Shown here: piece by piece, positions 1-64,000 of the stretch
Layout of the letters: each line of letters begins with the position of its first letter
Numbering within the stretch: the stretch's first letter is position 1
Source: Taiwanofungus camphoratus
Lineage: Eukaryota > Basidiomycota > Agaricomycetes > Polyporales > Taiwanofungaceae
DNA length: 64,000 nt
Direction of reading: 5' to 3'
NCBI GenBank assembly: GCA_003999685.1
Contig: CP021223.1
Coordinates: 248,001 to 312,000, forward strand
Position numbers and translations under genes: made by a program
Notes under the pieces: model-generated
Seen by the model: only the letters and a program-made list of their open reading frames with translations
Database searches by the model: none
Told to the model about the DNA's origin: nothing

Positions 1-2146
1 GTAACTTGTGAAGGAGCCTCATCTGTATAGCACACCGCAGTCGATGCTCTAACACAGAGCACAATGATCGGCATTTGACCGCCTGCTTGCGAAGCAATTG
101 CAACTTATGCAACTTTTGACACGAGGATGCCTCATCTCGCAATTCCACCTCATGTATGTCATTGTGGCATTTCGATACTTCATCTTCCATGAAGCGTGTC
201 GCAGTTCGCGGCTCTGCTGGCAAACCTCTTCGGCATCTTTAACACACAGTTCGGCTACTTCGCTTCGGATGGATAGCTGATCAATAGCTTCCCGTATACG
301 GACTTAGCATGGTCTTCGGCGCTCTTCCCACACAATTCAAAGATAACAATGCTAGTTCGTAAGCGGAGAACCTGTTACTTGCCATCGCCATTGGAACGAG
401 GACTCTTGGAGGTCGAGATTTATATTATCAGCTTTCAACAAGGTGGTGTCCTTCTGCGCAATATTTCTCCATTACGTCTTCAAGAATTCACCTATATTCT
501 GCTGAGCACAGAGACACCAACCCTTCCTCTACAACATGGACGAGACCCTCTAATGACTCATGATCCTCCAACTTAGCGTGCTCCTTCGCACAGAATACAC
601 ATGGTCCAGGTTTAAGGAAATTTACCGAGTCTCCTGGTTCGTTGTATTCTTATGTGCTCTGAAGCTCCTCTCAGATGATTGGAGAGAGCATGAAGCCCTT
701 CCATCTTACCGACACATATCTCCCCTCGGCCATGGTCTACGGATGCATGGAGGGCTATCCTATCTATGGCACGTCTGGACTTTCGTGCGGCATCTAGAAG
801 TGTTGATACCCGTGCCGGTGTTGTGCGCTTTCCAGCCCCACAAGTAGTCCAGGCCTATGCGCGGTCTCGAACACGTACCACAATTATGCTATCGTGACCC
901 AGCCGAGAAAACGCGGACTCAGCTGTCGACAAAATGCCGTTCTAGCGTAAGGTACTCTCAAAGAAGGCCCACTCTGTGTGTGGTGGTGATACCATAAGAT
1001 TGCAGCCGTGCTTCTAGCTTTTGTTCTGATATCTCTTGTCCTAGTCATCTTGCCTGGTTACCAGTGTTTGAAGACGAAGTGGGCGTATCATTAATTAAAC
1101 TGTACTAATGAATCATACAACTTCGCTGTCGTGATAATCCCAATCGAAGTTTCTGCCTTCAATCCTTTTCATTACTCGTCATAGCAACCCAATTGTCTGC
1201 TTGGATCCGAGTCCGCTTGCCCTTTGTCCGTATTCGCTGTAAAGATTTCGTTTGCCGATCTATGCGATCGACCATTCCGAGTCTCCGAAAGATCTTCTGA
1301 AAGACTACTAGACGACTTTGTTGAGGACTGCCCGAGCTCAAGAGTCTAGACTACTTTATTACCTCCGATACTTACATGTGGGACAGCTTGCTGGCGAAGT
1401 CCACCAGTCTCGATGCCGCGGGCGGCCAGGGGCCAGTCTGGACCACCATGAAGTGAATCATAATCTGTCAACTGTCCGAAGAAGATACGGCGGGAATCTT
1501 GTCGGAATATATCTATGTACGCATTAGCACCTGCGGCACTCGAAAGCTTGATAGTTGGCGAAGCGTTGGTAAACGACAGCTGTAATACAAGTTTTGCTCC
1601 GCGGCCGGGAGGCCACGGAGTACTGTACTAATACGACCGTAGGTTCGCTACATGTGTGACAGGCCGAACTCACATGGACCCTAGTTCGTGGTTTGTTGTG
1701 ACATTGGGACATGAGCGTCAGCGCCGAAATGGGTATTAAGCGCCTGTGCTGGCCTTTGTGACCATGACCAGGGGCGAAGTGAGTTCAGTTCGGAGGCCTT
1801 GTGACATGTGACTGAACCTACAGTATACTTATACTATACACACCGTTGATTGCCATATCAAGTTGCCACGGTTGCGATCAAGTCTCGTGCTATTGATTTG
1901 TAAATGGGCACTTGTCCTTACACTACATATGACACAATTCATACAACTATCACTGGCACCCTTCTTGATTTTTTTTGAGGATGGAGCTCTACCTAATTGC
2001 AAGGCCTACACGCCATATTAGGAACTCTGTATGAGGCACCGTAAACGACAAAGGTCTCGGGACAGAGGACAATCTACCGAGTACTTAGGGACAGGGGTAC
2101 AGTACAGTCAATGCTACATACCTACCGTGATATGTTTCTCATTGTT
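1..2146. other. No gene recognised
   Basis: Short open frames occur on both strands but none shows a protein family motif, paired splice sites or a frame that can be followed for more than about 60 codons. Base composition is moderate and there is no repeat structure I can see. It may hold decayed coding sequence; nothing firmer can be said. Confidence 0.4.
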
Positions 2147-3482
2147 CTAGCGGAGCTCCAAGTGACTATCGAAAACTCCTGAATTGATGTTTACATGTAA
2201 AAGGGTTTCAGCGGCCGCGGTCAACTGCACCACTCCGAACGCGTCCTCTCCACATTCCAGCACTCCTTGCACCATATCATCGCTATCGTGATATTGTGGA
2301 ATGAAAACCATTGAAGCCTTGGCATATTTTTCAGCTATTTCTACTTTCTGTTCATGGTCCCAAGGCAAGCGTATGACATGCCGGCTTTTTCACACTTCTA
2401 AAGAACCATCACGTATAACAGTGCAACAATGTTCTGAATTTGAAGCTTGAAATATCAGCACTGGCACGTGTAATCAAACTTCAGAAGCGAAAGTTCCTGC
2501 TCTCTTTCATGCAGGTGCAAATCCGCTGAGACTTTCCCTGTGCCACATGACACACATAATCTCATCATCACTCCGCTGGGCACAGGGGTTTCTGTAATTA
2601 TCCAATAGTGAAGTTCCCCGAGGCATTTGAATCAGTTCGTGCTTCTCAATTTCAAACCGAACACATCGAACATACTTGGAATGCTTGAGTAAATTGAACA
2701 TGGACACTCAATCAATCATTGCGTCCGTCTTGTCTTTCCCTCCGTCCTTCAAACACCTGATGGATCAAATTAATCATGGATAAAACTAAGAGTATCGAAA
2801 TGTTTGCGCCGATCAACCTGAATGTGTGGGTTCTTTTTTCAGCTTTCAAGGACGCGATTGTCTGATCTTGACTCAAACGTATAGGTTCTTTCATACCTGT
2901 GTGGTATTTGACCACGAAGGCCCGGTCACAGTCACTTTCGTACAAAGCAAATGCTATTGTAGTATATAGTAGTTTGTTCACACCGTTCTCACAGCTGAAC
3001 ATCTTCGGATCACAAGACTTAGGTAGAAGATGACTATTTTCCTTACAATGTTCTACGCAAAAGTACCGAGTCTGATTGACGAATAAAGGTATGATCTGCG
3101 TCGGATTTGTCCTTTACTTTGTCCACATGATTATAAAGTTCGAGGGTTACCTTCTTTCCATCATCTAGTATGAAGCGCCTCGGGCCACTTTTGTATTGAC
3201 TAGTACTTCTCACTTGCAGCTAAACGCTACGATACAAGCTTGAAATACTGGTAAGTCGCAGTCACTTTCGGCCCGAAAATTGAACAATCACATTACTGGC
3301 AAATAGCGCCGCTCTTGTCAATTAACTGCAAGCGCCCACCCGAGTCCTTATCAATACACAAGTTCCCTTTCAACGAGGTTTCGCATGGAATCTTCACTCT
3401 GAACCAGAAATAGGGATCGTTACTGGTAGATCGCGAATTGCATGCATCCTCCACTGGGCTGATGACATTGCAAAGCAGACCT
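2147..3482 (-). CDS. Unrecognised multi-exon gene, cysteine-containing product
   Basis: I do not recognise the family. Reading the minus strand, three exons join in frame at good GT-AG sites: about 3482-3297, 3208-3151 and 3095-2757, the last being an uninterrupted 113 codons. The intron between the second and third is 55 bases, normal for this genome. The product carries a cluster of cysteines (CVEH, SCDPKMFSCENG) and then a hydrophobic run (ISILLVLSMINLI) that could be a membrane segment. Downstream, 2707-2507 and 2395-2147 stay open and probably contain the last exons, but the joins there are not settled and no start codon could be assigned. It could be a real lineage-specific gene or a recently decayed one. 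Confidence 0.4.
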
Positions 3483-4445
3483 CATGACAAACCTCGCAAG
3501 CGCGCCCAGGAGAGATGGCCGCTGGCCTCTCGAGTCCCGATGACGGATCAAGCATAACATTTCATGCATGACCTATGTGCATTCACTATGTAGTCACACA
3601 CAAATTGTGTTCTATACACTCATTCGTGCACGTTGCCGGTATAGCTTACGCGCTCTCTGCAGGCTGATCTGGTCATGCACTGATTCAGAGGGCGTTTCAT
3701 TGCAGTACGTTCACCCGCTGCTATGGTTCTTCCGCTCCAGAACACAAGGAGACCCTGAACATTGTTCAGTTTGGTTTAGAACAGAGGTTCCGCGCAAGCA
3801 CTGGCGATAGCTAGCTGGGATAGTTGGTACCTCGGTCACTCCACACAAAACTAGATTTTGGTATAGCACAAGTGCAACAAAAGCAGCTAGATCGTCCATG
3901 ATTGACGGCGACGATCGTACCTTGGTCCCGCATGTTTCAAATTGATCGAAGAGGCCGTCAGTCTAATAGTGCCACTTGGCACTGTGAGCTGTGGATTCAA
4001 GCCCGAGTCCCGGCTCAAGCGTTATGCTTTGACGCATTGGAGTGTGCGGTTCGGAAACACTATCTAACTGCGTTATAGCGTGCGGTGCGTGGATCTGCAC
4101 TGCAGACCCAACGTCGGATGTATTGTCGAAGGTTCAATCAATAGAAAATGGTTAGTCTCCGCTCACCACACTATATAACGCGCTGCAATTGAGTTGAATT
4201 TCGGATTTATCACTGACTTCGCACATAGGCATAAGCGCGACAATGTTCCCATAGCGGAAATTGAAACCCTGGCAGCTTCACAGGGATATTCTACATTATG
4301 GCTGCGTTCCGTTCTGTGCCTACGTATCCGCGACGATATTGATAACTACAGGTATGGTGAGAATTGATAGTCCACGTATGAATGCTCGTTCTTCGAACAC
4401 AGAAACAACGTCGTACACGCAGTGATACAGTGCTTGATTGCCTTA
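3483..4445. other. Intergenic, nothing recognised
   Basis: There is no supported gene. A stretch near 3990-4010 resembles a polymerase III B box, but no A box or cloverleaf accompanies it, so I do not call a tRNA or SINE. Confidence 0.4.
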
Positions 4446-5514
4446 TTAAAAATTCGACGGAAACGACCTTAACACCTCATCATCAATGGGATCTCGGGCT
4501 TGGGGTGGAATGTTCTGGAGGTATTCAAGCGGTGCTAGTTGACGAGCGTAAGGTGCTGGCGTGTTAAAACCCGCAGCTCCTGGGAACGGTAAGGGTAAAC
4601 TGCCGACAGCGATCGACTGAGTCGACGGAGGGACGTCGAGACCACGGGATGACGAGGACGATGTTGTATCGGAGCTACGTCTTTCGGCCGATGGGCGAGC
4701 AAGAATACGAGACATTCTGCGGGCGGTGTTTGTCCGTGCACAGACGTACAATCCTGCCGGGACTTGAATAGACTTGAGCTGTGGTATCTGATCAACGGTG
4801 TTCAGCTGGTCAAGCGTGTCTTGCGTATAATAAGCATCTGTGTTCGAAATGATATACGAGTTTCAGGCTTGGTAGATGGGATGCTTACTGATGTGCCACT
4901 TGCGCGAATTTTTAGGACTGTCCACGAAAACCGAGTAAGTCTGCTTGATCAGTTGTGACAGCCTGCGTGATAACAAATGAATTAGTATTCTTTGCAAGGT
5001 CGAGATCCCCATTCCTTCGCAAGGTAGGGTGTAGTATTGCATGGCATAAGAATCACCCTGTGACGCTATTCCTTTGTATGAGGGACGATCGACCTGTGCT
5101 TTCTTTCTCATAATACAGCAGGAAGTCCTATGATAATTAAATCAGCGCTAGGAGACTTCGCGAACTAGACGCAATGCAAGACGAACAACGTGCTCCATAT
5201 GGCACGGCCCTCACGGACAATAAATGGGAGAAAACGGATAATAAATGGAAGAGAAAAGAGCTCACATCCCGAGCCCGCGAGGGACCCCAACTTCGCCCCT
5301 CGGTAAAACGCTGTATTTCTTGCCCGGAGGCCTCCAACGGACTGCTACTCCGCTCTTCCCACACGTAGACGCAGCCTGAAGTTAATGCCATTCGTTCTTC
5401 GTCATCCAAGCGGCGAAGGACCATAGGCAAACGGCGGAGGGCAACTGCGTGCAGGATAATTTCGGCATCGCGAACATCGCGAACACGCATGCGAGTACAG
5501 GTCGGTGATTGCAT
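4446..5514 (-). CDS. WOPR-domain (Gti1/Pac2) regulator A
   Basis: Predicted DNA-binding transcription regulator of the Wor1/Ryp1/Gti1/Pac2 family. The model is complement(join(4446..4837,4889..4962,5057..5127,5266..5514)), giving 261 residues with all phases matching. The WOPR first half is in exon 1 (start MQSPTCTRMRV, then VYVWEE and RFTEGRSWGPSR). The second half is split: DFLLYYEKE, then KQTYSVFVDSP and RKWHI, then AYYTQDTLDQL and PAGLYVCARTN. The start was chosen because genes B and C begin the same way (MQxPT). At first sight the locus looks broken, because no long frame spans it, but with its three introns it reads intact. Its C-terminal tail (APLEYLQNIPPQARDPIDD) is shared with B and C. 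In ascomycetes the family controls morphological switching and pathogenicity; the role here is unknown. Confidence 0.85.
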
Positions 5515-5787
5515 GGCTATGTTCACTTCTGGGGCGGGATGACAAGAAGCTGTCGTGGAGACGCCTGAGCTGACATCCTTTTAGTATTCCCAACTACTAG
5601 GCAGGACATAATTTTGGCACCCAGCCTGTTTGCTTTCGAGATGATACATCTGATTAAGTTTGAGAACATCTTGGGGCTAAACCGTCCAAAGCGTTCTCGC
5701 AACGTCAGGGATGAATTAGACCTGTAGGGTCCAGGTCCTAAGAATCATTAGATAACGCAAGTCAAAGGTTGTTGTTCTGGATGATCT

Positions 5788-5797
5788 AAACTTTATC
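5788..5797 (-). promoter_or_regulatory. GATAAAGTTT element upstream of WOPR gene A
   Basis: On the gene strand the site reads GATAAAGTTT and lies 274 bases upstream of the gene A start codon, next to a palindromic ACGTAC (5805-5810). It matches 8 of 9 positions of the Candida Wor1 consensus TTAAAGTTT. The same 10-mer lies upstream of gene C. A regulatory role is inference. Confidence 0.35.
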
Positions 5798-7582
5798 TTG
5801 GTACACGTACGGTTCTATTTTATAAATATTTGATTCTTGACAATTCCCGGTTCCCCGCTTTTTTTAATAATTTGTCAAGCGACTTCGGCGAAGGAGCTAG
5901 AGCATATGTATCCGCGTGAGTCGGCGGTTGATGGATCTGCGATTAAAGCAGGATTGATAAAGCAGATGAATATTGAGGGCCGCTTTCCGATATCAGGTTG
6001 CCTTACGTTCACAGCGATTATGTGCCATGTTCTTTGTCCGTCCCGCCGATGAATTGTTGTATTCAGATTAAGCGCCTTCGTGGACCAGATGAACGCCAGC
6101 CGAGACACGGCCGACATGTACCTTTTACTTCCGCAGTTTCGCTGGTACGATCGGTAAATTACATTACGCGGGTTACTATAAGCCTGAGGGCCTTACGTCA
6201 AACTTACCACAAGGTCAATACAAGACGAAACAAGACAAGCATGAACACCGTGAGCTAGGGGAGCTTTGAAGTTGTTCATCTCTTGCTTTCAACTTGATAC
6301 GTGACTCAGGACGCTCGACTTATGTTCTCACAAGTGATCTTCAGACAATGTTCTTCGCACTAAAGAAAGGAAGAGCATTCACTGATACACCTCCTGGGAA
6401 ACGGGCGACCTTCGGGAGTTGCTGTTGGGTGAAATGTAGCCTCTTGACCCCTTTGTATATAACGCGTTCCCCGGTGCTCGTTCAAACTGCAAGGCGTGTA
6501 CCAATCGTTCCTTTCGCACCACCTGCATACTGCATCCTTTCGAAGTCAACCTCAGACTGATTTATAGCTTCTTGGTTGGTATCCTTGTCAAAGCCTTTCT
6601 TGATGATGTTATAGCTGTAACTCGAGCATTATAGTCACGATACATCTTTTGTCCGGTTCGCCAGCTAACTCATGCACCATCGTGGCAGAATACCGGAGAA
6701 TCCTGACTAGATTTTCTGCTGTTTCGAGAAGACGTCAGCAACGGGTTCGGTGTCGCTGTTCCAACACGCAATGGCTATCTTGAGCCCTCGTGAGTGCTCT
6801 CTTTGAGCTCATACAAGTAACGTAGGAATTAAAGTGACATTGAACTGGATTGTCTCATATTCTAGGTCTTTTGGCAAGCTACCGGCGCGATCTGGACTTC
6901 GACAGCGAGGATTAAGCATCCCGAGTTACATGATGATTTTGATTCGCAGTTTAATCGACCGCACAAAGCTCATTGGCCGCAGCCGTCCTGCAGTCGAACC
7001 CTTAACCCTCTGGTCAGTTGTTGCCCAATGCTATCGATGTAGAGCCAGTTCTTCTTCAACTTGAATCCTGACTTAGGTTGGGTTTACTTAAAGTAATGTC
7101 CGCCTCATCGCTGGTGGACTATGTTTCGCGTCCTCTGGACCCTTCTCCTCTGATATCTAACACGCCAGCCAGTAACTGCAATATCATTGGCTTGTTCGAT
7201 CGATTGCTCTAAGCCGGCGAGGACAATTGGTGTGCATTGTATACTCCCCTCCTAGCAGTTTTCACTGAGCCTTGCCTCGGACCTCATGACCGATGTTTCC
7301 TCTGAATATAATATTGTTTCTCATCGTTCTTCACGACACTGTCAGCATTTAGTGTTATATATGTTCTCAACCACACCTGTATTTGACCACAGTGTGCATT
7401 CCTGGAGGGGCGCCTAACTGACGGCCCAGCCCCACAACGCAATATATCGCTGCATTGCCTTTCCAGACTTCTCTGTCTTATACTCAATTCTAAGAAGTCC
7501 TCACTGGTTTGGGAGTGTAAGCAGACCTGTGAGCCTTCCAGCTTTTCCTTCAGTGGCGACTGATAACGAGTGTATTTCATCC
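5798..7582. other. No gene recognised
   Basis: Some short frames read like protein (for example about 5880-5990 on the plus strand), but I found no consistent exon chain or family motif. This is probably intergenic sequence or decayed genes. Confidence 0.35.
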
Positions 7583-7948
7583 TCAATCCACCAAAGGTAG
7601 CCGAGAGTGTTCGCATCTGTGGACTTGAACAGTCGCACCAGTTTCATTAAGTTCTCCAAGAAATTTTTCGTAGATCCGTGCATTCCGGCGAGTCTTGTTA
7701 GTCGATATCATGGACGGTTCCTTGAGACGTTCGACTCGGCTAGGTTTCCTGTGAACATTTCCTATAACACCCCCAAAGGAAAACTGCGTCTCGGTATGGC
7801 TTGTATATATCTTCAATCTCTGTGTGTTAATCATGTCAGGAAACTCATGATATCTCGCTGCGATCTCTTGAAGAAGTAGTCGGGGTCTTTCCTTTGCAAT
7901 GTTATCGGCACCCGTCCCGAACCATGGTTTCCACGACCCCGATATCTC
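7583..7948 (-). other. Coding-like stretch, unrecognised
   Basis: The minus strand stays open for 122 codons after a plausible acceptor (CTAAG) at 7949. The composition is convincingly protein-like (for example PWFGTGADNIAKERPRLLLQ and TQFSFGGVIGNVHRKPS). A second frame over 7640-7500 also reads like protein (LGYLWWIEDEI), which suggests an intron or a decayed gene. I cannot name the family or define the ends of the gene. Confidence 0.3.
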
Positions 7949-10073
7949 TTAGGCAAATCACGCACGCCATACAATGCCGTAGAAACATCCGCCGAACATT
8001 CCATGATAGATGTCATGAAAGATAGCTGCTATGTAAGACTGATAAGCTCCAGCCGTTATGAGCACTTACTTTATATTGCAGCGTAGAAATTGAGTTTGTG
8101 GCGATTCTGCACCAACAGCATACGAACCATATGGATGACTCGCAGCTTGTAACTTCCTTCAATCTTATGCCCTGTGACAGTTCCGCGACCAGTTTGAGTG
8201 TCCTTTCTTCCCCCTTGGACTGCTGTATGAGATTATCCTTATCACCGCTTCGATTTACGGAATTTGATCATTCACGGTGGACATGTTCTGGCACGGGTCA
8301 ACAGGAAGACAACAGGTCCTTTTCAAATTGTGGCCACAGCTTCAAGCGATATCCTCTCCTGTACTGCATGCTCCCCGATCTCTACCTGAATGCAGCCTTG
8401 GTTGATCTATTCGACGGATGTGCTACAAGAAAACATCGTTTCAGGCAAGTGACTCGCGCTGATGAGTGTCACCGGGCTATAGTTGACCCGCCGAGAACCT
8501 TGATGAAGTGTTAGGTCGATCTTCCGAGCCTTTACCTCCTACCTGGCTCCCCGAAGCGTGGTACGGACCTGGTGACGTTTGCCGATTGGCTTTTCCAAGG
8601 GCAACTGGTGAGAGCTCCTGGTCAGAATTGCTCTGATTCGTAATACCCCTCATTGATCAATAGTTTTTGGAGAGGGAGTCGTCCTTCTCACCTGAGATTG
8701 CGAAAGCTCTCGCGTCGGAGCTCATTGCTTCTATCTTTCCACCGTTGCACTCCTCTTCAACGGTAACAGAGCCGTATGAATTATATCCGTTTTAGAGTCT
8801 GTTCGTGATAATCTCTTTGCACTGACCCTTAGACCCTTAACACCACCCTCATGCGTCCCGCATGGACGGGATTCTGCCATCACTTCCTCAACTGGAATTC
8901 TTGGCGGTGCCTAATCGTACAATTTACCTCCTCTCATCGACCCGTCAGGACTTCATCGTGACGATGACTCCGTGGCCTTATATGGGTAAGAAAACTGATT
9001 TCAATGGCTCGAAGCAAGATTAGTGTACTTGCCGCGAATGGGCACTCGACTCAAGTGCCTGGGAAAGATGCTACTAAAGTGCGTTCATTTCCGATTATTA
9101 TTTGGTGACGAATGTCGTTTTCATTTGTGAAGTCTCCTGACACCCGGAACATATTGAAGACACGGCCTGCTGAGCCTGACCCCCTTGCTTATTATATCGG
9201 GATCCATCATGACGTTATCCTGCGTTGCGTCTTGATGCGAGCTGTGAGCTTTCGTGTATTCATATAGGAGTCCCAAAATTAGGTCCTGCATTTCGTGCCT
9301 GACCCGTGGATGTTGGATTTGCAAGGAACACTCGATACATCACCAAAAGCTCGCCAACCTGCACAGGAGGATGGTTTATCCCCAAGATATTCTGAACAAT
9401 GTTTGATCTTGTCTCACCAGTCTGGCTAGATCGACACAGATAATGTCCATTATGCTTCCGCTCCAGATGTACACATACGTCATGTGTAAACTGCCTGTCG
9501 TTGCTGAGGTCTTGAGGCCTTGTTGTTTCCCATCATTTCGAAGCAGACCTCGGCGCCAATCCTCGTGTTCCATATCTGGCATTCCTTTCCCCTCAATACA
9601 TAGGAAATATCATTGAGTAGCAAGTAGTGAGAGTAGGTGAGTGCACCACTGACCGTCTATCGTCGCTCAAACGCTAACAGCTGACTGTTCACAGGTACGC
9701 ACCATTGCTTATCATCACGATACGACCGACCTCTCACGGAGGTTCAGACCAACTCTTAACTGACAAGCTTCTTGAATTCTCACATGGGATGTTCAATCTT
9801 TAATATATACGAGAGCGAACAGCGAGACATTGTGGAGCCGTTCCGAAACATCCAGGTAGACATGGACATGTCAGTCAGCTGCAAACAACGTGTGACGCTT
9901 CCATACATGTCTCCAAAAAAAGGACTTTTAGCTCGTAGGGATTTGGGTATTCATAACACTCTGGCTTCTGCGATCACGGCTATACGACCGCTCTTGCTGA
10001 TAGGTTTTGTCACCATCAGTAGGCGTAATACATTCATAAGTTTATCTCTATAATGTTCCCGTGGAAGCGACTA
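7949..10073. other. Mostly no gene; possible F-box-type remnant near 8.2 kb
   Basis: Near 8190-8270 the plus strand reads FFPLGLLYEIILITASIY, which resembles the N-terminal LPxELLYEI segment of basidiomycete F-box-like proteins. The frame does not continue cleanly. Plus-strand 8655-8795 and minus-strand 9121-9582 also contain protein-like text without a family match. I treat these as remnants at most. Confidence 0.25.
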
Positions 10074-10910
10074 TCAGAAGCCTTTGTTGTGGCCACCTGT
10101 CTCATAGAACACCTCCATTCTTGTCACGATAGTGTCAAGACCTGCAAGCCACTTGTTGAGTTCTTCACTGAGCCTCTCACTCGGGACGGAAGGACCACCG
10201 GCGGGGTCGGATGCTAATTTTGCGTAGAAATCCGCACGGTAGGGACACGCCTGCATCGCAACCTTGAATCAAGACAAACAATGTCAAAACTGTGTGGATC
10301 ACCCTAGTGATGATGCTCGACGCACCGCAAAGACTCCCTTAACAATGAAATTGTGGAATCTCTTCAAGGTCCCATCGTAGGCCTTGGTGAACGCAACAGA
10401 TAACTCTTCTGCTTGACTTGCCTGAGCATTCTGTAGTCCTTTGCAAGTGAACGAGAGACCACGAAGCAGCCACATAAGGCCTTCCGTCGCCGTCCGCTTC
10501 TTCTCACCCTTCTCGTTCTCTACTAGTTGCTCAAGAGTAGCAGATTTGGTCGGTGCGGCATCGTATCGAGCACGAGTTTTCTAAACGCCACAATGTTAGC
10601 TAGGTACAAACTTGCTCGTTGAATGGACTCACAGCAATGTTACCCTTGAGGTCGCTCTGCACGGCAGCGAATGCAGCAGAGCCGAGTATATCTACCCATC
10701 TTCAGACGTCTGATAAAAAGGGGGTTGGTATTCTGAGAAGCATACCAAAGAGACCGACCACGCCTTCCGCGGCCTTCAGAAACTCGAGAGTATTAACGCC
10801 AGCGTCGGTTACGGTCACATCTGCAAACGACTAAGTTGTGCATGAACTACTTTACCACAGACGTGGAATTAAGACTTCCAAACCTTGACAGTCTCCAAAT
10901 AAGGTGCCAT
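10074..10910 (-). CDS. Glycolipid transfer protein (GLTP fold)
   Basis: Cytosolic carrier that moves glycolipids between membranes. The model is complement(join(10074..10262,10326..10580,10633..10691,10746..10830,10884..10910)), 204 residues, the usual length of a single-domain GLTP. The residues that hold the sugar headgroup in human GLTP are all present: Asp51, Asn55 and Lys58 in SDLKGNIAK, Trp94 in GLMWLLRGL and His133 in RFHNFIVKG. The first intron was placed by restoring the family start MAPYLETVK-SFADV. The gene is transcribed away from the methionine sulfoxide reductase gene, with 244 bases between the two start codons. It appears intact. Confidence 0.92.
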
Positions 10911-11154
10911 TTTGTCCTCGCGAGATGGCTAAGTCAATTATGGAAGAATAAACGACTGTATTTGTGAAAGGGCTAATACTTGCGCGGTCGGCACTGGGTC
11001 GTGCAGCCACCGCGAGCGCTGAAGCGACGAACTATGGACTTATCTAATCTTGCGATCAATTGACGCTCGAAGCCCTCGAAGGAGAAAAGCAGTCCTCGAT
11101 GGCCTTTACGCCCTGAATTTCACTGGATAATTCCCAAGTTGTAGTGAAGCAGGA

Positions 11155-11936
11155 ATGCCTCACGCTGATTCTGCTCTAATACCGCCCGCACTCGACAGAA
11201 CCGAATTTTGGACATATGTCCATGACCAGCTCGCAGGATTGTTGGAAGACCAGCGGAATTGGGTATGAAATTCTGTTACATACACCACGCGGTCAACGCT
11301 CTGAGACGACTTTCCCTTTCTTGCGATGCTCAGGTCACCAACCTCGCGAATACATCCTCGCTGATCTACAGCTCTCTCTTGGCATACCATCCTCATTTCG
11401 GCCAGGGCGATAGGGCGGTTAACTGGTGTGGTAAGTACCTTGTCTACAGTTCAGCTCGGGCCATATTGGCCAGTCATCGTTGGCCAGTTTGTCAAATCGA
11501 CGCTGAGTGCGTCCTCTCAGGTTTCTATCTCGAGTCTACTCTATTCCCCGTTCCGCGAATATCTCAGATTCGAAGGGAAACCACCCGGGACGAGTCTCCC
11601 AAATCTAGCAAATTGCTGCTAGGTCCGTTCTGCGGCAAGCCTGCTTGCCAATTCATCAATGTGACTCCGGGCAGAGCTCGCGGAGTTTGCGCCGATGCGT
11701 ATTTTCAGCGAAAGACTTTACTAGTGCCGGATGTGGTGGCTTATCCTGGTCATATTGCGTGTGATGGCGACACTAAAAGTGAGATCGTATGCCCCTTGAT
11801 TTTAAGAGGGCGGGGCGAAGAGAAAGTTGTGGGAGTACTCGATCTCGATTGCCTTGCATTAGACGGATTCACCGAGGAGGATCGAAGGGGTTTGGAAAAG
11901 ATCGCTGATCTGGTTGTTAATGCATGCGACTGGTAA
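11155..11936 (+). CDS. Free methionine-(R)-sulfoxide reductase (GAF domain)
   Basis: Reduces free methionine-(R)-sulfoxide back to methionine, an oxidative repair and salvage step in the cytosol. The model is join(11155..11262,11334..11430,11521..11936), with phases agreeing. The single GAF domain carries the conserved cysteines of the family in GKPACQFI, RGVCADA and PGHIACDG; the last corresponds to the catalytic cysteine and the other two to resolving positions. The start MPHADS precedes the family segment LLEDQRNWVTNLAN directly. A stretch after GFYLES is somewhat longer and more basic than I expect but stays in frame. The gene converges with cysteinyl-tRNA synthetase, with 152 bases between stop codons. 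Confidence 0.92.
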
Positions 11937-12088
11937 CAGACCCCAGACTAACACATGTAGCATTAATTCCTCCCTATCATAATTTACATGTACCACATCT
12001 GCACGACAGCGCTTCTAATACGTTCGATGGGCGACCCAGGCACTGTAGCGTCTAGAAGGTCGCATACTGTGTTGCATCGGACAACGTT

Positions 12089-15000
12089 TCATTTCTGATC
12101 AGTTGTCTGCCATTCCAAGAATTCTTCGTGTAACGTTTTCTGCGAGGTCCATTCCCTCTGGACCTTTTTCCCATGATTCTTACTCAGCTCTTTACCCTCA
12201 CTGTCAGTGAGCGGCAGCCCGTTTTCATCCCAACTTGTATATGTCCCCTCTAGCACATGAGGGGGTTTGAACATATCCTGCGGTGCTGTGCGGCCCCTTT
12301 CAAGTTTCTGCTGTCGTTTTTGACGTTTAGCCTCAATCTCTGCGGCTTTTTTTGCAGCCTTTGCCTCTGCTATTGCGCGCTTTTCGTCACGAGCTTTGAT
12401 CAGACTTGCAGGAGAGACGAGCTTGACCAAAGCTTTGCCATCTAGGAACAGGACGGATTACGCCCGGAACATATTACGAACCGATGAATTGTCCCAGAGT
12501 CGTTTGCTCACCGTCTTGATCATCCAAGGCTACGCCTAGTGGTACCAAATCGACGTCCCGGAGTTTGTCTGATAGTGACAAAATATCCCCCAGAGCTCCG
12601 TCACCTTTTTCGATGGCAAGTTTTCGCACACCATCACGGAATGAAGATAGCGTTCGGAGATAAGGCATGAGAATCTCTTCTCGCTGTAACGATCTCATCA
12701 GTCACCGAAGTCTAAATGACACAGCTGGCCAACGTGGTCAGCACGTACGTTCACACTGCCTTCTCCCGCATTTTGTTCCTGACCCCAACCGATCTCCGAG
12801 GTCTCTCCCTCCCCCAAACCAAACATACGAAGCATTTGACCCACCCAGCGTGCTATTCTTTCCACGACGCTGATGTCCAGATCCTTGCTACGGATATTGA
12901 TATAAACATTCGTTCGCGATACTAGCTCGCGCAGGACATTGAGTGCCTCGGGCGTGTTGAATGAATCACAAAGGGTGACACGAAATGCATCTTGACTCTG
13001 GTGAAAGCTTGTCGACGCGAGATAAATTTAAGTGTAGCATGAATTAGGAATTTGAACTTACCTATCGGTTAGCTCGCGCTCCGCATCACGATATCGATTT
13101 GTGCCATCTAACCGAGGACCCTCCGCTTGTGCTTGGCTGACAAGGGCTTTGACTGTAGTGAAAAAGTTCTGCAAACGTCAGATTAGCATGATCGTGTTGT
13201 TCATATAAGCAGGCAAGTGTAATGGTTCATTTACATTGAAAGTCGCCTCAAGGTTCCGCACTTCGCCCGTCATAAGTGACTCCGAGAAGTCAACTTTTGC
13301 ATTCCAAAGCTGCGTTAAGAAAGCAAGGCGCAATTGTCGGGGGGTATACTTCCGGAGTATCTCCTAACAAGTGGAAAACCGAAGTCAGAAGAGAACAGCA
13401 CAGAAGGAAACAAGCTGACATCGATGGTAATAAAATTTTTCAGAGACTTGCTCATCTTGAGCCCTTCAATGTGCAAGTGTCCGGTGTGAATGAAGTAATT
13501 CACCCAAGCCTGGCAGTCATGGTAAGCCTGGCAGGACGTTGATTAGTCTCATTCCTTCATAATCACTGCCTCTGCTTACTTCTGACTGAGCCATCTCGTT
13601 GTCGTGATGTGGGAACGCCAGATCTATACCTCCCGAATGAATATCCATGCTGTCACCAAAGATTGCAGACGCCATTACGGAGCACTCAATGTGCCAACCT
13701 GGGCGTCCCGGACCCCACGGTGAGGGCCAAGACGGCTCTCCGGGCTTCGATGCCTTCCACAATGCGAAGTCGGCTGCTGACCGACGTCCTGTCGCGGCAG
13801 ATAATGCCCCTAATGATAATAGTGTGAGCTGTGCATGAACAGCCATTCCTATTTCCGAATAACCTACCTTCACCCTCTTCTAGTAGCTCTCTGTTTCCCT
13901 TGCTCCAGGGTTCCAGCTTAGCATAGTCGTGCCTGTCTGCTTTGTCAAATGCTCGAGTATCGAAGTACACGCTCCCATCAACGGCATATCCGTATCCGTT
14001 CTGCACGATCCGCTCCACGAATGACACGATTTCTGGCACGTACTCTGTCACACGAGTGAGAGTATCCGGGTCGCGTACGCGCAGCCGATGCATATCTCTG
14101 AAAAACTCTTTCTCCCAGTAGGCAGACAAGGAACGAAAGATCGAGTGATCGGTCACAGTGCTACCATGCTGTGTAAAGTGGACATGAGAGATTTGTAAAA
14201 GAATATCAACAGGCTTACTTGTTTATCCAACGAAATGGCGAGGATGTCTTTAGATTCGTCTATCAATGCGTGCGCAACTCCTTGCCCCGTTTCACCGGTG
14301 TTCAGTAACCGCTCCGCAACACCCAACGCATTGTATGTACGATTCTGAGTTCAACGCATGAGTCTATGGGTGAATACATATTGGTGCAGACATACCGCGG
14401 CAGAATAATGCATCTCAAACTTCTCATCTCTCCTCAAACATTCTTGTTTCCATGCCATGTCCTGGAAACACTCTACCAGGTGTGGCCAAACTTCTTTTTG
14501 CTCTCCTTTATTTGAGCGTTCCGCTTCGGGCAAGCCCTTGCCGACTTTGGTTGCTACATAGTCAACCCATGCTGTCTGCACCTGTTCGACGAGCTCCGGC
14601 GACAAGGCTGCTGTCTCTGAACGGAACTTATCTACCAGATACGTTTGTCGCGCGCGAAGTATAATCTGTCAAAGATGGAAAGTTAGCTGATTGCCGTAGA
14701 TCACATATTGGAACATATACTTTGTCATCGATGTCGGTGATATTTATCACAAAGTGGACATCATAGCCAAAGTAATCCGTCATGATTCGCCGCAGGACAT
14801 CCTGAGTCACGTAGTTTCTAGACATAGTCGAGATCATACCACTGAGCTGCAAACTAAAACACTCACCTTGCATGCCCCATGTGCGATGAGTCGTATACCG
14901 TAGGTCCGCAATTGTACCACTTAACATGCCGCCCGTTGCTTGCAACAAATTCAGTCTGCAGCGCACAGTTTCAGCTCGAGGACTGACTGTGTAAGATGGA

Positions 15001-15107
15001 GTCTAACCGGAACGAACTTTAGTTCGTGTAAGTGAGTTGTAGACTTTCAGGACAGGTTCCTCGGCTTTCCTAGTTGGAAGAGTCCACGGAGGTTGCTGGA
15101 CAGCCAT
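12089..15107 (-). CDS. Cysteinyl-tRNA synthetase
   Basis: Class I aminoacyl-tRNA synthetase that charges tRNA-Cys. I trace 13 exons: 15107-15018, 14955-14867, 14817-14721, 14665-14396, 14344-14219, 14168-13868, 13809-13580, 13527-13420, 13363-13235, 13168-13062, 13007-12755, 12683-12512 and 12441-12089, about 774 residues. Visible signatures are [18 protein letters not shown] (zinc cysteine and the HIGH-like HMGH), the zinc-site segment [10 protein letters not shown], and [11 protein letters not shown] (KMSKS). The C-terminal tail is rich in Lys, Ala and Glu and coiled-coil-like, as in eukaryotic forms. The frame stays open upstream of Met 15105-15107 to another ATG at 15210-15212, adding 35 residues rich in Arg, Leu and Ser with few acidic residues, a likely mitochondrial presequence. 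The donor of exon 11 could be 12755 or 12749. Confidence 0.93.
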
Positions 15108-15212
15108 GGAAGAGCAGTTAGCCACGCGTAGCGAAAGCGGAACAAAGCGATGTCTTTGAAGAGGACGACGAAGGGGATTGAACAATAATGAGATGCTGCA
15201 CAGCATCCACAC

Positions 15213-15934
15213 CTATCTGTAGCGGATGACTCGAAACCTTGACTGGAAGGCCGCCTCGGTACAAAGCGCACGGTCACGCAACTTTCGCCCGCGTGAGCTA
15301 AACTCACGCGTCCTAGCAAGGAAGATACTTATCCACCTACAATCATATATATCTCGAGATTGAAATTCGATAAGAGACATCAGGGCATTTATATAGAAAG
15401 AATTGATGTTATTGCGCTGGCACATACTTAGTGATATTATCTCAAAGCCTGTATATTTTGTAGGATATTGAGAAACGGCTGTTATATGTAGTAATATCCA
15501 AGACCAAAATTGAATATTGATTGCGCAGCGAACGAATCCGGTGTAGGAGGCCAGGAATATTATAAACACTGACAGGGTACGACTCTTGTGCGACAACGGT
15601 GGCTACTCTTACCGCACGCAAATCATATCTGAAACTAGCAGAATTACAAAGGTATAGCGCTAGTAGCAATAGCTGGCATATGACGTGCAAGCTGGAGTAA
15701 TGTCCGGGCCAGCATGTATATCATGTAGGACTGACAGAGATTATTCTCGCCTCACCTTGTCATGGAGACTGCCCGCAGAGAACCTGTTGTTGCTATAGTT
15801 GTTACCGGACTGATTCAGATTGTCTACGAACAAATCGTCGTTGATGGCATGGCTAGCGGCCATTGTTGCAGGCGCCCTCGTCGCCTTCGATATGCTAGCG
15901 TCGGAGCTAGTTGTAGCAAGCGTTTGAACAACCG
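15213..15934. other. Intergenic
   Basis: AT-richer sequence between the synthetase and the next minus-strand coding-like region. It presumably contains the synthetase promoter; no other feature is visible. Confidence 0.4.
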
Positions 15935-18060
15935 TCATGAATACAGACTGGTTGGCTGCGAGCCTTCTTCCCACTCGCGGAAGATGCGGACGACCTCGGG
16001 ATGGACAGGAACTGAATGTACTTGAATGTATAGCGGGCTCAGGACCTTATTCTTCACGCTCGTGCATCCCCGTAAGGTGTAAATGTTCTACACTGTCGAA
16101 GCTTATTAGACTATCTGCTTAAAATAGGGTGATGTTACGTACGGAAGGGGGCGTCTAGCTGGACGTCGAATGAGGGAAATGCGCCAGAAGACGCATCTTC
16201 CAATTGAACCTAAGAATGCCGCCGAGACGTCAGTGTCATATGCTACGTATCATTGATGTAAATGGCACAGCGTACCGTTCAAACACGTTACGACGTACCC
16301 TAGAGAGTTTCCCCCACATCAGACGCAGCAAGGGCTACTGCTACCAGCCAATTTTAACGGTCACGCTGATCTCGGTACATCATGGAGGCAGTAGCTTTGC
16401 GAATACATCACTCCTTCATTAGATCCGTAGACTGTGTCGGCATCATTCTCGGGTACAACAATCCAAGGCTCGGTTGCCACTACCTTCGCAATGCTCTTGT
16501 CTAAGGGTGCATTGTAAACGAAGGATGTCATTGAAGATGGCTTTGTCATTTGCTGAAATGCTATCGATGCGGAATGCATTCCTGGAAGTAGGGAAATCTG
16601 AGACTGATAAATTGATCTTGGTGAAAACCTAGGATGCCAGCAAGCTCAAGCTGTGCGGCGGCAAGAACTGAGGCAAGGTCGATGGTCTCTCCAAATATCA
16701 AGAACCCGCCAAAGCCAAAACTCTCGCAGAACTCTATCCGGAAGAGACAACAGAGCCTAGCAAATGACTTAGCAGATTTTTCTGCGCGTCTGAAAGGGTC
16801 CAGCACCCAATGGGCCGTACTCTAGACCAGATTCAACGGAGTCGGTGGTGTGTCCTAACCCGAGTCAATCATAAGCGCTGCTCTAGCAGTCCGTAGAGCG
16901 CCCACTGATACCATTGATATCAAACCTGGAAACAAGGAAAGCCATGTGCGACTACAGTGAGTGAACATGTGGTACAAAGAACGCACGGAAGGTCTAGTTC
17001 TGTAAGCCTACTCCCGCGATTGCCACGTCGCCTGGAGAATCGGTCTTAGGGTGCAAATTTTCACGACGATACAATAAGTTTTGGATACGAATTCAAGCAT
17101 ATCAGAGATGGGAGCGAGAAACCGAAATCGATGGAGTCAGTTTTACCGGTTCGGAGACGCTGCGTGTGACTCACAAATCGGCCCTACATGTTCTCCATAA
17201 GTCCTAGCAGCTCAAGAAAATAAGCGTTGACAGACAGACTTATGCTTTTGAGTCCAGTATTATTGCCTATTTCGCCTCGCGACTGAATTTCGAGGAAGAA
17301 CTCTGTCTGATTGGCGTTTGTGGACACGATCTGATTTGTAAAGGCAGTGACATCGCGCCCTCAGATCTGGGGTAGTATGTAAGATGAAAGAAGTGATACC
17401 TGGGACTGGGAACGAGGAACTAAGAAAGTATGAGGGCACTCAGCCGCGTGACCTGATCATGATGAAGTCCATGTTGGAAATTATGGGAGACGAGGTGATT
17501 CGACATTCATTTTCCTGACCACAAGTGGCGGCTGCTCCCTCCTCGCCCACTGGCTCATGTAGCTGAGACTAGAATTTAAATCACAAACATGATGCATGAT
17601 GGCTGCGAATGAATTCAGCAATCACGGCGACTCCGCCTAGGCCGGTGCCTGTCTTCAAAACATTGCTAACCCCGTATATGGTAATTTCCAACACCGATTG
17701 TTATTACGATCGTGGTGATCGCACATGGAATTCACGTGGCCATGGACGTATTAGGTAAGTCACCAACGACTGTAACTTACTGAGCTTCTGTCGTGTCAAA
17801 GCAAATGCACCTCGAAATACGGGGCGACTGCAGGACCGTCTTTTGGGCCTGGAATACCCTGACATCCACGACAACATGGCGGTCGTAATTACCAGTATAA
17901 AAATTTAGCTTACCTACCGAACCCTCACCGACCAAAGTCAACCGGCGGTACTTGATGCAGACTTCTCAATTCTGACATATGGGCGCTGGTGCTAGTGGGA
18001 CTTCGCAATCAAGATTAAGTCAAGGATTAATACATGGACGGGGCTCGTAGCATTTTGAAG
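15935..18060 (-). CDS. Unrecognised multi-exon gene or remnant
   Basis: Many minus-strand pieces read like one protein, in order: 18.0-17.8 kb (RRLTLVGEGSVGKLNFYTGN), 17.7-17.6 kb (SNVLKTGTGLGGVAVIAEF), 17.36-17.19 kb (QTEFFLEIQSRGEIGNN), 17.08-17.0 kb (KTDSPGDVAIAGVG), 16.85-16.8 kb (LEYGPLGAGPFQT), 16.73-16.63 kb (GETIDLASVLAAAQLELAG) joined by a GT-AG intron to 16.58-16.4 kb, then 16.22-16.16 kb, and a terminal stretch ending at 15,935 (VHPEVVRIFREWEEG, stop). I could not join every exon, assign a start or name the family. It may be a secreted or enzymatic protein; some joins may have decayed. Confidence 0.35.
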
Positions 18061-19138
18061 TATCCACTGACATTGCCGAATACAGACGCCCACTTCTAGG
18101 CTTAATCAACAGAGGACATATTCTGGGAATGGTCCTGTAATGGTTCGAAATCTAGTATTCGTCGCAAAGATACGGAGGCAATTGTCCGCGAAAGGGACCG
18201 TCTTTGTCTTCGCAACAATCTGAACGGAACTGTCAAGGTGCAAATCTGATGAGCGCGATACCTGCTTCTCCACGAGTCTTTGAAATGCTAGTCCCTTCTC
18301 TGATTGCCATCCTAGTTCCACAGAGCCCCGAAGGAAGCGCAGGCTGCGCCGCGTCACGTACCCCGTTACAGGTTTATCTGGGCATATTCCTTACTCGCCA
18401 CGTCCAATCGCGCTGGGGGGGTTGGCATATTCGAGTTCGTGCGTGGGCAGTCAGCAGGCAACTCAGAAGTAGTTACGATCCGGGTACTCGCGACGAACAG
18501 AGAGGATTCCATGCTTCGTTGATAAACCAGTCACTCCGCAGTGATTGATTGCATCCCATCAGAACATGCAAATGCACCAGGCCGGCGCAGAATGTTCCCT
18601 GTAGAGTGGATTCACTTGGATCTCGCGATGCCATGCGAACGTGAGCGGCTTACATGTACTAATTGACAAGGCTGGGCGCAACGAAGGCGTGCATAATTGC
18701 TTTAGTGCTGTGGGGCGTCGGGGTTGTTGTCGGGAACGCGGATCAATCAATAACCGCAACTCCGAGAAGCCTTAGGCACGACGTCGAGCTTCATGAAGAA
18801 GATCAACGATGGTGTCTAACCTCACTGGTGGTAGCTCTGAACAGCGTTCTCGTCACTCGGACTGTCTGGCTACTGGCTATTTCAGCTGGAATTCGCACGA
18901 AGCGGTATGGAACTGCACGTTGACGACTAATTCGTTGACTGTATTGCTGCATTGAATCTTGAGAAGCGGTATGCGTGCCGACGAAGCTACATACAGACAC
19001 CCCGGAACTGCGATAGGCGGACGTCCACAATCAGACATTCAGTTCACCGTTAGGAGTCCCTTGCGAATTGCGATATCACAATATTAGTGGTTCTCATTGG
19101 TCCATTACTGTCTTTTACCGTCCGAGTGCCAGGAACAT
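18061..19138. other. Intergenic, nothing recognised
   Basis: No coherent exon chain is visible. The 3' part is presumably the promoter of WOPR gene B. Confidence 0.4.
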
Positions 19139-19148
19139 GATAAACTTC
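19139..19148 (+). promoter_or_regulatory. GATAAACTTC element upstream of WOPR gene B
   Basis: A diverged version (8 of 10) of the GATAAAGTTT site found upstream of genes A and C, 270 bases before the gene B start. A GTACGT palindrome follows at 19168-19173. The function is inferred only from shared position and sequence. Confidence 0.25.
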
Positions 19149-19417
19149 TCTTCTTCATACCTGTGCCGTACGTTTGCCGCGGGTTCTACGATCAAATACT
19201 GCCACTAGCTTGCATGCGATTAGGGTGGCATTTCTCTATAAGGTAAAGATCACGTTCTGACTGTCTGTAGGAGCATCAACTGTGCCCTGCAGCACGCCGG
19301 TTCAACTGCCTTCTTCGCCCTGCCTCATTTCCCAGCCACCCACTCCTTATAATCCGTTGGAAGACCGCACTGTCGTCTGTATTTACATGTCTCCCAGAGT
19401 CCGTGTGCAGGGTCACG

Positions 19418-20594
19418 ATGCAGCAGCCGACGTTCACTGGCATTCACATTAGGACGGTTGCGGATGCGCACGTCATCTTCCACGCCGTCACTTTCGGTCT
19501 ACTTCACATGGTCTCTAGACGGCTCGGTCCTGAAGAGAGACAGTTCATCCAGTCGGGCTCGGTTTTCATCTGGGAGGAACGGCCTCCTCTTGCGGAGGCT
19601 AATGGCGTACGTACACGATTTGACGATGTCCCCGCACGTGGATCTGATCTGGTGCTTCTTCGCCTGTTGTTGGACAGGCTGGAATAACTCGGTGGACTGA
19701 CGGCAGGCGCTGGGGCCCTTCCAGAGTTCGCGACGTGAGCGTGCTTTTTCTCGCAGCAGGAGCTTGAGCCTGACCGCGTCGGCAGGAATTTCTTTTCTAT
19801 CAGGAGAAACTCCCGGAGTTTGAGGCAGACGCTGAGACGACATCTCTTATGTATGTGTCCTCTTCTGTGATAGAATCCAGCCACACTGTGTAGCTTGTTG
19901 CTGATCGAGTCTGGACCTTGTGCAATTCCCCCCGGCATACCTTGATGCGGCAGCCTCGGCAGCCGCTTAGTGAAGCAAACGTACTCTGCGTTTGTCAACA
20001 CACCCCATGGCCGGCGGAAGTGGCACCTAGGTCAGCTGCCTGTCTATTCCTTTCAAGCTTTAGGCTCACCTTGAGGACCGCGCGCGACCTGCAGTGGCAT
20101 ATTTCACCCGAGAGACGCTGGGGGCTCTCCTGACCATCGACCATATTCCAGGGCTAGCCGCCCTTCGGGATGACATCCGAGAAGGCCAGTATTTGACAGC
20201 ACGAACGTCAAAGGCGCGCACCCGCAACGAGCATGCAGGCGAGGAACAGGATAGCGGCAGCGCCGAATTCTCACAGCGTCCGCGCTATTCACCCAGCCCG
20301 TCGCCTCCTGCCCCTCGCGGGGACGGGACCCCGCACACTCCTGGCTGCCCCGAGACGGCAGTCCCTGATTTCACGTCTGCTCCTTTTGCAGGCCCGGTCG
20401 GGGGGACAGACGCCGCCGAGTCCGCGGCCCGTCTCCCCGACCCGCACCAAGCACAGTCGCTGGCGCTGCGCGAGCGGACTGCTTCCCAAGACCTGGCGCC
20501 TCTTGTCTATCTTCGGATGCACCCCTACCCGCCTCGCCACCCGATCGACAGCGTTGCGCTGCGATCACTTGATTGCAGCATGAGGATATTCTGA
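19418..20594 (+). CDS. WOPR-domain (Gti1/Pac2) regulator B
   Basis: Second predicted Wor1/Pac2-family transcription regulator. The model is join(19418..19606,19678..19734,19786..19850,19954..20030,20095..20594), 295 residues with phases in agreement. WOPR pieces in order: MQQPTFTGIHIR and VFIWEERPPL; RWTDGRRWGPSRVRD; EFLFYQEKLPEFEA; VKQTYSAFVNTPHGRRKWHL; AYFTRETLGALLTIDHIPG and YLTARTSKA. One extra intron (19607-19677) splits the first WOPR half compared with A and C. The tail ends APLVYLRMHPYPPRHPIDS, the motif shared with A and C. The region between domain and tail is rich in Pro and Ser and probably disordered. The gene lies on the same strand as gene C, 2.5 kb upstream of it. Confidence 0.85.
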
Positions 20595-22798
20595 GCGGTC
20601 GCGTGCCCTTGATGTCTATTAGGCTATCGCAGAGCTGTGTACGATTCTATCTCTCCCCGCTCCCACTGTATACGTATACCCCGTTTCCGTGCCGCTTATG
20701 GATAGGTGCTACTTATTCGCAAGGAACGTGCTCCATGACCACGGCGTCGTGTGAGGAGATCGCTTCTGAAAGGGTCTCAATGGTGGCGCTCTGTGGGGTG
20801 CATATGTCATATATTGCCAGATTCCGCTAGCAGCTGGGCCGTCGTTCTCGCCCTGATATCGATGGCATCGCGAAGGGTCCTGCAAGACGTCTTCCTCTGT
20901 CTGAATCATGCACGCCAGCCCAGGCTGCGCCCTAACGCCATTCTCGCGAGCAGCTTCCTCTCCCTCGGATCTACACTCGATGCGTGACATAAGCTTCTCT
21001 GCGGTCCAGGTGCGTCGGTGCGTTTATTCATGGCCCGCGTTCCTATTACAGCACAGAGTGGCCGTGTGGCGAGGACGCTGCGAGGATTCGCGTCCACGTC
21101 AAGAAGGCGGGCAGCACGCGCCAAGCCAGCCATGGCAGGGCGCGGGTGCCCCCGTCCGGCCCTCCGCGCCATTCCTGGCGCACGCCTGGCACCTGGCATC
21201 CGGCCGCGGTGCGCGCACAGGTACCCGCCGAGCCGCTTCCCACTCCACTCTTCGATGCCACGCAGACGCAGACGCGGATGCAGAGCGGGGTGGGGGGGGG
21301 GAACTCGTGAATTGAGCTGAGCACGCCTGGCCGGCCGTCCGTGTGTGGTCGCTCCCAGGCCCTGGCACGCTGGGCACCTGACTGGCGTGATAATACAAAG
21401 CGCACGCATGACTTGGGGTCTGAGTTGCTGGGGTGGAATTCGCTCTTTCGGGACTGCATGGACTGAAGGAGGATGGTGCGGGCCCTGATGGACGCGGCCT
21501 AGACGTCTGTTGCTCAGCGGCGCTGGGTGGGTGGGCCATGCCGTTGTCCAGTGTCCAGTGTGACCGATCGCAGCTGGGATCATGATAGTTGGTATATGAA
21601 GGCAGCCCGCGGCGTGATCAGTCCCTTCATGAAATCAGATCAGAATCTGGGGACGCTAGGCCCGCAGAGGGCTCTGAATCTGGCGTTATGTCCGTGCGAC
21701 AGTCAGCACGGTGCGCGAGATTCGGGCACGCGTGGTGAAGCTGTTTCTTTTATAAGGAAAGTATCGGCATGCCGTGCCGCCGGACGCAATCGATAATGAG
21801 ATCGGGCGATATAAGAGCAAGCAGTAGTATGTATCACTATCTACGACCGAGACGCTATCGCGTGCCGTGCCTACCAGTGTGTGTTTCGTACCGCTCGGAT
21901 TTCCACCGTGCGTTAGACGAACAAGACACAAGACGCCTGGCCTGCGCTCGATATCAGGCAGCCGCGTATCGAAGGCGCCGTCTAGCGTCCACGTTTGCAG
22001 CGTGCCTATCCATCGATCCCGGGAATGGGGTTGAAACGGTGGTTTGAAAAACCGTCTCGCCAAGGGGGGGGGGACGTCGGAGGTCGGCTGGCGACACGTT
22101 TTCTGGTCGCGAGGGCGCATTCTGCGGGTTCTGCGACAGGCGTCAGAGGCGGGGGTCGGGCCCGCCAAGAGGGGGAGGCCGGGTATGTAATGGTGCGGTG
22201 ATGCAGGACGTACAAAGTGGGCAATAGCGTTCCGCCGACCTTTTTCCGCAGCTGGCGCGGCTGCTAGGCGTTGCCGCGAACACACGGCGCGCACCTGATT
22301 TGGGCACGCGAGCACCGGAGAGTAGCCGACGGTAAGTCGGGATGGTCGACAGACGGGTGCACGAGGCTGGGAGGGGGCGGCCAAAGGGGGATGGAGGGCG
22401 AAAGAGGGCTGGAACGAGATGCCCGGGGGGACGGCGCAGATGGCGTCATTGGGCATGCTGGTGTGATTTGATGCCGGCTTGGGGCACACACGCTGCCAGA
22501 CGGGCGAATCGATGATCAGCAGAAACATATCGGGGCACGTCGCACAAGTCGCCTGCTCCGTGTAAGTAGATATGTATATAATGTATCCGTCGATTCATGG
22601 GCCCTAGTCGGGCGCGTGTGCCGGCACGCCGTGAGCTTTTCCATTCGAGGCGCAATACAAAGGCCGGCGTCAGAGGGAGGCAGCTGATGGCAAACAGACC
22701 ACACGGAGGACTGACTGAATGGCGATGGGATGGACGGCGGGTGGCAGAGGCCCCGAGACTCCAGAGACTGGACATGGCAGGGACGATCAGACGTACGT
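20595..22798. other. Long GC-rich intergenic region upstream of WOPR gene C
   Basis: About 2.2 kb without a supported gene. Long open frames exist on both strands, but they overlap each other and have no family motif; they reflect the high GC content. Poly-G runs occur near 21292-21301 and 22064-22072. A long promoter would be in keeping with a heavily regulated transcription factor gene, but that is inference. Confidence 0.45.
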
Positions 22799-22808
22799 GA
22801 TAAAGTTT
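22799..22808 (+). promoter_or_regulatory. GATAAAGTTT element upstream of WOPR gene C
   Basis: The same 10-mer as upstream of gene A, here 296 bases before the start codon and directly after the palindrome GTACGT (22793-22798). It resembles the Wor1 consensus TTAAAGTTT at 8 of 9 positions. Confidence 0.35.
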
Positions 22809-22975
22809 CCTATTATGCGGGTTGTATCGAGATTAGATTGCTCAATGTATCCAGCCTCCCGGGTCGACCGAGAATGGTTAAACTTGCACGCTCCACTCAT
22901 GCCCCAGAATCGCCTCCGAGTCTCTCTCTCTCATCAAATCCCAGAAGCTCAGTCCGCCCGCGCATCGCTATATAA

Positions 22976-23100
22976 CACCCTTCTCGCCCCTCCTCCCGTC
23001 CACTTCCCCCTTTCCGGGCACCTCCAGCCTGCGTTCCCCCCTCTCTCCCCCCCTCCCCCCCTCCCCCCTTCACGCCCACGCCCCACGTTATCTCACGACC
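22976..23100 (+). promoter_or_regulatory. Pyrimidine-rich leader of WOPR gene C
   Basis: The 125 bases before the start codon are almost all C and T, with repeated CCCCCTC and CTCTC runs. CT-rich tracts of this kind mark transcription start regions of many filamentous fungal genes. The ATG follows in the context ACCACCATGC. Confidence 0.45.
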
Positions 23101-23103
23101 ACC

Positions 23104-24765
23104 ATGCAGATACCCACGCTCACCAACATCCACATCCGCTCCGCTGAAGATGCCCACAAGATCTTCTACGCCGTCCAGCTCGGCATCCTGCCCAAAATCG
23201 ACAAGCGCCTCGACGCCCACGAGCGCGCAGCCCTCCGCCCGGGCGACATCTACGTGTGGGAGAAGAAGGGCCCGTCCGCAGACGCCTTCAGTGTCAGCAT
23301 GGAGCGCTTCACAGAAGGCAAGTCGTGGACCGCGTCGAGGGTTCGCGAGGTGCGCCGCGTGGCATGCTGTGCATGCCGTACCGTGCTGACCCAGACGCCC
23401 CAGGACTTTCTCATGTACTTCGAGAACAAAAAGAAGCCCAAGGGCCGGGGCAGCGCCCAGCGCGCAAAGTGAGTTCCTCCGTGCCCACCAGGTGGTCGCT
23501 CGAACCCACGTCCTCCCCCCAGATCGTCCGAGAATCGCATCGTCCGCCCGGGCGAGCAGGACCAGTACATCAAGCTGACCTACTCTGTCTACCGCAACGA
23601 GCCCGGGGACGCCTCTGCCAGCAGCGACGACCCCGCACACGAGCCGCGCAAATGGCACCTCAGTAAGTCTGTCTCCCCCTCCCCTCTCATAGCCCCTCCG
23701 CGGTGCGCGCCCGCTCACGCGCCGCCGCGCAGACGCGTACTTCACGAAGCTCACCGAGGGCTCGCTGCGCACGATCGACGACATCCCGATGCTGCGCGAC
23801 CTCGTCGTGCCTGCGGGCACGTTCCGCAGCGCGCGCACGAGCAAGGCCGGCAAGAAGGGCGACGCGGGAAAGGCGCCCAGCGCGAGCGTGAAGCGCACCT
23901 TTGCGCCCTTCCCGTCCAACTACCGCGCGCACCCGCACCCGCACCCGCACCCGCACCCGCACGACCCGCAGCCGGGCCCTTCGACCCTGCCCGCGCCGCC
24001 GCCATCCGCGCTGGCGTTCGCCGCGCCAGAGCACGAGCCCGCGTCGTACGCGATGCTCGCGCACGCAGGCCTGCCTCTGCCCCCGCCGGTGAGTCGGTGC
24101 GCCCTCTCTGCGTCGGTCGCCCCTTATCTGCAGGCGCACCCCCGCAGCACGCCGCCCCCCGCGCCGCCCCTGCGCTTCCGCCCGTGGGCGCCGGCGCCGT
24201 ACTGATGCCCGACCCGGACGACAGCGCGCAGGGCGCCCCGCTCCCCGAGGAGATCGGCGCGTACACGCCCGCGCCGCTCGCCTTTGCGCACCCGCCTGCG
24301 GACGCGCCGCCGGGCCCGGGCTGCGAGTACGGCTCGTCGTCGCTCTCGTCGCTCGCGTCCGCGCTGTCCCCCCTCCGCCGCCGCCGCCGCCGCAGCAGCG
24401 CCTCCGCCTCGTCGCCCTCGCTCTCCGACCGCTCGCTCCCCTCGCGCATGTCGCTCCCCTCCCCGCTCAGCCCCGCGCTGTCCTCCGCGTCCTCCTCCTC
24501 CTCCTCCTTCTCCTCGTCCCCCTCCTCCTCGTCCGCGTCTGCGTCCGCGCGCTCGAGCTACTCCGCGTCGCCGCTGCTCGCCGAGTTCCCGCTCACGGAC
24601 GCAGGCACGCCGTACACGCCCGCGCCGGGGCCCGACCCCGGGCGACACCTGCTCGGCGCGGCGCGCGTCGACCTCGCCCCGCTGCGCGCGCTCCGCACGC
24701 ACCCCTACCGCCGGTGCCCCGCGGACGACCGCGCGCTCAGGATGCTCGGGCCCGGCGCGCGGTGA
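23104..24765 (+). CDS. WOPR-domain (Gti1/Pac2) regulator C
   Basis: Third predicted WOPR regulator and the longest. The model is join(23104..23349,23404..23468,23523..23662,23733..24088,24148..24765), 474 residues. WOPR signatures: MQIPTLTNIHIRS, YVWEKKGP, RFTEGKSWTASRVRE, DFLMYFENKK, KLTYSVYRNE, RKWHLNAYFTKLTEGSL and VPAGTFRSARTSK. A His-Pro repeat (about 23926-23960) follows the domain, then long Pro- and Ser-rich stretches, then the tail APLRALRTHPYRRCPADDRA shared with A and B. For the last intron I prefer donor CCG/GTGAGT and acceptor CCGCAG; a nearby alternative keeps frame too. Codon use is strongly GC-biased compared with A and B. Confidence 0.87.
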
Positions 24766-26166
24766 GCGGTGAGCGGTGAGCGCGCACTGTGGTGCTGTGG
24801 TGCTGTGGTGCGGTGGTGCTGTGGTGCGGCTGCGGTGGCGGGGGCGTCGTGCGCTGTGGTCGCGCGGGGCTGTGTCGCCGTGCGCGCGACGCTTCGTGTT
24901 TTTCCCCCTTCCCTTTTCCTCCCCTCCCCTTCCCTTCCCTCCCCGCCCGCGCAGCCCGTGCCTGCTGGGTCTTCCTGAACGCATCGTGCGCGGGCGGGCT
25001 CGAAGGTCTCGCCCGGTTCTCCCGCGTTCGGTTGGCGGGCAGGCAGGCGCGCGGGGCTGGGAGGCTGGGCGCAAGAGGTGTCGTGCGGGAGCGGACATGC
25101 GAACGTGCGGCGTGGGATGTTGCGGGACATGGTGTTGCGCTGCGGGCTCTGGGCAGTCTGGGCTCGCTGGTGTACACGCATACGCACTGCAAACTTGTTG
25201 CATGCGTTGCGGCACGCAGGGTCGGGCGCGGCGCACGTATTGTGTATATTGGCGTGTACGGTGTACAGTAACATAGCGTTGGCGGGGTCTCGGACATGTG
25301 TACTACTACTATTACTGCTATTACTGCCTCGGGCATACATACCACGCGCGTTTTCTCGTTCTGCGTCTGTGTGCGGCGACATGGTAGTGGGGTGGAGGCC
25401 GAGGCTGATGGGCCCGATGCGGCGGTAGCGCACGCTATTTTTGATACGGTTTAGGCTCGGGTGGGGCGACGAGCGTCCGCACCAGATCAGGGGCGAGCTT
25501 GCGCAGGTAGAGGGGCCGGCTGCGGGCCTGGCGCGAAAACAGCGCGTGAGCAGAGAATGGCAACTCTGTTCTCGGGGCGCTTTCTCGGGCATGATGGATT
25601 TCGAGAAGGGGGAGAGTGCGCCTGGCACGGATAGGACAGCGGCGGGGCGAGGGTGGCAGGGAAGGTGTCAGTGGGCAGAGGCAGGGAAGCGGGCGGACCC
25701 ACAAGGGACCTACAAGGACCCACGGAGGCGAGTGTGTGTCGAGTGGAGACAATATAGCCTGTTGCAGACACAGTCCGACGTCGCGGGCAGCGGCGAGTGG
25801 GCGCAAAAGGCATCCATGCCCCGCTCGGCACGCTCGGCTGCCGTGGAAAGACGACACCTGCCATATGCGGACAAATGGCCTTGTGCAATGTGTGGCGCGG
25901 GTGGCTGCTGCTGCCTGCTGCCTGCTGCCCGCTGCCCACTGCCCGCGACGTCGGCGCCCGTCAGACCCTGAGCCAGTCTCGATCGTCCATAGCGGCGACC
26001 ACACGCCCGCCTCCGTGCCCATCGGCTCCCGGCCTCACAAGAACCGCGCCATCTTGATCGTCCATCGCCAGGCGCACACTCACGGGCCCGGCCCTGTTTC
26101 TGTAACCATCCATCCACGGTAGCACACTGCCCCCGCTCAATTCCAGAACCCTCAATCGCACTCGCC
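24766..26166. other. GC-rich intergenic region
   Basis: No supported gene. It starts with three copies of a GTGAGCG-like unit just after the WOPR C stop and a GTGGTGCT repeat at about 24788-24838. The large frames on both strands are composition artefacts. The last few hundred bases are probably the promoter of the F-box-like gene. Confidence 0.45.
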
Positions 26167-27807
26167 ATGCCACAACCCCCAGACGCCTGTCCGTGTCCGC
26201 CGCCCGTGCCAGACGTCCCTGTCCCCGTCCCTGTCTCCGTCCCTGCCTCATCCCCATCCCCGGGTCCTCCCCGCACAGACCACTCCAGCCTCCCCCAGGA
26301 ACTCTGGCTCGAGATCTTCCGCTATGCCACCTACGTCCCCCGCGTCCGCGGTCTCAGCCCCGGCGACCCCTTTGCCCCCCAGCGCCCCGCCAATCTCGCC
26401 TGGGGTGTCAACACCCCCGTCTCCTCCATGGCCACAAAGCGCACCCTCGTCCTCGTCAGCCGCCCCTGGCGCGCCCTCGCCACTGAGCTGCTGTACGAGC
26501 ATGTCGTCGTCAGCAGCCGCCGCCGCGCTGTCCTCCTCGTCAAGACCCTCCTCTCCAGCGACCAGCAGGCTGCCAGCATCGTCTCCCCGGACGGCGACAC
26601 CCCAAGGGGACACGCCCGCTGGGTCCGCCACCTCGAGATCCACACCTGCTCCCGCACATCCAAGACGGCCCACTTCTGGCACGCCGTCGCAGCCATCCTG
26701 TCCATGCTCCCCAATCTCCACGTCCTCAGCGGCATCTGGGAGCGCCCCCTCCCCGCCAACCTCGTGCGCATGTTCGCCCGCTACCTCGGCCACTCCATCC
26801 GCGCGCTCTACTGGGAGGAGGCCGACGTGCCCGACGGCCAGCTCTCCCTCCTCGCCCCCGCCTTCCTCCCGCGCTTCCACGCCCTCCGCGTGCTCGACAT
26901 CCGCAGGCTCCACTTTGCCCACCCCGAGCGCGTCCCCCCCGCCTGCGCCGCCGCGCCCGCGCCGACCCTCCCCGCCGTCGCGGACCTCCTCGTCCCCACA
27001 TGCCCCGCCCTCCTCCGCTTCGCCGCCGCCCTCGCGCTCCCGCGCCTCCGCCGCCTCGTGCTCGACGCCGCCGCCCTCCGCCCGCACGACCCCGCCCCCG
27101 TCCTCGCCGCCCTCGCCGCCCTCCTCGCCGCCCACGGCCCCCGCGTCCACACCCTCGAGCTCCTCCCCCTCGCCTCCCTCTCCTACAAACCCGCCCCCGT
27201 CCCCCTCGCCACCTTCCTCCGCCCCGGCGTCTGCCCCGCCCTCCACACCCTCGTCTTCGACTGCCGCGAAGACGCCCTCGCTCCCCCCGCCCCGCTCCCC
27301 CAGCCGCGCCGTGCCGTGCCCGCACCCGAACCCGCCCCCGCCCCCGCGCCCGACACCGTCCTCGCCGCGCCGCACACCGCGCTGCGCCGCGTCGGCCTGC
27401 GCGGCGTGGGCGTCGCGCGGCTGTACCCAAGCCGCCCGTGCCACACCCAGACGCACCTTCACGCGCTCCTCGCGCTGCGCGCGCGCGCGCTGCTCCCCGC
27501 GCTCGAGACCGTGCGCACGCTCGGCCTGCTCGTCGACGCCTCCGCGGACCCGCTCGCGCGCGACATCTTCATCTGGTGGACAGAGCGCTTCGAGGACGCC
27601 GGGCTCGACCTCCAGGACGGCGAGGGCGTCGTGTGGATGTACACCGACCCCGAAGAGGCCGCGCTACCCAAGGAGGCGCAGGAGGTCGCCCCCGACGACG
27701 CCGTCCTCGTGCACAAGCCCGATGCGGCGCAGCTCCGCCACGTCCCAGCGCCCGTGAACGCCCAGTGCGGCGCAGGCCCTCAAACGACGACGAAACAGAC
27801 CGACTGA
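26167..27807 (+). CDS. F-box-like protein
   Basis: A single uninterrupted frame of 546 residues. After a Pro- and Val-rich start (residues 1-38), an F-box-like helix pair begins near residue 42 (LPQELWLEIFRYATYVPRV), followed by a typical basidiomycete second part (VSRPWRALATELLYEHVVV) and leucine-rich segments (RFHALRVLDIRRLHF, LPRLRRLVLDAA). Such proteins usually act as substrate adaptors of SCF ubiquitin ligases, but the target cannot be inferred. GC content is extreme, as in WOPR gene C, and the opposite strand is open for about 400 codons; I judge the plus strand to be the real one because of the F-box and leucine-rich text. It converges with the TFIIA gene. Confidence 0.8.
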   Translation: MPQPPDACPCPPPVPDVPVPVPVSVPASSPSPGPPRTDHSSLPQELWLEIFRYATYVPRVRGLSPGDPFAPQRPANLAWGVNTPVSSMATKRTLVLVSRPWRALATELLYEHVVVSSRRRAVLLVKTLLSSDQQAASIVSPDGDTPRGHARWVRHLEIHTCSRTSKTAHFWHAVAAILSMLPNLHVLSGIWERPLPANLVRMFARYLGHSIRALYWEEADVPDGQLSLLAPAFLPRFHALRVLDIRRLHFAHPERVPPACAAAPAPTLPAVADLLVPTCPALLRFAAALALPRLRRLVLDAAALRPHDPAPVLAALAALLAAHGPRVHTLELLPLASLSYKPAPVPLATFLRPGVCPALHTLVFDCREDALAPPAPLPQPRRAVPAPEPAPAPAPDTVLAAPHTALRRVGLRGVGVARLYPSRPCHTQTHLHALLALRARALLPALETVRTLGLLVDASADPLARDIFIWWTERFEDAGLDLQDGEGVVWMYTDPEEAALPKEAQEVAPDDAVLVHKPDAAQLRHVPAPVNAQCGAGPQTTTKQTD

Positions 27808-28132
27808 TGGGGACAGAATCGGTTCATGCTCCAGCGTATTGTACATTGTATTTAGTAGCGCTCACACTCCCAACTACTACTCATCCCGCACGCGCGGTCG
27901 CCCGTGGATAACTCTACGTATGTATTTGTTTCGCGATGATAGATTACATGTGATATTCGTGCAGTAGACAGATAATGTGGACGGCAAATGAGATGCATTT
28001 TCTGAGCGAGGCAGTCGTGTGCCCCGCCAAACAACAACGTGGACATGCAAGAGATGTGACTTGATAATTGAAGAAGCGGGAGAAGCAGTCCGAGGGAGAA
28101 AGAACCCAACCTGGCTGGGAACACGCAACAGG

Positions 28133-29431
28133 CTACCACTCAAACTCGCTACAGGGCCGTCAGACGCGGCGCGCACAGGAGAACGCACGACGTCACTCAC
28201 CCCGTGCATTTGGCAAACAGATAGTCCTTCCCGTTGATGTGTATCATGCCGTCCTTGAGGATGCACTTCCACTTGTTTTTCACGCGGGCGACCTAGATCC
28301 GGGAGAAGCACGGATGGCGGAGAGCGGGAAGGGGGTCACCACAAAGGAGAAGGCGGGAGAACGATCAGCACAGGAAGCGAAACAGAAGCAAGAACCAGGG
28401 CCAGAAGCGCACAACAACCACACGCACAACAGCGCAGCCGCGTCAGCTGCTCCGGCTCCGGTCCTCCCCATCCACACCCACCTTATCGTACGTGCAGAAG
28501 ACAATGTCCGAGTCCGCCCCGCCCCCCTCCTCGCCCTCCGCCTCGTTGTCCGAGTCCGAGTCGTCCAGGTCGCTGTTGATCGCCTCCTCATCGGGCGCCT
28601 GCGCCGTAGACCCACCCTGCGCCGGCTGCGGGAGCGACGGGTGTGAGGAGCGCGGCGCGTAGCCCTGGTTGGGCGGCGGCGGAGACGGCGAGTCCGACGA
28701 GGAGGATGACGGCCCGTCCACCTGCGGAATCCGTGGCGGCTGTGCCTGCGGCGGAGGCTGCGGCTGAGGCTGCCCGTTCTGCGCAGAGCCGGACGGTGGG
28801 TACCGTGCTGTGGGCGGGGACGGGGCCGTCCCTGGCCCTGTGCTCGGGGGTCTGCCGGCAGCGCCGTGCGGATAATGGAGATATGGCATGCCATTAGGCT
28901 GCCCCGACGCAGGCGGCCGCGCCCCAGGAATCTGGGGACCAGGGAGAGGGGGCAACGCATAAGGCTGGCTGCTGAGCATGTAACGGTTGTCCACCGGCTC
29001 AGCCTTCACTTGCGGCCCGGGTGGGGGCTGCTGGGACATGTACGGGTTGTGCGGGGGAGGGTAGTGATGAGGGTGCTGCATGTGTATAGAATGTGGCGGG
29101 TAAGGCGGGTGCTGGGGGTGAGCAGGAGCGGGCGCCGGGGGAGGCGCCTCGAATTCAGCCACATGGGAGGCGATTACCTTGTTCTCCCATTTCTGAAGCA
29201 ACATACAATGTAGCGAGTGATCCGCGTCGTAGCAAGCGCGCACTCACAGACTGGAGCTCAGCGAGGACATCCTCGGAGACGCCGTACTCGTCAAACTCGG
29301 GCCTTATTGAGGCAATCACGTCGTCGATGACGGCGCGATATATGGTGGGCTCATCGAGGGACTCTGTGTCACCCGCTGGACTACTACAGACACATTGGCG
29401 GTGAGCAGCTCACCACTATTTTATTGGACAT
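28133..29431 (-). CDS. TOA1: Transcription initiation factor IIA large subunit (alpha/beta)
   Basis: Subunit of general factor TFIIA, which stabilises TBP on the TATA box in the nucleus. The model is complement(join(28133..28148,28201..28292,28482..29192,29248..29349,29414..29431)), 312 residues. The N-terminal four-helix-bundle part is clear (MSNKIV, IYRAVIDDVIASIRPEFDEY, WENKVIASHVAEF), as is the C-terminal beta-barrel part (VFCTYDKVARVKNKWKC, GKDYLFAKCTGEFEW). They are separated by a Pro-, Gln- and His-rich linker and an acidic stretch, as in other TFIIA large subunits. The first coding exon is only 18 bases and the last 16, both placed by matching the conserved ends of the family. Confidence 0.95.
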
Positions 29432-29891
29432 GGCAGCTAAACGCTCTGCTCCCGGGACCGTCGACAACAACGAGCTCGATAGGGGCGGGGCGTGATGGAA
29501 GAGGAAGGTAAGGGAGATGCATTTATACAAGGTTGCGAATGCTGGAAGGGTTCGTACTCCGCCCAAAAGTCCGCTGATTGAGCACTTTCCCGCGCACGGA
29601 CCAGGCTGGTATGACGTAAGGACCGCTACGGGCGTGCAGATATCCACTGATGGATGGCACTAATGACCGTAGGGAACGCTCCTCATCTATCGCTCCTCAT
29701 TTTGCACGGTATAGCTGTGCGTGAGCAGAGTCCACACTGACGTCAAGGCATCTATCCAACGCTTAAAAGTTGCGGTACCAGGAGCAATTCAAGCTCTCCT
29801 AGTAACCCGCTCTCAATCCGACAATACCCAGTCCACAAGTAAGGTCTTCGAACAATGCTTGTATCGGCTGATAATGTTGCAACAGCATAGC

Positions 29892-30400
29892 ATGCCTTTG
29901 TTTGGTCGATCCTCCTCCCCAGAGATAACCACCCCGCCCCAACAGGAACAGCCCTCCCGTAACCGTAGCATCTTCTCCCGCCGCTCGCACTCCCCAGAAC
30001 ACGCGCCATCCACCACCTCTACCGCCAATTTGAACAGCTCTACTCGCTCCGGTCACTCTGGCGGCTTCTTCAGCCGACGCCGCTCTCCGTCTTCCTCGAG
30101 CGACGACTTGCGCAACGATCCCTCCATCCTCAACGCACGTCAGAAGGTCACTGACGCAGATGCCGCCGAGCGTGAGGCCGACAGGGCGCTCATGCAGGCA
30201 CGCGCGTCCGTGCACGGCGCCAGGGAGCAAGTACGGCTGCTCGAGCAGGAGGCACGCGAGGAGTGAGTCTTCTAGTCTCGCGGGAGACGTCTATCATTGA
30301 TCGCGTTTTGCATATCCTCAGGGCGAGGCGTGCGAAAGCCAAGCAGGCGGAGGCAAAGACTGTCAGCAACAGCGCCAGAAATCTGGGGAGGCACGGATAA
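29892..30400 (+). CDS. Small Ser/Arg-rich coiled-coil protein
   Basis: The model is join(29892..30262,30322..30400), 149 residues, with a 59-base intron in frame. The N-terminal half is rich in Ser, Arg and Pro (FGRSSSPEITTPP, FFSRRRSPSSSS) and probably disordered. The C-terminal half is a charged Ala/Glu/Lys/Arg helix (EREADRALMQARASVHGARE, ARRAKAKQAEAK) predicted to form a coiled coil. I recognise no named domain. The gene is divergent from TFIIA, with 460 bases between the start codons. A role cannot be assigned. Confidence 0.7.
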
Positions 30401-32222
30401 GCAAGCGTTTCAGCCACGCTAAAGACATGTTGTGCGAGTCTGATGTTCTGACTTCCCTATTCTTCTCCCTATACCTGTAGTGTACTCGTGGTTGTGCTTC
30501 TAATGGTATTCTGCTTTCCTTTATATGTTTCTATTTCGTCTCGACAGAACCTGCTGAATCTCGGCACCCGGCGAAATCCTTCTGTCAAGCAGAAGCGTGT
30601 ACACGCCAAACATACGGCTTCATCAATTGTATCACAGAACAGAAACTCATGGATCAATGATCGCCCCAGTGCAACTCGGCTCCGAATTTGTCCCCCCATG
30701 AATATTCTTCAGCTGCTGCATTTTAGGGTGTGGAGACCCTAAGCGTCCAGACCCCTTGCCATGCCCCGCCCGGCAACTGTACTGAGCCTGGTCTACCTGG
30801 AATCTTGGTCTGTGAACTGGATTCCCTCGCTGTCGCCAGAGCCAGATATCGGGGCACGGACATCGGCGGAGACACCAAAATCAATTGCGCGAATGAATGG
30901 GGAAATTGGGTTCTGCATTTTGAATTCAGTGTGCCGCCACGCCCCTGGGGCGCGCTGCAGGCATTCAATTGTAGATTGGGGCTGCGATGCTCGCGCTCAG
31001 ACAAGCGTGTCCCTCGAAAATTCTCCGCAGGTGCGACAAACACGCACGCCAGGCCACCACCTCGCGCCTTCCGTGTATGGAACCGGCCTGCATAGCTGGT
31101 CACGGTGCTACGGTGTGCCATCCTGTCGGTAGCCCGTACCGTGGAGTGTTCCCTCCCAACGAGGGATCAATTTCTGGAATTTCTTGTCGCCTGCTCCAGG
31201 CCACCAAGACTTGGCGTGGTGGACATAGATTGCGCGCTTGTGCACGAGTTCGTGATACTTGGTTCGGCTCCTATGCTAGTTAGGGATATCTATATTAGCC
31301 TGCCATGAGTAGTTTGCATTCTCCAGGCACCTGCGACCACATGGACCCATAAAGCTTGTTTTGTTCCCAGTGAGGCTCGTGAGAAAACAGGAACCGGAGC
31401 TAGGGTTTAATGTGCAGCTGAAAACAGATAAATCGATTGAGAAGAATGCACTCTAGTGTCCGCGTCACATAATGAACCGATGCTTTGTATCTGCGTGAAG
31501 TTGCGTGAGATAATGCAGATGGGGCAGGGCCGGTTGACATTAGTTGAGGGGATGCGGCAGAATGTCCTTTTGCTGCATGTATACGCAGGAACGAAACTGG
31601 GAAATGGCTGACAGCTTGAAAATCTGGCTTTCTAAGGTGTTAACTCGCTATCTTTCGGCCGCAAGAAGCTCTCCAAAGGATGTTAACCATGCATCAAACA
31701 GAGTAACTGTGGAGAGTTGATTAGTCTCAGGCACGCCACAAGGTAAGTAATTCTAGTCGTCGTGGTCAGAAGATTTAGGAAGGTTGACTAAGTGGTTGAC
31801 TGAGTAGTTGACTAAGTGGAGAAGCTTGAGACGACGCGTCGGGAGTATGTACGCGTCGCCATCACGTGCAAGATAGATCACCCAACACAGATCGCGGCTT
31901 TGGGAGAGGCTCACTCCCGTCAAAACCGTGCTGTCTGACGATTGTTGGTGACCCGAGTCAATAATTCTCTTCTATTTCACTCGCGGTACCGCAGCATCGA
32001 GCGTTGGACACACATTATTCTACGAATCGTGTACAACATATATGATGATGAGGATGGCACGGCGACATGAGCGCAGTTCGCCCGAGGCTGTAAAACCTTC
32101 TTCGAGCCTCCATTGAACAAATCGTGGCATAAACTGAATGACTTTATACCCCTCCTTTTTCTCCTGTCGACATTTCAAAGACTTGCGCGGCTTGGTGTCA
32201 ATCTATCAACGCCTTTATATAC
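30401..32222. other. Intergenic, nothing recognised apart from a short repeat
   Basis: No exon chain or family motif was found over 1.8 kb on either strand; the short tandem repeat at 31783-31818 is the only structure seen. Confidence 0.4.
31783..31818 (+). repeat. Three 12-base tandem copies (GTTGACTAAGTG type)
   Basis: Three adjacent copies read GTTGACTAAGTG, GTTGACTGAGTA and GTTGACTAAGTG. This is a small local repeat of unknown function. Confidence 0.8.
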
Positions 32223-32684
32223 GTGAGTGTGCCCCCGGTTTTGAGCACATTCCTAAAGCAGCGTTTCGCCACACAGACTTTTCACGGCGAACCTTCTTCG
32301 AGTAAACAGGCGCGATTTCGGCAATACGCGCAACGAGTGCGGAAGATATCAAACTTCAATGTTACGGCCCCTCGAGCCTCTATTCTGGCTCGTATGACTA
32401 AAGGAGAATCCTTATGTCCGCTGTTGAAGGAATTGTCTTGGTCCATGCCGCTGCGTTGGGTACCGCCACATTTCTGGGACATGGATTTGATGTCACCGGT
32501 GATCCCAACCACTAGTTCTCCGCATGTCTGCTTTGTCGATACTATATTAGATGAGTCTGACGCAGAATCAGAATCAGAATGTAACCAGAAGATAAAAGAA
32601 ATCGGTCTCGCCTCCTTGCCAAGCTTTATCTCAGGGTGCCCTTCTTGCCGGAATTTTACTATTTGCCATCACTTTGAGTTATGA
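32223..32684 (+). CDS. Fragment resembling basidiomycete F-box proteins
   Basis: An open frame of about 153 codons. Its middle (YAQRVRKISNF, then ILARMTKGESLCPLLKELSW) resembles the region after the F-box in the large Agaricomycete F-box families, where the pattern YARRVR...LLPSLRELSW is common. An acidic stretch (DESDAESESE) follows. The F-box itself and the remaining leucine-rich part are missing, so this is a truncated gene or remnant. The assigned start codon is not secure. Confidence 0.35.
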   Translation: MSVPPVLSTFLKQRFATQTFHGEPSSSKQARFRQYAQRVRKISNFNVTAPRASILARMTKGESLCPLLKELSWSMPLRWVPPHFWDMDLMSPVIPTTSSPHVCFVDTILDESDAESESECNQKIKEIGLASLPSFISGCPSCRNFTICHHFEL

Positions 32685-33420
32685 CCTTGGGCGAAACACA
32701 GCATAATTGGTAAGTGGTTTCGAGTCTATCTCTCAAGTTATCTGCAGGAAATGTCTGACTATTGCGAGTTTCAGATTTTGTACGACCGAGCGTTCCATTT
32801 CCTGGGCATCGCAGCCGTTGGTACCATTGTCATATACCGTCTACTTTGCATTTAAAGTTTAGACGTGCTGTCCTGGCAGGAACGCGAGATTCGGTATGGG
32901 GCGACGTCTGTGAGACTACAGATGAAGCTCTGCTTTCTACATGTCTGGATCCTCCGGAACTGCCAAGCAACATTCACTCTAGATAAAGCCTGCAAAGTCG
33001 AGGGTACGTGTACAGTCGCACGAAATTTGATATTCGGTGAAAACGACGCCCTTGCTGACTGCAAACTAAATTCCACTGCCAGAAGTACGATGTATAGCGT
33101 GGTCCTTGAAAGAAGGTTAGACCTCCAACTGAATAGCTACTACTGGAGTAACCAAAACTGCCAAGGGGCACCCTCGGAGGTCATTATCTTAAATTTGCTC
33201 TAGCTATGACACCGGTAAATGTAATGATCTAACAAAATGTCCGCCGAAAGGAGTCTGAAGATGTGACGATTGACCTTTACAAGGGGCTGGAGACGCCAGA
33301 TACTAATGATAAGACTAGTAATCGATGTCCTTCATTTCTACAGTTGCAAAGGGCACAGCAGGTTACTTGAAAAACATTGTCTGTGATATACAAATCTTCG
33401 AATCCATTGATGTAATGCAT
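32685..33420. other. Intergenic, nothing firm
   Basis: Short protein-like stretches on the plus strand (for example HFLGIAAVGTIVIYRLL near 32800) do not connect into a gene. Confidence 0.35.
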
Positions 33421-34189
33421 TCAGACGTGATCAGTGAATTTGACGTGCACAACCTCCGCTTTTTCCAGGAACTCTGCTAGAGACTGCAACAGCTCCTTTC
33501 CTGCCTCGCTCTCGGCAAACGAAATGTGGGCCTGGAGGGAAACGATGAACACACGGACTACATGATATATATTGTGATAGTCTTACCTCGACTGAATCCC
33601 AGCCGACGAAAGTGTAAGCACGACGGCTGCCTGTCTCTGTGATGGATGAATCTGCGCCATGCACGCCCGTTGTTTTGCGTAAGCCAACCTTGAGCTTCTC
33701 CGTGGCTGCATTGTACCTAACGATGTCGATATTGGGTTTGAGTGTCAGCACTGCCTGTGTCCTGCCTGTCAATATCCGCCTCTTGCCGGTGAGCGATGCG
33801 AAACACTGCGCACGAGTTCGGTTACCGGAGCAGTCGTTGTTTCCTTCGGAAACACGTCGAATGGCATGAAATACGACACAGGCTCCGTCGTGGAGATGGC
33901 ACCTAGTTTCTCCGGGAAGCTGCCGTGATCCTCAGGCCAAACAAAGTCCTTTGGCAGGAATCCGTTCTCAAAATCTGTACATGCGGATATGGATTTTTTG
34001 TTTTTGAGTTCATGCGCGCGAATGGGACTCACGAAGAATCCAGTACAGTTGCCTAGGGTCCTCAACGCTAACTCCGTAAGACTGACGAGCGAGGCCACCC
34101 TTTTCAGCCCCCTTGCGCAGCTCGTCATAGAGCTCAGGCTTCGCGCTGAAGTAGTCATTCACCTGCATGTGTAATACCTCCGCGATCAT
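33421..34189 (-). CDS. ABM-like dimeric alpha/beta-barrel protein
   Basis: The model is complement(join(33421..33531,33587..33765,33807..33974,34033..34189)), 204 residues with phases in agreement. The start (MIAEVLHMQVNDYFS) and the C-terminal text (AYTFVGWDSVEAHISF, GKELLQSLAEFL) fit the antibiotic-biosynthesis-monooxygenase-like fold common in fungal small proteins, with a GWxSxExH motif. The fold occurs in heme-degrading enzymes, monooxygenases and non-enzymatic proteins, so substrate and reaction cannot be given. The gene appears intact and lies about 470 bases from the end of inverted-duplication arm 1. Confidence 0.65.
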
Positions 34190-34659
34190 GGTTGTTATTG
34201 GGTCGAAGTTCAGAGATTGAGATATGACACGGTCCCAGAGGTTTTGTGGGACGCCCCGTATCCGCCTTATATCTAGGCGCGAGACGATGAATCAGCAGGG
34301 CGCGATGCCTGTTACGAAACATCTTTGGCCGCTTGCTACACGGCCAAAACAGGCTGGTACCGGAAATTCGTAAGACGAAAAGGGTAGGAACGGTGAAAAC
34401 GGTGAATCGGACCCACATAAGTCCCGTATCTGTAATTTGGACACGCTCCGGTATTGGGTCTGAGTCATCTGAACGGCCCCATATCTCCAGAGCGTTGAAC
34501 GGGTCGATTCCAAGCCATGAGGGGGCGGCTGCGCCCTACTACAGCCTGGCATGGCTGCTGCAGCCGCGGCATTCATCAGCAAAATGATCGGACAACTGCT
34601 CAGGCTAGGTTTGCAATCCACCCCCCAATATGGTATCAACAGATAGGTGCTGTCAGGAA
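34190..34659. other. Intergenic
   Basis: The probable promoter of the ABM-like gene. An Ala-run open frame near 34548 on the plus strand has no support. Confidence 0.4.
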
Positions 34660-37600
34660 AAGTGAAGCCTCTGACCAAAATATACTCTTTCGGCTCCTAC
34701 ATGAGCACAGCTCAATGTTTCTCTTAGTGCTACTGTAAAAGTATATTTTATATACTATTGAAACATTTGATACCAGTTCTACTATGATATGTGTCCAGGA
34801 AGTTGTGCAGTGTGAGATCGAAAAGTTCAGGTTCTGAGAAATCTGGGTACCAGAAATCCCCAAAAATTTCAGGTTCTAACAGCTGACCAACTGATCACTT
34901 CTAATAGCTAATGAAGGCTTCTGAGGTCTCTGAAACCACTGACAGAGTGGATTTCTGGTTTTCCTGATGGACAACTAATACAGGGAGCCATACAAGCAAG
35001 AACTCTTATACGCCAATGGTAAGAGGTTAAGTGCAGCTCCTTGTCATCTTGCAGGAATTAGCTCAGTCTGAGCATCAGACAAGTCAACAGCTAAGACAAG
35101 CTCAAGACAACAAAGCCATATCAAGAATAAAGGATGTCTTGATTCAAGAGCTCATGTCTTAAACACTGGAAATCCTTTTGCTCTTACCCCAGTACTCTAA
35201 GACCATCCAAGTTAAACCCAGATTTTGCTGATGACTATTGGGTGAGTGGTTTGCTGGTAAGCTGAGAATATTGTCAGGCAATGTGAGAATGTGAACATCA
35301 CACTCATCAGGCATCACGTACAATTTGTTCAAGTTGTCGCCTGCATGCATGCACAACAGCAGCTCACTTCCACTGGCTACTTGCACATAGCTGGTGGTCT
35401 GTGCCATGGCAGATTAGAGGAGAATGATGAGAAATGAAATATCGAAATATGAGGACTGCTCATGTTCAGCCTGCTCAGCACGATGCTCCGGAGTGAATAA
35501 CGCACCTCATGTAACGATATCCGTGCACCAAACAAGTCAAATTGAATGGTATGCACACTCTATACCAAAGGCTCCTGTTAATCTGAGGTATCTCCGATCG
35601 TCTGGCGTTATTTCCCTCGTCTCTTTCGGCGACGTTGCGAGTAGGAGTCTATGTCAGTTAGATCACCGGAACCAGCTGCATGTACTGAAGGCGGCGGCCC
35701 GTGCGCCCGTTCAGACCCAAGGCATCCACGATCGTGGAGATGCGCAGGCGCGGCAGATCGATGTTCACAGCGTATCACCGCTCGTGTACATTATGCTTAC
35801 GCTCGCGATCACCGGCGCTGCAATACCTGCTTACGATAACGGGCGGGCGGTGGCACCGAGCTCGGGATAGGGATGGTTAGCGCGGGTTTACGACGAAGCG
35901 CACACTGGCGACGGAGGTCCACTAGTCGGCAGTCTGATCATCGGGCACGAGAGTGTATGTTGATAAAAGCACTCATTCTGGTTGAGACCAGGGGGAAGGA
36001 GCTGTGTTTGGCGGGTATAGCGCGGAATTTAGAGAGCGTGACGGTCATGAAGGTCCTACATGGGATGCTTAAGCTTGAAGGTCGAGCGAAACCACGGAAA
36101 CATCGCCCGGTGCCTCGCTGTTAAACTGAGTTCGGAGAAGGTACAGGCGGAAGCATGTATACTTGAACACATGAGGGATGTTAGCACTCACATCATATGC
36201 AAGGGGTGGCGTCAAACTTGGCCGCGGTGCCAATTTAGGTCCATACGAGTGTGCTAGAGAGATAGACATGATTCCACGTCATAGGCCCATCGACTATGTC
36301 GAAGACACCATAGAGTATCTGCATAGCTCATAGTCTGCTCAAGTAATGAGACAAGAAGGCTCGAATGTGCATATAGGTCAGAATCCGACTGCTATAAGCA
36401 TCAGTAGCTGCGACTGACAATTCCGGTGACTACACGGGAATCGGATACATCACCACGGGCAACCAGTGCTGAAGGTAAAATACTGTGCATATATAGCGCG
36501 CGGCGGGCATGCATGTCTAATTTCTTCTTCACAGCCAAGTGCGACCTGAGATCGATCACAAATGTGTTCATGACTTTGGGGACCTACCACATGATTCCAT
36601 TGTCTTCCTACACCAGATAGATACAATGCTCATATTGAGAAGACCAGGACAACCGTTTGCAATCGACTCATGAGCTGTAGCTGTTTGGGATGCCCTACTA
36701 GGGGTGAAGGACATTGATGTGCGCGAGGACCAAGGTACATACAGCAGGAAGTAGTTTGTAGTAAAGCAACAAGCACAGCGAGCAGACCGACTCTCCGAGG
36801 GCACAATACGCGGATCCCATCGCGCTCGAAGCACGCGCCAGCACGTTGGTGTAGCACGCCGGTCGTCGTCTTCCTACTCCGTTCTCGAACATTTTGGTGG
36901 TCTAGCTTCCAGAGGAGGCGCCGGTGCTTCCCACTTACCTGAAGCAGGTCCCGACTCGCCCGACAACGTGTAGAGTCGTGTGTAGTTCAGAATGACGAAC
37001 GGGCCGGGGGAACGATATAGATGTCACCTACGTACGCCCGCTGCACATCGCTCTGGGTAGTGCATGCTTGATGGCCGAACAAATGATAAAGCCTCTCATT
37101 TCTATACATCCCGTACTTCGCCACCCAGAGATCATGTTCAATGCCCACGAGAGCCACACGCTACTGTCCTAGACGGCTATCGCCATGCGTGAAAACAGTT
37201 CTCATTCATGAACGCCATGATTCAGGAGGCATACGCGATACACGCTCAACGTACTAATTTCCCCAATCCCAAGCTTACAGATGAGTATTATTCCAGACAG
37301 ACCTGACCACGAAAGCCGACGGATCAGGGTCCGACGTCGACGATAGCTCGGGGTTCAGGAGGAATTTCACTGCACAACTCGTTATTCCGCTCCTCGCATG
37401 GCAGAAAATCAAAACTCACCAGTACGGTCGATGCCTGGCACAAGGTAAAACCCGTTGAGAGGGACATTTGTCGCATTGTCCACGAAGTAGCCAACAGTCC
37501 CGGAAGGATGGTCGAGCCATGTGTACGGAGCAACACCGCCCTGTGCAGAAACCGTGAACGTAAGATCCGGCCCGCTTGTCACGCTGATCTCTGGGTCGAC

Positions 37601-39930
37601 CAGGTTCGCGTAAGCGAGAGACACAGGCGTGTACTGTCCAGATTGTTATGGTGAATAATCTGCAAATGACCCCCTATCTGAAGCATACGTACATATTGCT
37701 CGTTCGTCACCGTGCGGTTGTCGACTTGTGCAGTGAGGTTGAGAAGCATCCACACGTCGGCAGCGTCCGTCCCGTTAGGGAGGATCGAGTCGAAGCCCTC
37801 CATCGACATCAGCACCGTGTTGTTCAGCGTCGGCACAGAGAACTCGTGCGTCATCGTGCTCAACTCCGTCCCTGACCAGTCGTACCATGTCAGCATCGCC
37901 GTGCCGTTCACCGTATACCACCGGTCGTTCGTGACCATGATGTCGAGCGTCTGATTATCCGGCGTCCAGAACGGGTACACGATCACGGGCGAGTAGATGC
38001 TCGCCATGCCGTAGTTCAGCACCTTCCAGCGCCCAGAGTACTCGACAGACGCCCAGCTCACGCCCTGCCAGATATCGTTGAGCTGCCAAACCAGCGAACC
38101 GAGGTTGTTCTCGCCGAGCCCCGCCCCGCGGCGGTACCATGCGATCTCGGAAATCATGTTCATCGACTGGAACACCTGCGTGCTCCAGCACCACTGGGCG
38201 AACGTCTGGTTGGAGTCTGATGTCCCAGGGGTTGGCAGCCACAACTCAACGCCCATCGTCATCTGGCCCTGGCCCTGCGGCGCGTTGGGATTCGGCCATG
38301 CGAGACTTCCCGCGGGTGGATGGTGGTCCCGGGACATGACGACTGTAGAGTTGAAGTAGTAATCTTCTGGGGACAGAAGCACTTCTTCCCAGCTGTAGAA
38401 GGATGGCATCGAGTGGAATCTGAATAGATAATCAGGGGCCATATCCGCTTCAAACCCGCGGTCTTGCTCACCCGAACTCATTCACAAATCTGTCATTACA
38501 GGCTGAGTGACAGATGCAAACCGAACGACGCCTTTGAGCTCACCTCGCCACAGGATACGTGCTATAATTGAAAGCCTGGGATGCGTCGTAGTTATATCGC
38601 TCTGTATGCCTGTAAATCATCGATCAACGAACGGCGCACGGTTGGCCTACGTACCGGTGTTTCCGTATATGTATCCCGGTGTCTTGTTTTCGAATCTTAG
38701 CACATATGGATCGAGACTGAGGACCCCATTCGTCGTCGAACAGTCCGTGTACGGTACCTAGGAAAACAACGCTTGAGACACGTATAGTACCTAAGTATGA
38801 ACCAAGACTTACCGAACTCTCCTCCTCATACGTAATGTTATGCAGGAAGTCCTGGAACATGTACACAAACTGAACCGCCTATCAGCCGCGCCGCACGCAC
38901 ACCCCGCACAAAGACCCACCTGGTCGAGATAATGCGTGCCATTCGCATAGGTGTCGTTGATTCCAATGACAATGTTCTCGATCTCGTTCCCGCCCGCCCA
39001 CTGCACGTTGCTCGGGTGCTTGTTGATGCGCCGCACGTTCTGGCGCACCTCGGGGTCGATCGACTCCAGCAAGAACGAGTTGAGCGGGTACGTCGCGTCC
39101 GAGAAGATCATCTCCGACCACGCGAGGATGCCGAGCTCGTCGCACGCCGCGTAGAAGTCGTACACCCCCGTGAGCGCGTCCGACGGCTGGTAGATCCCGC
39201 CGCCCCACACACGCAGCTGGTGGCCACGCAACGCAGCACATTCAAGGACTGGCGGCGACAGGGAGGGCGAGAAGGCTCACCATGTTTTGTCCGCTGAGCA
39301 CGGCGCTCTGTAGTACCCAGCGCACCTTCTCCGACGAGATCCGCGCATAGAACGGGTCGAACGGGATGATGTTCGTGCCCTTCGTGTAGAACGCCTGCCC
39401 GTTGACCTCAAAATGCCACTGATCGCCGGGCGTGATGCCCCTCGTCTCGATCTCCTCCTGCGAGTACGGCGTCTGCATCAGCTCGATCGTCCGGAACCCG
39501 CTGCGGGCGGTGAAGGCTGCCGTCTGTGCGCCCGGATAGTCCCCAAGCGTGAGCGCGATCGTGAAGTTGTACAGGCGCGGCGCGCCGAGGTCCGCAGGGT
39601 ACCACCGGTCCGGCACGCCCTCTGGCACGGTGATACTCGCGCTCACGAACGTCGGTTCTGCGGTATTGTTGGGGATGGTGCTCACGGGAATGGGCGCGCC
39701 TGTGATGCCCAGTTCGGGGATGGAAATGGTCAGCGTGGGGTTCAGGCTGGGAAGCGCCGAGCGCACGCCGAGGGTCACGTTGACGAGCCAGTCGGCAGTC
39801 TGGTTGGGAGGCACGAGCGCCGTCTGCCCGACCTTGGAGATCTCGAGCGAATATTGGTCGATGAAGATGCTCCCATTGGTCGAGGCGAGGAGCGGATATT
39901 CCGCGGGCGCGGCGCTCGGATCTGAAGTTG
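34660..39930 (-). repeat. Arm 1 of a large inverted duplication
   Basis: This segment is found again in reverse orientation at about 56880-61085. Matching includes an AT-rich outer end (GGCTCCTACATGAGCAC near 34692 and on the other strand near 61045), about 1.3 kb of non-coding sequence and most of the beta-mannosidase gene. The non-coding part between 36.0 and 37.2 kb matches its partner at roughly 95 percent by eye. Arm 1 has about 0.9 kb (about 34977-35870) absent from arm 2. Boundaries are approximate. Confidence 0.85.
34977..35870. other. Segment present only in arm 1
   Basis: In arm 2 the flanking sequences meet directly, so this is an insertion in arm 1 or a deletion from arm 2. GATGG stands at both edges (near 34972-34976 and 35871-35876), which could be a 5-base target duplication. 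It contains an 82-codon minus-strand frame (35159-35407) and a plus-strand frame (35424-35870) of unknown nature, and no transposase motif. Confidence 0.5.
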
Positions 39931-40798
39931 AGGGAAGCTCAGAGAGCGTGACGATGTACGCGGGCTTGAAAATCCCGCTCGGGACGAAGGCCGGGCCCTA
40001 AAAGTCATCAGTGAAGATAAAGCAAGATCTGCAATCACCACGGCCTTACCCAGTCCCATCCAAAGTCAGATTGGATCTTGCGAAGATACTGGCGGAAGCC
40101 TGCATACTCAAACTGCGCGCTTCTCAGATGCAGAGAACGCTGGGCGCAAGATAAGACTTACATCGGGTGTGAGGGGCACCTCGGTATCTGGCAGTGACGT
40201 CACGTTCAGCCCATACAGATATGCGGACTCAAACGCGACGGTGATGTTGTTATCGCCTGGCGCAGGTGCAACCACCAAGTCGGACACATCGTATACGTAT
40301 TGTCGGAATTCGTTGTTGACCCAAGCGAGTGGATGTCCCGCTACAGTCTGCACATATGATTGGATTCCGTCCTCCGCAGTGCTACGTATATGAGACTCAC
40401 TATGTTGGCAATCGTGTCCAGTCCGTAGAAGACCAGAAGTGTTTTAGTAAACGGCTGAAGACCAACGCTTTCCGTGAATGGCGTGAGGTCTGCTGTGTAC
40501 GTCCAATTGTCGTTTACAATCCATCGCTGAGTGTAATCTGCAAATCGCCGTTAACGGGTCAGTCTAGTCAAGAGCTCACCGGAAACAGAGTCTTACCATT
40601 GATGCCAAGAAGGGGTTCGGTTATGATGCCGGCTTTGAGAAGATCGAGGTGCGCCTGGGAAGGCACCGCGCCAGGTATGACGATAGAGCCATTGGCATTT
40701 TTCAAGGTCCAGTGGAGATCAGAAAGACTGAATACATTGGCAAGCGCAAGAATGGGGGCGCAAGCCGCAAGGAGTGCTCTGAGGGGAAGGGAGCGCAT
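37275..40798 (-). CDS. Secreted beta-mannosidase, GH2
   Basis: Removes beta-linked mannose from the non-reducing end of mannan-derived oligosaccharides, probably outside the cell. I trace 13 exons: 40798-40597, 40537-40401, 40347-40162, 40112-40050, 39997-39281, 39216-38920, 38869-38813, 38757-38655, 38601-38544, 38489-38472, 38419-37693, 37633-37420 and 37369-37275; 957 residues, all phases agree. There is a signal peptide (MRSLPLRALLAACAPILALA). The GH2 acid/base is Glu513 in VQWAGGNEIE. The nucleophile is Glu611 in RFVNEFGFHSMPS, carried by an 18-base exon (38472-38489). Many NxT/S sites fit secretion. The gene is intact; a decayed inverted copy lies at about 56.9-59.3 kb. Confidence 0.94.
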
Positions 40799-43700
40799 CG
40801 TTCCCAGAGAGCAGCGACGGCCATGACTGTGGCTGTGCGCAATTTATAGGCTGTACGGCGCATGAGCGAGGCGGAACGCGGGGACCCATGACCAGCATCG
40901 AGGTGCGCAGGGATGTGATGCCGAGGACTGATGACCGGGAGAATTCTGGGGTAAATGATTGACGTAAAGGTTTCTGACTATGCGTAGACGAACAGGCCTT
41001 TAACCAGTGATTATTGGGGGTGGTGAGAGCGCGCCTGGGCTCTCTAGCTTGTGCAGCTACGGTTGAGGCTCAACATAAACGTTGAACGGCCTCACTCATG
41101 GCTGAACAGCCTGAACGTACAAGATTGACCCATATGGGAATGAAGGCGACGGCGCAGAGGCATATATAGCCGGGTATGGACAGAGATCACGACCGCACGC
41201 AATGTTATAATTGAATGTATGATGGGAATGATGGGTGCACCGGCGAAGACTCGAGACACGGAATTAGACGACGCAGAGCCAATTGACAGAGCAGATCACG
41301 ACACGGGTAGGTGCGTACAACGAGCGAGGCGGTCCGCGGCAGCCTGTTGCCCGCTGAGCAGACACAGAAACGTCGTCACCACATACGGCAACTCCCACGT
41401 GGACTCACCACCGAGGTTTCTCCCACTCTCTCACAGGCCTCCAATCCACAACAGCCTCCAAGTGTTGACCTTGGTTGGCTTTGCGCCCCTCGAGCGCATT
41501 GCCATCTCGCCCTCAGACCGATGGCACATCGTGCATTAAGACACTAGTAAAACAGACAGCGACCCCGGAGTATCTGTTTTATGCATTCAATTATCACCGG
41601 CAGGGCTTCGTAAAAGCCACGAAGCCACGAACTGAGCTGCACCCTTGTCTTCTTCGCTGCTTCGCAATGGCTTTCCCGAAGTTCCGCCTTGAGGACAGGA
41701 TCTGAGTATAAGCAAGTAAGGCTCCGAGGACTGGCCAGCGCAGTATATCCGTGTACGAGCTTGCACAAGCTTTGAAATGAGCTGCACGTTTCCTAGACCA
41801 TCTATCGGTGGACCTTTGTTATGAAGAGCATAACCAGAAGATCCGTCACGACCTGAGCAATCTAAACCGACATTCCGAGGAACAGCAAGACGTCGCAGGG
41901 AGGCTTCCGTGCCATAGAGAGGGGGACATGCGTAAATTCTCAAGAGGGAGCGTTTAACACACACTTCAGAGGTTAGAAGCCCGTGATGCCCCAACTATAG
42001 GCCTATGCCGGATCGATTTTCGGCGGTCTATTGAAGTCGATCAGGGAGAGTGCGCTATGACAGGCGTGTCACGATCAAGACGAGAGACAGAAGCAGGTGC
42101 GCGATTAGGACATGTTACCGGTTCAAGTGTTCGTCGCGCAGGTACGAAGAGCATCTTGGCCGAAAATGATTGACGCAGCTTCTCGAGCAGAGCTTCTCTT
42201 GGAATCAGCTTCTGGCACCCTGTGCAGACTCAGTTCTTGCTGGAGCATGACCCAGGCTGCGGCAGGGCGGACACCTTGCAGCACGGAGGTTGTATGCTGG
42301 GACAACCGGTCGGCAGAGATTGAACAGGCCGACACGTTTGCGCTGTGAACGAAATGGCGCATCTGCATCCAGCGCTCGGTAGTGACCGTCCGCGCTCATG
42401 GATCATATGAGCAGGTTTCTTCCTGGAGAGTTTCCTCCAGCCATGACACTCACAATTGCCACTCGGATCCCCTTGTTAACGCCCCCCGGTAGCTTCGGGA
42501 TCATCGAGATCAAGGGTGGGCCAGAGCTTGGCGCCCTTCGACGGTAGCTCGAAGCAGCGCCAGCACCATAGCTTCGGTCTCGTGACCGAGTGCCAGCATC
42601 GTAAGACGAAAAGAAGTGAGAACGTCGGGACCGAACCGCGTTCACTACATGCATCTACGCCGTCTTCGTTGCCTGACTGCATCCAATAGCGCACGCCTAC
42701 CATACCTCCCAACTCCGTACAAATCGGGCTTTGACGGGGTTCGAGGTAGCGGCCACCGTTCTGAACACCGAGAAGTTCTGTTAGTTACACAGAGCGCCGT
42801 AGATCAATGTCTCGCTCCGGTGCATTGTTTGAACGCATCGCTGTATTGTCGTCGATCATGTGCGTCAGAAGAGACACCATTAGAATGTCTGGATCTGCAA
42901 ATCGATAAAATGCGTCGACGATTGTCGTAAATCCCGCAGTTCCCAGTGGAGGCCGAACTTACTGAACCGAGGCCTTCTCAATCGAAACCGTGCCTTTGGT
43001 TGCGGTCAGCACCGTGCGACGTCGAACTCCAGGTGATGGACTGGGCGTTGTGGTGTATACATGAAATATACCAGTGCGTCCCTCACCGAGAGAATATACT
43101 AAGAGACACGTAGCATTTGAGAAAACAGAGTGTCTCGCACGCGCTTATACTACACCCAAAGGGCTCAAAGTGCTGGGTCGCTCGAGGAAGAGGCTATGGA
43201 CTCAATGGGCCATAGGACACTTTCACGACGAGCTCGGTGGAGTTGGCAAGCCCCTGGGTACCTGAATTTTGCCGGCCGATCCCGATCGGCACGATCGCCC
43301 AACAGGCGCCCTTCTGTAACTCTAGAGTCGCTTCGCCAAGTGCCATATGGGTTCAACGTTCAATATCAATCCTCTACGAGTTCCCCAGCAGGTAGAACCA
43401 GAGACAGTGGCGAGGAAGCTTGGGTCCTTCATATACGTAGAGCACATTCTTACTCAAAACTTGTCCATGGCGTCTGCCCCGCGGGCGCATGGTTCGTGCT
43501 AACACCGTCTCCGTATCAACTCGCTCGTGTGACAAAATCCGCTAGACATGAACTGTCATTTCTGAGCCGCGATAGGAGCGCGCGACGATAACCGTCAGGC
43601 ACAGACGGAAAACGCTTGGTGCATCGCAAAATTTGCGAGCCTAGCGAAAAATCATGAGCTGGTCATCATTTTATCCGAGAGATCTCCACCCGATTCCATG

Positions 43701-43812
43701 CGATCGCAGGCAAGGGGAGCCTTCTTATCGCCCGTGTCACGGTGCCCATATATAATCTGTGTCATTGGTTCCGTCTGGTCCGGTCTGCTCGTCAGTCGCT
43801 CTTTCTGCTGCT
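40799..43812. other. Intergenic, 3 kb, no gene recognised
   Basis: It holds the beta-mannosidase promoter at one end and the permease promoter at the other, where a TATATAAT-like sequence (about 43748) lies 60 bases before the permease start. In between, both strands have frames of 60-150 codons without family motifs or matching splice sites. Confidence 0.4.
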
Positions 43813-46411
43813 ATGTCCAACGACCTCGCCATGGCCGATACCAACGAGAAGGGTTTCGTCGACGCCGATGTCAAGGGCGTCGACTACTCCGACTCGGAGG
43901 CCAACGAGTCCCTCCGGTCTGCAGAGCCGCATCTGCGCCGCCAGATGAAAAATAGACATATCGCGATGATAAGGTGCGCCTGCTAACATCCCTCCTGACC
44001 CTCAGGTCACGCTTATTTACTCGTGGACGGTTCTTCTCCCAGTATTGGTGGTATGTGGCATTTATTCTCTCCAAGTGTGGCGTACTATAAACTTTCGATA
44101 CTCAGGTGTCATTGGTACCGGTCTGTTTCTGGGTACGGCGACAAGTCTCTCGAATGGTGGCCCCGTTGGTCTGCTCCTAGGATACTGCACTATCGGTTCC
44201 CTATGCTACTGCGTCATGGTCTGTTCATCGGCCCACCTTTTGCTGCGCGTGAGACTGATTCATTTCACATAGATATCTCTCGGTGAGATGGCTGCTTTCC
44301 TCCCTATTCCTGGTGGACACATCACCTTCGCGGAGCGTTTCGTCGACTCAGCATGGTCTTTCACACTTGGGTGGCTGTACTGTGAGTTCGAGCGCCAACC
44401 ACAGCGCTTCCATTCCACTTATCCCCATATTCGAGCGAAGGGTATAACTGGACCATCATTCTGCCTGCGGAAATCAGCGCTGCAGCTGTACTGATAAATT
44501 ACTGGTACACTCGTTTTCCCCTAATCTGCAACGCAGAAAGGCTGACCGCGCTGTTACGTCGATGCAGGGACCAGAGTGTCAATAACGCAGTATGGATCAC
44601 GATGTGTCTCGTGGTCGTCATCCTCATCAACATGTTCGGCGCCGGTACGCCGTCTCCTCGTTCTCCATCTGTCTTCGCCTACTGAGGGCTCACGACAACC
44701 GCCAGGCGCCTACGGCGAGGCCGAGTTCATCTTCGCGTCCATCAAGGTCATCACGATCACCGGCCTGATCATCCTCGGCATCGTGCTCGACTTGGGCGGC
44801 GGCCCGAACCACGACCGCATCGGCTTCCGCTACTGGAAGCACCCGGGGCCGTTCGCACAGTATGCGGGCATCCCGGGCGCGAAGGGGCGCTTCCTCGCTT
44901 GGTGGGCGGTCATGACGCAGGCCGCGTTCTCGTTCATCGGGACCGAAGTCGTCGCCGTAGGTCTTCCCTCCGCTCTCCCTTTCCTTCCGCCCTTTGCCTG
45001 CCTCCTCCTTCCTTTGCCTGCCTCCTCCTTCCTTCTCTCCATTCTCGCCTGCCTGCGGCGTGTTTTACGTGGTTCTGACTCGCGGCCGCAGATCGCCGGT
45101 GCGGAGGCGAAGAACCCGCGCCGCAACATCCCCAAGGCCATCCGCCGCGTCTATGTGCGGATCTTGCTCTTCTACATCGGCGGCGTGACCATCATCGGGC
45201 TGCTCGTGCCGTACGACAGCAAGGATCTGAACCTTGCGAGCGGGACTGCCGCTGCGTCGCCCTTCGTCATCGCCATTGAGAACGCGGGGATCAAGGTCCT
45301 GCCATCGGTACGCTCATATTCTCTGTCGAACCTTGATTTCATCGCTGACTGCTACTCGGGGTGGCCCGTCAGATCATAAACGCGTGCCTGCTGACGTCCG
45401 CATGGTCGGCCGCGAACAGTGACATGTACTGCAGCTCGCGAGCACTCTGTGAGCAACACCCTGGTTCTAATTTACGCGTCATCTTTACCTCTCGTCGCGA
45501 TGCTCTAGATGGCCTCGCAATCGGCGGGAACGCGCCCAGTGTATTCAAGAAGCTTTCCAGGCATGGTCTCCCTTGGCCCGCCTTGGTGTGCTCAGCTCTG
45601 TTCAGCCTCCTGTCTTACATGGACGTCAAGAGCGGTAGTGGTCGAGTTTTCGGGTGGTATGTTGTGTGCATACTTCACCAAGGCGAACCCTTCTGACGAC
45701 ACGTCTATCTATCAGGTTCGCGAACATGTGAGTCGCAACTTCTCGTGGTTTCGCTCACCGGATAGAACGCTTATTATGGATGATTATCTAAAAGGACATC
45801 TGTCGCAGGATTGATGAGCTGGTTCTGTATTGCTGTCACCTACATTCGCTTCCATAAAGGCTTGAAGGCGCAGGGAATTGACCGCAAGTCGTTGCCCTTC
45901 CGAGCACCATTCCAGCCGTTCGCAGCGTGGTATGCTGCCATCCTCTGCTTCGTCGTCTGTTTCGTACGTACCTATCCCTTCTTCCCTCCTCTGTCCATTC
46001 TTCTCGATGGGTGCCCAGACTGACGGTAATCTTGATTATTTTTTACAGTTCAGCGGTTGGTCAGTGTTCCTGAAGGGCAACTGGGACACCGCGACTTTTG
46101 TGACCAACTACCTCCCCTTGATGCTCTTCCCGGTTCTGTACATCATTGGGAAGGTATGGAAACGCTGCTCTCTCGTCAAGCCAGAGGAGATGGACTTCAA
46201 GAGCGGACTGGCGGAAGTTATGGCAGCTTCGTGCGTCCTCTTCTTGCGATGCGTGCTCTTATCTCTGGCTTATGCTTGGCTCGCAGATACGACGAGCCAC
46301 CACCCCGGAATATCGTGGAGCGTGTGTGGGGATGGCTGGTAAGCATCACCATTGGCTTCGGCCGCTCACGGAATGAGGCTGATGACATTTCTCTTATCTC
46401 CGTAGATGTAA
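43813..46411 (+). CDS. Amino acid permease, YAT/APC family
   Basis: Twelve-helix plasma-membrane amino acid transporter. I trace 15 exons: 43813-43973, 44043-44050, 44106-44218, 44273-44381, 44441-44504, 44568-44644, 44706-44956, 45092-45307, 45373-45448, 45509-45656, 45716-45727, 45795-45963, 46049-46230, 46287-46338 and 46406-46411; 547 residues, every phase agrees. Family marks are SIGGVIGTGLFLGTA (helix 1), LGEMAAFLPIPGGH, WYNWTIILPAEI, AFSFIGTEVVAIAGAEAKNP and LPFRAPFQP, with the usual end VWGWLM. Exons of 8, 12 and 6 bases were needed to restore conserved text. The intron after 44956 holds a CCTTTGCCTGCCTCCTCCTT duplication. It lies 281 bases upstream of homocysteine S-methyltransferase on the same strand, which suggests S-methylmethionine or S-adenosylmethionine as substrate. 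Confidence 0.93.
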
Positions 46412-46692
46412 GAGGGGTTGCGGGCCCTGTTGTTGTTATTGCTGGTATTATAGATGTAGATATGTACGATCTGTTATCCTAATTTATCTTTATCCATCTG
46501 CTACTTCGGTCCTCCGAATCTTGACTACGCTCTGCGAGTTCGTATGAGATAGACCTCTACCAACCGGCAGCAAAGAATATGTACTCCGGTGCCATGCACT
46601 TACAGGACTGGGCCCTATTTCGTGGTCTTGCCGGATTTCGTCATCAACCCGGATTTGTATCTGTTTCGTATCATATCTCTTCCACTCTATCG

Positions 46693-47998
46693 ATGTTCAC
46701 CCCGGACCCCAATAAGACTCTGATCCTCGATGGTGGTCTGGTAGGCGAAGGGAAGCCAGGCATCCGCCAACACATCTAATTCTATGATCTTAGGGAACGA
46801 CACTCGAAGACCATTTCGACAAGGACATTTCAACGCCGCTCTGGTCCGCTAAACCAGTCGACGATGATAGCGGTGTGGTTATTGCAGCCCACCTTGCATT
46901 CCTGCGTGCCGGAGCCGACGTCATCCTTACATCAACGTAGGTTGTTCCTCACTAGCACCCCAAGAATTGCGTCAACTAACAAAGAATGGGCGCAGATATC
47001 AATGTGCATTTGAGACATTCGAACGCTCGGGATATACCCCACAAGACGCCACACGAATTATGTTGAAATCTGTTGCCCTAGCTGCAGAGGCTAAGGAACG
47101 ATTCTTAGGAGAACAGATTCAAAGGGGATTGGGCGATAGTGATGCGCCATCAAGACAAGCCAGAATCGCACTATCTCTTGGGCCGTTCGGAGCGACACTA
47201 TCTCCAGCTCAGGAATTTGATGGCTTCTATCCCCCACCCTACGGGCCTAAGGCATATTCACCCACCCAACACAACTACAACTCTTTCGAAAGCTCAGAAA
47301 GGCACCAGGAACTGGAAGCGATCGAAGCTTTGACCGCCTTCCATCTGAACAGGCTACGTGTATTTGCTACAGACGCCCAAACATGGAACATGATCGATAT
47401 CGTGGCATTTGAGACAGTACCACTGACCAGGGAGATAAAGGCAATCAGACGGGCGGTAGGACAGCTACAGAGAGAACTCAAGGTACAGATGAAGCCGTTT
47501 TGGATCAGTACCGTATATCCAGGTGGTCGCTTTCCAGAAAAGCGAAATCCAGGTGGAGAGAGCTCGTCGATTCGTCAAGTTGTACAAACAGCCATGCAAG
47601 AGGCAGAAACGGAACGCGCAGACACAGCAGAGGAGGACGCAAGACAGATGCCGCGGCCTTCAGGTCTAGGTATCAACTGCACAAGCCTAGACTTCCTGCG
47701 TACGCTATTGCAAGAAATGACAGCAGTTGTCAAGGATATTTGCAAAGATGGGCAGGCACCACCATGGCTGGTTGTATATCCGAACAGAGGGGACATTTAT
47801 GATACGGCAAATCAGACTTGGCTCCCTGCGGAAAAAGACGCAAAGGGTGAAGGATGGGCAAAACAGCTCTGTGACATCGTGCAACCAGTGACAGGACAAG
47901 GTGTGTGGCGAGGACTGGTCGTGGGAGGCTGCTGCAAGACAGGACCAGGAGAGATCGCAGACTTAGCAGGCGAGACAAAGAACCTAGCAGTCCAGTAA
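46693..47998 (+). CDS. Homocysteine S-methyltransferase
   Basis: Transfers a methyl group from S-methylmethionine or S-adenosylmethionine to homocysteine, making methionine, using a zinc-bound thiolate. The model is join(46693..46740,46794..46936,46996..47998), 397 residues. Visible marks are LILDGGLGTTLEDH near the start, GADVILTSTYQCAFE, FETVP, the first zinc cysteine in GINCTS and the paired zinc cysteines in VVGGCCKTGPGEI. The second splice was set by the codon split in STYQC. It is longer than bacterial MmuM (about 310) because of inserts around 47180-47300 and 47520-47640, as is common in fungal forms. It directly follows the amino acid permease, as in yeast SAM3-SAM4. Confidence 0.93.
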
Positions 47999-48473
47999 AA
48001 CTAAAGGTAGATGACTCCAGATAGTATGGGCCAGGACAAGTCCGCCAAATACCATTTGATCCCATTCCAACCTATAAACGTACTCAGCGAATCTTCCAAC
48101 ATGAGCCGAAAATGCTTTGTAAAGTCTGTTGATATTTGAAGGATGCCGTGGTAGATAGATAAATTCATTCAGTTGAACCACAAAGGGACCAACTGGAGTA
48201 GAAATGAGATGGAAAATGTGGCGTGGGAAATATCGGAGGAGAGCGAACTCTGATTTTGGCACAGCGCGGTCACTACGCAGAGCAAGCAAGAAGAGCTGTC
48301 CGAAAGTCTGCCAACGTCGTCAAGCTCGACGTCCCTCTCAAAACACCCATAGCGGTACGTTTCCTGCTGTCACTGTGTATTGTGTATAGGCAGAACGGAG
48401 GAAATTGGCGGCGGGGTTGGAATGGATGGACTTTGCAGCATCTGGATGTTGATACGTTCTCCCCAGGCCCACC
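47999..48473. other. Promoter region of the uS2 gene
   Basis: No gene recognised in 475 bases. It may hold a non-coding first exon of the ribosomal protein gene, which I cannot prove. Confidence 0.4.
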
Positions 48474-48772
48474 ATGTCATCAAAACTTCCCTCTGTCCTC
48501 AGCGCAACCGACGAGGAGATCCAGCTTCTCCTAGCTGCTCAGGCGCACATCGGCAGCAAGAACTGTGACAAGCAAATGTTGCCCTATGTCTGGAAGAGGA
48601 GATCCGACGGTCAGTGCGCCCGGTTTCACTAACTAGAATCCGATGCGACTTTCTTGCCCCCCCAGGCCTTCACATTATCAACATCGGCAAGACTTGGGAG
48701 AAGCTCGTCTTCGCCGCCCGCATTATTGCTGCTATCGAGAACCCGAACGATGTCTGTGTCATCTCCGCCCGT

Positions 48773-48803
<31 letters not shown>

Positions 48804-49479
48804 CCGCGAACACCGGTGCCCAGGCTATCGCCGGCCGCTTTACGCCCGGCAGCTTCACAAACTACATCACGCGCTCGTTCAAGGAGCCGCGTCTCATCGT
48901 CGTGACGGACCCGCGCGTCGACCACCAGGCGATCCGCGAGGCGTCGTACGTCAACATCCCCGTCATCGCGTTCTGCGACACCGACGCGCCGCTCAAGTAC
49001 GTCGACGTCGCCATCCCCACGAACAACAAGTCCCGCCATGCTGTCGGTCTGATGTGGTGGCTCCTGGCCCGCGAGGTGCTCCGTCTCCGCGGTACCATTC
49101 CCCGCACGTCGGATGGCTGGAATGTCATGGTCGACATGTTCTTCTACCGTGATCCCGAGGAGGTCGAGAAACAACAGCAGGAGGAGGCCCAGGCGAAGGC
49201 AGCGGCTGCGGGCGCCGAGGTCATCGAGGGCCAGCTCAACGAGTGGGACGTCACGTCTGCTGCTCAGCCAGGCGGCATCAACGCCGCTTTGGTTGCTGGG
49301 GAGGGTGGTACGTCATCTGTCCGCCTCCGCAAGTACACTCAAGCTTACAAGTTCTGGTTGCAGCTGCTTTGGATTGGTCTGCTGAGCCTGCAGCCGCTGG
49401 TCCTACTGACTGGGCAGCGGAGCCTACAGGGGCGTCTGGGTGGGGTGCGGATGCGACCGCGCCATCAGGTTGGGATTAA
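48474..49479 (+). CDS. RPS0: 40S ribosomal protein uS2 (S0/SA)
   Basis: Component of the small ribosomal subunit needed for 18S rRNA maturation. The model is join(48474..48609,48666..49307,49364..49479), 297 residues. The uS2 fold is unmistakable: [58 protein letters not shown] and [19 protein letters not shown]. The C-terminal tail carries the acidic Trp repeats of eukaryotic SA proteins ([31 protein letters not shown]); the third exon supplies most of them. Codon choice is strongly C-ending, as expected for high expression. Appears intact. Confidence 0.97.
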
Positions 49480-49892
49480 GGATCACGGTGGGCTGTTGTT
49501 CTCACGTTACTCGTTGTCTGGCCATGTTATCTATGTGCTTGTCATGACTTCTACTTCTCTACCGCAAAACTATGTGAAGCATATGGCAAACTCGATACTC
49601 TTGTACGGCGGCAGGCAGCGTTAAGTTCCGCGATGCAGACGCTGTCTGTATCAAAGTCGATGTTGAGCTTCACACCAATTTCTCTTGTATCGAGCGAGTA
49701 TCATGGTTTAGGTCACAACACGATAGCCGAACAGAATGTATTATGGGCACTCCGAGGTGGGCAGATCTTAAATTACAATTGCATGGTAAGTTGCTGCAGA
49801 ACATATGAGGGCATTCCTTTGGTTACACTATGCTTGTGCGATTCTCGCCTCTACCGCGATACTCGACGCTCCCAAATACCATCTAAAACCGG
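49480..49892. other. Convergent 3' region
   Basis: The shared downstream region of the uS2 and deaminase genes. No further gene is visible. Confidence 0.45.
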
Positions 49893-51292
49893 CTACTCCA
49901 TGCTGCCGACTTGCTCTATCTTGCCCTCTTCCCTGAGCTTGGCGTGCATCGCCTCCACCTCGTCCTGCACGCGTTCGATGGACTTGAAGTACTTGACTGT
50001 CTTCACGTGCAGCTCTGGGGGTTGCAAGTCAGGGGAGCGGTGGCCCTGTTAATTAGATGTGACGTACCGGCCGTAGCATCCTCGTCCACAACAATCAATG
50101 CCCATGGGTGGAGTTGGAGGGCCGAAAGTGTCCACTGCAGAGAACCGGCTATTAGCTCACAAAACGGCGACAAAATAAGGCTGCATACAAGATGGTTCAC
50201 GCCCTCCTCTGCGGCAAGCACACACATCATGAGCGCGGATGCATAGAGACGGTGCAGCGACTGCGCTCACCGATGGCTTTGCTGAGCGCGAGCGCCTTGC
50301 GCTGGCCGGTGACCACGACCACGACCTCGCGGCTGTCGAGCACAGTCGCGACGCCGACGGTGAGCGCCATGCGCGGGACGGCGGCGATGTCGTTGTTGAA
50401 GAAGCGCGCGTTCGCGAGGATCGTGTCGTATGCGAGCGTCTTGATGCGCGTGCGCGAGGCGAGGGACGAGCCTGGGGTTCTATGTTAAGGGATCCCGGGG
50501 ATGCAAAGAGGGGGGGAAGGGGGAAGGGAGAGAATGGCTTACCGGGCTCGTTGAATGCGATGTGCCCGTCCTCGCCGATCCCGCCCAGGAAGAGCTCGAT
50601 GCCGCCATACGACTTGATCTTCGCCTCGTACGCGTTGCACTCCCCGATCAGGTCCTTAGCGTTCCCGTTGAGGATGTTCACTTGCGAGGGCGGGATGTCG
50701 ACTGCAGATGCGAAGAACGCGCAACATGTCAGGGAGGGAGGATTGCGGAGGAGGGGAGGTACGCACCGTGCGAGAAGAACTCGCGGAACATGAAAGTGTG
50801 GTACGACTCGGAGTGATCCTGCGGCAGGCCGACATACTCGTCCATGTTGAACGTGACGACATTTTTGAAGCTGCGAACGGTAAGCGTGGTTGGCATCAGC
50901 GCGGATCCAGCATTTCATCGCTGCGGGTACCACATACGAAAGCTTGCCGTCCTTGACAAGCTTGATGAGGTGCTTGTAGGTGGGGATAGGGGACGAGCCC
51001 GTAGGAAGGCCGAGGACGAAGGGCTTCTCGGGAGTGGGCTTGAAGTCGTTGATGCTGGAAGGATGAAGTGAGTCTACCACTTCCAACGAGACAGTGCCAG
51101 AGTTGGGGCAAATGGAGGAAGCAGGGTTTCGCGGTAGAGGAAAGAGCCACACACCGCTTGCAGATGTAGTTGCCAATGTACTCGCCGACAGATGCAGCGT
51201 TGTCGCGGACGATGAGACCTGGTAAAGAGTAGATACGTTGGCCGAGGTCCACCACCTGCTGAGTCACAGCGGAAGAATGGAAACATACGCAT
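49893..51292 (-). CDS. Glucosamine-6-phosphate deaminase
   Basis: Converts glucosamine-6-phosphate to fructose-6-phosphate and ammonia, the step that feeds amino sugars from chitin into glycolysis. Nine exons: 51292-51289, 51218-51155, 51054-50938, 50870-50767, 50701-50543, 50471-50271, 50208-50189, 50134-50068 and 50014-49893. Marks of the NagB family: [29 protein letters not shown] with [29 protein letters not shown] and the long segment around [14 protein letters not shown]. The first coding exon is only ATGC, needed to form MRLIVRDNA. No chitin-use cluster surrounds it. It is divergent from the NIMA kinase gene. Confidence 0.93.
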
Positions 51293-52382
51293 TTGGAGAT
51301 AAAGGAATGGACGTGAGTGGGCTGGTAGGTGTGCGTTCTCAGATCACGACGACACCAAGGCCTGCAGGGCAAGCTAGGGGTGCGCTAGACGGGATGGTGG
51401 AACGTTGGAGTAAAGGGATAGGGAATGGCAAATGCCACAGGCAGAAGTATGGACGGCTTTCGAAAGCTCATGGTCAAGATTGGGTGAACACCGAACAGAT
51501 AAGGGAGAGGACTCCTATCGATCAAAGAATTTGTAGACCGTATCTCCCACACTGGCACACAGGGCCCACGAATCGCTCACACCAACGTGCTGCGACGGCG
51601 ACTGGACGCTGAAACGGCACATGCGGGGACAATGATTGGCCCTGGACGGGGAACAGCATATGCACTGCCAGCGACGGCCATATGCTCGCGGGACTGGCGC
51701 AGCTGGCGCAGAGTCAGAGTGGACCGCTCTCGGCCCGATCGTCCTCCTAACCCCAACGGCCAGACTCGTCGTGCAATGTCTTGGAGGGCTGCTACACACG
51801 CGCGAGCAAGCTTCAACACACTGCAGCATATGCTTGTTCAAACGCTTGCCTGACTGTAGACTTCAATGGTCTGAAGTACGCGCGCGTCGATCGCATTTCA
51901 GCCAAGGCCAACGGCAGCAAGCCTCACGTGCAACGAGATACGAAAGAAGAGATTCATGTCCTGTAGAACGAACATCGTGTGCAAGATCCACAGCCCGTGG
52001 TACAGTTCACTAAAGGGCGTTTCGCCATCGCTGTTTGAGGAACAAATCCAATACACGCGCGCCATAGAAACCCACCTCGACTTCGGCCTCGAAATACAGT
52101 CTCGGGAAATAACGATACTGATGGAACCGCTGCAGATGGACGAAATGAAGCCACAAAATAATTCTCACCACATCCAGAGAACCTTTAACGTGAAAGCGGC
52201 GTGAAAGCGGCCGCGGAGGGTGGAAGACGGGGTAACACGTCCACGTGATACAACGCGCCACGCGAGGTTCAACTCGGCAGCATTCTGACCAGTCCAAAAC
52301 TAAACGCTCGTTGTACCTTTACTTGAGCATTGTTTCTGACGGCATCCACCTCGTGCTCAACTCTGTACATTACACTCCCGCA
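51293..52382. other. Divergent promoter region
   Basis: 1.1 kb between the deaminase and kinase starts. Frames of 60-125 codons occur on both strands without motifs, and I see no gene in it. Confidence 0.4.
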
Positions 52383-55181
52383 ATGGCGACACCCCTCGAC
52401 TTGTATGAATCTCTCGACATAATCGGCACAGGTTCGTTCGGCATCATCAGAAAAGTTCGCCGGAAGTCAGACGGTCTCGTAGGTTCATCTGTGCTTTCGT
52501 CTTATGACAGGTCCCAAGCAAATCTTTCCTAGATCTTTGCCCGCAAGGAGCTTAACTTTGAGCGCATGTCAGAGCGCGACCGCAAGCAGATCGTGTCCGA
52601 AGTGTGAGCACTTCGTTCACTCCTGCGACCGCTCTCCTAACATTCTACTAGTAATATCCTCAAAGATCTTCATCACGAACACATAGTACGCTATCATGAC
52701 CGTTATGTCGATCGCGATGCGGGTATCCTTTACATCCTCATGGAATACTGTGGCGGAGGCGATCTGTCTTCCGTTATCAAGCAAGCCCAACGGCATAGCC
52801 GACCGATCCCTGAAGACACGATATGGCATTACTTTATGCAAATCCTCCTCGCACTGAACCACTGTCACCACCCAAACGGCCACGGACGCTCGAATAGCAC
52901 TGGTACCTCAAGCGAAGGCGAAGGCAAGGAGAAGCGGCCACAAATATTGCACAGAGACCTCAAGCCGGACAATGGTCAGCTCGCAGTGGATACTCCCTAC
53001 TTGAGATTCAGACTGAATATCATCTGTAGTATTTTTGGATGAGAACAACACTGTCAAACTTGGTGATTTTGGCCTATCCAAGGCCCTCGCTCAAGCAAGT
53101 TTCGCCAACACTTACGTCGGCGTACGTCTTCTTCCTAAAACACCACCCCGCCCAGGCTCACTCACAAGCTCCTGCAGACGCCATACTACATGTCCCCCGA
53201 GCTCATGCAGGAAAAAGCATACGACTCCAAGTCGGACATATGGTCGCTCGGCTGCCTCATCTTCGAGCTATGTGCGTTGAAGCCGCCGTTCCACGAGGCC
53301 AAGACACACGCAGAACTCAGCATCCTGATAAGGTACGTGCGACGTTCTCTCTGTCGTATCGTGCGATGATGCTGATGAGGCGCAGGAACGGACGGATACC
53401 ACCGCTGCCTAAGGGATATAGCCCCGCCCTGTCGAGCGTAATCAAGTCCATGCTCAACCTCAACGTAAGTATTTCAATTATGTTGTATAGGCATATAATA
53501 GAATTACGCTTGGCACGCACGCAGCCCGCAATGCGCCCGTCAGCGGCACAACTCCTCGGACACGAACGCCTCGAGCTCGCTTACAAAGTAACCGAGACGC
53601 AAAAGCTGTGTGTTTGTTTTCCCATCCTCCTTCCCAGAGCGGGCTCTCACTTCTGCGCAGCCTGAACGCCGTGAAGTCACACAAGGCCACCCTCCTTGCC
53701 AAGGAGCGCGACCTCGTCGCACGGGAAGCCGCCGCCGCCGAAAAGGACGCCGCTATCGTGGCCCTACAAGCACGCATCGCACAAAAGGACGAAGAGCTCG
53801 TGTCCCTGCGCACAATGGCAGCCTCTGCGGAGGCGGCGTTTCAGGAGCGTGTACGGCAGGCGGTCGCGGCGCGCGACGGGGAGCTGCGTGCCGCGGTGCT
53901 GAAGCAGGAGGCAGAAGTCGCTGCGCGTATGGCGCGCCGCGAAGAGGAGATCATGGACGCGGTGAGAAGGCGCGAGGACGAAATCGCACGGATGTGGGCC
54001 GAGTGGGAGCGACAAACGAGGGAGTCCATGGGAAAAGCTGTGGAGGAGCGTATGGAGTGGGTAAGGGAGCAAGCGGATGAGATTGAAAGGGAGCGGGAGA
54101 AATTGGGGCAGGTGAGGGTGGAGCTGGAGCGGAAGATGGCGACGCTGCAGGGGGCGGAGAAAGAGAAAAAGGGTACTGTGAAGCTGACCTTTTGGCTGAT
54201 TCCCTTCTGCTGATCTCTACCTACGCAGGTCCGAAGGCAAAGACACCGCTTGAAGAGGTGAAGAATATACTTGCGCCCCTCGCACGTCTCGCAGACTCGC
54301 CAGCAAATACGCCAATTCGCGCCCCTCAAGTCACCAAACCGCCCCTCTTCGAGACACCTCGCGCCGCCACTAGGGAGGCTCCCTTCGCTGCGGACCTCGT
54401 GCCGCCGTCCGCAATGAAGGGCGTCATTCTCACGGCTACTGGCGAGCCTGTTGCGACGCCCACACCCGCAGAGCTCGCCAAGCTCTTCGTCGAGACGCCG
54501 AAGGTCGGCCTCAACTTTGCGAAAATCTTCGACTTCGACTCTGATGCGGAGAGTGACGGCGAGCCTGACGAGGCGGGCTATGAGTCGGACAGCGGACCCG
54601 CGCCTGTTGTGAAGAGGGAGCGCGAGCAGGACGACTCGGATCAGGAGAACACGCCTCACCCCTCCCCCGCTGTGCGCCCGACGAGACTAAGGCGCCCTTC
54701 GATCCGTGCGTCTTCCGTGCGCCCGGTGCTAGACGCGGCACCGTCAGCGTCAATGCGTAACAAGCCCGCGAGACCGCCCTCGTCGCAGTCGTCGAAGACC
54801 ACCTCAAGCTCAGCCTCCTCATCCGCACGTCCGCCTTCAGCGCAGGCCACGCCGGAGTACGACCTTTCAGATGAGGAGAATCTGCCCAGCCCGTTCCTCC
54901 GTAAAACGGACCGAAATACCCTTGCGCGGACTGCATCTGCCCCTGCCCCTTGCGTCGTCTCGAATACGGGTGGTGCAGCATTCCCCGCCCGCAGCGCCCC
55001 GCGAAAGAGTGGGCCGACGTTGCGAGCGATGGCGGTCGTGAACGCTGCAAATGCAACCAAGGGGAGTGTCACGAAAGCCGGCCTCAGGACCGCATCCGCG
55101 TCCGCAGGTAGTGTGCGGTCTTCGATCGCGAAGGCACAGAGGGCGAGCGAAGAAGCGAGGAAAGCGCTATTCCGACCATGA
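52383..55181 (+). CDS. NIMA/NEK-type serine-threonine kinase
   Basis: Mitotic-type protein kinase related to Aspergillus NIMA and yeast Kin3. The model is join(52383..52478,52533..52603,52652..52974,53030..53121,53178..53332,53386..53464,53525..53607,53640..54172,54229..55181), 794 residues. The kinase domain comes first: [13 protein letters not shown] (Gly loop), FARKELNF (Lys), [18 protein letters not shown] and [13 protein letters not shown]. An insert rich in Gly, Ser and Glu (about 52880-52945) lies before HRDLKP. A long coiled coil follows ([20 protein letters not shown] onward), as in NIMA, and then a Ser-, Pro- and acid-rich tail. The splice before the coiled coil uses an acceptor at 53639 chosen by frame. 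Appears complete. Confidence 0.93.
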
Positions 55182-55497
55182 CCGTGGATTTTCACTGTTG
55201 TTGCGTTATGATGCTTTGGGAGTTTTGTACATATGGTTATTTGATGTTTTCCGGTGTATTTATCCTTTTTCCTTCCAGCATTTGATATTTCTTCAATCAA
55301 GATTGGTATCTGTGTTCGACTGATATGTTTTCATTAGTCTAGAATTACACGAAGTACATGTGTTTGAACTACAAAAGCAATCCATAAAATCATACCATCC
55401 TACTACCTGAGAGACCATAGAAGTACTAAGATGTTGAGCTAGGCAAATACAAATAGGCATACAAAGGTAAGCAATACAGCAGTATACATACACCAAA
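55182..55497. other. Convergent 3' region
   Basis: AT-rich downstream region shared by the kinase and SRA-YDG genes; nothing else is seen. Confidence 0.45.
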
Positions 55498-56591
55498 TCA
55501 GTCTAAAAATTCAATTTCATCAGAGTCATCTGAGTTATCACAGAGATCTATGATCTCAGATGGCTGTCTAATGATATCAGCCATATTATTAGGTGGATTG
55601 GATCCGAGGAATTCTGCAAACTCGTCGAGACATGCTTTGTGTGGTAGGGGAGGTTGACCTGGCATTCTCTAGTAGTAGGCGAGATTGTGAATGCAATAAG
55701 TCAAGATTGAAAGATGAGGACCCTGATTGATATCACATACCTGTAGCCTGAACTTGCAGACTTGATAACCGTCCTTGCCTGACTCGACCCAGTACTGAGT
55801 CTAACAGTAAGCTTCTTAGCGGAGAGAATAACAAACGAAGTCAAACCTCAGTAACCGTATAAAGCCCGTCGTAGCGATAAATCGGTTCACGAGCACTGCC
55901 GTAATAGAATTGTCAAAAGAGGTTATCAACGAGGTAGTGAAAGCATACTTCGATTCAGGAGCATATTTCGAGTCGAGACTGGATCCTCTGATGACCCGTA
56001 CAGGCTTCTTCCTGTTGCATGATGTCTGTTTGGATGGGGATCCGTGTTCAAAGTCAGAATCAATCAAATAGATTGAATCATACTAACCACTAGCGCTTTA
56101 TTGAACCTGTTCTCAAACGATTGATCACAGGTTTGTTCGTTCTCTCTCCAGTTCTGGGATTCGAGCCGTCAGATCGATGCAATAAAGCCTGGAGACGAAC
56201 TCACTTCTCTACTCCCTGAGCCAGTGTATACGCTACGACAAGTCGTCAGACGTACTATTGGAGAACGATCGAAGTAAAACTGCGCACATAGTTTCACCTT
56301 CGTCGATATCATCGCTGTATCCGCCGGAAAGCACTATGCTGTCTGCTCCAAAGCTCTCCCAGCCATGAATGCCGCCCCACGAAGCACGGTGCACTCGGGC
56401 CTTGAGGCATTCGGACCTGTATATTTGGGGAATAAGCCTGCGCTGAAACATCAAGCAGTGCAAACAGACCTTGAGTTCCATGTGTCTCCGACCTTGACTC
56501 CGGGGACATCCCCAAAGGACTTCTCCCTGTAATCCCAGTTGACTGCGCGGTTTGTCCGAGCCGCTGACAGGCTGCCAGAACGAGAATGCAT
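55498..56591 (-). CDS. Stand-alone SRA-YDG domain protein
   Basis: Predicted reader of methylated DNA. The model is complement(join(55498..55668,55741..55800,55847..55895,55949..56025,56088..56153,56205..56232,56288..56416,56470..56591)), 233 residues, all phases agree. Almost the whole protein is one SRA domain: FGDVPGVKVGDTWNSR, ARVHRASWGGIHG, DSIVLSGGYSDDIDEGE, IVYTGSGSRENW, FNKALVTSC, KPVRVIRGSS, YRYDGLYTV and KFRLQRMPGQPPLP. It ends in an acidic tail (IIDLCDNSDDSDEIEF). There is no RING, PHD, SET or nuclease partner domain. The gene is easy to miss because its eight exons are 28-171 bases. In UHRF1 the same domain flips out 5-methylcytosine; the role here is inferred from fold alone. Confidence 0.88.
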
Positions 56592-56879
56592 CGCCCGCTT
56601 TCTTGTCGCTCAGCGGGAGTGGATGGTACGTAAGAAAGAACAGCAATCGAGCATCGTCTGGCTTCCCCAAAAGGCATCTGGCCCAGAATCATGGATCCAG
56701 ACGGTCATTATCTGGACATTTTTACCAATGCACTTACAGAAAATCCAGTGGGATATGTGAAACTAGGCCTCAACTTATGCGTACAGGCCAAATCAGAGCA
56801 AGTAAAAAGTATAGGATGTGTATGAGTCAACCATGCAAGTTTGTTGGTTCAGACATGTCAGATACCAGACGGTGACGAT

Positions 56880-59800
56880 TTCCTGAATCACAGAATTCCG
56901 AGTCGGTCCTCGACGATCGCCAGATCCGAACGCCTCGACCAACGGGAGCATTTTCATCGATCAATATTCGCTCAAGATCTCCAACGGCGGGCAGACGGCG
57001 CTCGTACTTTCCGACCAAACCGCCGACTGGCTCGTCAACTTGAATGCGACCCTCGGCGTGCGCTCAGCGCTCCCCAGCCTGAAACCCATGCTGACTATCT
57101 CTATCTCCGTACTGGGCATCATGGGCTCCCGACAGTACCGCAGAGCCGACGTTCGTGAGCACGAGCGGTGGTACCCTACGGACCTCTGCGCGCCGCGCCT
57201 GTACAACTTCATATCGTGTTCGAGCTCGCAGACAGCTTTCACCGCACGCAGCGGGTTCCGGACGATCGTGCTGACGCAGACGCCGCAGGAGGTTATCGCG
57301 CCCAGTGACTAGTGGCATTTTGAAGTTAACGGGTAGGTGTTTTACACGAAGGGCACAAACGTCATCCCATTTAACTCGTTCTATGCTACGCTAGATGCTA
57401 CAGAGCACCGCGCTCAGCGGACAAAACATGGCGAGCCTTTTCAGCCTACCTGTCGCCGTCAGTCCTTGAATGTGCTGCGTTGCTTGGCCACCAGCTGCGT
57501 GTGTGGGGCGGCGGGATCTACCAGCCGTTGGACACGCTTACGGGGGTGTACGACGAGCTCGGTATCCTTGCATGGTCGGAGATCATCTTCTCGGACGCAA
57601 CGTATCCACTCAACTCATTCTTGCTGGAGCCGATCGACCCCGGGGTGCGCCAGAACGAGCGGCGCAACAACAAGCAGCGTGCAGTGGGCGGGCGGGAACG
57701 AGATCGAGAACATTGTTATTGGGATCAGCGATACGGTCCCAAACAGCACGCATTGTCTCGACGGGGTGGGTCTTAGTGCGGGGTGTGCGTGCGACGCGAC
57801 TGATGAGCAGTTCAGTTCGTGCACATGTTCCAGGACTTTCTGCATAACATCACGTATGAGGAGGAGAGTTCGGTAAGTCTTGGGTTTGGGTGTTCATGCT
57901 TAGGTACTATACGTGTCTCAAGCGTTGTTTTCCTAGGTTCCGTACGCAGAATGAATGGGGATCTCAGTCTTGATCCATATGTGCTAAGAGAACGAGACAC
58001 CGAGATGCATATATGGAAATATTGATACGCAGGACGACCGTGCACCATTCCTTGATCAATCATTCATAGGCGTCTTAGGCTTTCAACTATAGCACGTATC
58101 CTGTGGTGAGGTGAACTCAAAGGTGTCGTTTGTTTTGCATTTGTCGCTCAGCTTGTCGCGATAGATTTGTGAATAAGTCTGGGTGAGCAAGACTGCGGGT
58201 TTGAAGCAGATATGGCCCCTGATTATCTATTCAGGTTCCACTCGATGCCATCCTTCTACAGCTGGGAAGAAGTGCTTTTGTCTCCAGAAGATGACTACTT
58301 CAACTCTACAGTCGTCATGTCCCCGGGACCACCATCCACCCGCGGGAAGTCTCGCATGGCCGAATCCCAACGCGCCGCAGGGCCAGGGCCAGATGACGAT
58401 GGGCGTCGAGTTGTGGCTGCCAACCCCTGGCACGTCAGACTCCAACCAGACGTTCGCCCAGTGGTGCTGGAGCACGCAGGTGTTCCAGTCGATGAACATG
58501 ATTTCCGAGATCGCATGGTACCGTCGCGGGGCGGGGCTCGGCGAGAACAACCTCGGGTTGCTGGTTTGGCAGCTCAACGATATCTGGCAGGGCGTGAGCT
58601 GGGCGTCTGTCGAGTACTCTGGGCGCTGGAAGGTGCTGAACTACGGCATGGCGAGCATCTACTCGCCCGTGATCGTGTACCCGTTCTGGACGCCGGATAA
58701 TCAGACGCTCGACATCATGGTCACGAACGACCGGTGGTATACGGTGAACGGCACGGCGATGCTGACATGGTACGGCTGGTCAGGGACGGAGTTGAGCACG
58801 ATGACGCACGAGTTCTCTGTGCCGACGCTGAACAACACGGTGCTGATGTCGATGGAGGGCTTCGACTCGATCCTCCCTAACGGGACGGACGCTGCCGACG
58901 TGTGGATGCTTCTCAATCTGACTGCACAAGTCGACAACCGCACGGTGACGAACGAACAATATGTACGTATGCTTCAGATAGGGTGTCCTTTGCAGATTAT
59001 TCACCATAACAATTTGGACAGTACACGCCTGTGTCTCTCGCTTACGCGAACCTGGTCGACCCAGAGATCAGCGTGACAAGCGGGCCGGATCTTACGTTCA
59101 CGGTTTCTGCACAGGGCGGTGTCGCTCCGTACACATGGGTCGACCATCCTTCTGGGACTGTTGGCTACTTCGTGGACAATGCGACAAATGTCCCTCTCAA
59201 CGGGTTTTACCTTGTGCCAGGCATCGACCGTACTGGTGAGTTTTGATTTTCTGCCATGCGAGGAGCGGAATAACGAGTTGTGCAGTGAAATTCCTCCTGA
59301 ACCCCGAGCTATCGTCGACGTCGGACCCTGATCCGTCGGCTTTCGTGGTCAGGTCTGTCTGGAATAATACTCATCTGTAAGCTTGGGATTGGGGAAATTA
59401 GTACGTTGAGCGTGTATCGCGTATGCCTCCTGAATCATGGCGTTCATGAATGAGAACTGTTTTCACGCATGGCGATAGCCGTCTAGGACAGTAGCGTGTG
59501 GCTCTCGTGGGCATTGAGCATGATCTCTGGGTGGCGAAGTACGGGATGTATAGAAGAAACGAGGGGCTTTATCATTTGTTCGGCCATCAAGCACGTGGCA
59601 CTACCCAGAGCGATGTGCAGCGGGCGTACGTAGGTGACATCTATATCGTTCCCCGGCCTGTTCGTCATTCTGAACTACACACGACTCTACACGTTGTCGG
59701 GCGAGTCGGGACCTGCAGGTAAGTGGAAAGCGGCGGCACCTCCTCTGGAAGCTAGACCACCAAAATGTTCGAGAACTGAGCAGGAAGACGACGACCGGCG

Positions 59801-61085
59801 TGCTACACCAACGTGCTGGCGCGTGTTTCGGGCGCGATGGGATCCGCGTATTGTGCCCTCGGAGAGTCGGTCTGCTCGCTGTGCTTGTTGCTTTACTACA
59901 AACTACTTCCTGCAGTGTGTGCCTTAGTCCCCGCGCACATCAATGTCCTTAACCCCTAGTAGGGCATCCCAAACAGCTACAGCTCATTGGTCGATCGCAA
60001 ACGGTTGTCCTGGCCTTCTCAGTATGGGTATTGTATCTATCTGGTGTAAGAAGACAATAGAATCATGCGGTAGGTCCCCAAAGTTTGTAATCGGTCTCAG
60101 GTCGCACTTGGCTGTGAAGAAGAAATTAGACATGCATGCCCGTCGCGCGCTATATATGCACAGTATTCTACCTTCAGCACCGGTTGCCCATGGTGATATA
60201 TCCGATCCCTTTTTGGCTATGTGTAGTCACCGGAATTGTCAATCACAGCTACTGATGCTTATAGCAGTCGGGTTCTGACCTATATGCACCTCGAGCCTTC
60301 TTGTCTCATTACTTAAGCAGACTATGAGCTATGCAGATACTCTGTGGTGTCTTCGACATAGTCGACGGGCCTATAACGTGGAATCATGTCTATCTCTCTA
60401 GCACACTCGTATGGACCTAATGTGACACGCGGCCAAGTTTGATGCCACGCCTTGCATATGAAGTGAGTGGAAACATCCCTCATGTGTCCTCTCCAGCTGA
60501 GATGCGTACAGTTCAAGTATACATGCTTCCGCCTGTACCTTCTCCGAACCCAGTTTAACAGTGCAGCGATGTTTCCGTAGTTTCGCTCAATATAGGCCGA
60601 CCTTCAAGCTTCATACTTTGTGGGACTTTCATGGCCGTCACGCTCTCTGAATTCCGCGCTATACCCGCCAAACACAGCTCCTCCCCCCTTCGTCTCAACC
60701 AGAATGAGCACTTTTATCAATATACGCTCTCGTACCTGATGATCAGACTGCCGACTAGTGGACCTTCGTCGCTGGTATGCGCTTCATTGCCTGACCATCA
60801 GGAAAATTAGAAATCCACTGACGGGCTGCTGTCAGTGATTTCAGAGGCCTCAAAAGCGATCAGCTGGTCAGCTGTTAGAACTTGAAATTTTCGGGGATTT
60901 CCAGCGCTCAGAGCCTGCCCTTTCAATCTCACACTATGCATCTTCCTGGGAACGTATCGTAGTAGAACTGGTACCAAATGTTTCAATAGGACATAAAATA
61001 TATTTTCACAGTAGCACTAGCACTAAAAAAAACCATCGAGATGTGCTCATGTAGGAGCCAAAAGTGTATATCTCGGGCTTCAGAC
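56880..61085 (+). repeat. Arm 2 of a large inverted duplication
   Basis: Inverted copy of about 34660-39930. It contains a decayed beta-mannosidase (about 56900-59334), then matching non-coding sequence to the AT-rich outer end near 61085. It lacks the 0.9 kb found at 34977-35870. The half near 58.2-60.3 kb is nearly identical to arm 1, while 56.9-58.1 kb has many changes and deletions. Confidence 0.85.
56900..59334 (+). pseudogene. Decayed beta-mannosidase copy
   Basis: A copy of the GH2 gene at 37,275-40,798, missing its first four exons and part of the fifth, so it has no signal peptide or start. The exon-5 part has deletions and an in-frame stop (57310). The microexon that encodes the nucleophile (58165-58182) reads VNKS instead of VNEF, replacing the catalytic glutamate with lysine. 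A one-base insertion near 58321-58326 shifts frame relative to the intact gene. Beyond that point the encoded text is almost unchanged (for example LVWQLNDIWQGVSWASVEYS). It is a non-functional host-gene duplicate. Confidence 0.92.
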
Positions 61086-63108
61086 GGTCAGGTGATCAGC
61101 GATTTCCGCTTTTGATGCTGGTGCGTGGCATACCCCTTTGGCTGCTAACGCGGTCGAAACCTAATTGCTCTCCGTTTGTCTTCAGACAGCGACCTCTCTT
61201 CGTGAATGCGGTAATCCGTGTATCAACGCTTTGTGGATTCAATTAAACAGTCTAGCTGCAGCCAACACGTAGTTGTTTTGCATAGTCGGGAGAGTTCATA
61301 GGAGCATGGCTACGACAAGTGCGAGAGACGGGCTGGTAATACATTGGGAAAACTGAGGGCTGTCTTGGTAGTAGTAAGTGGGGACTCGGATGCGCGCAAA
61401 TTTGGATACCGAGCAATGGGGGCAGCTGAGTCGGGCAGGGTCTTGGCGCTCTATATGACTACATGAGTCAATGACGAACGGCAAAGCTGAGGGAAACGTA
61501 TCAATCCTTGTGTCTGAGATTGTCCTTCGATGTGATCTAGGAGACAACGATAGGCTCCGTCCCACTCAAGCTTTCAGTCGCGCGCCGTCCTCTCTTAATC
61601 TTGTTAGCGACACATTGTCGGAGAGCAGTTCTGTTTGTTTTCGTATACGTCGATCAACAAGAAATGAGAGGAGCCGGTTACTTTTCCGGCCACTAGTTAA
61701 GACCGTAACTGAGGAGCGCCCAAACAAAGCAGGGCGTCAATGTCGCAATACACTTTGACGAACGTTTGTCTGCTCCAGTACCATGTCACGGAGCCTACTG
61801 ACGGGTATGAAGTGCGTGGTCAGCGCTCACGGCTTCTCAGAACCTCCGTAGACCAACTCCAACGAAGTCACAGTCTTGACATGTTCCCAAGCTCCTTTAG
61901 AACGTATGGGAACATAGGCACTTAACAGGCCTATCAGCACACAGACGTACGACATTCAATCCGCTGACTCTGCAAGAGCAGGCGCATTGACGGAAGCATG
62001 TTATACCTCCGAATTGCGAACACGAAATGCTCATGGAGTGGTGTCTTCATCGTTTGACATGATTTGTCCGGCAACGAGCCGTTCGGAGCACTCATCGGCG
62101 AGTAGAGCTGACATTGCACCTCGTGTACTTCACGCCGGAGATGAAGCTTCGGGAACGGCAGGACATAATGGAAGGGCGAAGGACAGAGCCAATGTTCTGT
62201 GCTAGCTGGAACTCGTTGGAAACAGCTGGCGTGAGGATACTGCGTACTTTGCTGATATCATCTTGAAGCATTCAATGCCTTCAAGGATGACAAAGTTCGC
62301 ACCACAATTCAGAGAAAAACATTGGATGAATGCCGCGACAGAAGTGGCACGATAAAATGAATGAACCCAAGACGAGAAGGCCGTCGTGACAGGAGTATTG
62401 CTTTGGCCTTAGCTTGAGCTTGAACGATAGCGGACGAGTCTTATGTGTAGATGCGACACGTTTGTCGATTTGAGCGGTCTAAATCGTGTCTTCGAGCCGC
62501 AGTGCGCGCCTGTCACCGGTTCACTCATGCTCGTAAGTTCCAGGCCACGGACAAGTCGGAACGTTGCTATTAGTGAAACAATCATTGACAGAAGAGTCAT
62601 ATGTCCGGATGCACGGCATGACGTCGATCAGCAGTATCAAATTGGGGTCATCAGAGGGAACAATGGAGCGGACTGAACGTACAGCCGAGTAACCCTCGCC
62701 GAAACAGGATTACAAGAGCGACTCAAACAGAGGTCTGACACCGTCGACGACGGTGTCCAGGAGAGTGAATTCACCACCTATGATGTGTGGGCACGTTGTT
62801 GAACACGAACTCGCGATCACGATCTGGCGACAGGCACGGCGCGATCGCCATCATCGTGGAAATTGTGTGGGAACTTCGGGAAAATGACATGGTTCCTCCA
62901 TAAAGGGAGCTACACATTCCATTTTGGGGATATTTGCACGTGCCTTCGACTTGTTATCCATTTGTCAACCTCAGTGAAAATCTTAGAAAAGACCTAGAGC
63001 ACACTCAGGCCTTCCTTGGCACACGCCTTGACCATTCCTTTGTTTCATTCAACTTAGTGTCCCTTGCTCGCTAGCGACAATCTTCTAATCGTGCTTTTTA
63101 TAATATTC
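61086..63108. other. Intergenic, nothing recognised
   Basis: 2 kb without a supported gene. One plus-strand stretch near 62095-62260 reads like protein (LVYFTPEMKLRERQDIMEG) but cannot be extended or named. The last part is presumably the promoter of the glutaredoxin-like gene. Confidence 0.4.
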
Positions 63109-64000
63109 ATGGTCCACCGTCGTTCGCAATCCGTCAGGTATCCCAACATGCACAGCCCATCACTAGCCTCCCCTCCTTTGACCCCCTCGCTCAGCTTTGC
63201 TGCCCTTGGATCCCAACTGGCCTCGCGGAAACCCAAAAGCTACTGGTATCGCACGACGTTCCTTGCCCTCTTTGTCCTCGTCGTCGTCTCTGTCTACGTC
63301 CTGCTCATCACCCAGCCGTCGCTCTCGCCCATATCCATCTTCGAGGCTGACGGCGCCCGCGCGGGCCACCCGTCCCCGCGGCTCTCGCCAGACGCATTCC
63401 GCCTTGCGGCCCTCAGGCATAAGTGGCCAGGTCTCCCGCCGGACAATAATGCGTCGCGCCCGCAGGTCACGCTGGACGCAGCGCAGGAGCTCGCGGCCGT
63501 GTCGAGCTTCCTCGCGAGCCTGCCACAGAATGTCATCCCTTCCTCTGTCGACCCGTCGCAGCCGATCGACCCCCAGCTCGTGCTCGACTTCGACACGCGC
63601 AGTCCGCACGCCCCAGAGGAGGTCGAGACGGTTGTGCGCGACGTGTGGGCGCGGAATCCGGTCATGCTCTATTCCAAGGTCCGTCCTGCTCGCTGCTGCG
63701 TGCCTTGTCGGCTGACAGACGGTGTCTCGCCCCATCGCAAAATAGTTCTACTCTCCTATTTCACGAGAATTGAAACAAATCCTCGCCGACATGTACTTAC
63801 GCCCGTCTCCCACGATTATAGAAGTTGACCAACGACGTCAGTGTTTCTATTCGGCTGCTTGTGCGCTGATGATGCTGACCATCACGTCTCTGGCAGCCGA
63901 CGAATCCGTCCTCGCACCTTTACTGTTCCGTCTCACCTCCACGTCCGAATTGCCAATTCTCCTCATCGGCGGCCGCACGGTTGGTTCAATACAGGAGATC
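63109..64000 (+). CDS. Membrane-anchored glutaredoxin-like protein (partial at window end)
   Basis: Exons 63109-63678, 63746-63836 and 63897 to the window end; the C-terminus lies outside. A Ser/Pro-rich N-terminus is followed by one membrane segment (about residues 49-68, FLALFVLVVVSVYVLLI) and a spacer, then a glutaredoxin fold: NPVMLYSKFYSPISRELKQI, PTIIEVDQR, SELPILLIGGRTVGSIQEI. The architecture matches single-pass monothiol glutaredoxins of the yeast Grx6/Grx7 type, which act in the secretory pathway. However, the active site that normally reads CPYC or CxxS reads SPIS here: both cysteine positions are serine, so redox catalysis by the usual mechanism is unlikely. Met 63109 is the first in-frame ATG; Met 63148 is a possible alternative start. 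Confidence 0.82.

Follow-up and report, generated by a model that had tools for sequence, protein, structure and literature searches.

Three intact WOPR genes, here called A, B and C, lie within 20 kb of one another in the 64,000-nucleotide stretch of DNA that we analysed (the window, C4:248001-312000 in a genome of 33,194,378 bases on 15 contigs). All three are members of the known WOPR family, in which they represent a modest gene-family expansion. We consider it quite probable that they are intact paralogs within a third, short WOPR subfamily of this genome (A-F), that A, B, C and F stem from old duplication, and that the encoded proteins act as DNA-binding regulators.

Passages in PMC4917244 and PMC4567300 describe WOPR proteins as controllers of development that contact DNA by means of both WOPRa and WOPRb; a loop that enters the DNA minor groove and the steering of developmental transitions are likewise reported in sections of these two papers and of PMC2762075. 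Most fungal genomes hold two WOPR genes in two clades according to portions of PMC4917244, and also of PMC6243373, and a passage in PMC2762075 mentions more than two in Coprinus cinereus as 'data not shown'. Excerpts of PMC7567395 report Gti1/Pac2 genes as developmentally regulated in six Agaricomycetes, and place one such gene of Flammulina filiformis fourth among its primordium-upregulated genes. In Laccaria mycorrhiza, the most strongly regulated genes include a gti1/pac2 gene (PMC8708209, in part), and a table of conserved fruiting circuitry in Coprinopsis includes a pac2-related gene (PMC4082614, in part). In the literature cited here, WOPR proteins appear as developmental switches of ascomycetes and smuts and extra mushroom copies are little covered; in searches of open-licence papers, we found no account of clustered WOPR genes in mushrooms.

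Predicted structures of the three genes

The genes were modelled by placing GT/AG junctions by hand, with transcription and splice sites being predictions. The spliced models are as follows.

4446-5514, minus strand: WOPR gene A, 4 exons, 261 amino acids
5266-5514, 5057-5127, 4889-4962 and 4446-4837, minus strand: exons of gene A
19418-20594, plus strand: WOPR gene B, 5 exons, 295 amino acids
19418-19606, 19678-19734, 19786-19850, 19954-20030 and 20095-20594, plus strand: exons of gene B
23104-24765, plus strand: WOPR gene C, 5 exons, 474 amino acids
23104-23349, 23404-23468, 23523-23662, 23733-24088 and 24148-24765, plus strand: exons of gene C

With these junctions, the frame is open from ATG to stop in all three predicted models, each of which begins with a common N-terminal MQxPT, and each protein scores above the curated cut-off of PF09729. 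The initial annotation had proposed three intact WOPR genes, with A broken only in appearance, and the models bear this out: A looks interrupted before splicing and reads intact once its introns are placed, and the outer coordinates given there, 4446 and 24765, agree exactly with ours. Gene C needs a fourth intron (24089-24147) for its long tail, since the frame otherwise stops at 24205. This tail is of low complexity.

WOPR domain and recognition-loop core

Against PF09729 (curated cut-off 23.6 bits), the best stretch of each protein gave E=5.3e-21 and 75.9 bits for A (profile positions 6-85 of 168), E=1.1e-27 and 97.6 bits for B (positions 1-79 of 168), and E=2e-18 and 67.5 bits for C (positions 5-106 of 168). 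In all three, the Pfam match covers the first part of the domain only and ends before WOPRb or at its edge. WOPRb is present but diverged, of an RKWHxxAY type that is visible by alignment. A profile built from A-E matched the WOPR structures 4m8b (YHR177W; E 2.6e-19, profile positions 11-140) and 4qtj (Wor1; E 5.6e-18, profile positions 4-138), and both the alignment and these structure matches extend into WOPRb, as far as the K-TYS...KWHL-AY part. The earlier description of full WOPR domains is thus right with a caveat: WOPRa passes Pfam, whereas the Pfam stretch is partial and WOPRb is seen by alignment and by the A-E profile.

The recognition-loop core aligns as RWTDG in B, D, E and F and as RFTEG in A and C, a stretch that probably corresponds to the minor-groove loop described in passages of other papers. 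The R and T of the KRWTD(S/G) motif, which a section of PMC2762075 describes as the recognition loop and a potential PKA site, are kept in all six proteins (A-F), while the preceding K occurs in E only. The changed core common to A and C, RFTEG for RWTDG, is the best lead to come out of this analysis, and one might guess from the sequence that it could shift how DNA is read.

A third WOPR subfamily in the genome

WOPR loci number at least eight in this genome. Beside a Gti1/Ros1-like gene and a Pac2-like gene there are six genes, A to F, of a shorter third type. The Pfam search of the genome led to seven places and searches with A, B, C, D and E added the eighth, F; the count is a lower bound. 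The five loci outside the window are these.

Contig C14: G1, Gti1/Ros1-like by eye, 457 amino acids
Contig C6: P2, domain read only, classed as Pac2-like by eye and because it groups with G1
Contig C12: D, 309 amino acids, start codon uncertain
Contig C3: E, 255 amino acids
Contig C10: F, model 1085171-1086760, 429 amino acids, with matches at 1085573-1086760; missed by the Pfam search

WOPR genes had been expected to be few in number, an expectation at odds with the eight or more loci found here and with the more than two members that part of PMC2762075 reports for Coprinus cinereus. The passage on this mushroom gives neither the sequences nor the positions of its extra genes. Three of the eight loci fall within 20.3 kb of 33.19 Mb, for which uniform placement predicts about 6e-5 such triples; the clustering of three WOPR loci in 20 kb is not due to chance. 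No fourth copy or remnant was detected elsewhere in the window (tblastn with A-F, E<=0.5). Two further places were left out of the count: C6:1639039-1639200 (E 0.096) matches the tail only and contains three stops, and C3:1160856-1161092 (E 0.885) is not WOPR by eye and hits no Pfam family at E<=1. Among the viral contigs no WOPR relatives were found, and one locus among the other genome contigs (L008) is ascomycete-like by eye, on a contig labelled Deltaproteobacteria.

We built a tree from a small sample of nine rows (A-F, G1, P2 and one ascomycete-like row) over 176 columns. In it, A-F are split from G1, P2 and the ascomycete-like row with support of 100/99, and are of neither the Gti1 nor the Pac2 class. 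They resemble the Gti1/Ros1/Wor1-Ryp1-Sge1 class in having a WOPRa box with an RxTxG loop core, in its N-terminal position and in a variable tail, but differ in being short (255-474 amino acids) and in carrying the RKWHxxAY-type WOPRb beyond the Pfam match. The Pac2 class has the same box, yet A-C are 26-30% identical in the box to P2, the separate Pac2-like gene on C6. A, B, C and F form one clade (98/99), inside which A groups with C at 43/63. A grouping of A, B and C that excludes F is not recovered, being found in 5% of the 200 bootstrap trees, but it is not rejected either (p-AU 0.286). Box identities are 48% for A-B, 45% for A-C, 44% for B-C, 54% for B-F, 48% for A-F and 48% for C-F.

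Introns and a C-terminal motif

The three introns of gene A have counterparts in its paralogs, two of them at matching places and the third in the linker, and the tails share a short terminal motif.

5128-5265, minus strand: intron 1 of A, phase 0, at the end of WOPRa
19735-19785, plus strand: phase-0 counterpart in B
23350-23403, plus strand: phase-0 counterpart in C
4963-5056, minus strand: intron 2 of A, phase 2, in the linker, with the unusual donor GTGATT
19851-19953, plus strand: phase-2 linker intron of B
23469-23522, plus strand: phase-2 linker intron of C
4838-4888, minus strand: intron 3 of A, phase 1, inside KWHx/AY of WOPRb
20031-20094, plus strand: phase-1 counterpart in B
23663-23732, plus strand: phase-1 counterpart in C
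4452-4547, minus strand: C-terminal motif of A, LAPLEYL...RDPIDDEVLRSF, found by tblastn between tails
20481-20570, plus strand: C-terminal motif of B
24658-24747, plus strand: C-terminal motif of C

The phase-0 intron occurs in A, B, C, E and F and is absent from the model of D. The phase-2 intron is found in all six genes, 22-28 codons past the end of WOPRa in a linker that itself cannot be aligned. The phase-1 intron is confined to A, B, C and F, and the models of D and E lack it. One of the three intron features is thus special to the ABCF clade and the other two are wider; B, C, D and F also have additional introns of their own. The shared positions are somewhat favoured by the method, since we picked the sites manually while looking at the paralogs, and it is mainly the tree that carries the clade.

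The C-terminal motif, which F also has, follows the consensus LAPLxYL...RxPIDxxxLRSF in the tails of this clade. In tail-against-tail tblastn, A and F matched at E of about 8e-4 and B and C at E 0.03-0.04. The terminus of D, TSEDRRALNSF, loosely resembles the motif by eye.

Gene neighbourhood

B and C stand in tandem 2.5 kb apart; about 14 kb separate this pair from A, which is oriented the other way. Selected frames around them were scanned, and the interval from A to B may hold further genes.

11226-11936, plus strand: GAF-domain frame between A and B (Pfam GAF_2, E 5.7e-7), outside the WOPR family
12089-15002, minus strand: cysteinyl-tRNA synthetase-like gene between A and B (tRNA-synt_1e, DALR_2), in several frames from which its extent is taken
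25993-27807: large frame beyond C with a weak F-box match below cut-off
28443-29243, minus strand: TFIIA alpha/beta gene beyond C

We compared the window with stretches of 10 kb that surround D, E and F (3.7-4.8 kb on each side), in which the WOPR frames and their antisense matched; no gene other than WOPR was common to them and the window (E<=1e-3, frames of at least 60 amino acids). The absence of non-WOPR matches speaks against a segmental duplication in these 10-kb stretches, and with no such gene in common the mechanism of duplication is not visible. The surroundings of P2 gave one weak non-WOPR match, to window positions 7601-7876 (31% over 77 amino acids, E 1.9e-4).

Age and origin of the set

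Within A, B, C and F, the Nei-Gojobori estimates over the box are pS 0.65-0.82 and dN 0.46-0.56, and amino-acid change is held back relative to synonymous change. Synonymous sites are at or near saturation, so the duplications are old. The set of A, B and C is no recent burst, in keeping with a box identity of 44-48% among the three. Since the three belong to the same subfamily and share an intron plan, local duplication is the simplest origin. The initial annotation had described a local duplicated family. The kinship holds, in the 98/99 clade and the common introns, but the set is not purely local, because F on contig C10 lies inside the same clade.

A, B and C could be old orthologous lines of an ancestral mushroom cluster, kept together in many Agaricomycetes, and to this we give slightly less than even weight; the state of the synonymous sites, the 44-48% box identity and the more than two WOPR members mentioned for Coprinus in a passage of PMC2762075 all fit it. 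A tandem expansion particular to this lineage, in its recent ancestry and followed by fast divergence, strikes us as rather doubtful. It would account for the physical clustering, the single clade and the shared intron plan, but it sits poorly with the near-saturated synonymous sites and the low identity, and with the dispersed F being nearer to B (54%) than either A (48%) or C (44%) is.

We think it very improbable that any of the three genes is decaying and has lost its function. The broken look of A before splicing, its unusual donor and the long low-complexity tail of C point that way, but all three frames are open, dN is well below dS, and invariant box residues, introns and the C-terminal motif have been kept across an old divergence.

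Putative roles and upstream sites

For A, B and C as intact paralogs of the third subfamily, the ABCF branch would have arisen by old gene duplication, and each protein, judging from the WOPR family, would most likely work in the nucleus as a regulator that binds specific DNA sequences. The two parts of the domain, WOPRa and WOPRb, would fold together, the loop around the RWTDG or RFTEG core would enter the minor groove as in other family members, and partners may be recruited by the variable tail, which carries the short C-terminal motif. By the same family analogy, the proteins may take part in developmental switching. With its linked genes and changed loop, the set would be a small system in which to test how regulators of one family come to differ in the DNA that they read, and in timing, in fungi that form fruiting bodies.

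Upstream of the start codons of A and C, ATAAAGTTT occurs on the gene strand at 282 nt and 304 nt, respectively. Within 1 kb upstream it occurs once for G1 and not for B, D, E, F or P2. The test of this site was framed after those of A and C had already been seen, and neither count is significant: 2 against 0.61 expected upstream of A, B, C and F, where 13% of shuffles gave at least as many, and 3 against 1.39 expected upstream of all eight loci (16% of shuffles). The Wor1 core TTAAAGTTT, with at most one mismatch, has 7 matches in the window against 6.4 expected. It is an unlikely extension that ABCF is a mushroom-type subfamily in which the loop of A and C was re-tuned to a DNA site unlike that of B and F, splitting their targets; the ATAAAGTTT sites would fit self- or cross-regulation.

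Regional base composition

Differences in GC content among the three genes had been taken as a sign of paralog divergence. GC at third positions is 53% in A, 64% in B and 92% in C, but intron GC shifts alike (44, 56 and 71%), as does that of the adjoining non-coding DNA, at 47% beside A, 51-61% beside B and 61-65% beside C. GC content thus tracks the region and gives no sign of gene-specific divergence.

Sequence context of the WOPR genes

An identical 9-mer, ATAAAGTTT, lies on the gene strand 282 nt upstream of the WOPR gene A and 304 nt upstream of the WOPR gene C:

5788-5796, minus strand, 9-mer upstream of A
22800-22808, plus strand, 9-mer upstream of C

It differs by one mismatch from the core DNA motif of the WOPR regulator Wor1; set against shuffled sequence, its occurrence is not significant. 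In GC content the WOPR genes, together with their introns and the spacers, track a GC-rich island at 20001-30000, where each 2 kb holds 60-71% GC against 46-59% in the window around it. Separately, a frame at 7601-7876 (plus strand) weakly matches one at 9199-9627 of L055, the stretch of contig C6 that surrounds the Pac2-like gene; the match has an E of 1.9e-4, with 31% over 77 aa.

Outside this genome, a WOPR gene judged ascomycete-like by eye occupies the following position in the single locus L008:

L008 4959-6440, WOPR gene, contig NYXK01000182.1

This contig is labelled as a Deltaproteobacteria MAG, and the gene is probably fungal contamination.

Inverted beta-mannosidase-like duplicate

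The window also holds two beta-mannosidase-like copies, inverted relative to each other and spaced about 17-20 kb apart, both with a Mannosidase_ig match:

35895-39887, beta-mannosidase-like gene
56931-60785, beta-mannosidase-like gene

The copies agree at 87% over 4061 aligned columns, whereas one 1234-nt core reaches 99% and looks like a gene-conversion tract.
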